A stretch of 64,000 nt of DNA from assembly GCA_033239005.1 (NCBI GenBank), contig BSQZ01000021.1, positions 9,071,516 through 9,135,515 of the forward strand, read 5' to 3'. Shown here one piece after another: positions 1 through 64,000 of the stretch. The stretch's first letter is position 1. Each line of letters starts with the position of its first letter. Below the pieces are notes generated by a model that was not told the DNA's origin, made no database searches, and worked only from the letters and a program-made list of their open reading frames with translations. A program made the position numbers and the translations under genes. The stretch comes from Lamellibrachia satsuma. Lineage: Eukaryota > Annelida > Polychaeta > Sabellida > Siboglinidae.

Positions 1-225
<225 letters not shown>

Positions 226-354
226 ATGACATAATCGTATTTTTCGACACGTATACAATGACGTCATCTACGGAGGTAAATAAACCTGTTAGATATGTAA
301 AAAGAAATTTTTCAACTCTTCTTTATGTCTATTGCTGTACGAATGTTGAATTAC

Positions 355-523
355 CTTCTGGTTGGTCAAACATTGGCTGGATATCGAAGAGGTCATCTTG
401 TTTGATATCACTGGCCACGGCTCTCTCCCCATATCCTTCCTCATTCCCTTCCCTGAAAGTCACTAGCTCAGCCTCATTGTGGGCATGTTCTCCCTCTCCC
501 TCTCCTTCTGCGATTGTGGGCAT
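355..523 (-). CDS. Putative further exon of CCDC81 (acidic linker)
   Basis: On the minus strand an open stretch of 56 codons plus one base is bounded by an AG acceptor (after CTCAG, 525-524) and a GT donor (354-353, GTAATT). It is rich in Glu and Gly (TIAEGEGEGEHAHNEAELV). Its start phase (0) matches the phase-0 end of the last certain CCDC81 exon at 2496, and it lies downstream in the right orientation. Only phase, orientation and an open acidic frame support it. I see no clear match to the region after the HU-like domains of vertebrate CCDC81, so it could be an exon of CCDC81 or a chance open frame. Confidence 0.3.
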
Positions 524-2189
524 CTGAGTTCCATTGCTTGGCCCAACCACTAGGGCGGGAATGATTCTGCAACACGTGGAACTCGCTTAGATGGCAGCAC
601 TTATCTGATTAATTTAACAATGAGTAAATCTGTTTCCATTCAACATTAGATACACTTTAAATATCTAATCAGACAGTGCAAATGTCTGTCCACTAATTGG
701 AACTAATTACTGTATCAGTGGCCTATCTAGGATCTTCTAAAGGGGGAGGCCAAAGGGGGTCAAAGGGGAGGCCAAAGGGCGGCCAAAGGGGGTCAAAGGG
801 GAGGCCAAAGGGGGGAGGCCAAGCTTAGCCACCCATTAGTTTACCATGCTGCCATTTAGTGGCACCACAGTTACATAAAAAAATCATAAATTTAAACCAA
901 AAAGGGAGCTACATGGCTCAATCCACCCCCAAATACACCACTGTACTGTATTATAGCTAGCATAAGTAGAAGCTGTTGTGCAAATAACGAAATATAATAT
1001 AAATGCACTGATACAATAAACTGTCTTGTGTTGTGTAATCGTTATCACTGTCATCTACTTCAATGCCATGTTGGCGCTATCTAGAATAATTAACACATGC
1101 ACAGCTTAGTGCTGACAATATAATGTTTACACTGCAAGAAAACAATATTAGTGTTACAAACCTTGGGAGTAACATGGTGTTGTTTGAGTAGGGGCGCGTC
1201 GGGGGGCGGTCTGACATCACAGAGTCAACCGTGCCAGGGCGCTGTTACATACAACACAGGGTGAACTTTAAAAGGTAAGCACTATATGTCTGTGTCTGTT
1301 TTGTAGATGCATCAGAAGAACCGCGGAATATGGCAGCAGGCCTAACTGGTCATAGGGAGTCAATGTAAGGCACAGGGTGCATCTGCTTGCACCTGGATGC
1401 ACTCACACATACTCACATACATGCACGTACACATATATATGCACACGCAGGCATGCAAACACGCACGCATGCACACACACATTCAACAAGCAAGTTAAAA
1501 ACAATTGGGGAATCTTCAAGTAATTACAAATATGGATGCTTAGAAGATGTTTCAAGATGATACATATAAAATACAATACAATTTTAAAGAAACCTATACA
1601 GCCCAGCAGAACCTCTAAAGTGGCCACTCACCAGCCATGTGACTGAGATAAAGTGGCCTGATTAAAGAAGTGTCTTAATTTCAAAGGGTGTTCAGATATA
1701 CAGATGTGGGAAAAACAGACTCTAATACAATGGCCGTTTTCAAGAGGTGGCCATTTCTGAGGGGTGGCTGCTTTGAGGGGTTCTACTGTACTTATTATAC
1801 AGAGATTACTAATATTATGTAATATGTAAGCCATGCAAAGGTACAACAAAATATACAGTGTTACAGTGACATGCCAATAATAACAACATCATGGAAGATC
1901 ATTTAATAAACATTGAAGGAGAAGACAGGTTTGGGAGTTGTTAAATAGCAGCTCACCTGAAGAGGAGTGGGAAAGAGTTAGGTAGACGAGAGTAGTAAAA
2001 GAAGCAAGGACGAGAGTGCAGCAAGAGTAGTGTGCATCAGTGGGGAGTTGTTGAGAGCAAGTTCTGTTCACTTCTTGCCTTTCGGACCCTGTCAACAGTT
2101 AGGGTTAACAATGCCACTTAAATAGCATTGTTTTTTGTATGACGGTATTGCAGCCACACAACATGAAACAGTGTGGGCTGTCCATATAA
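524..2189. other. Stretch without a recognised gene
   Basis: If CCDC81 continues leftward, this is one of its introns. A splice-like acceptor near 2090 (minus, TTGACAG) precedes a short open stretch, but no frame is convincing. There are a few CA/CG-rich spots at 1405-1490 and G-rich tandem motifs at 740-822. I see nothing else. Confidence 0.5.
740..822. repeat. Short G-rich tandem motif
   Basis: Several degenerate copies of GGGGAGGCCAAA and GGGGGTCAAA follow one another. The stretch is a small local repeat of low complexity. Confidence 0.7.
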
Positions 2190-2443
2190 GATGTGTGTGC
2201 ATGCATGTGTTGATGCATGCATGCGGACATGGTTTGTATGTGTGTGTATGGTGTGTGTGTGCACGTGTGTGTTTGTGGTGTGCATCGTGTGTGTGTGTGC
2301 GTGCATGCGTTCGTGCGTGTGTGTGGTTTGCATGGGGCATGTGTGTGTGTTAGCATGTGTGGTGTGCATGTGTGGTGTGCATGGTGTGTGTGGTGTACAT
2401 GGAGTGTATTTGTGTGTGTGTGTGTGTGTGTGGTGTGTGTAGT
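2190..2443. repeat. GT-rich microsatellite region
   Basis: About 250 bp of interrupted (TG)n with GCATG and GGTGT variants. It makes several frames on both strands look open (His/Thr or Cys/Val-rich), which is an artefact of the repeat. Confidence 0.9.
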
Positions 2444-2495
2444 CATAGGATCTTCAACAATTAAACCACTGACCAGTGAATATATAGGTACATAC

Positions 2496-5400
2496 GTCTT
2501 TCAGCGAGTTCACCAGGTGTCCCGTGCCATCCATACTGTTGAGGAAGTCCTTATAAAATCTCATCTTCACCCTCCCTTCTCGCATCTGTAGTCGGCCAAT
2601 GCCATTGAAGACAAATTCAATGTTTCGGCCAGCAGATATGGAACGGTCAAGCGCGAGCAGGACTTCCTTGATGCATGCCTCCACAGTGTCACGGTCAAAC
2701 GGACTCTCAAGGGATACCGCTGAGTAGTTGAGTTGTACAATTGGAAAGTTACCTAAACACAAAGTGATGCAGATCATGATATTAATTAATTATTTATTAA
2801 TTACCCTAATTATTTACTGTAATGTAATAATGTGTGTAAGATTTGTTACTCTAGCCGTAGGGTCTGACTCAAGTCACACATTTTTATGACTTGCGCCTTG
2901 ACTTGGAATTCAGAGTCATGCCAACAGGTGGTGGGCTGAAGATGTACACAAAATGAGACGATGTTGTTGCGACAGGCAACACCAAATACAATAATACTAC
3001 TGCAGACAAGCCACAACAATCATAGAGATTGGCGAGCCCTGGTGACTTGGGACTTGACTTAGAATTCAAAAGATGACTCAAGACTTGACTTGGATTTGGA
3101 CTGGCAGGTCAATGACTTGAGACTTAACTTGCCAGTTTGTGACTTGCCGACAAGACTGATGTGTGATAAGATGGTCGTCTGTTTGTAACATTGTTATTTA
3201 GTAGATAATAATTTATTCAACCAAATATAAATACAAGTGGAATCAATACATAGATACAATGAGGCTGGGTCATTAGGAACATCGGAACATCAAAATTTTT
3301 TTTGTAAATATTGATAAACATCATAAAACCATATTGAAAGTTGTCCTGTGATATGAAACAGATCACCATGCACAATAATTAGTTATTAGTTCATTAATCC
3401 CATCAATTAACATAATAAAATATTCTATGACAGTTGTCTATTTGTTATGCCATTATTCACTTGAAACATTTTAATATCAAAGATATTAATAAATATGTGG
3501 AAAAACGTTTATAAATGTTAATTTAAATTAATTGCAGGCAAAAGCAATGCAAAACAATAAAGCACATACAGTTATAGTAATATTAAATATATAACATATT
3601 GTATATAGCTATATATATACATAGCATATTACTATTAAAAGTAGAACAAAATGTGTTCGAAGCAATAATCATTGTATCACTGCATAATTATTATACCTTT
3701 TATAGTAATATGCCACGGACTTGATTGACCTGAACAATCAAATTATGTGATATGAAATAATGTGTGCACATACCACTGACATGTTGCTTGGGAACATGCA
3801 GATTGTGTTTCATGGAAAACCTGTCACTCAGGACAAACACAGGCCGTTGTATTTGCAGAAACTTGTTACCACCAACATCTATCCGCTTCTGGCTAAACGT
3901 GAATGTCCCGAGACCGCCTATACAGACTCCCTGCAAAACATCAACCACAGCACCGCTGTGCACTGGATACCATCAAATAATTCTCTAATATTGCATTAAA
4001 CAAATAATGTCGCTCACGACAATTGCTATAGACCATTAAATCAGATTATGTGCATATATCTATCTAAATAACACTGGTGCATGGACAAAGTGTTGAGTAA
4101 ATAATGTATCTGATAAGCAGCTTTGTTAGTTTAAGCCCAGACAGTAATTTCATGGTCGAACGCACAAGATTGTAATTGCATCTCTTTATAACATTGACGA
4201 GTACATTTTACAGAATAGTAAGCCAGTGTCTTGTTGCTGTCTGTTCAAATAAGTATGTGTATCGAGTGGGGTCAACCTGACTCAACCAGTCGATAGTTGA
4301 GTACACTGACAAAATGGTTTGTAATGCAACTTCTCATTACAATGATATACTGAATGAATGAATGAATGAATGAATGAATGAATGCTCTTTATTCCCTCAT
4401 GAGCAGCTTAGTATATGTCTACAAGGAAAATAAAAAGTTGTGAATTTGTGGAAACAACATTTTCATGACTTGTTTAATTATGTAAATAATAGTAGTGTAA
4501 AAAACCTAGCATTTTATATTAGCTGTGACACCAGTATTAAAGCGTTGCCTGAAGAAGCCAGAGTTATAAGAGACCTTGATTGTATTAAGAGCTGTGACCT
4601 ATCTATGATCAATGTAACTTCTCACATGACATAAAGTACAATTAAAAAATGTATTAAATAATTTACAAATGTGTGTGCGTGCTTGCATATTATTGATACT
4701 GGCCCACAAAAGTGGGACACAGAGGATCAAAACATCAACACAAACTGATATTAATTTTATTACATTCTTGAACACCTTCTTAATTGATAACAGGGAAAAG
4801 ATAGTTACTCAATCAATGGCAAGTTTACAACAGTTGAATTATAATACAAGCCCTGCATGCGCATTAAGTAACATTCGTGACTTGGTGTACTTCAGTGACC
4901 TTATTAGCAAATAAGTCAAATATTTTTTTCAAAAAGTCTTTTATGCTAATAGAATGGCTGAATGCATAACACTAATTGTATAATTATAATTTCCTTCATA
5001 TAATTTTAACATGTTAAATCAACATCTAAAAAAGGACACGGCAACACGCGTTACCCCAGTGATGGAGACATCAAGTATCTAATTATTATGTGTTCAAAAT
5101 CACCAACTGTTAAACATCTCCAAATTCAAACTTTATCTTGTACATATAACGTTCGTCGCGTGGACACCAAAACTTGTAAAAGAGTGCACCTCTCTTAAAT
5201 TCTCTGAAACATGTTAGGATTTGTTCTTATTCCTCTAATGCTGGATGCTCAGAAGCAGCTTTGCTATCTTGACCAGGCAATGAATGACTCTGTAGGTTCC
5301 GTACAGATGAAACTGCCCCCCTCTCGTGTCATGGATTGCCCTCAAGATGAGTGTTCTGTCTCTCCTTTCTCTGGCAGTTGTCGCTTCCTCAACATTTTCA

Positions 5401-8400
5401 TGTTGTCGTGTGTGTTCGCCTTGTCGTGGGATGGCTAAGGTATATTTAGTGTACGTGTAAATGTCCTGCGCATTAACAAATATGGCCTGCCTGGTCTTAG
5501 CAGCTGCCAGGCCAGTCCTTTTTACAATACCAATTTCGCCATCACATGGACCTTTCCTGTGGCTTCCTAAAAAGTTTTATCAGATGAAAAAAACAAAATC
5601 TGATTGAAAATGAGTCATGGGCTTGAAGAAGAAATTGCACAATTTTTCAATATTTGCATAAACATTGTAACAGGTTTTTGGTCGACATCTTTCTCATATG
5701 TTCGTTGATCCCAGTCTGTTGATGGCGGTGAAACTGATAATAATACCACTTTGACACAAATCGTCCGTGAAACTAACATATTTCATTATATTGACATATA
5801 CTAGCATATTTTTCTCAGTATTATCAAAGATTGCTGAAAATTGTGTTCTATGTTTGATGATCTAAGCATGAAGTACACTGGCATGTAACGTTCGTTACAA
5901 CAACGTTCGTTACCACAAAATTATGGAGACCAAATTTCATTGCACACAATAAGTGTACGTGCTGACATTCACGGGGGAATTTGCTTTGCTTCTTAAAATC
6001 AAATTATAAAAAATTTACCTTAAAAAACTCATATCCCATTAGAAGCATCTGAATAACAATTTTATCAAAAGGAAAAGGATGACCACACAGGGTACTTCAA
6101 AAGGATGACCACACAGGGTACTTCAAAAGGATGACCACACAGGGTACTTCAAAAGGATGACCACACAGGGTACTTCAAAAGGATGACCACACAGGGTACT
6201 TCAAAAGGATGACCACACAGGGTACTTCAAAAGGATGACCACACAGGGTACTTCAAAAGGATGACCACACAGGGTACTTCAAAAGGATGACCACACAGGG
6301 TACTTCAAAAGGATGACCACACAGGGTACTTCAAAAGGATGACCACACAGGGTACTTCAAAAGGATGACCACACAGGGTACTTCAAAAGGATGACCACAC
6401 AGGGTACTTCAAAAGAAAAATAAACAGGAACAGTCGTGAATTCATTTTCACATCTAGCTGGGACCCGGTAACTGTCGTTATTCTCAAGGGCACCAGCCGC
6501 TATGACTGTTACCATGGTTTTGCTAGTCTTGCATCCTGCCAGTGCTTTGTGACATGTCCAAACCTTTTCACATAGTCATTGGCTACACTCTTACCAAATA
6601 GTTTCCATGAAAAGGTAGTTTGTTTCATCTGCCTCCATCTTATTTCAATTCCCCTGTGGTAAACTTTTCAATGTCCCGTTTTTGTGTAAATTACAGTTTA
6701 ATTTGATCTTCAAAAGGGAATATTGCTTTGATGTGTACAGTTTTATCTCAATCTATATCTTACATATGTGTTCAATCAAATGCTAACATAATTGTAATGT
6801 TCTTTACTCCGACATTCATGTCAGGCCAATTCTAAACTGAACTGCCCAAATCTCTCCAGTATTGAAAACATACACACACATGCATGCACACACATAATAT
6901 ATACATATATATATAGGTGGGGGTCGGTCACAGAGGGTGACCTAGTGGCGGAGTGACCCCCACCGATACCATGTGAATTGTATATAAGTCAGTAGTGGTA
7001 CAGATAGTACTGGTAGTGGGTAGCTGATAGGCATGATTTACTAATTATGTGTAAACACCTTTTGGGGGCCGGCATGCTTGCTGAGATTATTGGATGTATC
7101 TTATTTTGATGGTGTATGCTTGCCTAATTTCATGCTCCTTAATTAATAAATCTAAATGTCATTCTTTGGCCTATTTCAATCTACGCTGGACTTGTGATGT
7201 TATTTTGCATAAATATATATATATACATCTACACACACAAACACACACACACACACACGCACGCACACACACATTTAATAATTTAGCACTCCCTAGACTT
7301 TAAATAAAAAACTTTCATTAAAATAAATTTTTACAACATAAATTTATTAGCATAATACTCCCTACATTTTACAATAAAAAATCATTAACACTCCGACTGG
7401 TCTCATTATTTATATACTCATACTTGTGGAGCACACAAGCTTCATAAAGTATACTTCAAAGGGTTGACCTGAAGGTGGCTATTTCTTGGAAGTCTAATTT
7501 CTGATTTAAAAAGCATTTTAAAAATGCCAATATATATAATATATAATGAAATATATGATGAAATAACTTAAATAGTTCAACATGGAACAGTGACCAGAAA
7601 TCTTTGTCCTGTTCACAGAGTAGCACGTTAGCTAGGATCATAACATAGAGATGGGGAGATTGTGGGTGGGATAAGGAAATGGGAAAAAGAATAGTCACCT
7701 TGAGAAGATCCATATTTTTCCTAATGAATCCAGCAACACCATCCCACACACTGATGACATCTGAAAGCGGAAGAACTTGATATTGACATGTCAACATATT
7801 GTTAATGATTCCATGTGTACAACTGTTGGTGTTATGCTTAGCAACAGCCAATACACAACACAATTATATTTATTGGTTGATTAAGAATTGCAGACACCCT
7901 GATCTTGGAGTTCATTGTTTAGAAGATATTTATATTATACTTGTTAGTACAAGTGCATGGCTCTCTCTTTCCCTCAACAGGGTGGCCTTTGTTTTAGTAA
8001 TGACTCTGGTGCTCTCCGTACCCTCTGTTTGTCTTGTTCCAATAGAAGACAAATATATTTGACATTTCATGGGATTCATGATTGGTTTATTGCTGGCACA
8101 GGTGTGTCAGTTTTACTGAAATTCTCTCTCTTCTCTCCTCTGAGATGATGATGAGAACAACATGGCAATCTCATCGTGTGGTGTGGTATTAATAGATGGT
8201 ATGGTATTGATACGTTTATATTGACAATGAAGAACCATATATCAATGTCAATGAACAACTGAAGAGAATCGACGTGGATGTAGTAGTAGTTGATGACTAA
8301 CTATGCCCACTTAATGTTTCTAAGTAAGTAAGCACTGTGGATATGTTGGAAATTTATCAGATGTCAAAACTGTTGGAAAGGTAGGCACAGTCCAACAGTT

Positions 8401-9461
8401 TATGCAATTGTTTATGCTATTGTATATAAAACTGCAAAGTGCAGCATGGTTTCATAGTTATTTCCTTATTTTATTTCATATTCATAGTAAATAAATTGAC
8501 TAGAACGAGGGGTGATTATTGTGGATAGTTTTACTATTGTATTGTGACAGCTGTATTACTATTGCAATAGTATTGTGATAGCTGTATTGCCATTGCAATA
8601 GTATTCCGATACCTGTATTAGTACTGCAATAGTATTGCGGTACTTGCATAAATATTGTGATACTAATCATATGGCTTTGGAAGCAGTTGACCAAAAATGG
8701 CAAATCGGTGCTTGATGCAGTATTCCCTATGCAGCTGTTCACAGCTAAACTGGTGAATGCATTGAATCAATGCTTGTTGATATAATAAATAAAATTGTCA
8801 AATAAAGTTGAAAAAGCATATTTACGAACAATATTACAATGACACAAGTAGCTCTGAAGATTTGTTTTGCTAACCATCATTACTATTGAGCGTTAAATGT
8901 ATTATCAATGTCATGATAACCATTGATAATTCAATATACACCATCAGCAAAACAATCTAAACATTTTTTATAGAATATTCAGTTCTAAAGATTTGTTATA
9001 GACACGTGCAACTATGTAGAATTACATCATATATATTGATTAAATCGATGCCTCGATAGTTTTAGGCATTGCTACACCCCTATTTAGAATTGAAAGTCGG
9101 AAGGGGTGGCGCACTGCAACTGGTATGGTGGGGTACACTACAGTGTCAGTGGCAACAGTGCATATATTCTCTTAAAATCAAATGCCAGTTACAAACAATT
9201 TAATAAATTTCGTAATCAAAATTAATGTGACAATGCCAAGTATCGGTCATACAACTCAAAACATTGGTGTTAAGTTAGCAACCTTTGTCACAACTGGACA
9301 ATTTAGCGCTTTAAGGCTAGTCTCGTGATGTTTATTAAATTATGTATCAATAATATTCAAATCAATGGCGAACGCGCACCTTCATCACCGATGTTGGGTC
9401 CGATGTACGAGAACTTCTTTTTCTTGGCGTCAGTTATCAATCCATAAATTTCGTCCGTCAT
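2496..9461 (-). CDS. CCDC81: CCDC81 homologue (5' part: tandem HU-like domains)
   Basis: Coiled-coil domain-containing protein 81 is a centrosome/cilium-associated protein with two N-terminal HU-like (IHF-fold) domains. Four exons on the minus strand join in perfect phase: 9461-9380 (start ATG at 9461), 7760-7699, 3930-3774 and 2752-2496, together 186 codons. Exon 2 encodes SVWDGVAGFIRKNMDLLK. Exon 3 has GLGTFTF and KFLQIQRPVF, the hallmark strand of the first domain. Exon 4 carries FPIVQLNYSAVSLESPFDRD and the segment VKMRFYKDFL of the second domain, both strongly like vertebrate CCDC81. The rest of the protein (the coiled coil) should lie left of 2496 and beyond the window. The gene is head to head with RPF2 across 465 bp. 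Identification rests on my memory of the family; exon junctions are seen directly. Confidence 0.9.
2866..3170. repeat. GACTTG-rich interspersed repeat
   Basis: Within a CCDC81 intron, the motif GACTTG or ACTTGACT recurs more than ten times, and CAAGTC appears near the left edge, giving a partly palindromic look. Similar ACTTGACTC-type short elements are common non-autonomous DNA transposons in animals. I cannot define clean ends here. Confidence 0.45.
4351..4384. repeat. (TGAA)n microsatellite
   Basis: A tetranucleotide run of about 8.5 copies lies inside a CCDC81 intron. Confidence 0.95.
4440..4634 (+). pseudogene. Possible LINE (non-LTR retrotransposon) fragment
   Basis: An open stretch reads WKQHFHDLFNYVNNSSVKNL and later ALPEEARVIRDLDCIKSC. 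This resembles the spacer between endonuclease and reverse transcriptase in jockey/CR1-like LINEs (an aromatic-HF-LFN motif, then a V/I-x-DL-x-K-SCG motif). It is short, lies in a CCDC81 intron, and has no reverse transcriptase core after it. It could be chance. Confidence 0.3.
4635..6072. other. Intronic stretch without recognised features
   Basis: This lies within the CCDC81 intron between 3931 and 7698. Open frames are short, with no recognisable protein. A Cys-containing stretch at 5390-5440 (plus) is not identifiable. Confidence 0.5.
6073..6410. repeat. 26-bp minisatellite, 13 identical copies
   Basis: The unit AAAAGGATGACCACACAGGG plus TACTTC repeats exactly 13 times (338 bp) and I see no substitution between copies. 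It lies in a CCDC81 intron. Perfect homogeneity points to a very recent expansion, or to collapse or inflation in the assembly. Confidence 0.97.
6916..6964. repeat. Short GC-rich hairpin
   Basis: Arms GGTGGGGGTC and GTGACCCCCACC enclose about 25 bp (GGTCACAGAGGGTGACC is itself partly self-complementary). It may be the end of a short element. It has no tRNA anatomy. Confidence 0.5.
7225..7273. repeat. (CA)n microsatellite
   Basis: An interrupted CA run with an ACGC variant lies in a CCDC81 intron. Confidence 0.9.
8507..9081. mobile_element. hAT-like MITE (diverged)
   Basis: The left end reads GAGGGGTGATTATTGTGGAT and the right end, reversed, TAGGGGTGTAGCAATGCC. Both continue into an AAACTATCGA / TAGTTTTACTATTG region. 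Inside are tandem motifs such as ATTGCAATAGTATTG. AGGGGTGTARCAAT termini with internal CGATGCATCG-type motifs are typical of short hAT derivatives. Flanking eight-base duplications match only partly (ACTAGAA versus TTTAGAA). A related CGATGCATCGCAATAG motif occurs at 22136-22200. Confidence 0.4.
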
Positions 9462-9926
9462 CTTGACGCAGATGGATCCCCACGCCTATAATTATCCAAC
9501 CGACTAACGCATTTACTCGTTTATTCGTCTGTTGAAGCAACTGCTACGACCTAATGAAGGCGTTCCGCAGTGCAACAACTTGACGGACGTTGCTATGGAC
9601 TCATTGACCACCCGTTGATTGGCCCCTAGAGATACATTTGCAGCCCCGGAGTGAATAACCATTTGTAAATATTAAACATTTATAGAAATGATACGTAATT
9701 CTTTATTATTGAAGCGGCGTATGATTCATATTAAATAAGCGAATAAACTGCATTAACGAATCGGTATATATTTAACGGCATTAAATACAAAGCGGACTTA
9801 TGCGGGTACTCGTCGTCATAAGTTTCGGGTGTTTCCGTACATAGGTTCCACGCATGCGCAAGTTATTAAAGCGGAAGTTCGTGAATGCACGTGTAGAATA
9901 AGTCAACATAAACCGAGAAGAACAAG
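9462..9926. promoter_or_regulatory. Divergent promoter between CCDC81 and RPF2
   Basis: The two start codons (9461 minus, 9927 plus) lie only 465 bp apart. On the RPF2 side are CGCATGCGCA (9851-9860), a near-consensus NRF1 palindrome, and GCGGAAGT (9871-9878), an ETS core. GATTGG at 9616 is an inverted CCAAT box. There is no TATA box at a convincing distance. NRF1 and ETS sites are usual in broad promoters of housekeeping and ribosome-biogenesis genes. The sites are seen directly; their use is inferred. Confidence 0.65.
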
Positions 9927-12900
9927 ATGGTTTTACAACGGGTTGTGTACGTACTTTGCTTTTAGACAGTTTGTGTTGTAAGTTAATAGTGTAATGTGCT
10001 TAGTGATGTCGGGGGGGGGGAGACCGACGTTTTCTGAAGTCCTCACTCACGTAAGGCCGGCTTACATGAGCGATTGATTTCCCACTTGATCGGCCGACAC
10101 GGTGTCGGTGTCCCACGATGTCGCAGTTCAACTTCAAGAGTCGGTTGTGTACTGTAAACACCCTCATCCTGGGGCCTCTTAGTCTTATTCTGGGCGATCT
10201 TTTACTTTCTGTCCTAACCATGAAAATGACCACCTACCGCACCCAAACTTCTCATATATCTACTATACATTATACACATATCACGTGCTCCAAAAAAGTA
10301 CATTTACTTTCTCAAAACGATTAAAATTTACAAAAAGAATTAAACCAAAACATCGCCATCTCCTACCGCACCTAAGCGTAGTGCCAAGGCTACCGTAAAA
10401 TCGATGCGTGTGACAAGGAGTCGTTCAGTTTTACCCAAACCCCATTCAACGGCGCTGCGTTTACAATTATGTATTTCTGTTTTAATTGTGTGTGCGTGCG
10501 TGCCTCATTGCGTGTAATTATGTATATGTCTCAGTATTACTTGTATTTTTTCTGTGTTCTATATATGACATGCTGTATTCTTAGATATAATTAGTGTTAT
10601 TCATATTATTATCATATTGTGTTCTATATGTATTTTAAGTATCTCTGAGTGACCTTTGTCCAGATTGATGGCGCTATTTTAATACTAATTGCCTTTTTTA
10701 AATACAGTAATTATGTTGGCACCAGTATTAATGCATAATTTAAAGAGTACTGTCAGATGTAAATCATGTAATAGAAATGACCTCAATAAAAATATTATTA
10801 TTACTTTGTCGCAAAATTAGTTACTAGTATGTATCTGTTGATACTACTGATTTCTCTAAAGATCAGCGGTTGCTAACTCCCATAATCAGTATGAAGTTAA
10901 ACACAAAATAATACACATGCACATAGATTGCAGAATATAACACATTCTTCAGGAAGAAAAGTAGCGTGTTTTTATTGAGCAAGTAGATGTTTCACACATA
11001 ATTTACAATAACTTCAACTTATAAAATTTTTACTAGTTGCAGTACACACGCACGAACACACATCTAATAATAATAAGTATATTTGATAGGGCACATGTGC
11101 TTAAAATACATAGGTTATGAAATTGATGATTTAAATAAATTAGTACAATAATAGTTAATAAATACGTTATTGTAATAACAGTGCCGCCGCACGGAGTTTC
11201 GGTGAAACTGAACGATGCATTGTCATATGCATTGATTTTACAGTAGCCTTGGTACCAGGGGCAGGCATCATAGGAGATGGCAATGTTTGGGTTTAATTCT
11301 TTTGTAAATTTTTATTGTTTTCAGAAAGTAAATGTACTTTTTTGACCATGTGTATATGTATAGTAGATATATGAGGAGAAGTTTGGGTGCTCTAGTTGGT
11401 CGTTTTCATGGTTAGGTCAGAAAGTAAAAGATCGTATTCTGCCTTGTACTGCGTATTATCCTACATAAAGATATTTCGCACAATTAACCTTGTACACATG
11501 TGACTGATTAGTGAGATAAATTTGTGGTCTGTCGGTCACAGTGATGAAGCAGTGACGATGGCCGCGACTGACAGCAGATGCACCAACATGACTTCGTCAA
11601 AGCTCTAATTAGCACGAGTTATGCAATAGCTCACCCATGCAATAGTTTACCCATGCAATAGCTCACCCATGCAGCATCACTCATGTAGATACACTAATAA
11701 TTTAGCTGCACATTATCATGCGACATGGCATTGCCCGACCTATTGCGGCACAAATCGCTCGTGTTAACCAACCTTTACTCAGTCTCAGAGTCAGGCTAAA
11801 ATAAAGCTGTGTTCACGCAGACAGTGAAATTGAAGCTAGCTAACCCCAATGTTCCCAGCTTTGTGTGTAAGATAGTTTGCTAATTTTCTGCCACATTTAG
11901 CTCGGTTGAAAACATGGTCAGTAACCCAGTCTTATTGGCTTTAAGTTCACTACAAGGAGGCAATTTTTTAACTAGTATAGCAACCAACAAATAACTGAAC
12001 CACGTTATTAAAAAAACCTACAACATAACGTGATATACTTGCAAACAAAAATATTGTAAAAGGAAAGTTGAAGCAGTTGGTCACTGATTGGTCACTGAAC
12101 AGAGTGAACAGTGAGACGGCTGTCAACCACTGTTTGACATTTGACACTGTAGTGTCAAATGTTGGAATGTTTTCCCCCAAAATCATATTTTTGTAATGAT
12201 AATAAACATTTGTTATCCATATAAATTGTTGTATACAAGGTACTCTTCCTGTCAATCAGTTTGCCATGTTTGTTTTGACATGGGACAATTGTAATAGTTG
12301 TAGTTTGTTATAATAATGTATAAGATTTGTAAGTAATTACATAACCCAATCCACCAGCATTATGTAAAAATATAACAATTATACAATTACATTTCTATTC
12401 CAGTTGTGACACATTTGTCAACCTATGATAGGTGCCATGTGTGCCTGCTTACATGCATGTGTAAGGAGAAGTTTTAGCATGCCACCCCAACACAACACAA
12501 GGGAGTAAATGACTTGCTAATCCTGCATTGGTTCATTGAGTATGTCATAAACTTCTCAGCCTACTGGTCTTGTCACGCTGTTTGTGTAACAGCTTGCCCC
12601 TAGCCACTGTCTGTGTACTGCTTACAAGTTACAGCTCCCTCCATTACCAGGTTTGTGTAACAGCTGGCCCCTAGCCACTGTCTGTGTATTGCTTACAAGT
12701 CACAGCTCCCTCCGTTACCAGGTTTGTGTAACAGCTGGCCCCTAGCCACTGTCTGTGTATTGCTTACAAGTCACAGCTCCCTCCGTTACCAGGTTTGTGT
12801 AACAGCTTGCCCCTAGCCACTGTCTGTGTACTGCTTACAAGTCACAGCTCCCTCCATTACCAGGTTTGTGTAACAGCTTGCCCCTAGCCACTGTCTGTGT

Positions 12901-15900
12901 ACTGCTTACAAGTCACAGCTCCCTCCATTACCAGGTTTGTGTAACAGCTGGCCCCTAGCCACTGTCTGTGTATTGCTTACAAGTTACAGCTCCCTCTGTT
13001 ACCAGGTTTGTGTAACAGCTTGCCCCTAGCCACTGTCTGTGTACTGCTTACAAGTCACAGCTCCCTCCATTACCAGGTTTGTGTAACAGCTGGCCCCTAG
13101 CCACTGTCTGTGTACTGCTTACAAGTCACAGCTCCCTCTGTTACCAGGTTTGTGTAACAGCTTGCCCCTAGCCACTGTCTGTGTATTGCTTACAAGTTAC
13201 AGCTCCCTCCATTACCAGGTTTGTATAACAGCTGGCCCCTAGCCACTGTCTGTGTATTGCTTACAAGTTACGGCTCCCTCCATTACCAGGTTTGTGTAAT
13301 AGCTGGCCCCTAGCCACTGTCTGTGTATTGCTTACAAGTTACAGCTCCCTCCATTACCAGGTTTGTGTAACAGCTTGCCCCTAGCCACTGTATGTGTATT
13401 GCTTACAAGTTACAGCTCCCTCCATTACCAGGTTTGTGTAACAGCTGGCCCCAAGCCACTGTCTGTGTATTGCTTACAAGTTACAGCTCCCTCCATTACC
13501 AGGTTTGTGTAACAGCTGGCCCCAAGCCACTGTCTGTGTATTGCTTACAAGTTACAGCTCCATCTATTACCAGAGTGACTTGGGAACATACTAACAGTTT
13601 GGTGTAAGTTTGTAGTTGCAGATGTAATAGAAAAGTAATAGATTATTAGAAACTACTTTAGATTATATTATTTTTTAACAAATCTCATCTACTATTATAA
13701 AAAAACAGACTATTAGACTGTGTTTAATTAGGTTATATGCATTGATCCCATATGTCTACTCTTCCCACAATTCATGTGGAATGTGATTCGCCATCTTGTG
13801 AGAATGTGTGCCTGACAAATGATACCTACTTCAACATCTTTAAATTCCCACTGCCTAATGTTGACTCAGATAATGTTTTCTTTTTGTCAGCAAACCTAAA
13901 AACCAGAGGGTGAAGCGGGCATTGGAGAAAAGGGAGCCAAAGATTGTAGAGAATGACAAAAATGCCTTATTTATCAAAGGCGGCAGAACAAGTGAAACTA
14001 TCGCTGATGCTCTGAAGGATTTGGTATGTATTGTATACTGAGAAATGTGTGAATGAAAACATGATTCATACATTTTTAACACAAATAAATACATGCTTAG
14101 TTAACCTTTGCAAGTTTGTGTATGATGTAACGCTGGATAAAGTAACTGCTGACTCTATGACATTTTATATAAGCATTGCTCTTGTTTTTAATTCCATGAT
14201 GAGTTTAATGTTGTGCAAACTTTTCAGAGTAAGTTGTTTGTTTATTATATGTATATTATATGTTTATGTTGACATTACATGTTTTATAAAATGTAGAGCT
14301 TGTGAACAGTATTGCTGTTGATGGTTCAGTAAATAATGATGAAGCAGTATGAGTATGACCAACTGCTGACCACTAAGTGTTGACCACTAAGACCCCTTGT
14401 GTTGCAGTATTCACTCAAGAAGCCACTGGCCACACTATACAAGAAGTAAGTAAATGTCAGTTGTGTTCGACTTTTGAATTTGTAAGAGATTATAATTATA
14501 ATTTTTGCATATGAAAGATATATGGGGTGATTGAATTAGTCATGTGATCAGATAAAATTACTTGTCAACGCCACAATTGTGATTATGCTTACTTAATGGT
14601 AGACAGTCTGACTGCTTTTATTGTATAGTATGCACTGTGTGGGAATTTTTTTAAATAGACAGTACAGATTAGTTGAACAACATTTAACAAGATTGCTATT
14701 CAAAACAATGGCAAGTGGAATTAGGAAGGTATGCAGAAGTAAACCCTCCTGTAGATAATGACAGTGTACAGGTGTACACGTTTTAACAAGAAAGCTGTTG
14801 CAGCTGTAGGAATTAGTTATCTTGATCCGTGTCAGGAAGTTGTCACTGGACAAACCCCACATGACATTTGGAGGTAACTCGGCTACCCTGTTTGCTCTGC
14901 TGTACACAAACTTTGATTACCCAATGTTGGATAAACCAGTTCAGTTTTAATACATTTCAGGAAGAACATAATGAGACCATTTGAAGATGAGACTTCAATG
15001 GTGAGTAACAGTCAGTCGAGTAACACATAATATCCTCATTCATTGCCATCTTATACTGAGGTAGCTACTTTCGCTATAACATAATATCCTCATTCATTGC
15101 AATCTTATACTGAGGTAGCTACTTTCACTATAACATAATATCCTCATTCATTGCAATCTTATACTGAGGTAGCTACTTTCACTATAACATAATATCCTCA
15201 TTCATTGCCATCTTATACTGAGGTAGCTACTTTCACTATAACATAATATCCTCATTCATTGCCATCTTATACTGAGGTAGCTACTTTCACTATAACATAA
15301 TATCCTCATTCATTGCAATCTTATACTGAGGTAGCTACTTTCACTATAACATAATATCCTCATTCATTGCCATCTTATACTGAGGTAGCTACTTTCACTA
15401 TAACATAATATCCTCATTCATTGCCATCTTATACTGAGGTAGCTACTTTCACTATAACATAATATCCTCATTCATTGCCATCTTGTACTGAGGTAGCTAC
15501 TTTCGCTATAACATAACATCCTCATTCATTGCCATCTTGTACTGAGGTAGCTACTTTCACTATTCCCACCAAATTGAACAGACGATTGAATTAGTGAATT
15601 GCCACAAGTGGTTAGCCTACACTAACAAATGTAGTTTGTTTATTTGGTATAAAGTGCCTTTTCCATAAATAACGATCCATATTTTTAAAGAGTTTTCAAT
15701 TTTCATTCTGAACAATTAATATTTACAGTGCCAGCAATTTGATTCACGTTCTGTTGGTATGTTTTTTTTTTATTTAGGAATTTTTCTCCCACAAGTGTGA
15801 CGCGTCCCTCTTCCTCTTTGGGTCCCACTCAAAGAAAAGACCAAACAACTTGGTGATAGGTAAGTTTATTAAAGGTGCAATGTCTGATTTTTTAACATAA

Positions 15901-18900
15901 AATCTATATACTATACGACATATCTGTTCTAACATCATAACTGCCCAAATATGTTTTAATTATCACATTTAAAAAAATAAAATTTTACTGTTATCTATTA
16001 TTGAATATTGACCTTGCCTTTCAGTATATTTGTGAACAGCTGATGTAAATTTTTGTTAACAAAGTTTATTTTGATTATGTGATGGGTCATTGGTCATGCA
16101 ATAGTAATTCAATAATTCTCCACGTGTTATGTAAATGTGATATTTGGCGAAAAACATTCAAATTAAACAGATAACAGTATACTATGCAACATGATTTTAT
16201 GATAGCAAGTATTATAACTTTATATATTTAAGACTTAATCCTTTGAGTTCTTTGTTAACGGAACATGCAGCATTGTTTGTGTGTAGGTCGTCTGTATGAC
16301 TCGCATGACTTGACATGATGGAGCTAGGCATTGTTTGTGTGTAGGTCGTCTGTATGACTCGCATGTCCTTGGCATGATGGAGCTAGGCATTGTTTGTGTG
16401 TAGGTCGTCTGTATGACTCGCATGTCCTTGACATGATGGAGCTGGGCATTGTTTGTGTGTAGGTCGTCTGTATGACTCTCATGTGCTTGACATGATGGAG
16501 CTAGGCATTGTTTGTGTGTAGGTCGTCTGTATGACTCGCATGTCCTTGACATGATGGAGCTGGGCATTGTTTGTGTGTAGGTCGTCTGTATGACTCGCAT
16601 GTCCTTGACATGATGGAGCTGGGCATTGTTTGTGTGTAGGTCGTCTGTATGACTCTCTTGTCCTTGACATGATGGAGCTGGGCATTGTTTGTGTGTAGGT
16701 CGTCTGTATGACTCGCATGTCCTTGACATGATGGAGCTAGGCATTGTTTGTGTGTAGGTCGTCTGTGTGACTCGCATGTCCTTGACATGATGGAGCTGGG
16801 CATTGTTTGTGTGAAGGTCGTCTGTATGACTCGCATGTCCTTGACATGATGGAGCTGGGCATTGTTTGTGTGTAGGTCGTCTGTATGACTCGCATGTCCT
16901 TGACATGATGGAGCTGGGCATTGTTTGTGTGTAGGTCGTCTGTATGACTCGCATGACTTGACATGATGGAGCTAGGCATTGTTTGTGTGTAGGTCGTCTG
17001 TATGACTCGCATGTCCTTGGCATGATGGAGCTAGGCATTGTTTGTGTGTAGGTCGTCTGTATGACTCGCATGTCCTTGACATGATGGAGCTGGGCATTGT
17101 TTGTGTGTAGGTCGTCTGTATGACTCTCATGTCCTTGACATGATGGAGCTAGGCATTGTTTGTGTGTAGGTCGTCTGTATGACTCGCATGACTTGACATG
17201 ATGGAGCTAGGCATTGTTTGTGTGTAGGTCGTCTGTATGACTCGCATGTCCTTGGCATGATGGAGCTAGGCATTGTTTGTGTGTAGGTCGTCTGTATGAC
17301 TCGCATGTCCTTGACATGATGGAGCTGGGCATTGTTTGTGTATAGGTCGTCTGTATGACTCGCATGTCCTTGACATGATGGAGCTGGGCATTGTTTGTGT
17401 GTAGGTCGTCTGTATGACTCGCATGTCCTTGACATGATGGAGCTAGGCATTGTTTGTGTGTAGGTCGTCTGTGTGACTCGCATGTCCTTGACATGATGGG
17501 GCTATGCATTGTTTGTGTGTAGGTCGTCTATACGACTCGCATGTCCTTGACATGATGGAGCTGGGCATTGAGAAGTCAGTGAGCATCAAAGACTTCCTGG
17601 TGAGGCCAGTTCAACACAGCTGACTTAGACCAGATTCATTCAACTTAACACAGCAATATCCAAACATTAAAGATCCTCTCTTATTTTTTACTCATCTCGT
17701 TTCAGAATAATTCCATGGCGAGGTGCATCATTGCACAAACTAATAAATTATTATTGACTATGTCAGCAAAAAATTACAGAAGTTCCGCCTATATATACTA
17801 TAACATCCCCTCTATATACTGTAGCATCCCCTCTATATACTATAACACAGGGTTGAAAAAATTAGCATTTTTATGCAGATGTTTCTAATAATAAAAACAT
17901 TCCAGGCACAGACCTTTTTTGCATTTCCATTGATTTAATATTATAATGTGTACGTTATAATAACACTGTGTATGTCTGTACAGGGCAACAAGTGCTCTAT
18001 GGGAACCAAGCCGTGCTTGTTGTTCGCTGGTGAGGCGTTTGATGAAGACAAGGAACATAGAAGATTGAAGAGTCTATTTATTGGTAAGATGCAGCAACAT
18101 TCAGGATAAATACTAATCAGGGTATTATGTGCAATAGTTTTAGGAAGACAGCACATACCGTATTCGACCTAACAAGCATACAGTACGCTTGAAACAAATT
18201 GGGCCATTGAAAAATGTCAAGGAATCTGTTCTTATAAGCATACACCAAAATGTGTTTCTGTAGACAATAAGGTAACTCTATTTAACATTTTATGATTTGG
18301 TGACTAGTGTAGAACAACTGAAAAGTGGTGCCAACTGTTTAACACCAGATGGTGACACTTCAGTTGTTCCACACTAGTCAAATTTACAAAGAAATCTTAT
18401 GTAAATACAAATTAAGTTGTTGACTAAACTAATGTTGTTGACTAAACTAATGCAAGTGCATTCATAGCCAAGTATAAAAAATGTTCTTTAATTAATTTTC
18501 CTTCCAGTGAGTTTGGTACTGACACCTGGTGAATGAACACACTACAAACTAAAACTGCTAAAAACTAGTGTAGCTGAAAACTGGAGACAATATGAATGCC
18601 AACATTACATGAAAATTCATACAATCTGATTATTCACAGGCTTTCTTTGAGCACAATAAACAAGTGTTTCAAGTTAAAATACGGCATGATGAAAAAGTAG
18701 ATTTTTTTTCAAAAATAAAAATGACGGGTTGGCAGTATGTAAACTAACTAATAAAATATAAAAGGCCTTACATTTCTGCTTTGATTTGGTACAGGTGGAT
18801 ATGGGAACAGTGTAAATATTTTTGGTAGTTTAAATAAACTGTAGTCAACGTTTCCAGTGTCTGGATTAACTCTTTCAACAAAAGAAACACTTCCGGAGAC

Positions 18901-21122
18901 TAGTTACAGAAATCAAATGAATTCAGTTTCACCAGTACAATTTTAAAATCTATTGCTTTGAGTTAGCTAGAGCAGTCTTTCTGTAGTATAACGCTGCTAG
19001 TTGGGGTACTCTTGTCTAATCTAGCTGTGGTTTACAGATTTCTTCCGTGGCCCCGTTGTCTCAAACATCCGCCTTTCTGGACTTGAACATGTCTTGGCAT
19101 TCACTGCAGCTCGTGGTAAAGTGTTTCTGCGAAGTTACAGGTAATGAATGACAAACTACAGCTCAGTACATATTATGAAGAGTGGCAGTATATCGTTAAA
19201 GTGATGGCCTCTCAGCCGGGCGGACAGGGGTGGTCTTGTTGGGGTTCGAAGGTACGCTGTTTGAAGTATCTTAAAGCAAGTTAAATTTGCCACTAGCACA
19301 GGGTGATTTATTTAAAACTGCTTCTGCAATTCAGTTTTTGCACGCCCTATTTTTGAATCATTTCACAAAAAATCTAACCTAAAAATAATTTTTGACCAGG
19401 TCTGGTCATGTTTCGGCAGACGAGTGGTCTGGCTCGTACTATGACGTAAGGCTGTTAACACGTTACCAGATCATATCAGACAATTCTTTCTACGATTTCA
19501 ACAAAAAGTATGCACATGCATGCTAGAAGTTACATATTTAATGTTTCGTTGCACATTTCGTTTCTTTCCACTGTATGCCTACACATAACTATGTGCTGCC
19601 ACCTGTAGGATCTCGCTGAAGAAGTCGGGCAGTCGCACGCCGCGGGTGGAGTTGGAGGAGATGGGTCCATCTCTGGATCTTGTCATCCGTCGGACAAAGT
19701 TGGCGTCCGATGATCTCTTTAAGCGGGCCATGAGGGTGCCGAAGGCTGCCAAGGTATGTCATTCTTGGTGTAGCGATGTCATGATTTATGGAGCTATAGC
19801 GTGTCTGGTTGTCTACTCTCCTGGTGCATAGTAAATTATAGCAATAGGGTCATTCCATATGAAATCAACCAGCAATGTTCCTGACTCCTCCAATTTTGAT
19901 GAAATTTGGCACTCATGCTGGACCTGTTGCGAAATGTATCCAATAAGTCCAATATGTGTGCCAAATTTAATTAACATTGGAGGGGGTCGAGAATATTTTG
20001 GCCAATTTCATTTCCCAATATGAAAGCCAAACGACAAGGATTGGGCACATAGGTTTAACGCAGCTAATAGCAACAAAGTTGGTCTTTATGGATGCATAGA
20101 TGTTTAAATGCTTCTTGTTTGAAGGTATTGCTATTTGATATTACCAGTGATTAATGATTGATCAATGAATCACCTTTCTTTGTTACTCTGGCTGTGTAGA
20201 TCAATGATCCACCCCTCTTTGTTACTCTGGCTGTGTAGATCAATGATCCACCCCCTCTTTGTTACTCTGGCTGTGTAGATCAAGATCAATGATCCACCCC
20301 TCTGTTACTCTGACTATGTAGACCAATGATCCACCCCTCTTTGTTACTCTGGCTGTGTAGATCAATGATCCACCCCTCTTTGTTACTCTGGCTGTGTAGA
20401 TCAATGATCCACCCCTCTTTGTTACTCTGGCTGTGTAGATCAGTGATCCACCCCTCTTTGTTACTCTGGCTATGTAGATCAGTGAACCACCCCTCTTTGT
20501 TACTCTGGCTGTGTAGATCAATGATCCACCACTCTTTGTTACTCTGGCTGTGTAGATCAGTGAACCACCCCTCTTTGTGTCTAGCTTGTACCAAGTAGAT
20601 CAATGATTCCAGGGGTGATGATCCATACCACTAAGTTACCCGTACAAGGACACCTTTCTAGCATTTTTTTGTTTTCTAGATTTGAAACCCCTTGCAAAAA
20701 ATGGATTTCAGTATGTTGTGTCGATTAGTGAACCCAAACAATACTTGTCTAAGAAAAGCCCAGTACCATAAAGCCTGGTTTTCACAATATCCTTCATCCA
20801 TGCTGACCAGTTACGTTTATGGTTGGTTTGGAGGGACTGGATTCCAGTAGAAAGAGCAGAACCTATTTTACTTAACTTACTGATATTATGTAATCTACCA
20901 ATGTAAATTTTTGTTGCACAGGTTCGCAAGGTGAAGAATGTAACTCGAGATGTGTTTGGCACACAACACGGACAAATACACATGGAGAGGCAGAACTACG
21001 AGAAACTGCAGCTTCGTAAAGTGAAAGCACTCAAGAGGAAGTCATCGACAAAAAGTGACGACGGGGAAGGTGCCTCGCCAAAGATAGTAAAATCTACAGA
21101 TGTTGAGATGACGAGCGATTGA
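9927..21122 (+). CDS. RPF2: RPF2 homologue, ribosome production factor 2 (complete, 10 exons)
   Basis: RPF2 is a nucleolar Brix-domain protein that, with RRS1, brings the 5S RNP into the pre-60S particle. Exons: 9927-9946, 13891-14023, 14408-14445, 14961-15000, 15778-15859, 17523-17599, 17984-18083, 19038-19140, 19609-19753, 20922-21122. All junctions are GT-AG and phases match, giving 312 codons plus TGA (human about 306). Landmarks are [44 protein letters not shown] (start of Brix core), [36 protein letters not shown] and [19 protein letters not shown], then a basic, Lys-rich tail with an acidic end. The start has a good context (AAG-ATG-G) and exon 1 codes just MVLQRVV. Five introns carry tandem or inverted repeats; the one before exon 6 is filled by copies of exon 6 itself. 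Confidence 0.96.
10196..11433. mobile_element. Fold-back element with long imperfect inverted repeats
   Basis: Positions 10196 to about 10455 reappear reverse-complemented at about 11183-11433. For example, GATCTTTTACTTTCTG at 10196 pairs with CAGAAAGTAAAAGATC ending at 11433, and both arms carry AACCATGAAAATGACCA and CCAAGGCTACYGTAAAATC. The arms are about 250 bp with scattered mismatches and indels; the ~730-bp centre has no long open frame. It looks like a non-autonomous DNA transposon with long terminal inverted repeats, in RPF2 intron 1. I did not find a certain target duplication. Confidence 0.65.
11434..12579. other. RPF2 intron 1, no recognised gene
   Basis: A short triplicated motif (CCCATGCAATAG) occurs at 11635-11675. 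Open frames are short and unrecognisable. Confidence 0.5.
12580..13575. repeat. 71-bp minisatellite, about 14 copies, RPF2 intron 1
   Basis: The unit starts GTTTGTGTAACAGCTGGCCC and continues with CTAGCCACTGTCTGTGTA, TTGCTTACAAGTTACAGC and TCCCTCCATTACCAG. Copies differ at a few positions (TTGCCCC/TGGCCCC, ATT/GTT/CTG). No copy matches an RPF2 exon. The array ends about 310 bp before exon 2. Confidence 0.95.
15022..15563. repeat. 54-bp minisatellite, about 10 copies, RPF2 intron 4
   Basis: The unit reads TCCTCATTCATTGCCATCTT, then ATACTGAGGTAGCTACTTTC and ACTATAACATAATA. Variants are GCAATC/GCCATC and TTATAC/TTGTAC. It begins about 20 bp after the exon 4 donor, so the intron is mostly repeat. 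Confidence 0.95.
16266..17522. repeat. 59-bp array made of RPF2 intron-end plus exon-6 start, 21 copies
   Basis: Each unit is 12 nt of the intron end (GTTTGTGTGTAG) followed by 47 nt that match the first 47 nt of RPF2 exon 6 (GTCGTCTGTATGACTCGCAT, then GTCCTTGACATGATGGAGCT, then GGGCATT). The genuine exon at 17523 is the 22nd, rightmost copy and is the only one continuing into GAGAAGTC. Each decoy keeps a usable AG acceptor, except the copy at about 16814 (GTGAAG). Translated in the exon frame, each decoy runs into TAG, which is the next acceptor. Copies 1-4, 12-15 and 16-18 share the same variant order (GACTTGAC, TCCTTGGC, TCCTTGAC), showing block duplication. Confidence 0.95.
18295..18383. 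repeat. Inverted repeat (hairpin) in RPF2 intron 7
   Basis: The left arm contains GACTAGTGTAGAACAACTGA and the right arm TCAGTTGTTCCACACTAGTC; outer and inner parts pair too (GTGGTGCCA / TGGTGACAC). Arms are about 34 bp around a ~17-bp loop. It is probably a small fold-back or MITE relic. Confidence 0.75.
20157..20578. repeat. 39-bp minisatellite, about 10 copies, RPF2 intron 9
   Basis: The unit is GATCAATGATCCACCCCTCT followed by TTGTTACTCTGGCTGTGTA. Several copies carry GATCAGTGAACC or small indels. The array produces open frames on both strands that are not genes. It ends about 340 bp before the last RPF2 exon. Confidence 0.95.
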
Positions 21123-21899
21123 AATGAGGGACGGATGAATGAAGTGAGGGACAAACAGAATCAGTGACTTTGGCTGAATGACATTGTATTAGGTGGAGCG
21201 AACAAATGTGGTTGGCTGCCATGGTCTGAAGAAGCCTATCCCACAGGTACATATGCACTATTTACCTGCCTCTCCAGCAAAGAGAAATGGGGTGTACAGG
21301 AGAGTGGGGCCTGCAGGCAATAGAGCTTCTCGGTGAGACAGTGAGACAATTTCTCTGTGCCAGAGAGGCAAATAGAAAGGACCCAATGCGTAAATAAATG
21401 CGAGGGTCCAGGACACACTGGTGCCACCAGGTGGTGATCAACAGATGCATAGGTATTTTATGCATTTTGTTGTTTCTGCACCACTAAGAATTCTTGTGTG
21501 TGATGAATATTCAGAAGCATCTTGTATATGGCAGTATCATCTTAAGATAATCCAGTAATACATTTGATAATCTTGGAAACGACTATTTTTTTATTTATCC
21601 TGGTTCCAAATATATGCGCTTTAAATTGCCCAAATTTGCATTGTTGCATGATAAAGATTAACTAACAGAATTACAGCTCTTGTTCAAAATATATAAAAAA
21701 AAATACCCATACAGTTCTCAAGGATGGAATATTGAGTGGCCCCCTTCCCTGCTGATAACTGAATTATTCTGACTGCATGAATTTGTATATTGACAAACAT
21801 AATAAACATAACATGGAGTATACAACACTTGTGTATCTTAGTATATAGCATATTTAATGACATCACACACTATAATACAACAGCATACACATACAGCAC
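21123..21899. other. Convergent 3' intergenic region, RPF2/CMSS1
   Basis: The two stop codons (21122 plus, 21900 minus) are 777 bp apart. AATAAA-type signals are present for RPF2 (AAATAAATG near 21393) and on the minus strand (AAATAAAAAA opposite about 21590) for CMSS1. Nothing else is recognised. Confidence 0.5.
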
Positions 21900-24800
21900 T
21901 CAGTAGAGGCCAATGTGCATGTGACCCCGCTTGACCTGTGGTATCACATGACTGGTCAACAGTGACCACATGTCAGTCCTGGTTTCTGGAACATCTATGA
22001 GTCGTCTCAGCTTCACGTCCCGCCAGGTCCAGTCAAGAAGAACATATTTAGTCTGCTTCAGGCTCAGTGACTCTGAAGAAAAGATTCTCACATTCAGGTC
22101 ACAAGATTCTCACATTCAGTTCTAGGGTTATAACAATACATCGAACTATTGATGCATCGCAATAGTCGATATGACAATGCAATACTATTGATAATAACGA
22201 TAGTTGGCAAAACAATTCAGCAGGTCTACTGGTGCCATTGTAATAATAAAAATCCATTTTCAACTATTGGATAATTTTACTTAAATATACTGACTTAACA
22301 TCAACAGTCGTTGCTCTAATCCGTGAATAATGCTGCTCTAATCAACATCGTTTACGGATTAGAGCAACATCGTTCATGGATTAGAGCAGCATCGTTCACG
22401 GATGTAGCATTTTTAATCAACTACCTCCAAAAGGATTCACAAAAGTCCAAGGAAGGATTATATATTTTTTATTGAAAACATGTAACATGAAACGTCTGCA
22501 GTGACACAAGTCGAAACTCACCACTCTCTATTAGGGCCTGTATCCTGTTTGGGGTTCCTACCCCAATGTGAACTGTAGATTTCAGCAGTAACTTGATCTG
22601 TTCTTTTAGCTGGCAAAACGCACACAAAGTTTGAATAGAATATCTTCTTACTATATTAATATATAACAGAGTCACTTAAAATCAAATGTGTTCCCTGTAG
22701 TATTAAATACAATATTAACACTACACTACCCAGTCAAGTTTTAGTAGGGCAATGCCAATGGCTTTGTGCCCTAACAATCATTCATAACTGCCAGTTTTAT
22801 GAAGTGTTCGTAACATATGGAGGAACCTATGTGGATGTTTGATGTAGAAAACGTCATACAAAACACTTGTAGCATTCCAATTGTACGTAACTATGAACTG
22901 CTATTCTTCCGAGGTGCATAATCTACGTCAAACATCCACATAGGTTTCTTTGCAACATCTGCACACCCGGGGGAATAAAATGTACAAACCTTCCCCCCCC
23001 TCCTGGATAAGCCTACAAAATTTCAGCTCCGTACATGCAAAACCAATGGATATATTAGGGAACAGACAGATTACTTCATTGTATTGATGAAACACAGGCA
23101 AAAGTAGTCTATAAAACTTAATATTCACTAACACCAATGGACAACAGAAGCTAGCTGAGCTCATGAAGTCATGGCAAAGAATTACCTTTATATGTTTCGC
23201 AAATAATTTAGCTATTTTGCACTTTTCAGTCTTGACATCTTTCAGATCCCTGAAACAAAAAGAATGGCAATCGGTGACTTGCTTGAATCCACCCTTGCCA
23301 CCAAGGGCTTCTGACTACATTAGTACTCCTTGGCATATCTACCCTCGCCACCAGGGGCTTCTGACTACATCAGTGCCCCTGGCAGATCAACCTGTCGAAA
23401 TTCTGTTTTTTCAATGGGATTGCTTGCTGGAATTTACGGGGCTCACACACTGGAACTTAACTTTAATTGGTAGTGGATCCGTCATCGCTGGTCAGATGGT
23501 AGGTATTTCCTAGAAACGTTTTTTGAAGTTTGGATATGAGCGCATCTAGTTCCCAGAAGTACATCGACCAAGACAGCAATTGGGACGAAATACAAATGAT
23601 TCAGCATACATCCGAACATGGCATGGCATAAACTCACAAATCCATGTTTCAACAGGTCGATCTGCCAGGGGTACTGTAGTACTATAACCACCCCAGGCTA
23701 GTGAGGATGTCTACCAGGGGTACTGTAGTACTATAACCACCCCAGGCTAGTGAGGATGTCTACCAGGGGTACTGTAGTACTACAACCACCCCTGGCTAGT
23801 GAAGATGTCTACCAGGGGTACTGTAGTACTATAACCACCCCTGGCTAGTGAGGATGTCTGCCAGGGGTACTGTAGTACTATTACCACCCCTGGCTAGTGA
23901 GGATGTCTACCAGGGGTACTGTAGTAATATTACCATCCCTGGCTAGTGAGGATGTCTACCAGGGGTACTGTAGTACTATTACCATCCCTGGCTAGTGAGG
24001 ATGTCTACCAGGGGTACTGTAGTACTATTACCACCCCTGGCTAGTGAGGATGTCTACCAGGGGTACTGTAGTACTATAACCACCCCTGGCTAGTGAGGAT
24101 GTCTACCAGGGGTACTGTAGTACTATTACCACCCCTGGCTAGTGAGGATGTCTACCAGGGGTACTGTAGTACTATTACCATCCCTGGCTAGTGAGGATGT
24201 CTACCAGGGGTACTGTAGTACTATTACCATCCCTGGCTAGTGAGGATGTCTACCAGGGGTGCTGTAGTACTATTACCATCCCTGGCTAGTGAGGATGTCT
24301 GCCAGGGGTACTGTAGTACTACAACCACCCCTGGCTACTGAGGTCTACCAGGGGTGCTGTAGTACTATAACCACCCCTGGCTAGTGAGGATGTCTACCAG
24401 GGGTACTGTAGTACTATTACCATCCCTGGCTAGTGAGGATGTATGCCAGGGGTACTGTAGTACTACTACCACCCCTGGCTAGTGAGGATGTATGCCTGGG
24501 GTACTGTAGTACTACTACCACCCTTGGCTAGTGAGGATGTCTACCAGGGGAACTGTAGTACTACTACCATCCCTGGCTAGTGAGGATGTATGCCTGGGGT
24601 ACTGTAGTACTATTACCATCCCTGGCTAGTGAGGATGTATGCCAGGGGTACTGTAGTACTACTACCACCCCTGGCTAGTGAGGATGTATGCCTGGGGTAC
24701 TGTAGTACTACTACCACCCCTGGCTAGTGAGGATGTCTACCAGGGGAACTGTAGTACTACTACCATCCCTGGCTAGTGAGGATGTCTACCAGGGGAACTG

Positions 24801-27800
24801 TAGTACTATTACCATCCCTGGCTAGTGAGGATGTATGCCAGGGGTACTGTAGTACTACTACCACCCCTGGCTAGTGAGGATGTATGCCTGGGGTACTGTT
24901 GTACTACTACCATCCCTGGCTAGTGAGGATGTCTACCAGGGGAACTGTAGTACTATTACCATCCCTGGCTAGTGAGGATGTATGCCAGGGGTACTGTAGT
25001 ACTACTACCACCCCTGGCTAGTGAGGATGTATGCCTGGGGTACTGTAGTACTACTACCACCCCTGGCTAGTGAGGATGTATGCCTGGGGTACTGTAGTAC
25101 TACTACCACCCCTGGCTAGTGAGGATGTATGCCTGGGGTACTGTAGTACTACTACCACCCCTGGCTAGTGAGGATGTATGCCTGGGGTACTGTTGTACTA
25201 CTACCATCCCTGGCTAGTGAGGATGTCTACCAGGGGTACTGTAGTACTACTACCATCCCTGGCTAGTGAGGATGTCTACCAGGGTACTGTAGTACTACTA
25301 CAATTCCTGGCTAGTGAGGATGTCTACCAGGGGAACTGTAGTACTACTACCATCCCTGGCTAGTGAGGATGTATGCCTGGGGTACTGTAGTACTACTACC
25401 ACCCCTGGCTAGTGAGGATGTATGCCTGGGGTACTGTTGTACTACTACCATCCCTGGCTAGTGAGGATGTATGCCTGGGGTACTGTTATACTACTACCAT
25501 CCCTGGCTAGTGAGGATGTCTACCAGGGGTACTGTAGTACTACTACCATCCCTGGCTAGTGAGGATGTCTACCAGGGGTACTGTAGTACTACTACCATCC
25601 CTGGCTAGTGAGGATGTCTACCAGGGGAACTGTAGTACTACTACCATCCCTGGCTAGTGAGGATGTATGCCTGGGGTACTGTAGTACTATTACCATCCCT
25701 GGCTAGTGAGGATGTATGCCTGGGGTACTGTAGTACTACTACCATCCCTGGCTAGTGAGGATGTATGCCTGGGGTACTGTTGTACTACTACCACCCCTGG
25801 CTAGTGAGGATGTCTACCAGGGGAACTGTAGTACTACTACCATCCCTGGCTAGTGAGGATGTATGCCTGGGGTACTGTAGTACTACTACCACCCCTGGCT
25901 AGTGAGGATGTCTACCAGGGGAACTGTAGTACTACTACCACCCCTGGCTAGTGAGGATGTATGCCTGGGGTACTGTAGTACTACTACCACCCCTGGCTAG
26001 TGAGGATGTATGCCTGGGGAACTGTAGTACTACTACCATCCCTGGCTAGTGAGGATGTATGCCTGGGGTACTGTAGTACTATTACCATCCCTGGCTAGTG
26101 AGGATGTCTACCAGTGGAACTGTAGTACTACTACCACCCCTGGCTAGTGAGGATGTATGCCTGGGGTACTGTAGTACTACTACCACCCCTGGCTAGTGAG
26201 GATGTCTACCAGGGGAACTGTAGTACTACTACCACCCCTGGCTAGTGAGGATGTATGCCTGGGGTACTGTAGTACTACTACCACCCCTGGCTAGTGAGGA
26301 TGTATGCCTGGGGAACTGTAGTACTACTACCATCCCTGGCTAGTGAGGATGTATGCCTGGGGTACTGTAGTACTATTACCATCCCTGGCTAGTGAGGATG
26401 TCTACCAGTGGAACTGTAGTACTACTACCACCCCTGGCTAGTGAGGATGTATGCCTGGGGTACTGTAGTACTATTACCATCCCTGGCTAGTGAGAATGTC
26501 TACCAGGGGTACTGTAGTACTACTACCACCCCTGGCTAGCAAGGATGTCTGCCAGGGGTACTGTAGTACTACTACCACCCCTGGCTAGTGAGGATGTATG
26601 CCTGGGGTACTGTAGTACTATTACCATCCCTGGCTAGTGAGAATGTCTACCAGGGGTACTGTAGTACTACTACCACCCCTGGCTAGCAAGGATGTCTGCC
26701 AGGGGTACTGTAGTACTACTACCACCCCTGGCTAGTGAGGATGTCTACCAGGGGTACTGTAGTACTACTACCACCCCTGGCTAGTGAGGATGTCTGCCAG
26801 GAGTACTGTAGTACTACTACCACCCCTGGCTAGTGAGGATGTATGCCTGGGGTACTGTAGTACTACTACCACCCCTGGCTAGTGAGGATGTCTGCCAGGA
26901 GTACTGTAGTACTACTACCATCCCTGGCTAGTGAGGATGTATGCCTGGGGTACTGTAGTACTACTACCACCCCTGGCTAGTGAGGATGTATGCCTGGGGT
27001 ACTGTTGTACTACTACCATCCCTGGCTAGTGAGGATGTCTACCAGGGGAACTGTAGTACTACTACCACCCCTGGCTAGTGAGGATGTATGCCTGGGGTAC
27101 TGTTGTACTACTACCACCCCTGGCTAGTGAGGATGTATGCCTGGGGTACTGTTGTACTACTACCATCCCTGGCTAGTGAGGATGTATGCCTGGGGTACTG
27201 TAGTACTACTACCACCCCTGGCTAGTGAGGATGTATGCCTGGGGTACTGTTGTACTACTACCACCCCTGGCTAGTGAGGATGTTTTAATAAAATTATATC
27301 CCACCACATAAAGCATAAGTGATAATGTCAATATGACATCTACACCAATACCAATTATTTCCGATACAAACCATTATAACGTCCAATGCAAAAGGAAGCC
27401 ACAACAATTTTAATCAATTTACTGAGTGTTTCATCAGGCGACTGATTGGTCTGTGTCAAATTCCCATTTTACACGATATCTAATGGCAAATATACCACAG
27501 TAATGAAGACTAAAACACGAAGTATAACACTATTGATTTATATGAACTTTTATATAATATAATTAAAATGCTAGCTCTGTATGAGTTAACCAATGAGAAT
27601 CTCTGTTTATTCCCTATAAATTGGAGTTTCTTGCCCTAGAACTGTTTTCAAACACACTGACATTTTACAGCCAATCACTGCAGACAACGCACGTTGCTCT
27701 ACCTGCACATGTGGGGTTGGATTTTGTGTTTACCTGATTAGGTCAGTGGCTCTAGTTGCTGCACTTGTAATAATGAGTACCAGTGGCGACCCCTTGTGGT

Positions 27801-30800
27801 CCGTCACCGTCTTCATCATGTTTTCCCACGTTGGCGTGACAAGCCTAAAGTAGGCGGCCAACCCACAGTTCAGGCGGCTGCAGGCACAGAAATGATCGTC
27901 TGAAAAAAGGTATTCCCAAAACCTTTTTATTAGCTTTACTGTTTTAGGTGATCTGAACAAAATGGATGTGGGTGGGTGGGTGGGTGGGTGGGTGAAGGGT
28001 CCATCAGGATCACAAGAAGCCCGGGTGGGGGAGCCAAATGCTTTATAACATTTTGCGTGGAAATTTAGCGATTTTCACAAATGGCTCTCCATGCAAATTT
28101 ATCCACCAGCAAATATAATATAATATAAATCCATGATAATGTCTTCCCGCGAAATGTTCAAACACATTTTCAATGACAGTTTCCACAATACAGTGTATTT
28201 CACAATTCAGTGTGTTGTACAATACAGTGTATTTCACAATTCAGTGTGTTGTACAATACAGTGTATTTCACAATTCAGTGTGTTGTACAATACAGTATTT
28301 CACAATTCAGTGTGTTGTACAATACAATGTATTTCACAATTCAGTGTGTTGTACAATACAGTGTATTTCACAATTCAGTGTGTTGTACAATACAGTATTT
28401 CACAATTCAGTGTGTTGTACAATACAGTGTATTTCACAATACACTGTGTTGTACAATACAGTGTGTTGTACAATACAGTGTATTTCACAATTCATTTTGT
28501 TGTACAATACAGTATTTCACAATTCAGTGTGTTGTACAATACAGTATTTCACAATACAGTGTGTTGTACAATACAGTATTTCACAATACAGTGTGTTTCA
28601 CAATACAGTGTGTTTCACAATACACTGTGTTGCACAATACACTGTGTTGCACAATACACAGTATTTCACAATACACTGTGTTGCACAATACAGTGTGTTT
28701 CACATTACAGTGTTTCATAATACAGTATTTCACAATACAGTCTGTTGCACAATACAGTGTGTTTCACAATGCAGTGTTTCACAATACAGTGTGTTGCACA
28801 ATACAGTGTGTTTCACATTACAATGTTTCACAATATAGTGTGTTGCACAATATAGTGTGTTTCACAATACAGTGGTTCACAATACAGTATTTCATAATAT
28901 AGTGTGTTGCACAATACAGTGTTTCACAATACAGTGTTTCACACCACTTGTCTGAAGAAAGGCACTGTCTGTTTCTACTGCCCTACCTGATAGTTGAATC
29001 TCGTCAAACTCAACCGGTGATAACTTGTTGTGGAACTGTTTGTTGATGGCATCAATCAGCTGCTGAGACGAGGGCACCTCAGTCTTCTCCAGGGCGACTA
29101 CTTCACTGATCTTCTGTAAGATCATAACACAGTTGAAATTCATAAATAGGTGATAATTGTTAGTGTTATGATCAGTCAGTCAAATAATACTGATGCTTCA
29201 TTAAAACACATTTGAGTGTTCCAGAAGATAAATAAATTTCATTATATAACATGATGTTACGATAAAAACGATCACAGTTTGTACCTTCAAAGGTTTCCAA
29301 AAAATTTTACTTGTCAAATTATATTTTAAATTGGCTGATAAGCTTAACTTTTAAGTAAAATAAACTTTATTTGAAAAATAATTGCTTCAGTGGCTATCTA
29401 GTTGATTATTAGACTATTCATTGGGAAATACTGTATATTTTAATGAAGACAGGGGAAAAATTAAAGCTATTTTTAAAGTCACAAATATACTAGTGCCCTG
29501 CATTTGCCTATAGTTTGAGCCCAAGCTCGGCTCGCAATTAGCACAACCTAGAATTTAGGCCCAGGCCTGGCCCAACCCAGACTGTTAATGTTTGGCCCAG
29601 GCCTGGCTCGGCCCGCACATTTCAGGCCCAGGTCCTCCTTATACCTTATGGGGCCAATGGATCTATGCAAAAGGCTACATTCATGCAAAAAATATGCATC
29701 TCTAACATACGTATTCTGCATGTACTATGTAGTAGTAATATGTACTGTGTGTGCTGTGTATGCAGTAGTATTGTTTGAAATGTCTCTATTAAAAGAACGC
29801 ACATTTTTCAAATTATACAATTGGAAGTCCCATTGTTGAAAAGAGGTTAAACTACATTCCAATATATAAAGCACTGGTGTCAATCATAATTCCATGCAAG
29901 GTCTCAATTTGCAACTATGTAATACACACATTCCCACAGAGCTACTACAAAATAAAATGTTTCTGCATAACTGTGATTTATTATGTGTGTGCATTACTAA
30001 ACATATCAGTCAGGGTTGAAAAAAATAAATAAAAAATTAATGAGATTTTTTATTTGATTAAAAAAATCTGGTATATAAACATTTATATTTATAAACTCTT
30101 TCAAACGTGTTCTATTCACTCAGATTTGAGTACTTTGCTTATATAAAGACATTAGACAATGTCCACAAGGCCTCACCCCCTGTAATTGCATAATCTGTCT
30201 TGGAAAGGAAAGCATGCTGTGTGTATGTGGCTATGATAATTACTGTTTGCTGAGAGGGTGGATTAGCACCTGTCCAGGGCTCTGTGTACTCTAAGGGTCT
30301 CCAACCAGACTGCAAACTGGTACAATTGTAGTCCAGACTGTCTCACTTGAATCAACATACTGAATCAACTGTATCAACTAGCACAAGCTCTATAAGTGGA
30401 CTTTAACACAGGGCTTTGTGTGGCTTTTTCGGATAAGAAAACAAAGCAGGCCAAAAGATTTGAAAATCAAAATAAATTGATGGTCAAGAAGTTGAAGAGG
30501 CGGCCAACACTTATTTTCAAATCTTTTGGCCTGCTTTGTTTTCTCATCCGAAAAATTTTAAGTCTTTCTTTTGTTTTTCTAATGACTTAGTCATTTTAAG
30601 TAATGTTGCCAGTTCATTTTCTGGCTTACTTGCCAGCCACCCTGAAATAGTATGATTTTCTGAATCTGAATGCCTAAACGATAGCACAAAGCACCAAGTC
30701 TGAGCATGAAATTGGTGACCTGAATTTTTCTCCGTTACATTAAAACGTTTCATTTGTGCCCTCTTCGTCGTTGATGGCTCTGAACCAAATTATCCACCCA

Positions 30801-32081
30801 GTAAAATGTCAGCTGACTGTTTCTTTGTCACCTCCATGAAGCCAAGCATCATTGTTTCTAATGCATGTTTTTAACATTTGTGTCGGAGCAAGAACTTAGT
30901 GGGTTAAAGAGGACTGTTGTTGCAGCAATGTCTGATGGGGAAATTCTGGAAAAATGCCACAGTCTGGTTCTAGGAGCTCACTGGCATCTGTTGATCAGTC
31001 TCTGAATTTAGAAAGCATAGTCTGTTTATATTGGTCTACGTATTTCAACAGAAGTAATACAACAAATCAGTAATATGTGACTGATGATGGAACAACCTCT
31101 TGAACCCTCAAACAAATTTGAACAAAATGAAGTCACGTTCGACTTCTGACTACCTTTGGACAAATATGCATTCCACTGAGCTTGACAACCATTTTTCTGA
31201 TCTCCCCTGGGTCCTAAGACATCAGAAGCTGTTCGGACATACCTTGTAGGATGTGATTCTGAAGAATGCCAGTTTTAAAATTTCGCACTATTGTTTCGGC
31301 CAAGTGGCCTACCCAATTTGGTTTCTAAGTTTTTCTAAAATTCTCACAAAGTTGATTTATGTGAAAGAAAAATGTGCATTACAGTACAGGTAAATAAGCT
31401 CACTACTAGAGTCTTGTCTGTGTTTTGCCAAATCCTCATTAAACTTGTTGTTGAGACTAGAGTGATGAGACATGGTGGCAAACATCTTGTTAATCCTGGT
31501 CTTATATACACTTTCATGTTTCTCTTCGTCGTCCACCATGGAAATAACATTCTCTAACAATATAGAACTGTCCTCAATAACAACTGGAGAAAACCCTGCT
31601 GACAGTGACTGACCACCGTCAAGTGTCACCTGCTGACAGTGACCGACCACCATGAAGTGTCACCTGCTGACAGTGACTGACCACCATCAAGTGTCACCTG
31701 CTGACAGTGACTGACCACCGTCAAGTGTCACCTGCTGACAGTGACTGACCACCATGAAGTGTCACCTGCTGACAGTGACTGACCACTGTCAAGTGTCACC
31801 TGTAGCCCTAGTATTTTCTCAGAATCCTACCAAATCCCATCCATAGGTGAATCCCATCTATCACTGAATAATTGGTTCTGCTAATTGATATTTTCCTAGT
31901 ATTTGTGCTGCATGTAGAAAGTTGTAGGAAAGGAAAGTGGCGTTTGTGAACTTAATACAAACCGTTTTCTTTCTCTTCTTCTTTCTCTTCTTTGGTTGTT
32001 CTTTGTCTCCCGTCTCAGGGAATTTCCTCTTTCCTCCAGTGTCTTCCTCGCCAGGCCCATCGCTTTCTTCCACATCAATTT
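21900..32081 (-). CDS. CMSS1: CMSS1 homologue (N-terminal exon not found)
   Basis: CMSS1 (Cms1 small-subunit homologue) is a nucleolar protein with a degenerate helicase-like fold linked to ribosome production. Six minus-strand exons join with matching phases: 32081-31963, 29113-28987, 27899-27734, 23249-23186, 22609-22522 and 22072-21900 (TGA), giving 245 codons (human about 279 aa). Features in order are an acidic stretch (VEESDGPGEEDTGG), a basic cluster (QPKKRKKKRKK), ISEVVALEKTEVPSSQQL, LVLIITSAATRATDLIR, KIAKLFAKHIK, STVHIGVGTPNRIQALIES (GTP-x-RI motif) and YVLLDWTWRDVKLRRLID. The first exon (about 30 residues, MADDLGDxWWE in relatives) is missing; upstream sequence from 32.5 kb on is transposon-rich, so it may be displaced or lost. 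The last exon is 777 bp from the RPF2 stop, tail to tail. Confidence 0.92.
22824..22946. repeat. Inverted repeat in CMSS1 intron
   Basis: The arm at 22824-22848 (AACCTATGTGGATGTTTGAT plus GTAGA) and its reverse complement at 22922-22946 match at 24 of 25 positions, with a 73-bp spacer. Confidence 0.8.
23662..27283. repeat. 49-bp hairpin minisatellite, about 74 copies, CMSS1 intron
   Basis: The unit is CTACCAGGGGTACTGTAGTA, then CTACTACCACCCCTGGCTAG, then TGAGGATGT. Two main types alternate in blocks: CTACCAGGGG(T/A)ACTG and TATGCCTGGGGTACTG. CCAGGGG and CCCCTGG face each other around a ~20-nt loop, and GTACTGTAGTAC is itself near-palindromic, so every transcribed unit can form a stem-loop. 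The 3.6-kb array fills most of the intron between the exons at 27734 and 23249. A precursor-like pair (CCACCAGGGGCTTCTGACTACA) lies at 23290-23390. Confidence 0.97.
27968..27994. repeat. (GGGT)n microsatellite
   Basis: GGGT repeats about six to seven times, just upstream (in CMSS1 orientation) of the exon at 27899. Confidence 0.9.
28190..28945. repeat. Degenerate ~33-bp CACAATACAGTGT array, CMSS1 intron
   Basis: Short modules TTTCACAATACAGTGT and TTGTACAATTCAGTGT, later TTGCACAATACAGTG, repeat for about 750 bp up to the CMSS1 exon at 28987. The array has no stop codon in all three plus-strand frames for long stretches, so long plus-strand frames of about 200 codons here are repeat artefacts, not genes. 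Confidence 0.92.
30425..30555. repeat. 43-bp inverted repeat (near-perfect hairpin)
   Basis: The arm at 30425-30467 (TTTTTCGGATAAGAAAACAA, AGCAGGCCAAAAGATTTG, AAAAT) is repeated in reverse complement at 30513-30555 with one mismatch; the loop is 45 bp. It lies in the first known CMSS1 intron. Arm identity of 42/43 suggests a recent origin or ongoing correction. Confidence 0.95.
31040..31600 (-). pseudogene. Degenerate transposon-associated protein remnant
   Basis: Minus-strand frames read DEEKHESVYKTRINKMFATM and later ELIYLYCNAHFSF, then shattered pieces (RTASDVLGPRGDQKN-like at 31200-31240). The L-x-CNAHF motif followed by R-x-A-x-D-V-L-GPRGD occurs in a family of uncharacterised, transposon-linked proteins in cnidarians and fishes, as I recall. 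Stops and frameshifts are frequent, so this is a relic. It is intronic to CMSS1 and on the same strand. Confidence 0.35.
31594..31801. repeat. 34-bp minisatellite, 6 copies
   Basis: The unit is GCTGACAGTGACTGACCACC followed by RTCAAGTGTCACCT, with ATGAAG/GTCAAG variants. It lies in the CMSS1 intron, 160 bp from the exon at 31963. Confidence 0.93.
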
Positions 32082-32328
32082 CTGGAATTGGAACAGTTAT
32101 ATATGTGCTGCCAGGCCGTATTAATGTACTGTTTGTATGAGGAAAATGTATATTTCCACCTTTTCAACATTCATTTTGTGAGACTGCATAAGCCTTGGAT
32201 TTGAAGAATACCAATTCCTTTAAAAAATATACACACCTTTACCACCATATATTCTATATTGCATAACAATTTAAAGGAATTGGTATTCTTAATTTGTTTT
32301 ACATGTACTTTATTGCAGGACATGCGTG

Positions 32329-32332
<4 letters not shown>

Positions 32333-32391
<59 letters not shown>
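32333..32391. repeat. (TA)n microsatellite
   Basis: A TA run of about 59 bp, with a shorter AT-rich tail to 32412. Confidence 0.97.
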
Positions 32392-32393
<2 letters not shown>

Positions 32394-32559
32394 ATAATGT
32401 ATATTATATATATACCTGGTATATATGACTTTTGTCTGAAATAAACATTATTGTTATTAAGTTGTCATAACCCTAGTGAAATTTTTTTTAACTGGCTGTT
32501 ATTGGCTGCGCAGCTGTGGCGCATGTGCATTGTGGTTTTCTTTGTCTGGCCCTTTAAAC

Positions 32560-32828
32560 ATGGCGCTCGAGCTAGCGAGGTTGATTAATTGCGATGTGGT
32601 GGATTCCGATACAGAAAAGATCGATGACTTGTTGGAGAAGTACGTGTGTGGCAACGGTGACAAACCAGATTCAGATTCGGACGTTTGTAACAGCAGTTCA
32701 TCCGACGAGGATGACCATTTTGATGATCGAAGAAATTACTTCGACGATGCAATGGAAGTGGCTGGCAAGTCTGAGGACATAATTTTTGATGCGGTGGACG
32801 AAGAACTGGCCAAAGTTACCAGTTTCAG
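32560..32828 (+). CDS. Acidic first exon of a DUF7869-type gene
   Basis: The ATG at 32560 opens 89 codons plus two bases and ends at a strong donor (TTTCAG|GTATGT). The peptide starts MALELARLINCDVVDSDTEK and is very acidic (SDSDVCNSSSSDEDDHFDD; EELAKVTSFR at the end). It is laid out like the open stretch at 63129-63358: I-D-x-L-[IL]-E-[KE]-Y, then D-x-AM-[ED]-V, then D-EL near the end. That second copy is followed by a DUF7869-type exon starting in phase 2 at 63717. This exon also ends in phase 2, so it fits that gene type. It does not fit the piggyBac exon at 36225, which needs phase 0. Function unknown. Confidence 0.55.
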
Positions 32829-33285
32829 GTATGTACATCTACAACTGTTCTGTGCGCTATCAAAGTTTCTATACAATGTAAAATTATTATATGAATGTCG
32901 GCTCACTGTCTGTGGATCGTTTTATTTACACGAACAATGGCACAGGCTATTGTCGTGAATGATTGTGTTTGTATGAGTGCATGACATGACTACTTATATC
33001 GTTACTATAACCAAGGCTAGTAGGCTATGCTGACATATGTGACCCGTGACAACAAAATCAGTCAGAAGTCGCAAATAGAGATTATTGGCTATATAATGAC
33101 ATAGGTCAAAATTTATATTTTTCATGTTTACGCATTTTCGAGCATTAAAATGTATTATCTTTGATTGCATCTAAGTCTATGCGTGATAAAATAACATTAA
33201 TAAGCTCTACATGAGCAATTTGTAAATGGTAGTCACTTGAAAAGGGGATTTAACCCATTCAGTATATATCCTCCTGGCTCCACAT

Positions 33286-33861
33286 GTCCCCGTACGGGGA
33301 CTTGCAGTTTAAAATTGTTATCTTTGTAAATATTTACTTCTAAGTTTTAAAACCTGTTGTCCCTGTGAAGGGACACACACGTGCTGCCTCCTGGTGACTG
33401 CTTATGCAATTGGAAAATGATATCTATTTATATGACCTACTCCAAAATGGCCGACTCCAGTTCAAGCAGAGCACGTGTACCCCGACAAGTTATGTTGCCT
33501 CAACAATCTAATTTATATTTATTTAATTAAATTGTTGATCTACTACATTTACCATATCATGCTTGTGTTCAAATTAATGTAACCAGAATTAGCTGATTGC
33601 TTAAATTAACTGAATGAACGACCTTGTAATGTATATGTCCCTCTACGTGGACACTGGGTCTGAATCACTCAAATGTGGTGCAGCAAAGGGTGAGCGATAA
33701 TAAGAGCATTTTCGTAACACTTAGGCACGGAGTCTTGTTTATGTAAACAACGTCAAATGGGCTGCAGCAAGGCATTTTAGTGTGTTATTAAAGCACTTTT
33801 CAGTTGACTGTTATACTTGTGTTTTTTTAATGGCCGAGACCCGATGTCCCCGTATGGGGAC
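33286..33861. promoter_or_regulatory. Four 16-bp palindromes in the left end of piggyBac B
   Basis: GTCCCCGTACGGGGAC (33286-33301, perfect), GTCCCTGTGAAGGGAC (33359-33374), GTCCCTCTACGTGGAC (33637-33652) and GTCCCCGTATGGGGAC (33846-33861) share GTCCC-N6-GGGAC symmetry. They sit between the terminus and the transposase start. Subterminal repeats bound by transposase are known in piggyBac elements, so these are candidate binding sites; they could instead be operators for autoregulation. Confidence 0.6.
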
Positions 33862-34230
33862 ACTCCATAACTGACCAATCACGAGAGAGAAAAATAAATA
33901 AAAATTACTTTCCATATTATAGCTAATCAAGTAACATATGTTCAAAATTTGAACCATTTCTGAAACTTTTTTATTGCTGGGGTTCCAAGAGGATATACGT
34001 ATTGTATTTAAATGCCGTTGCGACCCACGTACGTAAATATACGTACTCCAAGTTCCATTCATAAATACGGTCCAATCAGCGCATTAGTAGGCTTTGTTGT
34101 GACGTTATCAGAAAGAGCATGCGCAGTATCGTAATGTCGGCCATCTTTTCTCAATGTTTTCAATTGAGATAGTAAAAGTGAATTTTCCGCATCGATCGTC
34201 GTAATTTTTCGAGGTTGCCGAAAAACAAAA

Positions 34231-35540
34231 ATGGCTGGATCGAGTGGTGCTGGTGATGCATCTTTCGACGTGTCATTTGAGACGGACAGTGACGAAGAAT
34301 TCGGCGGGTTTTACGCAAGAGACGTAGAGTTAGTGGAAGAACGAATTCCAGATCGTCCTTGCGAATTTGGTCGAGAAAGCGACGACGAAATTGACGTCTC
34401 CGACTTTGAAAATAACGACATCTCCAGCTCCGACGATGACACGGTCATACTTGACCCGGACGATGTGCCTGTTTTGCCGCAAGAACGCCAGTGGACTGAA
34501 CATCTTGTTGATCCTCCAGACATCGCATTCGTAGATGCAGCCAACGTGGGTGTCAACAACGCTGAACAGTGCTGTGACATGACGGCAGAACAACTCTTCG
34601 GCCTGTACTTCACTGACCATTTGTTTCGACTGATAGTTGGTGAAACGAACAGGTATGCCGACCAGTGTATGAAAAAGGCGCCCAAGAAGGGAAGGAAACA
34701 CACAGGAGTGAGGTGACAATCCCTGAACTGAAGACTTGGCTGGGACTGTTGCTGGCGATGGGGATTGTCCAGAAGAAGGGACGTTTGGGAGAATACTGGT
34801 CGACCCACTGGCTGACCCAGACCCCTGGCTTCAATGACATCTTCGACAACTACTATACGAGTGTCGAGCTGATGACAAAGCTTGAGGATAAGAACACTTT
34901 GAGTTGTGGGACTGTGAACTCCAACCGTGTTGGACTGCCCAAGGACACGAAGAAGACGTGTCCTGCAGTGAAGAAGCTGAAGCGGGGCAAAAGTTTGAAA
35001 GGACGAATGCTGGCCGTCACGTAGAAGGACACTCGGGTCGTCAACCTGTTGTGCAATGTGCCTGGTTGCCTGGATGACGCAGCTGTGCAGAGACGTGACA
35101 AGAAGCATGGTGGAGCGGAAATCACTGTCAGTAGGCCACGAGCAATCGAGCTGTACAACACGTTCATGGGAGGTGTCGATCTGTCCGATCAACGAGTGTC
35201 ATCATATCGCCGCCACATGAAATCGTTTACCTGGTACCTCCAGGTGTTCTTTCATCTTGTGCAGCTGTGTGGTGTACAAGCCTTCCTCCTGCACAGAGAG
35301 CTGGACCCTGCGAGGAACAAGGCCCAGCTCAAGTTCTTTGTTGCGCTGATTGACGGGCTGGTTGCTGGACGCACATTCACGCAGAAACGTCATACACCGA
35401 GTGCGCTGCCATCTGCTGATGTATGCTTCAACAGGACACTTGAGCCGTTCACACAAAGAGAGTGGACACTCTCTACGCCTGCGGTGTGTGCAAAGTGCGG
35501 ATGTGTCCTGTTCCGTGCTTTCACCGCTACCACTACATGA
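34231..35540 (+). pseudogene. piggyBac transposase, internally deleted (element B)
   Basis: The ATG at 34231 begins an acidic N-terminus (SFDVSFETDSDEEFGGF), then LFGLYFTDHLFRLIVGETNRYADQ, the usual start of the piggyBac core. A frameshift near 34715 leads to VTIPELKTWLGLLLAMGI and TPGFNDIF, which is joined directly to DNYYTSVELMTK. The segment between, including the first catalytic Asp, is deleted (about 150 residues in relatives). After LSCGTVNSNRVGLPKDTKK comes a TAG at 35022, then NTFMGGVDLSDQRVSSY (the block holding a catalytic Asp) and a C-terminal CAKCGCV fragment of the zinc-binding tail. It cannot encode an active enzyme: one stop, one frameshift and one internal deletion. Confidence 0.85.
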
Positions 35541-36689
35541 CTGATGAGACTTGTGTAGACTGGTGTAGACTAGTGTAGATGTGTAGACTGACATTGCTGC
35601 TATTCCAGAAAGTGGACATTTCTTTTTTTGTGTGTGTTTTATTTGAACATTCAATTTTGATACATTTTGATGATTGTTGTAGTAGCTGCAGACTGGTATT
35701 CAGTGTTATATAGACATTGCTACAACTCCAAGAAGTGGACATTTATATCAGTGAACCATTTTTATTTTGGACAATCGTTTTTTTTTATTTTCGTACATTT
35801 TGTTGTTGCTTTCCATGGCAACTGTCATGCACCTGCCTGTGTTTACATGAATAAATTTATGTTGGATGGATAGCTCATTCATTCAGCTTTCAGAAAATGT
35901 ATACTTTTATGGGTCTGTCTCCTATTATTATGCTGTTGTTAGACAATCCCCTATGCATGGTAATGGAAAATTGAATCATTGAAAAAACTGCGGTTCCTGG
36001 GGCAAATTTTGCTGGCGGCCATGTGGGTTTGAAAGGGCTAACTTAAACAAAAGCAATAATCTCGACCCAATCTAGACAGTGTGTAGTTTTGATGGATGCA
36101 TACAATTTAGTTTTCTGTACATCACTTTGTATTATAGTATTAGTTCAGATAAAATAGGCATGAATTATACATAATTGTAATAACATTTGCTCGTTTGATA
36201 AAGGCTTATTGTGTATTCATTTCAGATATGGGACAGATTGGTCATCGAAACGAACCGTTATGCTGACCAGCAGAAGACTGCTCGTCCGCCACCCCGACTG
36301 CTTCGCGATGGAGAGAAGCCACGAAAGCAAGCATGCAGGCCTTTGCCATTGGCCTGTGCTTCAGCATGGGGATTTTGCGCTTGCCACGGAGACACCACTA
36401 CTGGAGAGCGACAAAGTGGTTGTTGACGACCAACTTCAGTGCCGTCATGTCGCGCGATCGTTTCAACCTGCTGTGGAGATACGTCCACTTACAAGACAAC
36501 ACTGTGCCGGCTCCAGCTGGGGAGAAGATCTGGAAGTTGCGATGGTTCAAGGGGCGACTTGGTTTTCGACAGTACATGCCTGCCAAGCCCATCAAGTGGG
36601 AGATAAAGGTGTGGGCACTGTGCGAGGCAGACACTGGATATGCCTACAACATCCAGGTGTACACTGGCAAGGTGGAAGGGCGGCAGGAG

Positions 36690-38796
36690 AATCATGTCAG
36701 GAAATCCACAATACAAGGGATGGAATGTACCCAAAAACACAAAACAAATGCGGTCAGACCTATGGTCTGAGCATAGGACACAACTGTGTCAAGGACCTGT
36801 AGGTATGCGAAACTATGCATTAAACGATGCAGCAAATGGCATGAATCCTGCATATGTCCGTTAATCTGTTTCAGCTAAACGGCGACTAACACGCATGGTG
36901 AGTACAACGTACCCTGTTGTACAAGCCTATGTCATATTCAAAACAATATATGAACTAATACAACTGTTATGATTACAGATAACGGCATCATAATGTACCA
37001 AATGGTATATCCAGGTCAGTTTCAATTGAACATACCAATTGAACACAATCCAATGTGGGACCAACTGGCTGCCCAGGCTTACGATCTCGTAGAAGAATAC
37101 AAAGTTGTAAACAGCTACAAACAAATCAAATACATTGGCAGCATCTGGTCACTAGCAACGGACGACACTCTGAACGACGATGAAGGAATAACGGTGAAAT
37201 CAGCAGCAACCAAACTCTGCCAGTTCGTAAACAGACGCAATGTCAACGTGATCTACCATGGACCAAATGAATGCAACGAAAAAAACTACTGGAACAAGTA
37301 CAGCCACTTCCACTTAACCTACGTCAGCCAGACACGTCCGGGTTGTGACAAGCTATGGATGAATGTGACTGCACAACATAAACATCTGGCCAACACCACT
37401 GGAAACATCCCACGGAGTCAGCATACACGATATCCGGCAAGCTGGGCCAACTATCTGTCCCAAAAACCGAGAACAACCTGGATACTGAGTAAGAATCCTG
37501 TAATGTTTCGTTTCCAACAACAAACCATGCAGGAGTACGTCCCAAAAGAAGACCTTCCGCCACGAAGCGAACGATTCGACAAACAAAAAGAAGACACCAA
37601 AAAAGAACCACAACTGCACCTGGTCAGTGGCAAGCAAATGTCACTGTTCAAATACCTAAAGTGGCAAGTCGTCACACACAACTACCACACCAGAGAAGAC
37701 ATCATGCAAGGAAGCATAACTGCACCAAATGGAGACAACTTCGAACGTGCACTGGTCCACCCAATGTTTGATACGACTCTGCAGAAGGTGTTCGCGATTG
37801 ACCGCACACTTGAAATCCAGCATTCATTCAGATGCAGGCTGCTCAAAATGAACTAGCTCACGTACATAGAAGACACAGACTATCTGACCGTGGACGAATC
37901 GCTGCAGACCATGAGCATATGGTGTGACCTACACGGCATATCGATGACCGGCTTCGTCGATGACATGTGGGACGTCATGAACAAAAGCCGACCAAAACAA
38001 AACCTGATGTTCCTGGAAGGCGTGCCAAATTCAGGCAAATCGTACGTCGCCCGAAGCGTCATAGCGCTGTCCAAGCACAGCGCCACCATACAGGGAACAA
38101 CAACCTTTCCTTTCATGGAACTGGCACAGGCAAGCGTGGCGTTGATCGAAGAGCCGGTATTCACGAACGAAACGTTGCAGACGTTCAAGAAACTGGCCAA
38201 AGGAACCCCGACGGATGTCAGCGTTAAGAACAAGCGAGTGTGCGTGTACCGAGACTACCCATACTCATAACAGCCAACTACCCGTTCTACTCGGCAGGCG
38301 GCAACATTGAACGCGAAGCATTCAAACCACGCACGATCCACTACAAACTGCAAGTGGAAGCCACGTTCCTAAAGATGACCAAAAAAAAACTGAACCCGGC
38401 CATGTGGCAAATTCTGTGGGCACACAAGATATCACCGGATGTGGCAACGACAAACAGCAGCTCCGACGAAGGAGAATTGCGTGAGTACTTGCAAACTGCT
38501 TTGAAAGAGAAAACACCACCGATGCTGCCATTGAAAGGCACCAACTGCAGCAAAGAAAACGGTTCCTACAAAGAAAAGAATCACATTCACGGATGAAGTA
38601 GAGAACATTTGTGAAAGTGATGAACACGAAGACGAAGTGAGCGATGCTGACCTGTTGTGTTGCGGAAGTCTGGACGATATGCCATGACTGAATGAACATG
38701 AACTGTTAACAATCTGTAGAGTAGGCACTGCAAAGGCCGCGTCCTTTGACAGGAAAAAAAAGGGTGTGGGAGATACGTAGAAATATATAAAGTAGC
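36690..38796 (+). other. 2.1-kb insertion carrying a parvovirus-like replication gene
   Basis: Boundaries are set by comparing the split piggyBac with its relative near 51320: coding similarity stops after codon GAG at 36687-36689 and restarts at 38797. The insert is almost filled by the NS1-like pseudogene, with 279 bp before it and about 100 bp after. I see no capsid-like gene and no long terminal hairpin (only AGACCTATGGTCT near 36754). It may be a partial germline integration of a parvovirus-like genome, or a Rep-type mobile element. Confidence 0.7.
36969..38694 (+). pseudogene. Parvovirus NS1-like gene: HUH nuclease + SF3 helicase (fossil)
   Basis: A plausible acceptor (TTATGATTACAG) precedes a 295-codon frame from 36969. 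It holds the HUH motif HFH (37305-37313) and, about 47 residues later, NYLSQKP with the Tyr-x3-Lys nuclease motif. A TAG at 37854 interrupts the frame, which continues unchanged. The SF3 helicase follows: Walker A GVPNSGKS (38019-38042), an acidic Walker B (LIEEP, near 38145) and motif C LPILITANYP (38255-38284). A one-base frameshift lies before motif C, and another near 38530 precedes an acidic tail. Motif order and spacing fit parvoviral NS1, which nicks and unwinds viral DNA. Stop and frameshifts show it is an inactive old copy. It could also come from a related HUH-SF3 mobile element. Confidence 0.78.
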
Positions 38797-40179
38797 TTGA
38801 CACACAGGGTGTGTATGGACCTGACTCCTGTCCTTGGCACAGGGATACATGTCTACATGGACAATCTCTGCACGGCAGTGAATTTGTTCAGTGATCTGCG
38901 AATCCATGGCATTATGGCATGTGGAACTGTTAGGTCAAACAGGAAGGGGCTGCCGGTTGCTCTTCTTCCGAAGAACATGAAACTGCAGCGTGGTGAGTTC
39001 AAGGTGGCGCAGAAGGACGATTTGGTGTTTGCCACATGGATGGACACCAAGCCAGTGCTAACATTGTCAAACTTTCATGACCCGACGGAGCAAGGCACGG
39101 TTCTGCGATGCAGGGATCAGGTTCGAACGCAGGTGCCAGTCCCAAAGATGGTGCAGGACTACCAGCGACACATGTGTGGTGTCGATTTGTTGGATCAGTC
39201 AATCAGCTATCACACCATCAACCATCGGTCAAAGAAGTGGTGGCGTCGACTCTTCTTTTATGGCATGATGGTGTCTGCGCACAATGCCTACGTCGTGGCC
39301 AAAGACCAGGGTCACACATACCACAGTAGGCAGTGGCCAACCTTCCTTGACTTCTTGGAGGACCTGTCCAATGACTTGATCGGAGACACCAGGGCAGACA
39401 GATCTCCTCAGCTCCCCAGAGCACCAGAGCGTCGTCTGCAAGTGCACACTCCGGAGAGGATGTTCGACAAGCGACGAGCGTGCCGTGAGTGTTCGTTCTC
39501 TCGACAGCCGAATGAGCGTGTACAGGCTACAAACTGTATACGGTTGCGATGGAAGCTGCTGGTGAACGGGCCGTCAAGATTGACTCCTTCCGTAAACTGT
39601 GGCGAACCCTTGTGCCGTACATTGTGAAAACGTGACCGATGACAGATCAAAAGTGCAAATGTGTCTGACAATAACAAGTCTGAGAGAGTCAGGACCCAAC
39701 AGGTGCATCTGGAGAAAGTTGTACGAGAGCGATCACTGTACCAAGAAATGGTGAGAGCGTCCAAGGTAGTGGTGAAGCGAGAAGGGGGCAAACTTGGCAT
39801 CAACACGCCAGCATCCATGGACATCACCACGCACTAGTTTCGACTATGCACAACAGGTACATTTCCCGTCAGACCCGATGCAACCTGGGCCGATGTACTT
39901 CCTTAGTCCAGGAAAGGACTAAAGCCCGGCGCACACGAGCGGATCGGCCGCGCGGCGCCAGCTCATGACGCGTTTTTGCGGCCGATCTACTCGTGTGCGG
40001 GTGATCTAGCTCAGCAGTTGGCCTCGCGAGTCGGGGGAAAGATTATCCGTCGTGTTTGATATTTTCAGCATCGCGTAAGCGCGATTCTCTCGTGTGCGGG
40101 CAACATGAGCTGTTAGCTCAGCTGCGAAAATAATCTAGCCAATGATATAACGTACCGCGGTCACATGCCGTAAAAGAAA

Positions 40180-42389
40180 ATGGCAGCGACCAACGTGTTT
40201 CTGTGCGAGTCCATTGCAGAGGACAAACTTGTGGAGATCTGGGGAGACTATCCATGCCTGTACAACGTAAGATCGGAGACCTTTAGGAATAGGGATCTGA
40301 GAGAGCAGGCGATGCAGCGTATTGCTGAAGAAATCGGACAAAGTAGTAAGTATTGATGAACTAAAATCTGTAGTGAGCGGTTTATCTTGATTCCTACTGG
40401 ATCAGGTCCAGCAGTGGACCTGATTTTATTTTGACAGGGAAGGTACTCCAAAAAAAATTTCCTTTTCATATACATTGAACACGGCGGCCAAAGGCCCTAT
40501 GAATACGAATTATTCGCGATATAGCTTACTATTTAATATATCCTACAGTTGACCTATTCCATGGAATTATGTCATGGTGTTCAAAGTCAACACTAAGTCA
40601 CGTTTGTTCAAATTGTTGATGTTTTAATTCTGAATAACTGACTGCCTGTAACTAGTAAAATGGAGAAATACAAATATTTATTATCTCCTTTTTCAGGTGA
40701 TTGGGTGAAGAACAAAATTCGCCAGCTCCGGAACAGTTACGGAAAGGCGAGGAAGACGGCTGCTAGTGGCAGTGCGCGTAAACAGATTACAAAACGAACA
40801 GCGTGGCTGACGGAACGATTGCAGTTTCTGGCGCCTTTTGTGGGCGGAAGAGACACTGTCTGCAATCTTAATGTTGTACGTATAGATGTAAATTTGTTTT
40901 AATAGATATGAAATAAATCAAGTCAATGTATGTAAGAATAGGTAACATTTATTCGGGTTAAGGAACAGACCGGGTCGCTTTAAAGAGATACCATATGGTC
41001 CTGCCATGGAACTGCTCCAGACTCTGACAGAAAGAATTTCGTCAGCATGATTCGTTGTTCCTTTGCACTTAAAGTTGGGTATCTGTCAGAGCTGGAAGAC
41101 AGACCTGTTAATGTAGGGTCGGTTCGCCAGGCACCAGCAACCGCGTTGTGCTCACTATCTTCTGTGTCTTGCACACTGATGTATGTGTGCTTGTTTGTGT
41201 CTACTAAATAATTGTGCAGACAACAAGCAGCCAGGATGATGTCAGTTACTTTATCGGGTGCCAAATTGATGGTAGTCAGGAACACCCTAAATCTGTTTGA
41301 CAGAATGCCAAAAGCGTTTTCTACGACACGCCTAGCTCGTGACAGACGGTAATTGAAAATGAGCTTTGGTTTGTCAAGGTTTCGGTGAGGATATGGTTTC
41401 ATTATATCAACTCTTAGGGGGAAGGCGTCATCACCTGCTATGTGATGATGTAGTTTATTGGTCGTTCCTTCCAATGTTAGGGGGGAAGGTACGTTAAGAG
41501 AGTTGTCGTCCAACGCTTTCTTTAGTGATGAGTTGGAAAAGACTCCAGCATCGCCATCACGCCCAGCTGCACCTACATTGACATACAGGAACTTGTAGTT
41601 GGCATCTACAAGTGCTACAAGCAAAACACTAAAGAAATGCTTGTAGTTAAAAAACTCTGAACCGCTGTCGGCTGGTTGTTTGACAGCTACATGTTTGCCG
41701 TCTATGGCTCCAATGCAGCCGGGATAGTTCCACTTCGATTCAAATTCATCTGCAACTTTACGCCAGTCGTCTTCTGAAGCAGGTACCTGAATAACATACA
41801 TTACATATTTTCACTAATAATTGTTGTTTTACGTTTTCAGTCATCACCTGATATGAGTCAACACTCGTTAGATGCCGGCGAAGGTGATGGTGATGGTAGT
41901 GATGACGATGATAGCAGCCAGATAAGTCAGATTGAGGTATCTCAACTGGCAGAAGAGGGGGCTACGACGTCGACACCGAAGTCGACCAAGCTACCCCTTA
42001 AACAGAGGCAAAAGTCTCAAAAAAAGAAAAGGGACGAGGAAGAGTTTAGAGTGATGCAGGGTCTTGCGAATTCAATTTCGGAAAGGAACGAAAGCAAAAA
42101 AGCAAAGCTATCTGGGGTGTGTGCCAGTTATGGCACTTACGTAGGCGAAACGTTAGAAAAGTTAGATGCTAGAACTAGATGTATAGCACAGCATCAGATC
42201 AGCAACGTCCTATTCCAGGCACAGTTGGGGACACTTTTCCAGCAGCCACAACCACAGGTATTCCCCATGCAACAGACGCAAATCTTCCCTGGTCCCATTC
42301 AGCAAACCCAATCCAGTCCCTCGCCAACTGGTCAAATGTTCTCTCCTCCAAATAGTCAAAACTCACCCAACGTCTTTAATTACCAGTGA
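40180..42389 (+). CDS. MADF-domain DNA-binding partner of Harbinger transposase
   Basis: Harbinger elements need a second protein for nuclear import and end binding; here it is an MADF (Myb/SANT-like) protein. Exons 40180-40345, 40697-40875 and 41841-42389 have matching phases and give 297 codons. Residues about 10-100 form the MADF domain: KLVEIWGDYPCLYNVRSETF, RDLREQAMQRIAEEIG, then DWVKNKIRQLRNSYGKARK across the first junction. An acidic patch (GDGDGSDDDDSS), a Lys-rich segment (QRQKSQKKKRDEEE), a C-terminal self-association-like segment and a Gln/Pro-rich tail follow. Start: the first ATG, in context AAAATGG. The third exon lies inside an intron of the transposase gene on the other strand. 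No frame damage seen. Confidence 0.88.
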
Positions 42390-43487
42390 TGTACCATTTC
42401 GTATGTGAAAAGCGTGTAGTTTTTCCGTGCATCGTAAAATAGGATGTTGCTGATCTGATGTTGTTTTTTCCATATTCGTGATCTTCACCGTCTTCGCCGG
42501 AATATTTCACTTTTCATTGCTAAAATTATTGCTAGCTTGATTTCCAACGATATTGACGCATAAGAAGTCAGTATTTTATCATTACTATTAAATGGATTAT
42601 TATCTACCTGCAAGTACTTGTTTTTCATGGCATGTACCAGTGCTATGCATGTCTCATCGACAATGCATGACAGCGTTCTTTCTCCTAGTCGGTAGGCGAA
42701 CGAAAGACTGACGAAGCTCTCACCTGAAAAAAATTGCTGTTGTACATCAATATCCAAATGGTTGACTTCCATTGTTTGCTTTGTCTGATGTTTGATAAAA
42801 CTATCTGTTGCTCAAGATTGAAAAATATTGACTTGTGTTTTTCATTATGATTGTAAAATTGATTTTTGTTCGTGGTATTTTAAATTGTATTATCAGGACA
42901 AGTTATTTATAAAATCGTTAGCTACAAACAACTTTCATATCAGACAATTCTTACTAACTATGTGTATCAATTGTATGATGGATTAAATAAAAGTATTTGA
43001 CCTAATCTGCCTCCAGTTTCTTATGTATTATATGAATCTAAATATTCGCGACTCTATTATTATATTGTTAATTAAATATTTTTGAAGTAGGGAAAAGACA
43101 GTTATTAATTACTATATTATAAATGAAAGTGAAATGCATACCAGTTGCCAGAAATCGCAAAGTTGCAGACAGTCTTTGACTTGGGGTGATGCTGACCCGC
43201 ATATTCGTGTCCACCTTTTGGATGTACGGGCTCACCATGGCAAGGATCGTTCGGAATGATTCCCGATCAACGCGGTGGTACCGCCGAAACATCTCCGGGT
43301 CCTCTGCATCCAGTTCACGCAGCAGCGTGCCATATACTCCCCTCCCTTCCCGTCTTCTGATCCAGCTTCTTTCCCAAATATGCCTGGATCGCACTGCTGC
43401 CAAGCGTCGCCGTCTTCTTACCAGTAAGAGAAATAACAGCGCCTGTTCATCCGTCTGTTCTTCCGCATCGGTACCAATGGACGCCAT
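40980..43487 (-). CDS. PIF/Harbinger DDE transposase (HARBI1-like)
   Basis: Three minus-strand exons, 43487-43142, 42723-42608 and 41786-40980, join in phase to 422 codons (HARBI1 is about 350 aa). The N-terminus has the RHIWERSWIRRREGRG and DPEMFRRYHRVDRESFRTIL helices and RLSATLRFLATGESFVSLSF (helix-turn-helix). The catalytic domain in exon 3 has GCIGAIDGKHV (first Asp), GAAGRDGDAGVFSNS (second Asp) and RARRVVENAFGILSNRFRVF (Glu), the DDE triad of DDE_Tnp_4. All junctions are GT-AG. Exon 3 lies wholly inside intron 2 of the MADF gene on the opposite strand. The protein should cut and insert the element at TWA targets. Apparently intact. Confidence 0.93.
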
Positions 43488-44515
43488 GTTTACCCTTTTT
43501 CGCGAGTGAAGCTGCGCAGAGCATTGTGGGCTGAGTTGGCAGCTAAGCTAGATCCACTCGTCTGCGGGCAACGCTGATAATAAATACAGCTCAGCAGTTG
43601 GCCTCGTGAGCTGGCGCCGCGCGGCCGATCCGCTCGTGTGCGCCGGGCTTAAGGAAGTACCACAACAGATGACATACCTGACAGACGAAGTAATGACCAA
43701 GGGAGCTAATTCTGTTATTAGCTACTTGGATCATTTCTTCGCCAATTACGGTGTTGGTGAGACGCAAGTGCACCTGCACTGTGACAACTGTTCTGGCCAG
43801 AATAAAAACAACAACGTGCTGTGGTATCTCGCATGGCGAGTGATCCACTCATTGCACCTGTACAACTTCCTGATCACACCAAGTTTGGACCTGACTGGTG
43901 CTTTCGCCTCATAAAGTAAAACTATCGTCGACACATGGTGTCGTGTTTTTCGATGATATAGTTGATGTCGTCGAAACAAGCAAGTCACGGGTATCAACAT
44001 CCCACGGAAAGTCGGATCGGAAGATGGAGAGGTTGCTGTACCACAGGCCGACTGGCAATCTTTCCTGCAGCCTTTCTTCCGTGTGGTGAAAGGCATCAAA
44101 CAATATCACCATTTCCGGTTTGATGTGGCACAACCTGGTGTGGTGTTCAGGAAGGAATATGCAGATTCAGAAGAGAAGTGTGAACTTCTTCTGGATGCTA
44201 AGGTGTTCCCACCACCTCACCGGCCACAACCCATCACACCACCTGGCTTGGACAGTAACAGAAAGTGGTACTTCTACAAAAAAATTGTAGTGTGTAGTGC
44301 AGCCAGTAGTGCAACAGAGTGCTGGGCCCTCTAGCCGTGGTCGTGGGCATTCTCGCGGACATGCTCGGCCACAATTTGATGAACAATCTGCAGCAAAACG
44401 TGGACGCAGTGGGGCACCACTAGTCAGTAACGTGCTTAATTTGATGTCTGAGACAATTGACATTACTGAATGTCATCAGCTATCACTTGCCTTCAGATCA
44501 CAACTAAATTGCTGA

Positions 44516-45673
44516 ATAAAGCATTACATCTACAAAATATGATTTTTTTCATTTTGTGAACGAATAACGTGAGTGATCCTAATAACAGTAATAATATAAA
44601 AATATTGTTATGTAACTAATTTACAAGTAAACCTATTCACATATGTATCTGTCTGATATGATGCATGCATAAATACTCTGTCACATGATAATTTCCAGCG
44701 TAATCCTCCCAAAACACGGTAATGGATCTTCAAAGTCAATTTCTCCAAATTAACGTTTTCGACCCCGATATGTTCAAAATGAGATATCTCTACAAAAAAT
44801 CATGACACATCAAAGAGGATGGTATCATTTTGAAGCTAAACGTGTGCTTGTTCCAGAAACACACTTTTTTATCCAAGTGACTGGTTTTGCTGTCCTGGGT
44901 CACGTTTCATTCAGCTGGTGCTATTCAGGGATTGACATAAAGAGTAAATTGACATTGAGACTCTGTGATATGGAGGAATTATGTCAGACATACTGATAGA
45001 CCACTGATTAGTTGCTCAATTAATTCCTTATTATTGTAGCCTAAAATTTAATTTGTGTCTACAATAATGACTGCAATATATTTCGTCTTATGCCGAATAC
45101 ATCAATCTTTTATTATGGCGAGATGTTTCATTTAGTTTGGCACACAAGTTTCAAATTTCTGCTTTATTGAATCAATATTAATTTTGTTTAGATGTACATG
45201 CAAGCACAACAGAGGTGGTCCATGCTACAGTGTCTTTCAGCCACAACAGATTGGCGTAAATGCAGCCCTTTTCATCCTGATGTCAACAAAGTGAATGGAT
45301 ATATTACTACAATTATAATATATTTTTATTTTACTAAGTATAATAATTATTATGCATTATTTCCAAATGCCATGATACTTGATTATGACCATGTGATATG
45401 ACCATGTGATATATGTAAAAATAAACTTTTGTTTATTACTGAAACAAATGCACGTTTTAACATAGATGGTATACATTGTACTCAGTTATCAATGTGTAAT
45501 CACGGACACTTTTTATAGTCCTGCTTAACTGCAGTGGCCAAAAAGGTAAATCATATTGGTTACGTTGTCAACTTTGTTGTAGTCATGATGACAATTATAA
45601 TTCTCTTGTGCATATTTATATAATTACCCCATTCCAGGTTTGTAATAAAATGCTGTCCTCTTCATTATTTAAG
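44516..45673. other. AT-rich stretch without a recognised gene
   Basis: Between two DUF7869-type fragments. Open frames are short and unlike known proteins. Confidence 0.45.
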
Positions 45674-45833
45674 GAGAACAAATGCTAGTTTTCCTTGGAA
45701 AACTGTCAACACTGATGAATCTATCGAAGACAGTTGTCATTCAGCGACACGAGAAGGTCCGCGAGCATCAGAGATTGGTGTATTACGTTGATGGACACAA
45801 GTTATGCAGAGAAACGTTCAAGTTTATGCTTGC
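45674..45833 (+). pseudogene. Isolated N-terminal exon of a DUF7869-type gene
   Basis: Between an acceptor (TATTTAAG) and a donor (GC|GTACGT) one frame reads MLVFLGKLSTLMNLSKTV and VYYVDGHKLCRETFKFMLA. In DUF7869-type proteins, as I recall, a segment LLG-x-L-S-x-L followed by Y-x-G-x-x-[VL]-CR-x-x-F lies upstream of the main domain. It is downstream of the C-terminal part at 43653-44515, so it belongs to another copy or a rearranged one. Confidence 0.45.
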
Positions 45834-45869
45834 GTACGTATTTTATTATCCTTCATAATTTATAATCAC

Positions 45870-46020
45870 TGTGAGGCACTTCATGTAGTTGTTAGAACAC
45901 TGCGCTCTCATTAGAGTGTTCCCAAGTTTGAAACCAGTTGGTGTCGCTTCACAGCTTGGGCAAGTTTGTTCATTCTATGTCGCTTCAGGTCACCCAACTG
46001 TATGAATGGTGTAAAACGAA
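45870..46020 (+). mobile_element. tRNA-derived SINE
   Basis: The 5' part has a box A-like TAGTTGTTAGAACACTG and a box B-like AGTTTGAAACC, spaced as in a tRNA-derived promoter. The tail reads CTTGGGCAAGTTTGTTC, then GCTTCAGGTCACCCAACTGT, resembling the conserved central domain of metazoan SINEs (GGGCAAG ... TCAGTTCACCCAGCTGTAAATGG). A second, diverged tail (TTGCTTCAGTTCACTCAACT) lies at 46144. Mutated and inactive-looking. Confidence 0.65.
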
Positions 46021-46277
46021 CATACATTTACGTTTAATTCTTTGAAATCTCAATTTCACTATGCTTTTATTTTCAGTTATACTAATAACTGATCAATAAT
46101 TCATAATCATAAAGTTCTACTAATATAATTTAAACATTATTAGCATGTTGCTTCAGTTCACTCAACTGTACGAATAACTAACTACTTTGAGATTTGTTAT
46201 TATTAAATTAAAATGTACCAAAATAAACTGCAAACTAACTCAATATTCTTACTCAATTTGCATATACTTATGTTGTT

Positions 46278-46354
46278 GGGAGATTTGACAGTTGTTGTGA
46301 AAACCCACAACAGGTCCCTTGTGTTTGTCAATGACAGCAACTGTCAAATCTCCC
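46278..46354. repeat. 17-bp perfect inverted repeat at a possible exon start
   Basis: GGGAGATTTGACAGTTG (46278-46294) is reverse-complemented at 46338-46354, a 43-bp loop between. The right arm lies in coding-like sequence (NDSNCQISLSDWARKSP) and the left in the preceding intron-like sequence. Confidence 0.85.
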
Positions 46355-47862
46355 TGTCAGACTGGGCACGGAAGAGTCCGGACAAGTTTCTTCAACGTAG
46401 CAACTTATGCGAATAAACAACTGTTTGTACCATTTGTGAAAATGTCTGCAGTGAAACACTGTCGTCGGAGCGGACTGGTAATTGGCCCAGTAGAGCACCG
46501 TTTGCTACAACAAGGAGAATGGTGGCAGGAACCATGGACACTGGGGTTGGATTTTCTGGACTGCGACGGCTTTGTTGGTGGCTGGATTCACCATGCATCC
46601 ACCAGAGAACGTATGTGAGACACTAGAAAGAAGTAGCTGTAGCAGTGGTAGACACAATGACGACTTGTCTCAACGCTGCAGCTGTCTGTGTGAGACAGGC
46701 GTACGCAGATCTCTCTCCAGAGAATGTGAGAGACATCTATGTATCGTATGATGCATCCTGGATGACGCGAGGCCACAAGTCTTACTACGGTTATGGCAGC
46801 GTGATCGACTTGATCACCCACCTGGTGATCGACTATGAAGTATTGAGTGTTTACTGCCATGGCTGTACCACTGTGGGGGACCACATGGACAAAACCAGCG
46901 CAGACTACGCAACATGGAAGGCAAGCCATGTTTGCAACAAGAACTTTGAGGGGACTCATGGTGGAATGGATGCTGCCATTGCGGAGATCCTGTGGCGGCG
47001 TTCGGAATGGAAGCATGGCTTCTGGTACGTCACTGTGTTGTCAGATGGCGATGCGAAAACATTCAACCAACTTGTTTCCTTGAATGTTTATGGCAAAGAC
47101 TGCACGATTACAAAAGAAGAGTGTATCAACCACGTATCGAAGATGTTGGGCACAGCTTTGAGAAAAGTCGCAGCTGTGGGTCGACAGGAAGGAGTTGTCA
47201 CTGGTGGCAGGGGCTATGGCAAGCTAAGATCACAAAGCTCACCAAGTACTATGGCAATGCCATACGCAGCCACCCGGGGAATCTGGATGCCAAAAGGAAT
47301 GCGGTGTTCGCCACGTTCCTCCATGCCCTTTCAACGGATGAAGATCCGCATCATGATCGCTGTCCAAGTGGTGTTTCGAGCTGGTGGGCGACCAGGGTTA
47401 CACAAGGACAACGTCGGCACGCCACTGTCACGGGAAGTAGGCCAGTTCGTGAAGCCCATCTACGTGCGTCTGGGTGATGAGAACCTGCTCCGTCGTGGTC
47501 TCAGGGGAAAGACACCGAACCCGAATGAAAGCGTACACTCTGTCCTCTGGCGGAAGTGTCTGAAGACTGACTTTGTCGGAAAACTGCGGGTGGAAGCTGG
47601 TGCTGCCATGGCTGTCAGCGAGTTCAACCAGAGCTCAGAGAAAACAGTGAAAGAAACAACAACAGCATTGGGCTTTCGACATGGCAAAGCCCTTGTGAAG
47701 CTCACACAGGCAAAAGACAAGAGGAGACTGGCGTTGATGAGAAGGAAAGCCGACGCACAAGAGAGAAAGAACCGTGAACATCGCCGTCTTCACAGGATTC
47801 GTCAGCAAGACATGCTTGCACAGGCTGAAGGAGTAGCTTCCTATGGTGCTGGAGAGTTTTAG
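46312..47862 (+). pseudogene. Mutator-like transposase with compensating frameshifts
   Basis: The upstream part (46312-46640) reads LSDWARKSPDKFLQRS and FVPFVKMSAVKHCRRSGLV in shifting frames. From 46645 one frame of 405 codons is open. It includes DIYVSYDASWMTRGHKSYYG and YEVLSVYCHGC, which match the core of a metazoan Mutator-like transposase domain (usual form D-G-x-W-x-x-RGH-S-x-x-G, LDYEVLS-x-x-C-x-C). Near 47215 the conserved reading moves to another frame (KITKLTKYYGNAIRSHPGN, FLHALSTDEDPHHDRCPSGV) and returns by about 47400. It continues with RGKTPNPNESVHSVLWRKC and VEAGAAMAVSEFN, conserved blocks of the family. Two shifts cancel, so the ORF is long but about 60 residues are scrambled. 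Probably inactive. Confidence 0.75.
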
Positions 47863-48970
47863 GACTCTACGTTGGGACGGACTTATAAAACAAATGGCTC
47901 TTTTCAGAGCCAATTACTCTTACACAAAGAGTTTGCTACATATCTGATCAGTGTTGTATGTATAATAAATAAGTGGTATTTCACATATATGAATAGTCCA
48001 ATAGGTGTATGTACACATCTGAATAGTCAAAAACCATTTCAATAGTCAAAAAGTGTATCAATATAAACACAAAAGTTTGTTTGCTGTTTTCTCACAATTT
48101 TGTTTTTGGTCAATACATAAATTTCATGCGGATATTGAGAGAAAACCGTAATACATATCAACTCAAATTTGCAGGACAAATACTTCTTGCTATGCTCTAC
48201 AAACCGTCACAAGGAAAATATTACATCTAGCCATGATTTCCTTTATACCCCCGTACAGTCATGCACCCTACTGTAAACAATCAGAAAAAATTTCGTCAAA
48301 TTATAAAAATTATTTCTTACAAATAACGTTTGTTTTTCCTGCAGAGTTTGTAGATCCATGCATTTACAATACTTCTAGCCTATTTTGAATCCTCTAGCAC
48401 CTTGTGTTACTTTGTTACATGTGTTACTTTGTTATATGTGTTACTGTCTCAGGAAAGTGATAGTGAATAGCGACAAGCAAGAGTCAACTTCGGTGGACCA
48501 CTGAGGATTTACCGTAATTTTCCGTGTAATACAAATTTTTTCTTTCAATTTTCAAGTGCATATTATCCATGGTAACAAGGCTAAACAAATTTCGGCTGAT
48601 TATGCAATTGGAATTCCACAACGATCTGTAAGATTGTGACTAACAGAAAAATCACTTAAGCTTATACAAATTAAATAAAGGTCTTTGTAATGCAAGTTGC
48701 ATGTGTGCGTGCGTGCGTTTCAGGGGCCACTATGAGGAATCCTTTCCTTCAAGAAATAACAGAATCAACCATCCAGAAAGAGATGCTGTGGCTCCAGAAC
48801 TCGGGAGACAGACATGGCGGAAGGAAGCGGAGAACTCTGATGCAAGACAGGCATGATCATACCAATGATGTGTAAATTTATGATGAATAAAACTGTTCAC
48901 ATTTAGTTTCATATCCTGGCGTTTGTTGCTATCTCTGTGGCCTAATATTGATATAAAGTAGTATGAGATT
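47863..48970. other. Stretch with two possible small exons of unknown family
   Basis: At 48565-48640 one plus frame reads HGNKAKQISADYAIGIPQRS, a helix-turn-helix-like peptide. At 48724, after an acceptor (GCGTTTCAG), a frame starts RGHYEESFPSRNNRINHPE. The second stretch resembles sequence after an acceptor at 52986 (GHFEKPAFKKIHQLRRPEEN), so both may be copies of one unnamed element's exon. Otherwise nothing is recognised. Confidence 0.3.
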
Positions 48971-48984
48971 CCTATATTGGACCA

Positions 48985-49417
48985 GTTTAGCATACCAGTA
49001 CCGGCACAGTGCTGGGCCATTAGTATTCCAGTATTGTATACAGCATGCCAGTCATGGTACAGTACCATGCCAATGCACTGTGCCAGTACTGGGTCAATGC
49101 TGGATCATTACTGCTCCAGCATTGGGTCAGTTCAGCAAACCAGTACCGGCACAGTACTGCGCCAGTATTGTGCCAGTACTGCATGCCATTACTGGTACAG
49201 TACCACGCCAATGCACTGTGCCAGTACTGGGCCACTGCTGGACCATTACTGCGCCAGCATAGACCCAGTACAGCATGCCAGTATTGGCCCAGTTAACAGC
49301 CTCTGTGCAGAGCATGCATTGGGTTATTGCTGGTTATAGGTTATCGGGCCAGTACCACATCAACCGGCGGTAGGCATTGGCCCTGTGTTGGCCCAGTACT
49401 GTTATGTTAGTTGGGTG
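48985..49417. repeat. GCCAGTACTG-rich element, copy 1
   Basis: The body repeats GCCAGTACTGGGCCA and CCAGTATTG motifs. The right part (GTTAACAGCCTCTGTGCAGA ... CATCAACCGGCGGTAGGCAT ... CAGTACTGTTATGTTAGTTG) matches the second copy at 51785-52017 closely. It looks like a short non-autonomous element with a tandem-rich body. It abuts the cut-off 5' side of piggyBac C. Confidence 0.75.
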
Positions 49418-49461
49418 ATGCTTCATGTCTGACAGCTGTGGTGGGAACATGATTACTGTTG

Positions 49462-50217
49462 CGGGTGTACTGCTGTGGAACTGCCCGGGTGGATCGCAGT
49501 GGCTTCCCCAGTGCGACTTCAGTGAAATCAATGAGAGGCCGCAAGCAAGCAAATCACAATCGCCCAAGTGTGGATCGACAGCCGGTGCACTTCTTGAGCA
49601 CAATCCATGCACCAGAACATGACTCAGTGGTCTCGGCAGCGGACAGAACTGGTGAAAGGGGTGGCATCGACATTGCAGCACCACCATGCATTCGTGACTA
49701 CAACAGACACATGGGCGGTGTTGACTTCGCGGATCGCATCATCAAGTACTACAACTGTACTCGACACTCTCGCAGGTGGAATCGACGAATCAATTTCCAT
49801 CTGCTAGAGTTGGCAATTCACAACAAGTACGTGCTTGAGTCATTCTATCGAGACAATCGCAGTGCTAACAATCGCTTGTTGTGAAAACATCAGGCATTTC
49901 GTGAGGAATTGGCTGATCAGTTGGTCGCTGGTTATCATGCTGGACGGAAACAAGCAGGCCAGCCATCGGATGCCTATGCAAATGAAGCACGCTTTCAGAA
50001 TATTGGGAGACACCATCCATCCAGTGATGCTCGCAAGGACTGTGCCCTCTGCACCAAGAAAGTGAAAGCCACATATCCTGGTGGCATCATTCCACGTGGA
50101 GTGAACAGGCACACATTGGGCATTCGCCGATCAAACATGAAATGCGAACAGTGTGGTGTTCATCTGTGTGTGAAGAAAGACAGCAGTTGTTGGAATGATT
50201 GGCACACCAAAGTGTGA
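49462..50217 (+). pseudogene. piggyBac transposase C, C-terminal half
   Basis: The frame begins within GTARVDRSGFPSATS (usual CGTVRxxRxGxP) and has FLSTIHAPEHDSVV, then DYNRHMGGVDFADRIIKYYN, the block with the third catalytic Asp. A TGA at 49882 breaks the frame, which continues as ADQLVAGYHAGRKQAGQP. It ends in a Cys-rich tail (CALCTKK, MKCEQCGVHLCVKK, SSCWNDWH), the zinc-binding domain that contacts transposon ends. The N-terminal half, with two catalytic Asp residues, is absent; the GCCAGTACTG-rich element lies at the break. Closer to family D at 54226 than to A. Confidence 0.82.
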
Positions 50218-50287
50218 GTCATTTGTTGGTACTGTGGTGCAGACTGTAGTCGTTTCGTTTTGTGTTGTTTGTCGCTGCATTTAAAAA

Positions 50288-51658
50288 ATGGCGGAAGATG
50301 AGTCTGGTGAGGAGTTCGATGGATTCCACCAGGACTGGGTGACTGATCCTCGCTGCTTTCGTCCTGTCAACGTCCCAGATTGTTCGCTAGATGGTGGCAG
50401 TGCCTACGTGCATCCAGGAGACGACAGCTGGCTACTACTTTGGGCTGATGTGGGATGATGAGGTTAGTAGTGAAATGAAAGTGAAAGCCCAATGTTCATG
50501 TTAAGGTTGTTTTTAGATACCTGTTTTTAATTTGTTTTGTTATCATTTTGTATGCGTAGGTTTGCAATAAATTATGTTCTGATGGTTCTATTCTATGAAA
50601 TTATAACCTTTTATGTAGCCATTGTAGGCTCTATATTTATTATTGAATGCACAGAGTAAGTCCAATATTTTTTATTTGATGCAAATAGGTGTGCTCCATG
50701 TTGACATAGCGTTTTTATTTGTTATGTTTGAATTTGTGTGTGAATGTATACATAGTCATAGTAAAAAAATGGATTAGGGGAAAGCAACTGTTTTGTTAGC
50801 TGTACTCCATCATTGATGATGTGATTGTCTGATTTCAGATGTGGGGCAGACTGACTACAGAGTCGAAACACTACAGAAGAACAGCCAATCCACCCGCACC
50901 GTCAGCAGCAAGATGGGCCGATTTCACGGAGAGCGGCTTCCAAGCTTTCATTGATACTGAAGTTGCCATGCAGGCAACATTACTGGAGAACGACCCAGTG
51001 GCTGTACAAGATGAACTTTCCCTCTATCATGTCAAGGAATAAGTTTGACTTGATGTGGCAGTACCTGCACCTGCAGGATAACACTATGCCTGCTCCCACT
51101 GGAAGCTGAGGTGGTTTATTGACCACTTAACTACTCGCTTCCAGGAAGTGTATACTCCGTACAGACACGCCACCATCGACGAGTCCATGATAAAGTTCAA
51201 AGGACGATTGAGCTTCCGCCAGTACTTGCAAAGCCAATCAAGTGGGGCATCAAGATGTGGGCACTGTGTGAGTCAGACACTGGGTATGCTTGCAACCTGC
51301 AAGTTTACACAGGCAAGATCGAGGGGCAGCAGGAGTTATGGTTGGCCCACCGGGTGTGCACGGACATGCTAGCTCCTGTACCAACTTGCGTGTCTACATG
51401 GACAACCCGTACACATCGGTTGGTCTGCTGGCTGATCTGCGTGTTCGTGCAAATCGGAAGAGGCTGCCTGCTACACGTCTTCCAAAGACCACGAAGCTGA
51501 AGCGAGGGGAGTACAGGCGACCCCAGAAAGATGACCTGACGTATGCCATCTGGATGGACACCAAGCCTGTACTCACGTTGTCCAACTTCCACGACCCGGC
51601 TCAGGAAGGCACAGTGCCGCGACGCTGGGAGCAGGTTCGCCTGCCCAAGTTAACTTAA
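50288..51658 (+). pseudogene. piggyBac transposase A2 (two exons, several frameshifts)
   Basis: Exon 1 (50288-50462) starts MAEDESGEEFDGFHQDW and, after a frame change, ends GYYFGLMWDDE before a GT donor. Exon 2 starts at 50839 (after TTTCAG) with MWGRLTTESKHYRR, in phase. The reading then jumps frames: SRNKFDLMWQYLHLQDN, ATIDESMIKFKGRLSFRQYL (first catalytic Asp present), YACNLQVYTGKIEGQQE, VYMDNPYTSVGLLADLR (second Asp) and WMDTKPVLTLSNFHDP. It stops at 51658 before the GGVD block, so the third Asp and Cys tail are missing. It is the reference that locates the insertion in A1. At least four frameshifts: inactive. Confidence 0.82.
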
Positions 51659-51784
51659 ATTTTGGGAACAAAAACCTATTGTCAGATCAAACTGGAAAAT
51701 TAAATGGTGTATTAGTTTCTTCTTCTAGCATACCAAGTAACCAGTTGGTACGTCAACATAAATCATATATGCACTGAACACTGA

Positions 51785-52017
51785 GCCACTAGTTTTCCAG
51801 TATTGTGCCAGTATACCATGCCATGCCAATGCAGCGTGCCAGCGAATGCTGGACCATTACTGATCCAGCATTGGCCCAGTACAGCGCGGCCCTGTTAACA
51901 GTCTCTGTGCAGAGAATATATTGGGCCAGTGCTGGTTAAAGGTTATTGGGCCAGTACCACATCAACCGGTAGTAGGCATTGGCCCTGTATTGGCCCAGTA
52001 TTGTCATGTTAGCTGGG
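51785..52017. repeat. GCCAGTACTG-rich element, copy 2
   Basis: This is a shorter copy of the element at 48985-49417, same orientation. Shared are GTTAACAGTCTCTGTGCAGA, TGGGCCAGTACCACATCAAC and the right end ATGTTAGCTGGG. The two copies bracket piggyBac C and A2. Confidence 0.75.
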
Positions 52018-52490
52018 TTCAGACACATTTTTTATGGGTTTTTCTACACAATCAGTTTCCCAGTCCCCTATTTTATGCTAATATAACCGATAAAACAAAA
52101 GGATATTATTAATAGATTAATTAAAGTGAAGATATTAAGTGAGGCAACAATGCAAGCGTTGCTGTTGGGGAGACAGATGCAAGGGGACGTATGTGCTATA
52201 TTCCAACCCATGTCCGTCTTCCTGCTGTTGAGATGTCTCACACTCTACCAAACAACTCAATACTTGGTTGACTAGACAGGTGAAACTCTGCGAAGCAAGA
52301 ATAATTTTGGGAATGACCACTAGGTGGCAGCAGTGGAACAGCAGAAGTGAGGCCACCAGGGGCCATATGCCAGGACTGCAACTAACCCCTTACGCTATTG
52401 CTTGATGTGTAGGCTATAGCAAAAACCTGTTAGTTGGTATGCACAGGCACTAATTAGGCTCAATTTCCCACCTAGCTGCAATGTATCGCT

Positions 52491-53595
52491 ATGTATCACT
52501 ATGTATCGATATGGCCAAGAACCACCAGGACTAATTCCTTAGTCCATAGCTATAGCGAAAAAACATATATATATATATATAGAGAGAGAGAGCAACTTGT
52601 GAAAAATGGTGGCCATTATAGTTTGGGGAGACGACTGAGACAAAATCTGCAGCGAAATCGGACATTCTGGGATAGGAGGAATCTTCTAGATATATATGAC
52701 GAGACAGAATTGCATTCCAAGTTCAGATTTCATCGTCACAACATTCTGCGAATTGTAGATGAGCTGAGAGATGGCTTGGAACACCCAGTAACATGACAAG
52801 GCTCCATGCCGGCATACTGGCAAGTACTATTACGGATAAACAAGTTTATCTCTTAAAAAACCTGGAATTTTTAAAGGGTGCACTTTTTACGTCTTGATTG
52901 GATGTAATAACTGTTACACAATTACAACACTGGTGTTTAGAACAAATACAACACTGGTGTTTAGAACAAACTTATACATGTCTCAGGGGCCATTTTGAGA
53001 AACCTGCTTTTAAAAAAATCCACCAACTCCGACGTCCAGAAGAAAATGATGGTCTGGCTAAGAAACTACAGCAACACCTGTAGAAGTTGCAGAACGGAGA
53101 GTTTTGTCCCATTTATGGTAGTTTAAGTAGGTAACATAAAACACGTAATTTCCTAAAAACAACCTTCATGTCGCCTATTTAAACTACGCATTGTGCGAAA
53201 CATCCCACAGTTCCTACCTTATGACATCATAGACTCGATTTGCTTGATGACAACGTTTCTATTTCTACAAGAAAAGGCTGATAACAAAACATCAAATTCT
53301 TGTCGCCTTACGATTTTTTGCATGTGGCAGTTTCCAGTTGGTTATTGGTGATTTGTTTGGCATGAGCAAGGCAGCAGCGAGTAGAACCATCCTCAAGGTG
53401 GCAGCAGCAGTCACTCGACTTGTACCGAGATATGTTCGCTTCCACAAACAATGCGAATTATGGATTGTTTCAACATTTTCATTATTCGCAAAAATAACTG
53501 AAAAGGCACAGGCAGAGATGTATTTTAACTATATGAAACATAAAGCAGTTAAGTTTTCTTTAATCACGTCTCACCAGACGTCGAGAGACAGCTGA
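52491..53595 (+). pseudogene. HARBI1-like (Harbinger) transposase remnant
   Basis: The frame to 52796 reads FWDRRNLLDIYDETELHSKF and HNILRIVDELRDGLEHPVT, typical of the N-terminus of HARBI1-type proteins. At about 53300 RFFACGSFQLVIGDLFGMSK and AAASRTILKVAAAVTRLV continue with the helix-turn-helix region. The catalytic DDE domain never follows; instead sequence of the 57-60 kb repeat family begins near 53500 (KAQAEMYFNYMKHK). A partial copy of the first piece lies at 62165-62290. It is unrelated in detail to the intact Harbinger at 40-43 kb. Confidence 0.7.
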
Positions 53596-53977
53596 AGGAG
53601 GAGATACGTAGGAGGTGGAGTAGATCTACTGTCTTGACACACGCACCGACGCATGCACCCGCCTGGATATTACATAGATCAGCAGCAAGAGGAGATTCCT
53701 GATTCACGTCACAATCTTGTAATTTCTAGTTGGCCCTTCAGCTTAATGTTATCATTTTATGTTGTGTTTTTTAGTAATAAAATAATCTGTTTTATATTTT
53801 TAATATTTAATAAAGTTGGTGTAAACTGGTATATACTTGCATTTGCATCATCTCAAACATTTGCATTTAAATGCAATCATATATGGGTGCATTTGTATTA
53901 CTTGAAACATTTGCATTTGCACTTAAATGTGCTGACTTGCATTTGAACCCAAGCCTGTAAACTCTGTTGTAGTCTGT

Positions 53978-54062
53978 ATGACCAGGAGTCTCCGCCAGCA
54001 GACTGGAGGGGCTGTGATAGACTCGGCTGTATCCCGAGGTCATAAGATGTCTGTCAGTGGCG
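53978..54062. repeat. Dispersed 85-bp repeat, copy 1
   Basis: The repeat reads GACCAGGAGTCTCCGCCAGC, then AGACTGGAGGGGCTGTGATA, GACTCGGCTGTATCCCGAGG and TCATAAG. Further copies are at about 57251, 58853, 60450 (internally deleted), 61506 and 62307. It usually precedes the AAATTAAGGGCACATGCAGA segment. Confidence 0.9.
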
Positions 54063-54225
54063 ACCAAAGAAATTAAGGGCACATGCAGAGATGTATTTCA
54101 ATTATAAGAAACATAAACAGTTAAGTTTTCCTTCAGTTTAAGTTTTAACCACATCTCACTGGATGTCGACTGAAGGAGTATTTTAACTACAAGAAACATA
54201 AACAGTTAAGTTTTCTTTAATCGAG

Positions 54226-55124
54226 ATGAAGGCATTTATCGGTCTGACCATCACCACTGGAATCGTCCGCATGCCAACGTTGCCAATGTACTGGGAAACC
54301 AGTTGCCCTCTAAGCAACCTGGCAGGCTTCAACGATGTCATGTCCAGGGACAGGTTCCTGCAGATAATGCGGTATCTGCATGTGAATGATGAGGCGGTTG
54401 GCAATCCTGGCAACGACAAGCTCTACAAGGTGCGAGAGTTCATCAGCCGCATCAATGAGAACTTCTCATCGAAGTACATGATGGGCTGTCACATCTCGAT
54501 TGATGAGAGTCTGATCCCGTTCAAGGGCAGGCTGTCATTTCGTCAGTTCATCCCCAGCAAGCGGGCACGGTTTGGCATTAAATGTTGGGTGCTGGCTGAT
54601 GCTACAAACAGTTTCGTCTCTCGCTTCTGTGTTTACACGGGACGTGATGCGAATGCTGTGCCTGGTGTGCCACTGAGCACTCGTGTTGTCCGTCAGCTGG
54701 TTGAGGGCCTGGAGAACCTCAACCACCACTTGTATTTCGACAACTTTTACACTTCACCAGATCTTTTCAAGTGGTTGTTGGAGAGGAGTATATGCGCGTG
54801 GGACTGTCCGGAAAGGGAGAGCTGGCATTCTGAGGGAGATTTATTTCCCTCGAGGACGCCATGTTCGAGGCACGACCCACTATCTGAGTAGCGGCAACCT
54901 GCTTGCTCAGAGCTGGTTCGACAGCAAGGAGGTCTACTTCCTCAGCACCATCCATGCGGCGGAGTATTCTGCAGACACACCTGATGCAAATCGCACCGTC
55001 CAACGCCGTGCTGCCAATAGTCCGATCGATGTTCCTGCCCCACCTCTTCTGCATGACTACAACCACTACATGGGAGGGGTGGACTTGGCAGACAACATCA
55101 TCAAACATTACAGCATCGGCAGAA
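54226..55124 (+). pseudogene. piggyBac transposase D, running into a minisatellite
   Basis: The frame from 54226 (MKAFIGLTITTGIVRM) contains FNDVMSRDRFLQIMRYLHVN and CHISIDESLIPFKGRLSFRQ (first catalytic Asp), then LNHHLYFDNFYTSPDLFKWL (second). A one-base shift near 54800 moves the reading to the frame with GTVRKGRAGILREIYFPRG, FLSTIHAAEYSADTP and DYNHYMGGVDLADNIIKHYS (third Asp). So all three catalytic Asp blocks are present with one frameshift. At about 55124 the frame runs without a stop into the 38/61-bp minisatellite to 56449, replacing the helical and Cys-rich C-terminus. The N-terminus is missing; related acidic pieces (ESSSGDSESNSESDSDSLDN) lie at 57531, 59132 and 61790. Confidence 0.85.
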
Positions 55125-56413
55125 AGACCTTCCATGCTATGGCCATACACCGTCCTGTTGGAAGACCTTCCATGCCATGGCCGTACACCGTCCTGTTGGA
55201 AGACCTTCCATGCCATGGCCGTACACCATCCTGTTGGAAGACCTTCCATGCCATGGCCGTACACCATCCTGTTGGAAGACCTTCCGTGCCATGGCTGTAC
55301 ACCGTCCTGTTGAAAGACCTTCCATGCCATGGCCGTACACCGTCCTGTTGGAAGACCTTCCATGCCATGGCCGTACACCGTCCTGTTGGAAGACCTTCCA
55401 TGCCATGGCCGTACACCATCCTGTTGGAAGACCTTCCATGCCATGGCCGTACACCGTCCTGTTGGAAGACCTTCCATGCCATGGCCGTACACCATCCTGT
55501 TGGAAGACCTTCCATGCCATGGCCGTACACCATCCTGTTGGAAGACCTTCCATGCCATGGCCGTACACCATCCTGTTGGAAGACCTTCCATGCCATGGCC
55601 GTACACCATCCTGTTGGAAGACCTTCCATGCCATGGCTGTATACCGTCCTGTTGAAAGACCTTCCATGCCATGGCCGCACACCGCCCTGTTGGAAGACCA
55701 CGGATCACAACTTGTTGCTCCCTTCCATGCCGTGGCCGTACACCGTCCTGTTGGAAGACCGCAGATCACAACTTGTTGCTCCCTTCCGTGCCATGGCCGT
55801 ACACCGTCCTGTTGGAAGACCGCGGATCACAACTTGTTGCTCCCTTCCATGCCGTGGCCGTACACCATCCTGTTGGAAGACCGCAGATCACAACTTGTTG
55901 CTCCCTTCCGTGCCATGGCCGTACACCGTCCTGTTGGAAGACCACGGATCACAACTTGTTGCTCCCTTCCATGCCATGGCCACACACCGTCCTGTTGGAA
56001 GGCCGCGGATCACAACTTGTTGCTCCCTTCCATGCCATGGCCACACACCGTCCTGTTGGAAGGCCGCTGATCACAACTTGTTGCTCCCTTCCATGCCATG
56101 GCCACACACCGTCCTGTTGGAAGGCCGCGGATCACAACTTGTTGCTCCCTTCCATGTCATGGCCACACACCGTCCTGTTGGAAGACCGCGGATCACAACT
56201 TGTTGCTCCCTTCCGTGCCATGGCCACACACCGTCCTGTTGGAAGACCGCGGATCACAACTTGTTGCTCCCTTCCGTGCCATGGCCGTACACCGTCCTGT
56301 TGGAAGACCACGGATCACAACTTGTTGCTCCCTTCCGTGCCATGGCCACACACCGTCCTGTTGGAAGACCGCGGATCACAACTTGTTGCTCCCTTCCATG
56401 CCATGGCCGTACA
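55124..56413. repeat. 38-bp and 61-bp minisatellite (about 15 + 12 copies)
   Basis: Unit A (38 bp, to about 55694) is AGACCTTCCATGCCATGGCC plus GTACACCGTCCTGTTGGA. Unit B (61 bp) is the same with 23 bp more (GCGGATCACAACTTGTTGCT plus CCC). Neither length is a multiple of three and no stop occurs in any plus frame or in at least two minus frames, giving 200-450-codon frames on both strands. CCATGGCC is palindromic at each unit. Confidence 0.96.
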
Positions 56414-57530
56414 CATGTGTTGTATATAGTTTATCGATCATGTCTATGATAAAGATGGTACCTGCTTTGTGACATATTTTGCAGTTTCATGTACAAATTA
56501 CTATAAATGTGTGTGTGTGTGTTGCTTGTAGTGTACAATCTTGTTCAACATATTTGCGTAAGAGTTTATTACATTATTGCTTGCAGTTGTCCAGGAAGCA
56601 CAAAATGAAACTCGCTTTCATGCTTCCTGTCGACCATCTTGGATTTCTTACATATGCAAATTATATACTAATTAGTTTTAGTTAGTCACACAACAAGTAT
56701 TTTAGCTCCAAAATATACATAACTCTATTGTGATTCAGATAATATATAGTTGTACATGTCTTGTGTCACATACTAATGCTGATAGTAGCAACATATGTTG
56801 TATGTAGTATATTGATTTTTTAGGTGCCAAAGACAGGACCCACTTGCTAATTGACATATTTTGAAATTCAATGTATGAATGGGTATAATTTGTTTGTTTG
56901 CTTGTAGTGTACACCTTCTTCAACATATTGATGTGAGAACTGATAGGATTATTGCTTATAATTGTTCATAAGACACAAAATAAAACTGATTTTTATATTT
57001 CATGTCGGCCATCTTGGGAATATTTGCATATGCAAATTATGTATTAATTAGTTTCAGTTAGTCGCACAACAGTTATTTTAGGATGAAAATGTAGATAAAT
57101 CTATTCTGATTCAGATAATATATACTTTTACATACTTGTGGTGAACCGTTCTAATTATACGGTTCCTTATATGAACCCATGTCTAGCCCTGTATTGGAGG
57201 CCCTCAGGGCTCAACGGTAATCACATCTCACTGGATGTAGAGAGGCTCTATGACCAGGAGTCTCCGCCAGCAGACTGGAGGGGCTGTGATAGACTCGGCT
57301 GTATCCCGAGGTCATAAGCCGTCTGTCTGCGGCAACCAAATAAATTAAGGGCACATGCAGAGATGTATTTTAATTATAAGAAACATAAACAGTTAAGTTT
57401 TCTTTAATCACATCTCACTGGATGTAGAGAGTCGACTGAAGGAGGAGGTATGTAGGAGGTGGAGTGTGATTAGATCTGTTGTCTTGACACACGCACCGAC
57501 GCATTCACTTACGCACGCACACGCCTGCAT

Positions 57531-57635
57531 TTGACAGATCACCAGCAAGAGGACTCTCTTGAGAGCAGTAGTGGTGACAGTGAGAGCAACTCTGAGTCTG
57601 ACAGCGACTCACTGGATAATTATGAGAGCATAAGT
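57531..57635 (+). pseudogene. Acidic piggyBac-type N-terminal piece, copy 1
   Basis: A short frame reads HQQEDSLESSSGDSESNSES and DSDSLDNYESI before entering the 61-bp minisatellite. Such acidic Ser/Asp/Glu stretches start many piggyBac transposases. Identical pieces are at 59132-59236 and, with a different continuation, 61777-61880; a diverged one may lie near 53676. Confidence 0.5.
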
Positions 57636-58016
57636 CATGCCATGGTCGCACACCGTCCTGTTGGAAGACCACGGATCACAACTTGTTGCTCCCTTCCGTG
57701 CCATGGCCGTACACCGTCCTGTTGGAAGACCGCGGTTCACAACTTGTTGCTCCCTTCCATGCCATGGCCGCGACACCGTCCTGTTGGAAGACCGCGGATC
57801 ACAACTTGTTGCTCCCTTCCATGCCATGGCCGTACACCGTCCTGTTGGAAGACCGCGGTTCACAACTTGTTGCTCCCTTCCGTGCCATGGCCGTACACCG
57901 TCCTGTTGGAAGACCACGGATCACAACTTGTTGCTCCCTTCCGTGCCATGGCCACACACCGTCCTGTTGGAAGACCGCGGATCACAACTTGTTGCTCCCT
58001 TCCATGCCATGGCCGT
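57636..58016. repeat. 61-bp minisatellite inside macrosatellite copy 1 (about 6 units)
   Basis: Same unit B as at 55694-56413, starting GCCATGGTCGCACACCGTCC. No 38-bp units occur here. Confidence 0.95.
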
Positions 58017-59131
58017 ACACATGTGTTGTATATAGTTTATCGATCATGTCTATGATAAAGATGGTACCTGCTTTGTGACATATTTTGCAGTTTCATGTAC
58101 AAATTACTATAAATGTGTGTGTGTGTTGCTTGTAGTGTACAATCTTGTTCAACATATTTGCGTAAGAGTTTATTACATTATTGCTTGCAGTTGTCCAGGA
58201 AGCACAAAATGAAACTCGCTTTCATGCTTCCTGTCGAACATCTTGGATTTCTTACATATGCAAATTATATACTAATTAGTTTTAGTTAGTCACACAACAA
58301 GTATTTTAGCTCCAAAATATACATAACCCTATTGTGATTCAGATAATATATAGTTGTACGTGTCTTGTGTCACATACTAATGCTGATAGTAGCAACATAT
58401 GTTGTATGTAGTATATTGATTTTTTAGGTGCCAAAGACAGGACCCACTTGCTAATTGACATATTTTGAAATTCAATGTATGAATGGGTATAATTTGTTTG
58501 TTTGCTTGTAGTGTACACCTTCTTCAACATATTGATGTGAGAACTGATAGGATTATTGCTTATAATTGTTCATAAGACACAAAATAAAACTGATTTTTAT
58601 ATTTCATGTCGGCCATCTTGGGATTATTTGCATATGCAAATTATGTATTAATTAGTTTCAGTTAGTCGCACAACAGTTATTTTAGGATGAAAATGTAGAT
58701 AAATCTATTCTGATTCAGATATATACTTTTACATACTTGTGGTGAACCGTTCTAATTATACGGTTCCTTATATGAACCCATGTCTAGCCCTGTATTGGAG
58801 GCCCTCAGGGCTCAACGGTAATCACATCTCACTGGATGTAGAGAGGCTCTATGACCAGGAGTCTCCGCCAGCAGACTGGAGGGGCTGTGATAGACTCGGC
58901 TGTATCCCGAGGTCATAAGCCGTCTGTCTGCGGCAACCAAATAAATTAAGGGCACATGCAGAGATGTATTTTAATTATAAGAAACATAAACAGTTAAGTT
59001 TTCTTTAATCACATCTCACTGGATGTAGAGAGTCGACTGAAGGAGGAGGTATGTAGGAGGTGGAGTGTGATTAGATCTGTTGTCTTGACACACGCACCGA
59101 CGCATTCACTTACGCACGCACACGCCTGCAT

Positions 59132-59236
59132 TTGACAGATCACCAGCAAGAGGACTCTCTTGAGAGCAGTAGTGGTGACAGTGAGAGCAACTCTGAGTCT
59201 GACAGCGACTCACTGGATAATTATGAGAGCATAAGT
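59132..59236 (+). pseudogene. Acidic piggyBac-type N-terminal piece, copy 2
   Basis: Identical in peptide to the piece at 57531, again followed directly by the minisatellite. It is duplicated as part of the macrosatellite. Confidence 0.5.
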
Positions 59237-59617
59237 CATGCCATGGTCGCACACCGTCCTGTTGGAAGACCACGGATCACAACTTGTTGCTCCCTTCCGT
59301 GCCATGGCCGTACACCGTCCTGTTGGAAGACCGCGGTTCACAACTTGTTGCTCCCTTCCGTGCCATGGCCGCACACCGTCCTGTTGGAAGACCGCGGATC
59401 ACAACTTGTTGCTCCCTTCCATGCCATGGCCGTACACCGTCCTGTTGGAAGACCGCGGTTCACAACTTGTTGCTCCCTTCCGTGCCATGGCCGTACACCG
59501 TCCTGTTGGAAGACCGCGGAACACAACTTGTTGCTCCCTTCCGTGCCATGGCCACACACCGTCCTGTTGGAAGACCGCGGATCACAACTTGTTGCTCCCT
59601 TCCATGCCATGGCCGTA
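59237..59617. repeat. 61-bp minisatellite inside macrosatellite copy 2 (about 6 units)
   Basis: Unit B again, with a few private variants (GCGGAACAC for GCGGATCAC near 59517). Confidence 0.95.
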
Positions 59618-60708
59618 CACATGTGTTGTATATAGTTTATCGATCATGTCTATGATAAAGATGGTACCTGCTTTGTGACATATTTTGCAGTTTCATGTAC
59701 AAATTACTATAAATGTGTGTGTGTGTGTTGCTTGTAGTGTACAATCTTGTTCAACATATTTGCGTAAGAGTTTATTACATTATTGCTTGCAGTTGTCCAG
59801 GAAGCACAAAATGAAACTCGCTTTCATGCTTCCTGTTGACCATCTTGGATTTCTTACATATGCAAATTATATACTAATTAGTTTTAGTTAGTCACACAAC
59901 AAGTATTTTAGCTCCAAAATATACATAACCCTATTGTGATTCAGATAATATATAGTTGTACGTGTCTTGTGTCACATACTAATGCTGATAGTAGCAACAT
60001 ATGTTGTATGTAGTATATTGATTTTTTAGGTGCCAAAGACAGGACCCACTTGCTAATTGACATATTTTGAAATTCAATGTATGAATGGGTATAATTTGTT
60101 TGTTTGCTTGTAGTGTACACCTTCTTCAACATATTGATGTGAGAACTGATAGGATTATTGCTTATAATTGTTCATAAGACACAAAATAAAACTGATTTTT
60201 ATATTTCATGTTGGCCATCTTGGGATTATTTGCATATGCAAATTATGTATTAATTAGTTTCAGTTAGTCGCACAACAGTTATTTTAGGATGAAAATGTAG
60301 ATAAATCTATTCTGATTCAGATATATACTTTTACATACTTGTGGTGAACCGTTCTAATTATACGGATCCTTATATGAACCCATGTCTAGCCCTGTATTGG
60401 AGGCCCCAGGGCTCAACGGTAATCACATCTCACTGGATGTAGAGAGGCTCTATGACCAGGAGTCTCCGCCAGCAGACTGGAGGGGCTGTGATGTATCCCG
60501 AGGTCATAAGACGTCTGTCAGCGGCAACCAAATAAATTAAGGGCACACGCAGAGATGTATTTTAATTATAAGAAACATAAACAGTTAAGTTTTCTTTAAT
60601 CACATCTCACTGGATGTAGAGAGTCGACTGAAGGAGGAGGTATGTAGGAGGTGGAGTGTGATTAGATCTATTGTCTTGACACACGCACTGACGCTTGCAC
60701 AGAATAGA

Positions 60709-61370
60709 ATAAAGAACTCAATCTATGAACATCTGACTACGTGAGTCCCATATTAGATGCAACGAGGTATGTAGCAAACTAATGAATAACAAAGAATCAA
60801 TTAGAATGTAGTAGTATTACAAATGTCTTGTTTTTCATGGTTAAACTTGATGTTAAGATCAGTCTCACAATATAGTACGCTGTACTATGTACTTTCCCAA
60901 ATGTTATGAACTTATCATTGTCAAATATAAGGCTATCTATCCACATAGTACTGTATAAATATGACACAGTTGTATCTAGTGACATTACTTATTCGATTAT
61001 ACGATTATACATTCATTGTGTTAGTGCATGTGTCTGTGCCTTGATCATATCAATGCTGTGTTAGATGTGTTAACATATGGGAATACTTACAAGATAACAT
61101 ACCACTGAATGTGCACAACCAGCTTTAGACCACTTAGTGTGACTATTTTAATCATTGACAAGTAACTGGGCCAGCCACCTTTAGTATAGTATATCATTTA
61201 CATATAGATATGGTGTTAAACTGTTTGTTAATAGTTGTAATTTCTTTTCACAGTTTTCACGGTGTTACACAATAAACATCAGCATCTCAACCAAAAGACG
61301 AAGTTGTTTTTAATATGGGGCCCAAGGCAACAATGTTTTTTATGTAATTACATTTAATAAAGTTCGTGTA
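60709..61370. other. Unique AT-rich stretch
   Basis: It separates the macrosatellite from further diverged family copies. No gene is recognised. Confidence 0.45.
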
Positions 61371-61900
61371 AACTGGTATGTACTTACATTTGCATCATGT
61401 CAAACATTTGCATTTAAATGCAGCATATATGGGTGCATTTGCAATTGAATTACTTGAAACATTTGCATTTGCACCCAAGCCTGTAAACTCTATTGTAGTC
61501 TGTACGACCAGGAGTCTCCGCCAGCAGTCTGGAGGGGCTGTGATAGACTCGGCTGTATCCCGAGGTCATAAGACGTCTGTCAGCGGCAACCAAATAAATT
61601 AAGGGCACATGCAGAGATGTATTTTAATTATAAGTAACATAAACAGCTAAGTTTTCTTTAATCACATCTCACTGGATGTAGAGAGTCGACTGAAGGAGGA
61701 GGCATGTAGGAGGTGGAGTGTAATTAGATCTATTGTCTTGACACACGCACCGACGCACGCACGCACACGCCTGCATTTGACAGATCACCAGCAAGAGGAC
61801 TCTCTTGAGAGCAGTAGTGGTGACAGTGAGAGCAACTCTGAGTCTGACAGCGACTCACTGGACAATTATGAGAGCATTACATGCCAGAGCATTACATGCC
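61370..61900. repeat. Diverged copy of the macrosatellite's 3' half
   Basis: It contains the 85-bp repeat (61506), the AAATTAAGGGCACATGCAGA segment, GTCGACTGAAGGAGGAGG and the acidic piece (61777-61880), which then ends in two copies of AGCATTACATGCCAG rather than the minisatellite. It matches 53820-54220 too (CATTTGCATTTAAATGCA). Confidence 0.8.
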
Positions 61901-62164
61901 AGAGCACGAACGGTGCCTTACACAAACAATATCAACACTCATAGTTTAAATGGTCTTACAGCCTACTGTCAAGCAATTATTTGTAGTAATGACTAAGGAT
62001 GTGCATTTTTATATATGTATTATTTTATTGCAATGCGCATTGATCTGATTCTAACAGATGTGGCAGCTACATTTTAAATATCACTAATACTATTATTATC
62101 TGGTATGGTATATTCATCAGCAATACATATCGGCTTAAGTAAATTACTAATTAAGATGCATCAC

Positions 62165-62290
62165 AACAATGATGAGACAGAATTGCATTCCAAGTTCACA
62201 TTTCGTTGTCACAATATTCTGTGAATTGTAGATGAGCTGAGAGATGGCTTGGAACACCCAGTAACATGACAAGGCTCCATGCCGGCATAG
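62165..62290 (+). pseudogene. HARBI1-like fragment, second copy
   Basis: GAGACAGAATTGCATTCCAA ... GAGATGGCTTGGAACACCCA ... TGCCGGCATA matches 52698-52815, with a new in-frame stop (CTGTGAATT). It is directly followed by the 85-bp repeat. Confidence 0.75.
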
Positions 62291-62372
62291 GTAAACTCTA
62301 TTGTAGTCTGTACGACCAGGAGTTTCCGCCAGCAGACTGGAGGGGCTGTGATAGACTCGGCTGTATCCCGAG

Positions 62373-62800
62373 GTCATAAGACGTCTGTCAGTGGCGAATG
62401 TCATAGGACAACACATACATCAGTGACAGTGACAACTGGGCATCTACAGACAACAGCAGCGACAGCAACTGTGTCCCGGGGTCATAAGACGTCTGTCAGT
62501 GGCGACTGTCATAGGACAGCACAGACATCAGTGACAATGACAACTGGGCATCTACAGACAACAGCAGCGACAGCAACTGTGTCCCTAGGTCATAAGACGT
62601 CTGTCAGTGGCGACTGTCATAGGACAACACAGACATCAGTGACAGTGACAACTGGGTATCTACAGACAACAGCAGCGACAGCAACTGTGTCCCTAGGTCA
62701 TAAGACGTCTGTCAGTGGCGACTGTCATGGGACAACACAGACATCAGTGACAACTGGGCATCTTCAGACAAAGTTGTGGACAATAATACTATTATTATCT
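62373..62800 (+). repeat. ~108-bp (36-codon) tandem repeat, four copies
   Basis: Units begin GGTCATAAGACGTCTGTCAG at 62371, 62480, 62588 and 62696. They encode, in one open frame from 62348 to 62842, GHKTSVSGDCHRTTQTSVTV and TTGHLQTTAATATV. The last unit is shortened by nine bases, which keeps the frame. The start of the unit is the end of the dispersed 85-bp repeat, so the array grew from one copy of it. Gly/Thr/Ser-rich; no known function. Confidence 0.85.
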
Positions 62801-63128
62801 GGTATCGTATATTCGTCAGCAAATACATATCAGCTTAAGTAAATTACTGATTAAGATGAACCACACAACAATGATGAAAGCGACAATTTGGTGTCTTCAG
62901 ATAACAGCAGCAGCGACAGCAACTGTGTCACCAGCATAAAGACATTGCTATATATCACCAGTCATATGTAATTACGACACAATAAATATAATGTAAATAA
63001 ATTAGTTTAATTTTGTGTAAACGTATACGTACTCTCCATACCCCAAGAAGAGCAGCCAAGCCGTATATCACTGGCAGTGCTATCAGCCAGGCAAAGGTTC
63101 TGTGACTCTTTCCAAGAAGTGCATCTAA

Positions 63129-63358
63129 TTCATAAACACGGATGAAAGTGATCACGCGCAGATTGACAGTTTGATCGAAGAGTATTTTTTGGAAGATTTG
63201 ACGGATGGAAGCGAGGAGGACGAGGATGCAAACTTTGCGAATTATGAAACCGATGAAGACGATGACTTCGACTTTCGTCAGAATGACTACGACACGGCAA
63301 TGGACGTGGAGGCGGTATCAGATTCTCCGGATGACGAATTGCAAAGAAATTACTTTAG
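63129..63358 (+). pseudogene. Acidic first exon of a second DUF7869-type gene
   Basis: The open frame reads ESDHAQIDSLIEEYFLEDL, ANYETDEDDDFDFRQNDYDT and AMDVEAVSDSPDDELQRNYF, laid out like the exon at 32560-32828. A TAA lies just upstream with no in-frame ATG, and the homologous donor position (TTTAG|ACTG) lacks GT, so start and splice donor are both lost. Confidence 0.5.
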
Positions 63359-63716
63359 ACTGTCTTGTAGGCTTGTTTGTTGACAATCTGACCATTGATG
63401 ACTGATTACGGGATGCCATTAATCACCACTGCCCTGGCTTCCCGTTTTACAGTTCTTCTTCACTACATGTTGTATTCCAGTTAGTCACTGCTTTGGAAAT
63501 TAAGATTGTGAAACTACAACAGCAAACGGGACAAGTGACATTAGCGATGGAGTGAAAATAATTCCTGTTTAGACCTGTGTTGAGAACAAAGAGACAGAAA
63601 CTTGTCACGTGACCCACACTATCTTGTCATGGCCAAATATAAAAATATTTTATTTGTAGAAAAAACTTAAAGCTTAAGCATTACGTTACATCTCATTTTG
63701 TGTTCTTGGTTTACAG

Positions 63717-63814
63717 ATGTTCCTGTAAGTATAACAAAGGCGGCCCATGTTATAACATTTTTGGACCGCAACAACTCGTAGAAAGGAGGTTGATGACGGC
63801 CGACTTTACTCCAA
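63717..63814 (+). CDS. Second exon of a DUF7869-type gene
   Basis: After an acceptor (GTTTACAG) the phase-2 frame reads CSCKYNKGGPCYNIFGPQQL and VERRLMTADFTPS, up to a possible donor (CCAA|GTTAGT). C-x-C followed by GPC and an F-x-x-x-x-L-V-x-x-R helix is, as I recall, near the N-terminus of DUF7869-type proteins. The rest would lie beyond 64000. Confidence 0.45.
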
Positions 63815-64000
63815 GTTAGTAAAATGTAATCACAGATAATGTCTCACTTCGTTATTGATCATTGTATGAGTCATTTTAATTGTTGGTAAAAATACTAACA
63901 ATAATTACATACAATTTGAACATTCCTAACTGTTGATTAATTTTATTTATTAGTTATGTTTAGCATTCATGAGTATGTACTGTTACAAGTGTGTATGTAC

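Follow-up and report, generated by a model that had tools for sequence, protein, structure and literature searches.

A 22-copy minisatellite spanning the splice acceptor of RPF2 exon 6 in a non-lancelet genome, probably without a function of its own

Minisatellites in which each unit repeats an intron-exon boundary are called "mirages", and the original report of them reportedly carries the phrase "somatic polymorphism in amphioxus" in its title. In one account they are described from lancelet globin genes, with Adh3 cited as another case; splicing of these genes seems regular, with RT-PCR support, while instability of the arrays is noted and an intron-gain model is proposed (PMC3087553). A second account adds PGBD5 as a mirage and cites troponin C (PMC3902484), and the lancelet mirage genes named in these sources are thus Adh3, the globins BflGb6 and BflGb9, PGBD5 and troponin C.

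Here, we describe an array of this kind in RPF2 of another animal group, in which the unit spans the boundary, the genuine copy lies at the edge of the cluster and the other copies, the decoys, keep an AG. As in BflGb6, the unit joins the 3' end of an intron to the 5' part of an exon (exon 2 in the lancelet gene), and in the lancelet mirages too, many copies keep AG/GT and edge copies escape homogenization. The scale is different: where lancelet copy numbers are given, they are 6 and 3 copies of 150-160-bp units in two BflGb6 haplotypes and, in PGBD5, depending on the assembly, 2 or 7 copies of a 60-bp unit and 3 or 6 of a 108-bp unit, whereas RPF2 has 22 copies of 59 bp. Normal splicing of the lancelet genes has RT-PCR behind it in those sources, whereas the RPF2 array is known from genomic sequence alone.

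Two further systems offer partial parallels. The human IFI6 (6-16) minisatellite is reportedly on the donor side, with short units and several donors in use. The resemblance to RPF2 is that a minisatellite furnishes several splice sites, in that gene donors (Turri, Cuin and Porter 1995); the RPF2 array differs in being on the acceptor side, with the last copy as the presumed site of splicing. Intron gain in a potato RdRp gene also involved a tandem genomic duplication with splice signals, but there the duplication created a new intron, whereas at RPF2 an existing one was lengthened (PMC4974935). Boundary-repeating minisatellites under the name "mirage" were found for lancelets only, all published cases that we found being cephalochordate, and no tubeworm minisatellite literature turned up, in a search that most subscription papers lay outside and that is weak evidence of absence. 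What is known, then, is mirages in lancelets; what is new is a 22-copy case in another animal group, with others in the same genome.

An RPF2 splice acceptor in 22 copies

The array lies in a 64-kb stretch of DNA, hereafter the window, within a gene that is clearly RPF2 and is otherwise intact (Table 1). Joined exons 2-10 encode 305 amino acids without an internal stop, with a Brix domain (PF04427; E 1.9e-50, 172 bits) at residues 32-219 of 305. The best solved chain is that of a ribosome production factor 2 homolog (8fl0_ND, which we take to be human; E 4e-124), and RPF2 chains score up to 416 bits vs 22-28 bits for other Brix chains. Exon 1 is a candidate of 20 nt encoding MVLQRVV, one of six ATG-to-donor candidates, which agrees with the start of the homologue P0003 (MVLQRIVKAKNQ); given this match the name "exon 6" used by the earlier note is apt. 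Among the best 120 of 1411 protein matches, identity is 70% at the best score and 72% at the highest, none of these rows (many of which are nameless) is labelled Branchiostoma, and no close relative was found in the best 120 of 664 matches in a search scored on residues 98-305. In a tree of 31 rows the window protein groups with three sequences (support 91/84, not starred), a placement that points to no named group. The donors of the gene are gtaagt, gtgagt, gtatgt, gtaaga, gtgagg and gtaatg. Two other introns of RPF2 contain arrays with no splice site inside: one of 71 bp x 14 in intron 1 (12580-13573) and one of 54 bp x 10 in intron 4 (15025-15563), which begins 24 bp past the exon-4 donor.

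Table 1. Positions of the RPF2 gene, its boundary array and a second candidate boundary array in the window
Feature	Position	Strand	Description
RPF2 gene	9927..21123	+	10 exons, exon 1 predicted; Brix domain, RPF2 chain match
RPF2 exons 1-5	9927-9946 (predicted), 13891-14023, 14408-14445, 14961-15000, 15778-15859	+	
RPF2 exons 6-10	17523-17599, 17984-18083, 19038-19140, 19609-19753, 20922-21123	+	
RPF2 exon 5	15778..15859	+	Donor gtaagt at 15860
21 decoy copies and intron end of genuine copy	16270..17522	+	All within intron 5; TRF, copy table
GCATTG, left edge of array, in intron end	16270..16275	+	Repeated directly at 17565-17570 (6 bp); candidate site of array birth
Genuine RPF2 exon 6, 77 nt	17523..17599	+	Open spliced frame, protein match; donor gtgagg at 17600
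GCATTG, right edge of array, within exon 6	17565..17570	+	Partner of 16270..16275
Second candidate boundary array, 34 bp x 6 copies	31595..31802	-	Every unit ends in gtcactgtcagcag

TRF finds a head-to-tail array on the forward strand (16270-17570; period 59, 22.1 copies, 95% matches) whose unit is the end of intron 5 and the start of exon 6. Split at the acceptor, it has 22 exon starts (16287, 16345, 16404 ... 17464, 17523), with 19 units of 59 bp and three of 58 bp (copies 1, 12 and 16). Twelve of the 22 units are distinct, in the order ABCDCCEFGHCABCIABCJFKL. Copy 22 of 22 (unit L) is the genuine boundary: it makes up the first 42-48 nt of exon 6 and runs straight into the rest of that exon. 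Intron 5 is 1663 nt long and would be 427 nt with one copy. The earlier note had read this region as a 22-fold boundary with 21 decoys ahead of the genuine exon as last copy, which TRF, the copy-by-copy table and the open reading frame bear out. It had given the unit as 12 intron and 47 exon nucleotides, which holds for the unit; the first copy, however, matches 17 nt of the intron end, and the boundary-spanning segment comprises 11-17 nt of intron end and at most 48 nt of exon 6.

Every decoy retains its AG (20 as TAG and one, copy 10, as AAG), and the decoy acceptor 23-mers are 1-3 nt away from the genuine one. When exon 5 is joined to a decoy in computed translation, a premature stop follows in 21/21 cases. 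In 17 it is the TAG of the next unit's acceptor; copies 1, 12 and 16 stop earlier, at a TGA, and copy 9 reads past the AAG to a TGA at 16847. Counted from the junction, every predicted frame ends at codon 31 or before, truncating the protein within the Brix domain. By the usual rule, a stop that lies more than 50-55 nt before a junction makes a transcript a substrate for decay; the decoy stops lie 79 to 1283 nt upstream of the exon-6 donor, and decoy-spliced transcripts are therefore predicted decay substrates. Exactly the first 15 residues of exon 6 are encoded by 12 of the 21 decoys, copies 2, 7, 9, 13, 17 and 21 having amino-acid changes and copies 1, 12 and 16 being frame-shifted. Several statements of the earlier note need amending accordingly: its 20 decoys with AG become 21, its 20 with the exact 15-residue start become 12, and its rule that the stop is the next acceptor applies to the 17 decoys above and fails for copies 1, 9, 12 and 16. 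Its broader predictions, that decoy use would make poison isoforms and that the last of 22 near-identical acceptors must be preferred, agree with the computed stops and with the small differences between acceptors.

Birth of the array and choice of the genuine site

The two edges of the array have exactly GCATTG in common, and its length amounts to complete units with 6 nt left over. Minisatellites are usually proposed to be born by duplication between short direct repeats, and here slipped-strand or microhomology-based duplication between the hexamer in the intron end and that in the exon may have founded the array. It would then have grown through unequal exchange, both of one unit at a time and of blocks of several. 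Block repeats show growth by exchange of several units at once: ABC(D/I) occurs at copies 1-4 and 12-15 and ABC at 16-18, and unit F is followed by a unit with A27G at copies 8-9 and 20-21. The right-edge copies escape homogenization. Copies 21 and 22 stand apart and differ from each other at 6 positions, and copy 22 has two changes absent from all 18 full-length decoys (mean pairwise difference 2.0). The left-edge copy does not stand out, copy 1 being identical to copies 12 and 16.

With 22 nearly identical acceptors, what decides among them presumably lies outside the acceptor. Copy 22 alone continues directly into the remainder of the exon, which is purine-rich (GAGAAG...AAAGAC), and of all copies it lies nearest a working donor (17600); it would thus be paired with that donor across the exon, that is, by exon definition. 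We propose that the last copy is preferred for these two features, contact with the exon body and nearness to this donor. Transcripts that slip onto a decoy would have a stop over 50 nt upstream of a junction and would be removed by nonsense-mediated decay. Use of the copy at 17523 is what the intact reading frame alone points to, and exon definition would be the simplest account of it. Masking of the decoys by RNA structure was considered and rejected: under two settings, positions around the acceptor are unpaired with a mean probability of 0.37-0.42 in copies 2-21, of 0.37 or 0.32 in the genuine copy and of 0.33 and 0.27 in copy 1, so that predicted local pairing at the genuine site is like that of the decoys or slightly tighter, and folding of the last 354 nt is little better than that of shuffled sequences (z -1.5, 6/100 shuffles as good).

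Arrays at other exons of the same genome

Tandem arrays are abundant in this assembly (735 Mb in 279 contigs). In twenty 10-kb stretches, one at the same offset on each of contigs C1-C20 (200 kb), we found 52 arrays with a period of 10-200 and at least 5 copies, which cover 14.9% of the sequence; the corresponding figures for the window are 15 arrays and 16.1%. The 34-bp array on the reverse strand may be a second boundary array of the window. Its last copy adjoins an open exon-like stretch (31594 downwards), which matched no Pfam family and, joined with a second stretch, gave chance-level NCBIfam and PDB rows only, and a gene there is therefore unproven.

The window holds further repeats. A 26-bp array of 13.2 copies with 100% matches (6073-6415) is perhaps very recent, and a 49-bp array reaches 74 copies (23661-27283). 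Minisatellites of 61 bp and 38 bp lie in or beside a piggyBac-like transposase frame (54202-59655; DDE_Tnp_1_7 at 54202-54891), with similar 61-bp arrays recurring at 57636 and 59239. A HARBI1-type transposon on the reverse strand (40980-43547) matches a protein of Lamellibrachia satsuma with 99% identity across 84% of the query, which suggests that it was recently active or that the two animals are closely related. Lamellibrachia satsuma is a siboglinid annelid, and the animal studied here is probably a siboglinid tubeworm as well, a placement that stays at probable since transposons can move between species. A lancelet origin of the window was rejected on this match and on the lack of rows labelled Branchiostoma in the RPF2 matches listed. 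Neither an Rfam nor a tRNA scan of the 64 kb gave a hit.

For boundary arrays elsewhere, 251 flank segments of 80 arrays, those of the window included, were translated, and all but about 35 of them were read by eye, a subjective reading; the cases it yielded are therefore examples and give no rate. At L014, 58-bp units precede an immunoglobulin exon, a candidate in which 4/5 decoys have AG. At L025, two candidate arrays precede transporter exons, presumably SLC22-like, with 75-bp units (two decoys) and 20-bp units (three decoys). Taken singly, fragments of both loci stayed below the cut-off of every Pfam family, and so did the two array-borne L025 exons when joined to each other. Joined exon translations gave matches: I-set for L014 (E 1.8e-8), and for L025 Sugar_tr (E 1.2e-13, its best stretch being 1-88) as well as MFS_1 (E 4e-9, 5-232 of 238). 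The array at L029 was read and left uncounted.

A less selective view comes from kinase exons. A survey with the Pkinase HMM scored 138 of 963 candidates and gave 139 matches; decoys are too short for this HMM alone, and 40 places were therefore fetched and examined. They had been chosen by eye before their arrays were known, short exon-like matches being favoured and some having stops near the matched edge, and comprise 40 stretches with 46 matched exons and 92 edges, which are HMM edges and not proven splice sites. Arrays cross an edge in at least 4 of the 46 exons and at 5 of the 92 edges (5.4%, interval 1.8-12.2%), or at 4 of 92 when a single duplicate at L034 is left aside. The four loci are presumably CDK-like (L030), Aurora-like (L041), CDK12-like (L066) and STK36-like (L034) kinases. 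L030 has 69-bp units with at least 6 decoys, all with AG; L041 64-bp units with at least 8, all with AG; and L066 68-bp units with at least 6, one without AG. L034 has 35-bp units on the donor side, with 8 decoys that all have GT, and on the acceptor side one diverged 105-bp duplicate, outside the array filter used.

Two of these loci have features of their own. In L041 (15-665), 8 decoys have an acceptor and CAG/gtgatg, and each could be a complete short decoy exon. In L034 (346-922), a single exon has repeats at both ends, and its first donor copy is the genuine one by reading frame.

An array lies within 45 nt of 13 of the 46 kinase exons. As read, four cross the edge, and the arrays near L038 and L058 do not include the exon; seven array-adjacent exons lay outside the reading (L033, L037, L042, L044, L046, L055 and L064, the last with short repeats that extend 7 nt beyond the matched edge), and the edge count may therefore be low. 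More than 60 nt from the matched exons, arrays cover 18.3% of positions in the same stretches, against 16.3% in the 200-kb sample. Edges are thus depleted in arrays relative to flanks (p 6e-4 with 5/92, 1e-4 with 4/92, values that serve as a guide only since positions are non-independent). This rarity at exon edges argues that such arrays probably carry some cost; edge-crossing arrays seem to be selected against, yet some persist. A figure of 2080-3744 splice-site arrays was extrapolated with assumptions on how many genes and introns there are and on a founding unit of 40 bp.

In all eight acceptor arrays read (RPF2, L014, L025 twice, L030, L041, L066 and L034), the reading frame marks the last copy as the genuine acceptor, and in the one donor array read, at L034, it marks the first copy as the genuine donor. 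This position rule follows from the geometry of duplication and is alone no proof of exon definition.

Explanations weighed and their meaning

We read the RPF2 array as a mirage, a neutral or mildly harmful minisatellite born at a 6-bp repeat and tolerated through exon definition, with a probability of roughly 0.8; it is probably without a function of its own. A single locus cannot show neutrality. The same structure at unrelated genes of the genome argues for a genome-wide mutational process.

The earlier note had suggested that the array could tune the level of RPF2 by copy number. As a dimmer, it would send a steady share of transcripts to decoys and to decay, and array length, under selection, would set the output of the gene. 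Ribosome-assembly genes are dosage-sensitive, which counts in favour of such a dimmer, as do the AG kept in 21/21 decoys, the premature stop behind each and a donor at least 79 nt downstream. Retention of AG is nevertheless expected without selection. Among the 18 full-length decoys 10 of 59 columns vary, intronic and exonic ones alike (2/17 vs 8/42, Fisher p 0.71), and the chance that no variable column falls in the AG is 0.69, so that selection is not needed to explain its presence in all decoys. No sequence constraint was seen in the column variation of these decoys, and selection maintaining their AGs was rejected as unneeded. The decoys drift in frame and amino acids, and the recurrence of the structure at immunoglobulin, transporter and several kinase exons argues against a device specific to RPF2. 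The suggestion of tuning is therefore not upheld, and we regard a selected dimmer as improbable.

Tandem arrays are error-prone in assembly, and a collapsed or expanded repeat of different real length is the next explanation to consider. The units, though, differ in a structured way, with 12 types among 22, and comparable arrays built of other units are found at many loci. When the assembly was searched, a 31-nt piece of the unit gave 17 exact forward matches and 0 reverse, all at the RPF2 array and at no other place, and 0 with a reversed-pattern control. Contigs of up to 34.6 Mb would also be typical of a long-read assembly. An artefact thus appears very improbable.

Recursive splicing would have each decoy junction re-create an AG/GT and be spliced again until the last copy is reached. 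The letters allow for this at RPF2, where 21/22 acceptors read TAG/GTC and one AAG/GTC, and where exon 5 joined to a decoy reads ATAG/GTCGTC. GTCGTC is, however, a poor donor compared with the gene's own, and the exon copies of the kinase arrays start with TACATA (L041), mostly AGTTAC (L030) or mostly GAGCGT (L066), none with GT; recursive splicing would therefore not explain them, and we give it very little credence at RPF2. That the decoys serve as alternative exons for variant RPF2 termini is very improbable: the 15-residue start of exon 6 recurs unchanged in 12/21, but all decoys stop by the 31st codon, truncated in the Brix domain.

A bolder proposition, which we hold to be unlikely, is that in conserved genes of this animal one splice site in about twenty is embedded in an array of itself, and that the length of such arrays serves many genes at once, RPF2 included, as a highly mutable and heritable dimmer. 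If true, the genome would hold thousands of natural experiments on the choice of one site among many copies, and at high copy number a measurable share of transcripts would go to decoys and decay.

On the preferred reading, that of a tolerated mirage, the interest of the RPF2 array lies in its high copy number together with signs, from a small sample, that the phenomenon is common in the same genome. Boundary arrays may mislead the automatic annotation of genes; among the best 120 matches listed none was close to this RPF2, an absence that may have another cause. Arrays of the RPF2 type allow a direct test of splice-site choice, as they offer near-identical sites that are distinguished by position relative to the exon body. 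The 22-copy case and those of the small sample suggest that genomes rich in minisatellites generally produce boundary arrays as a by-product.
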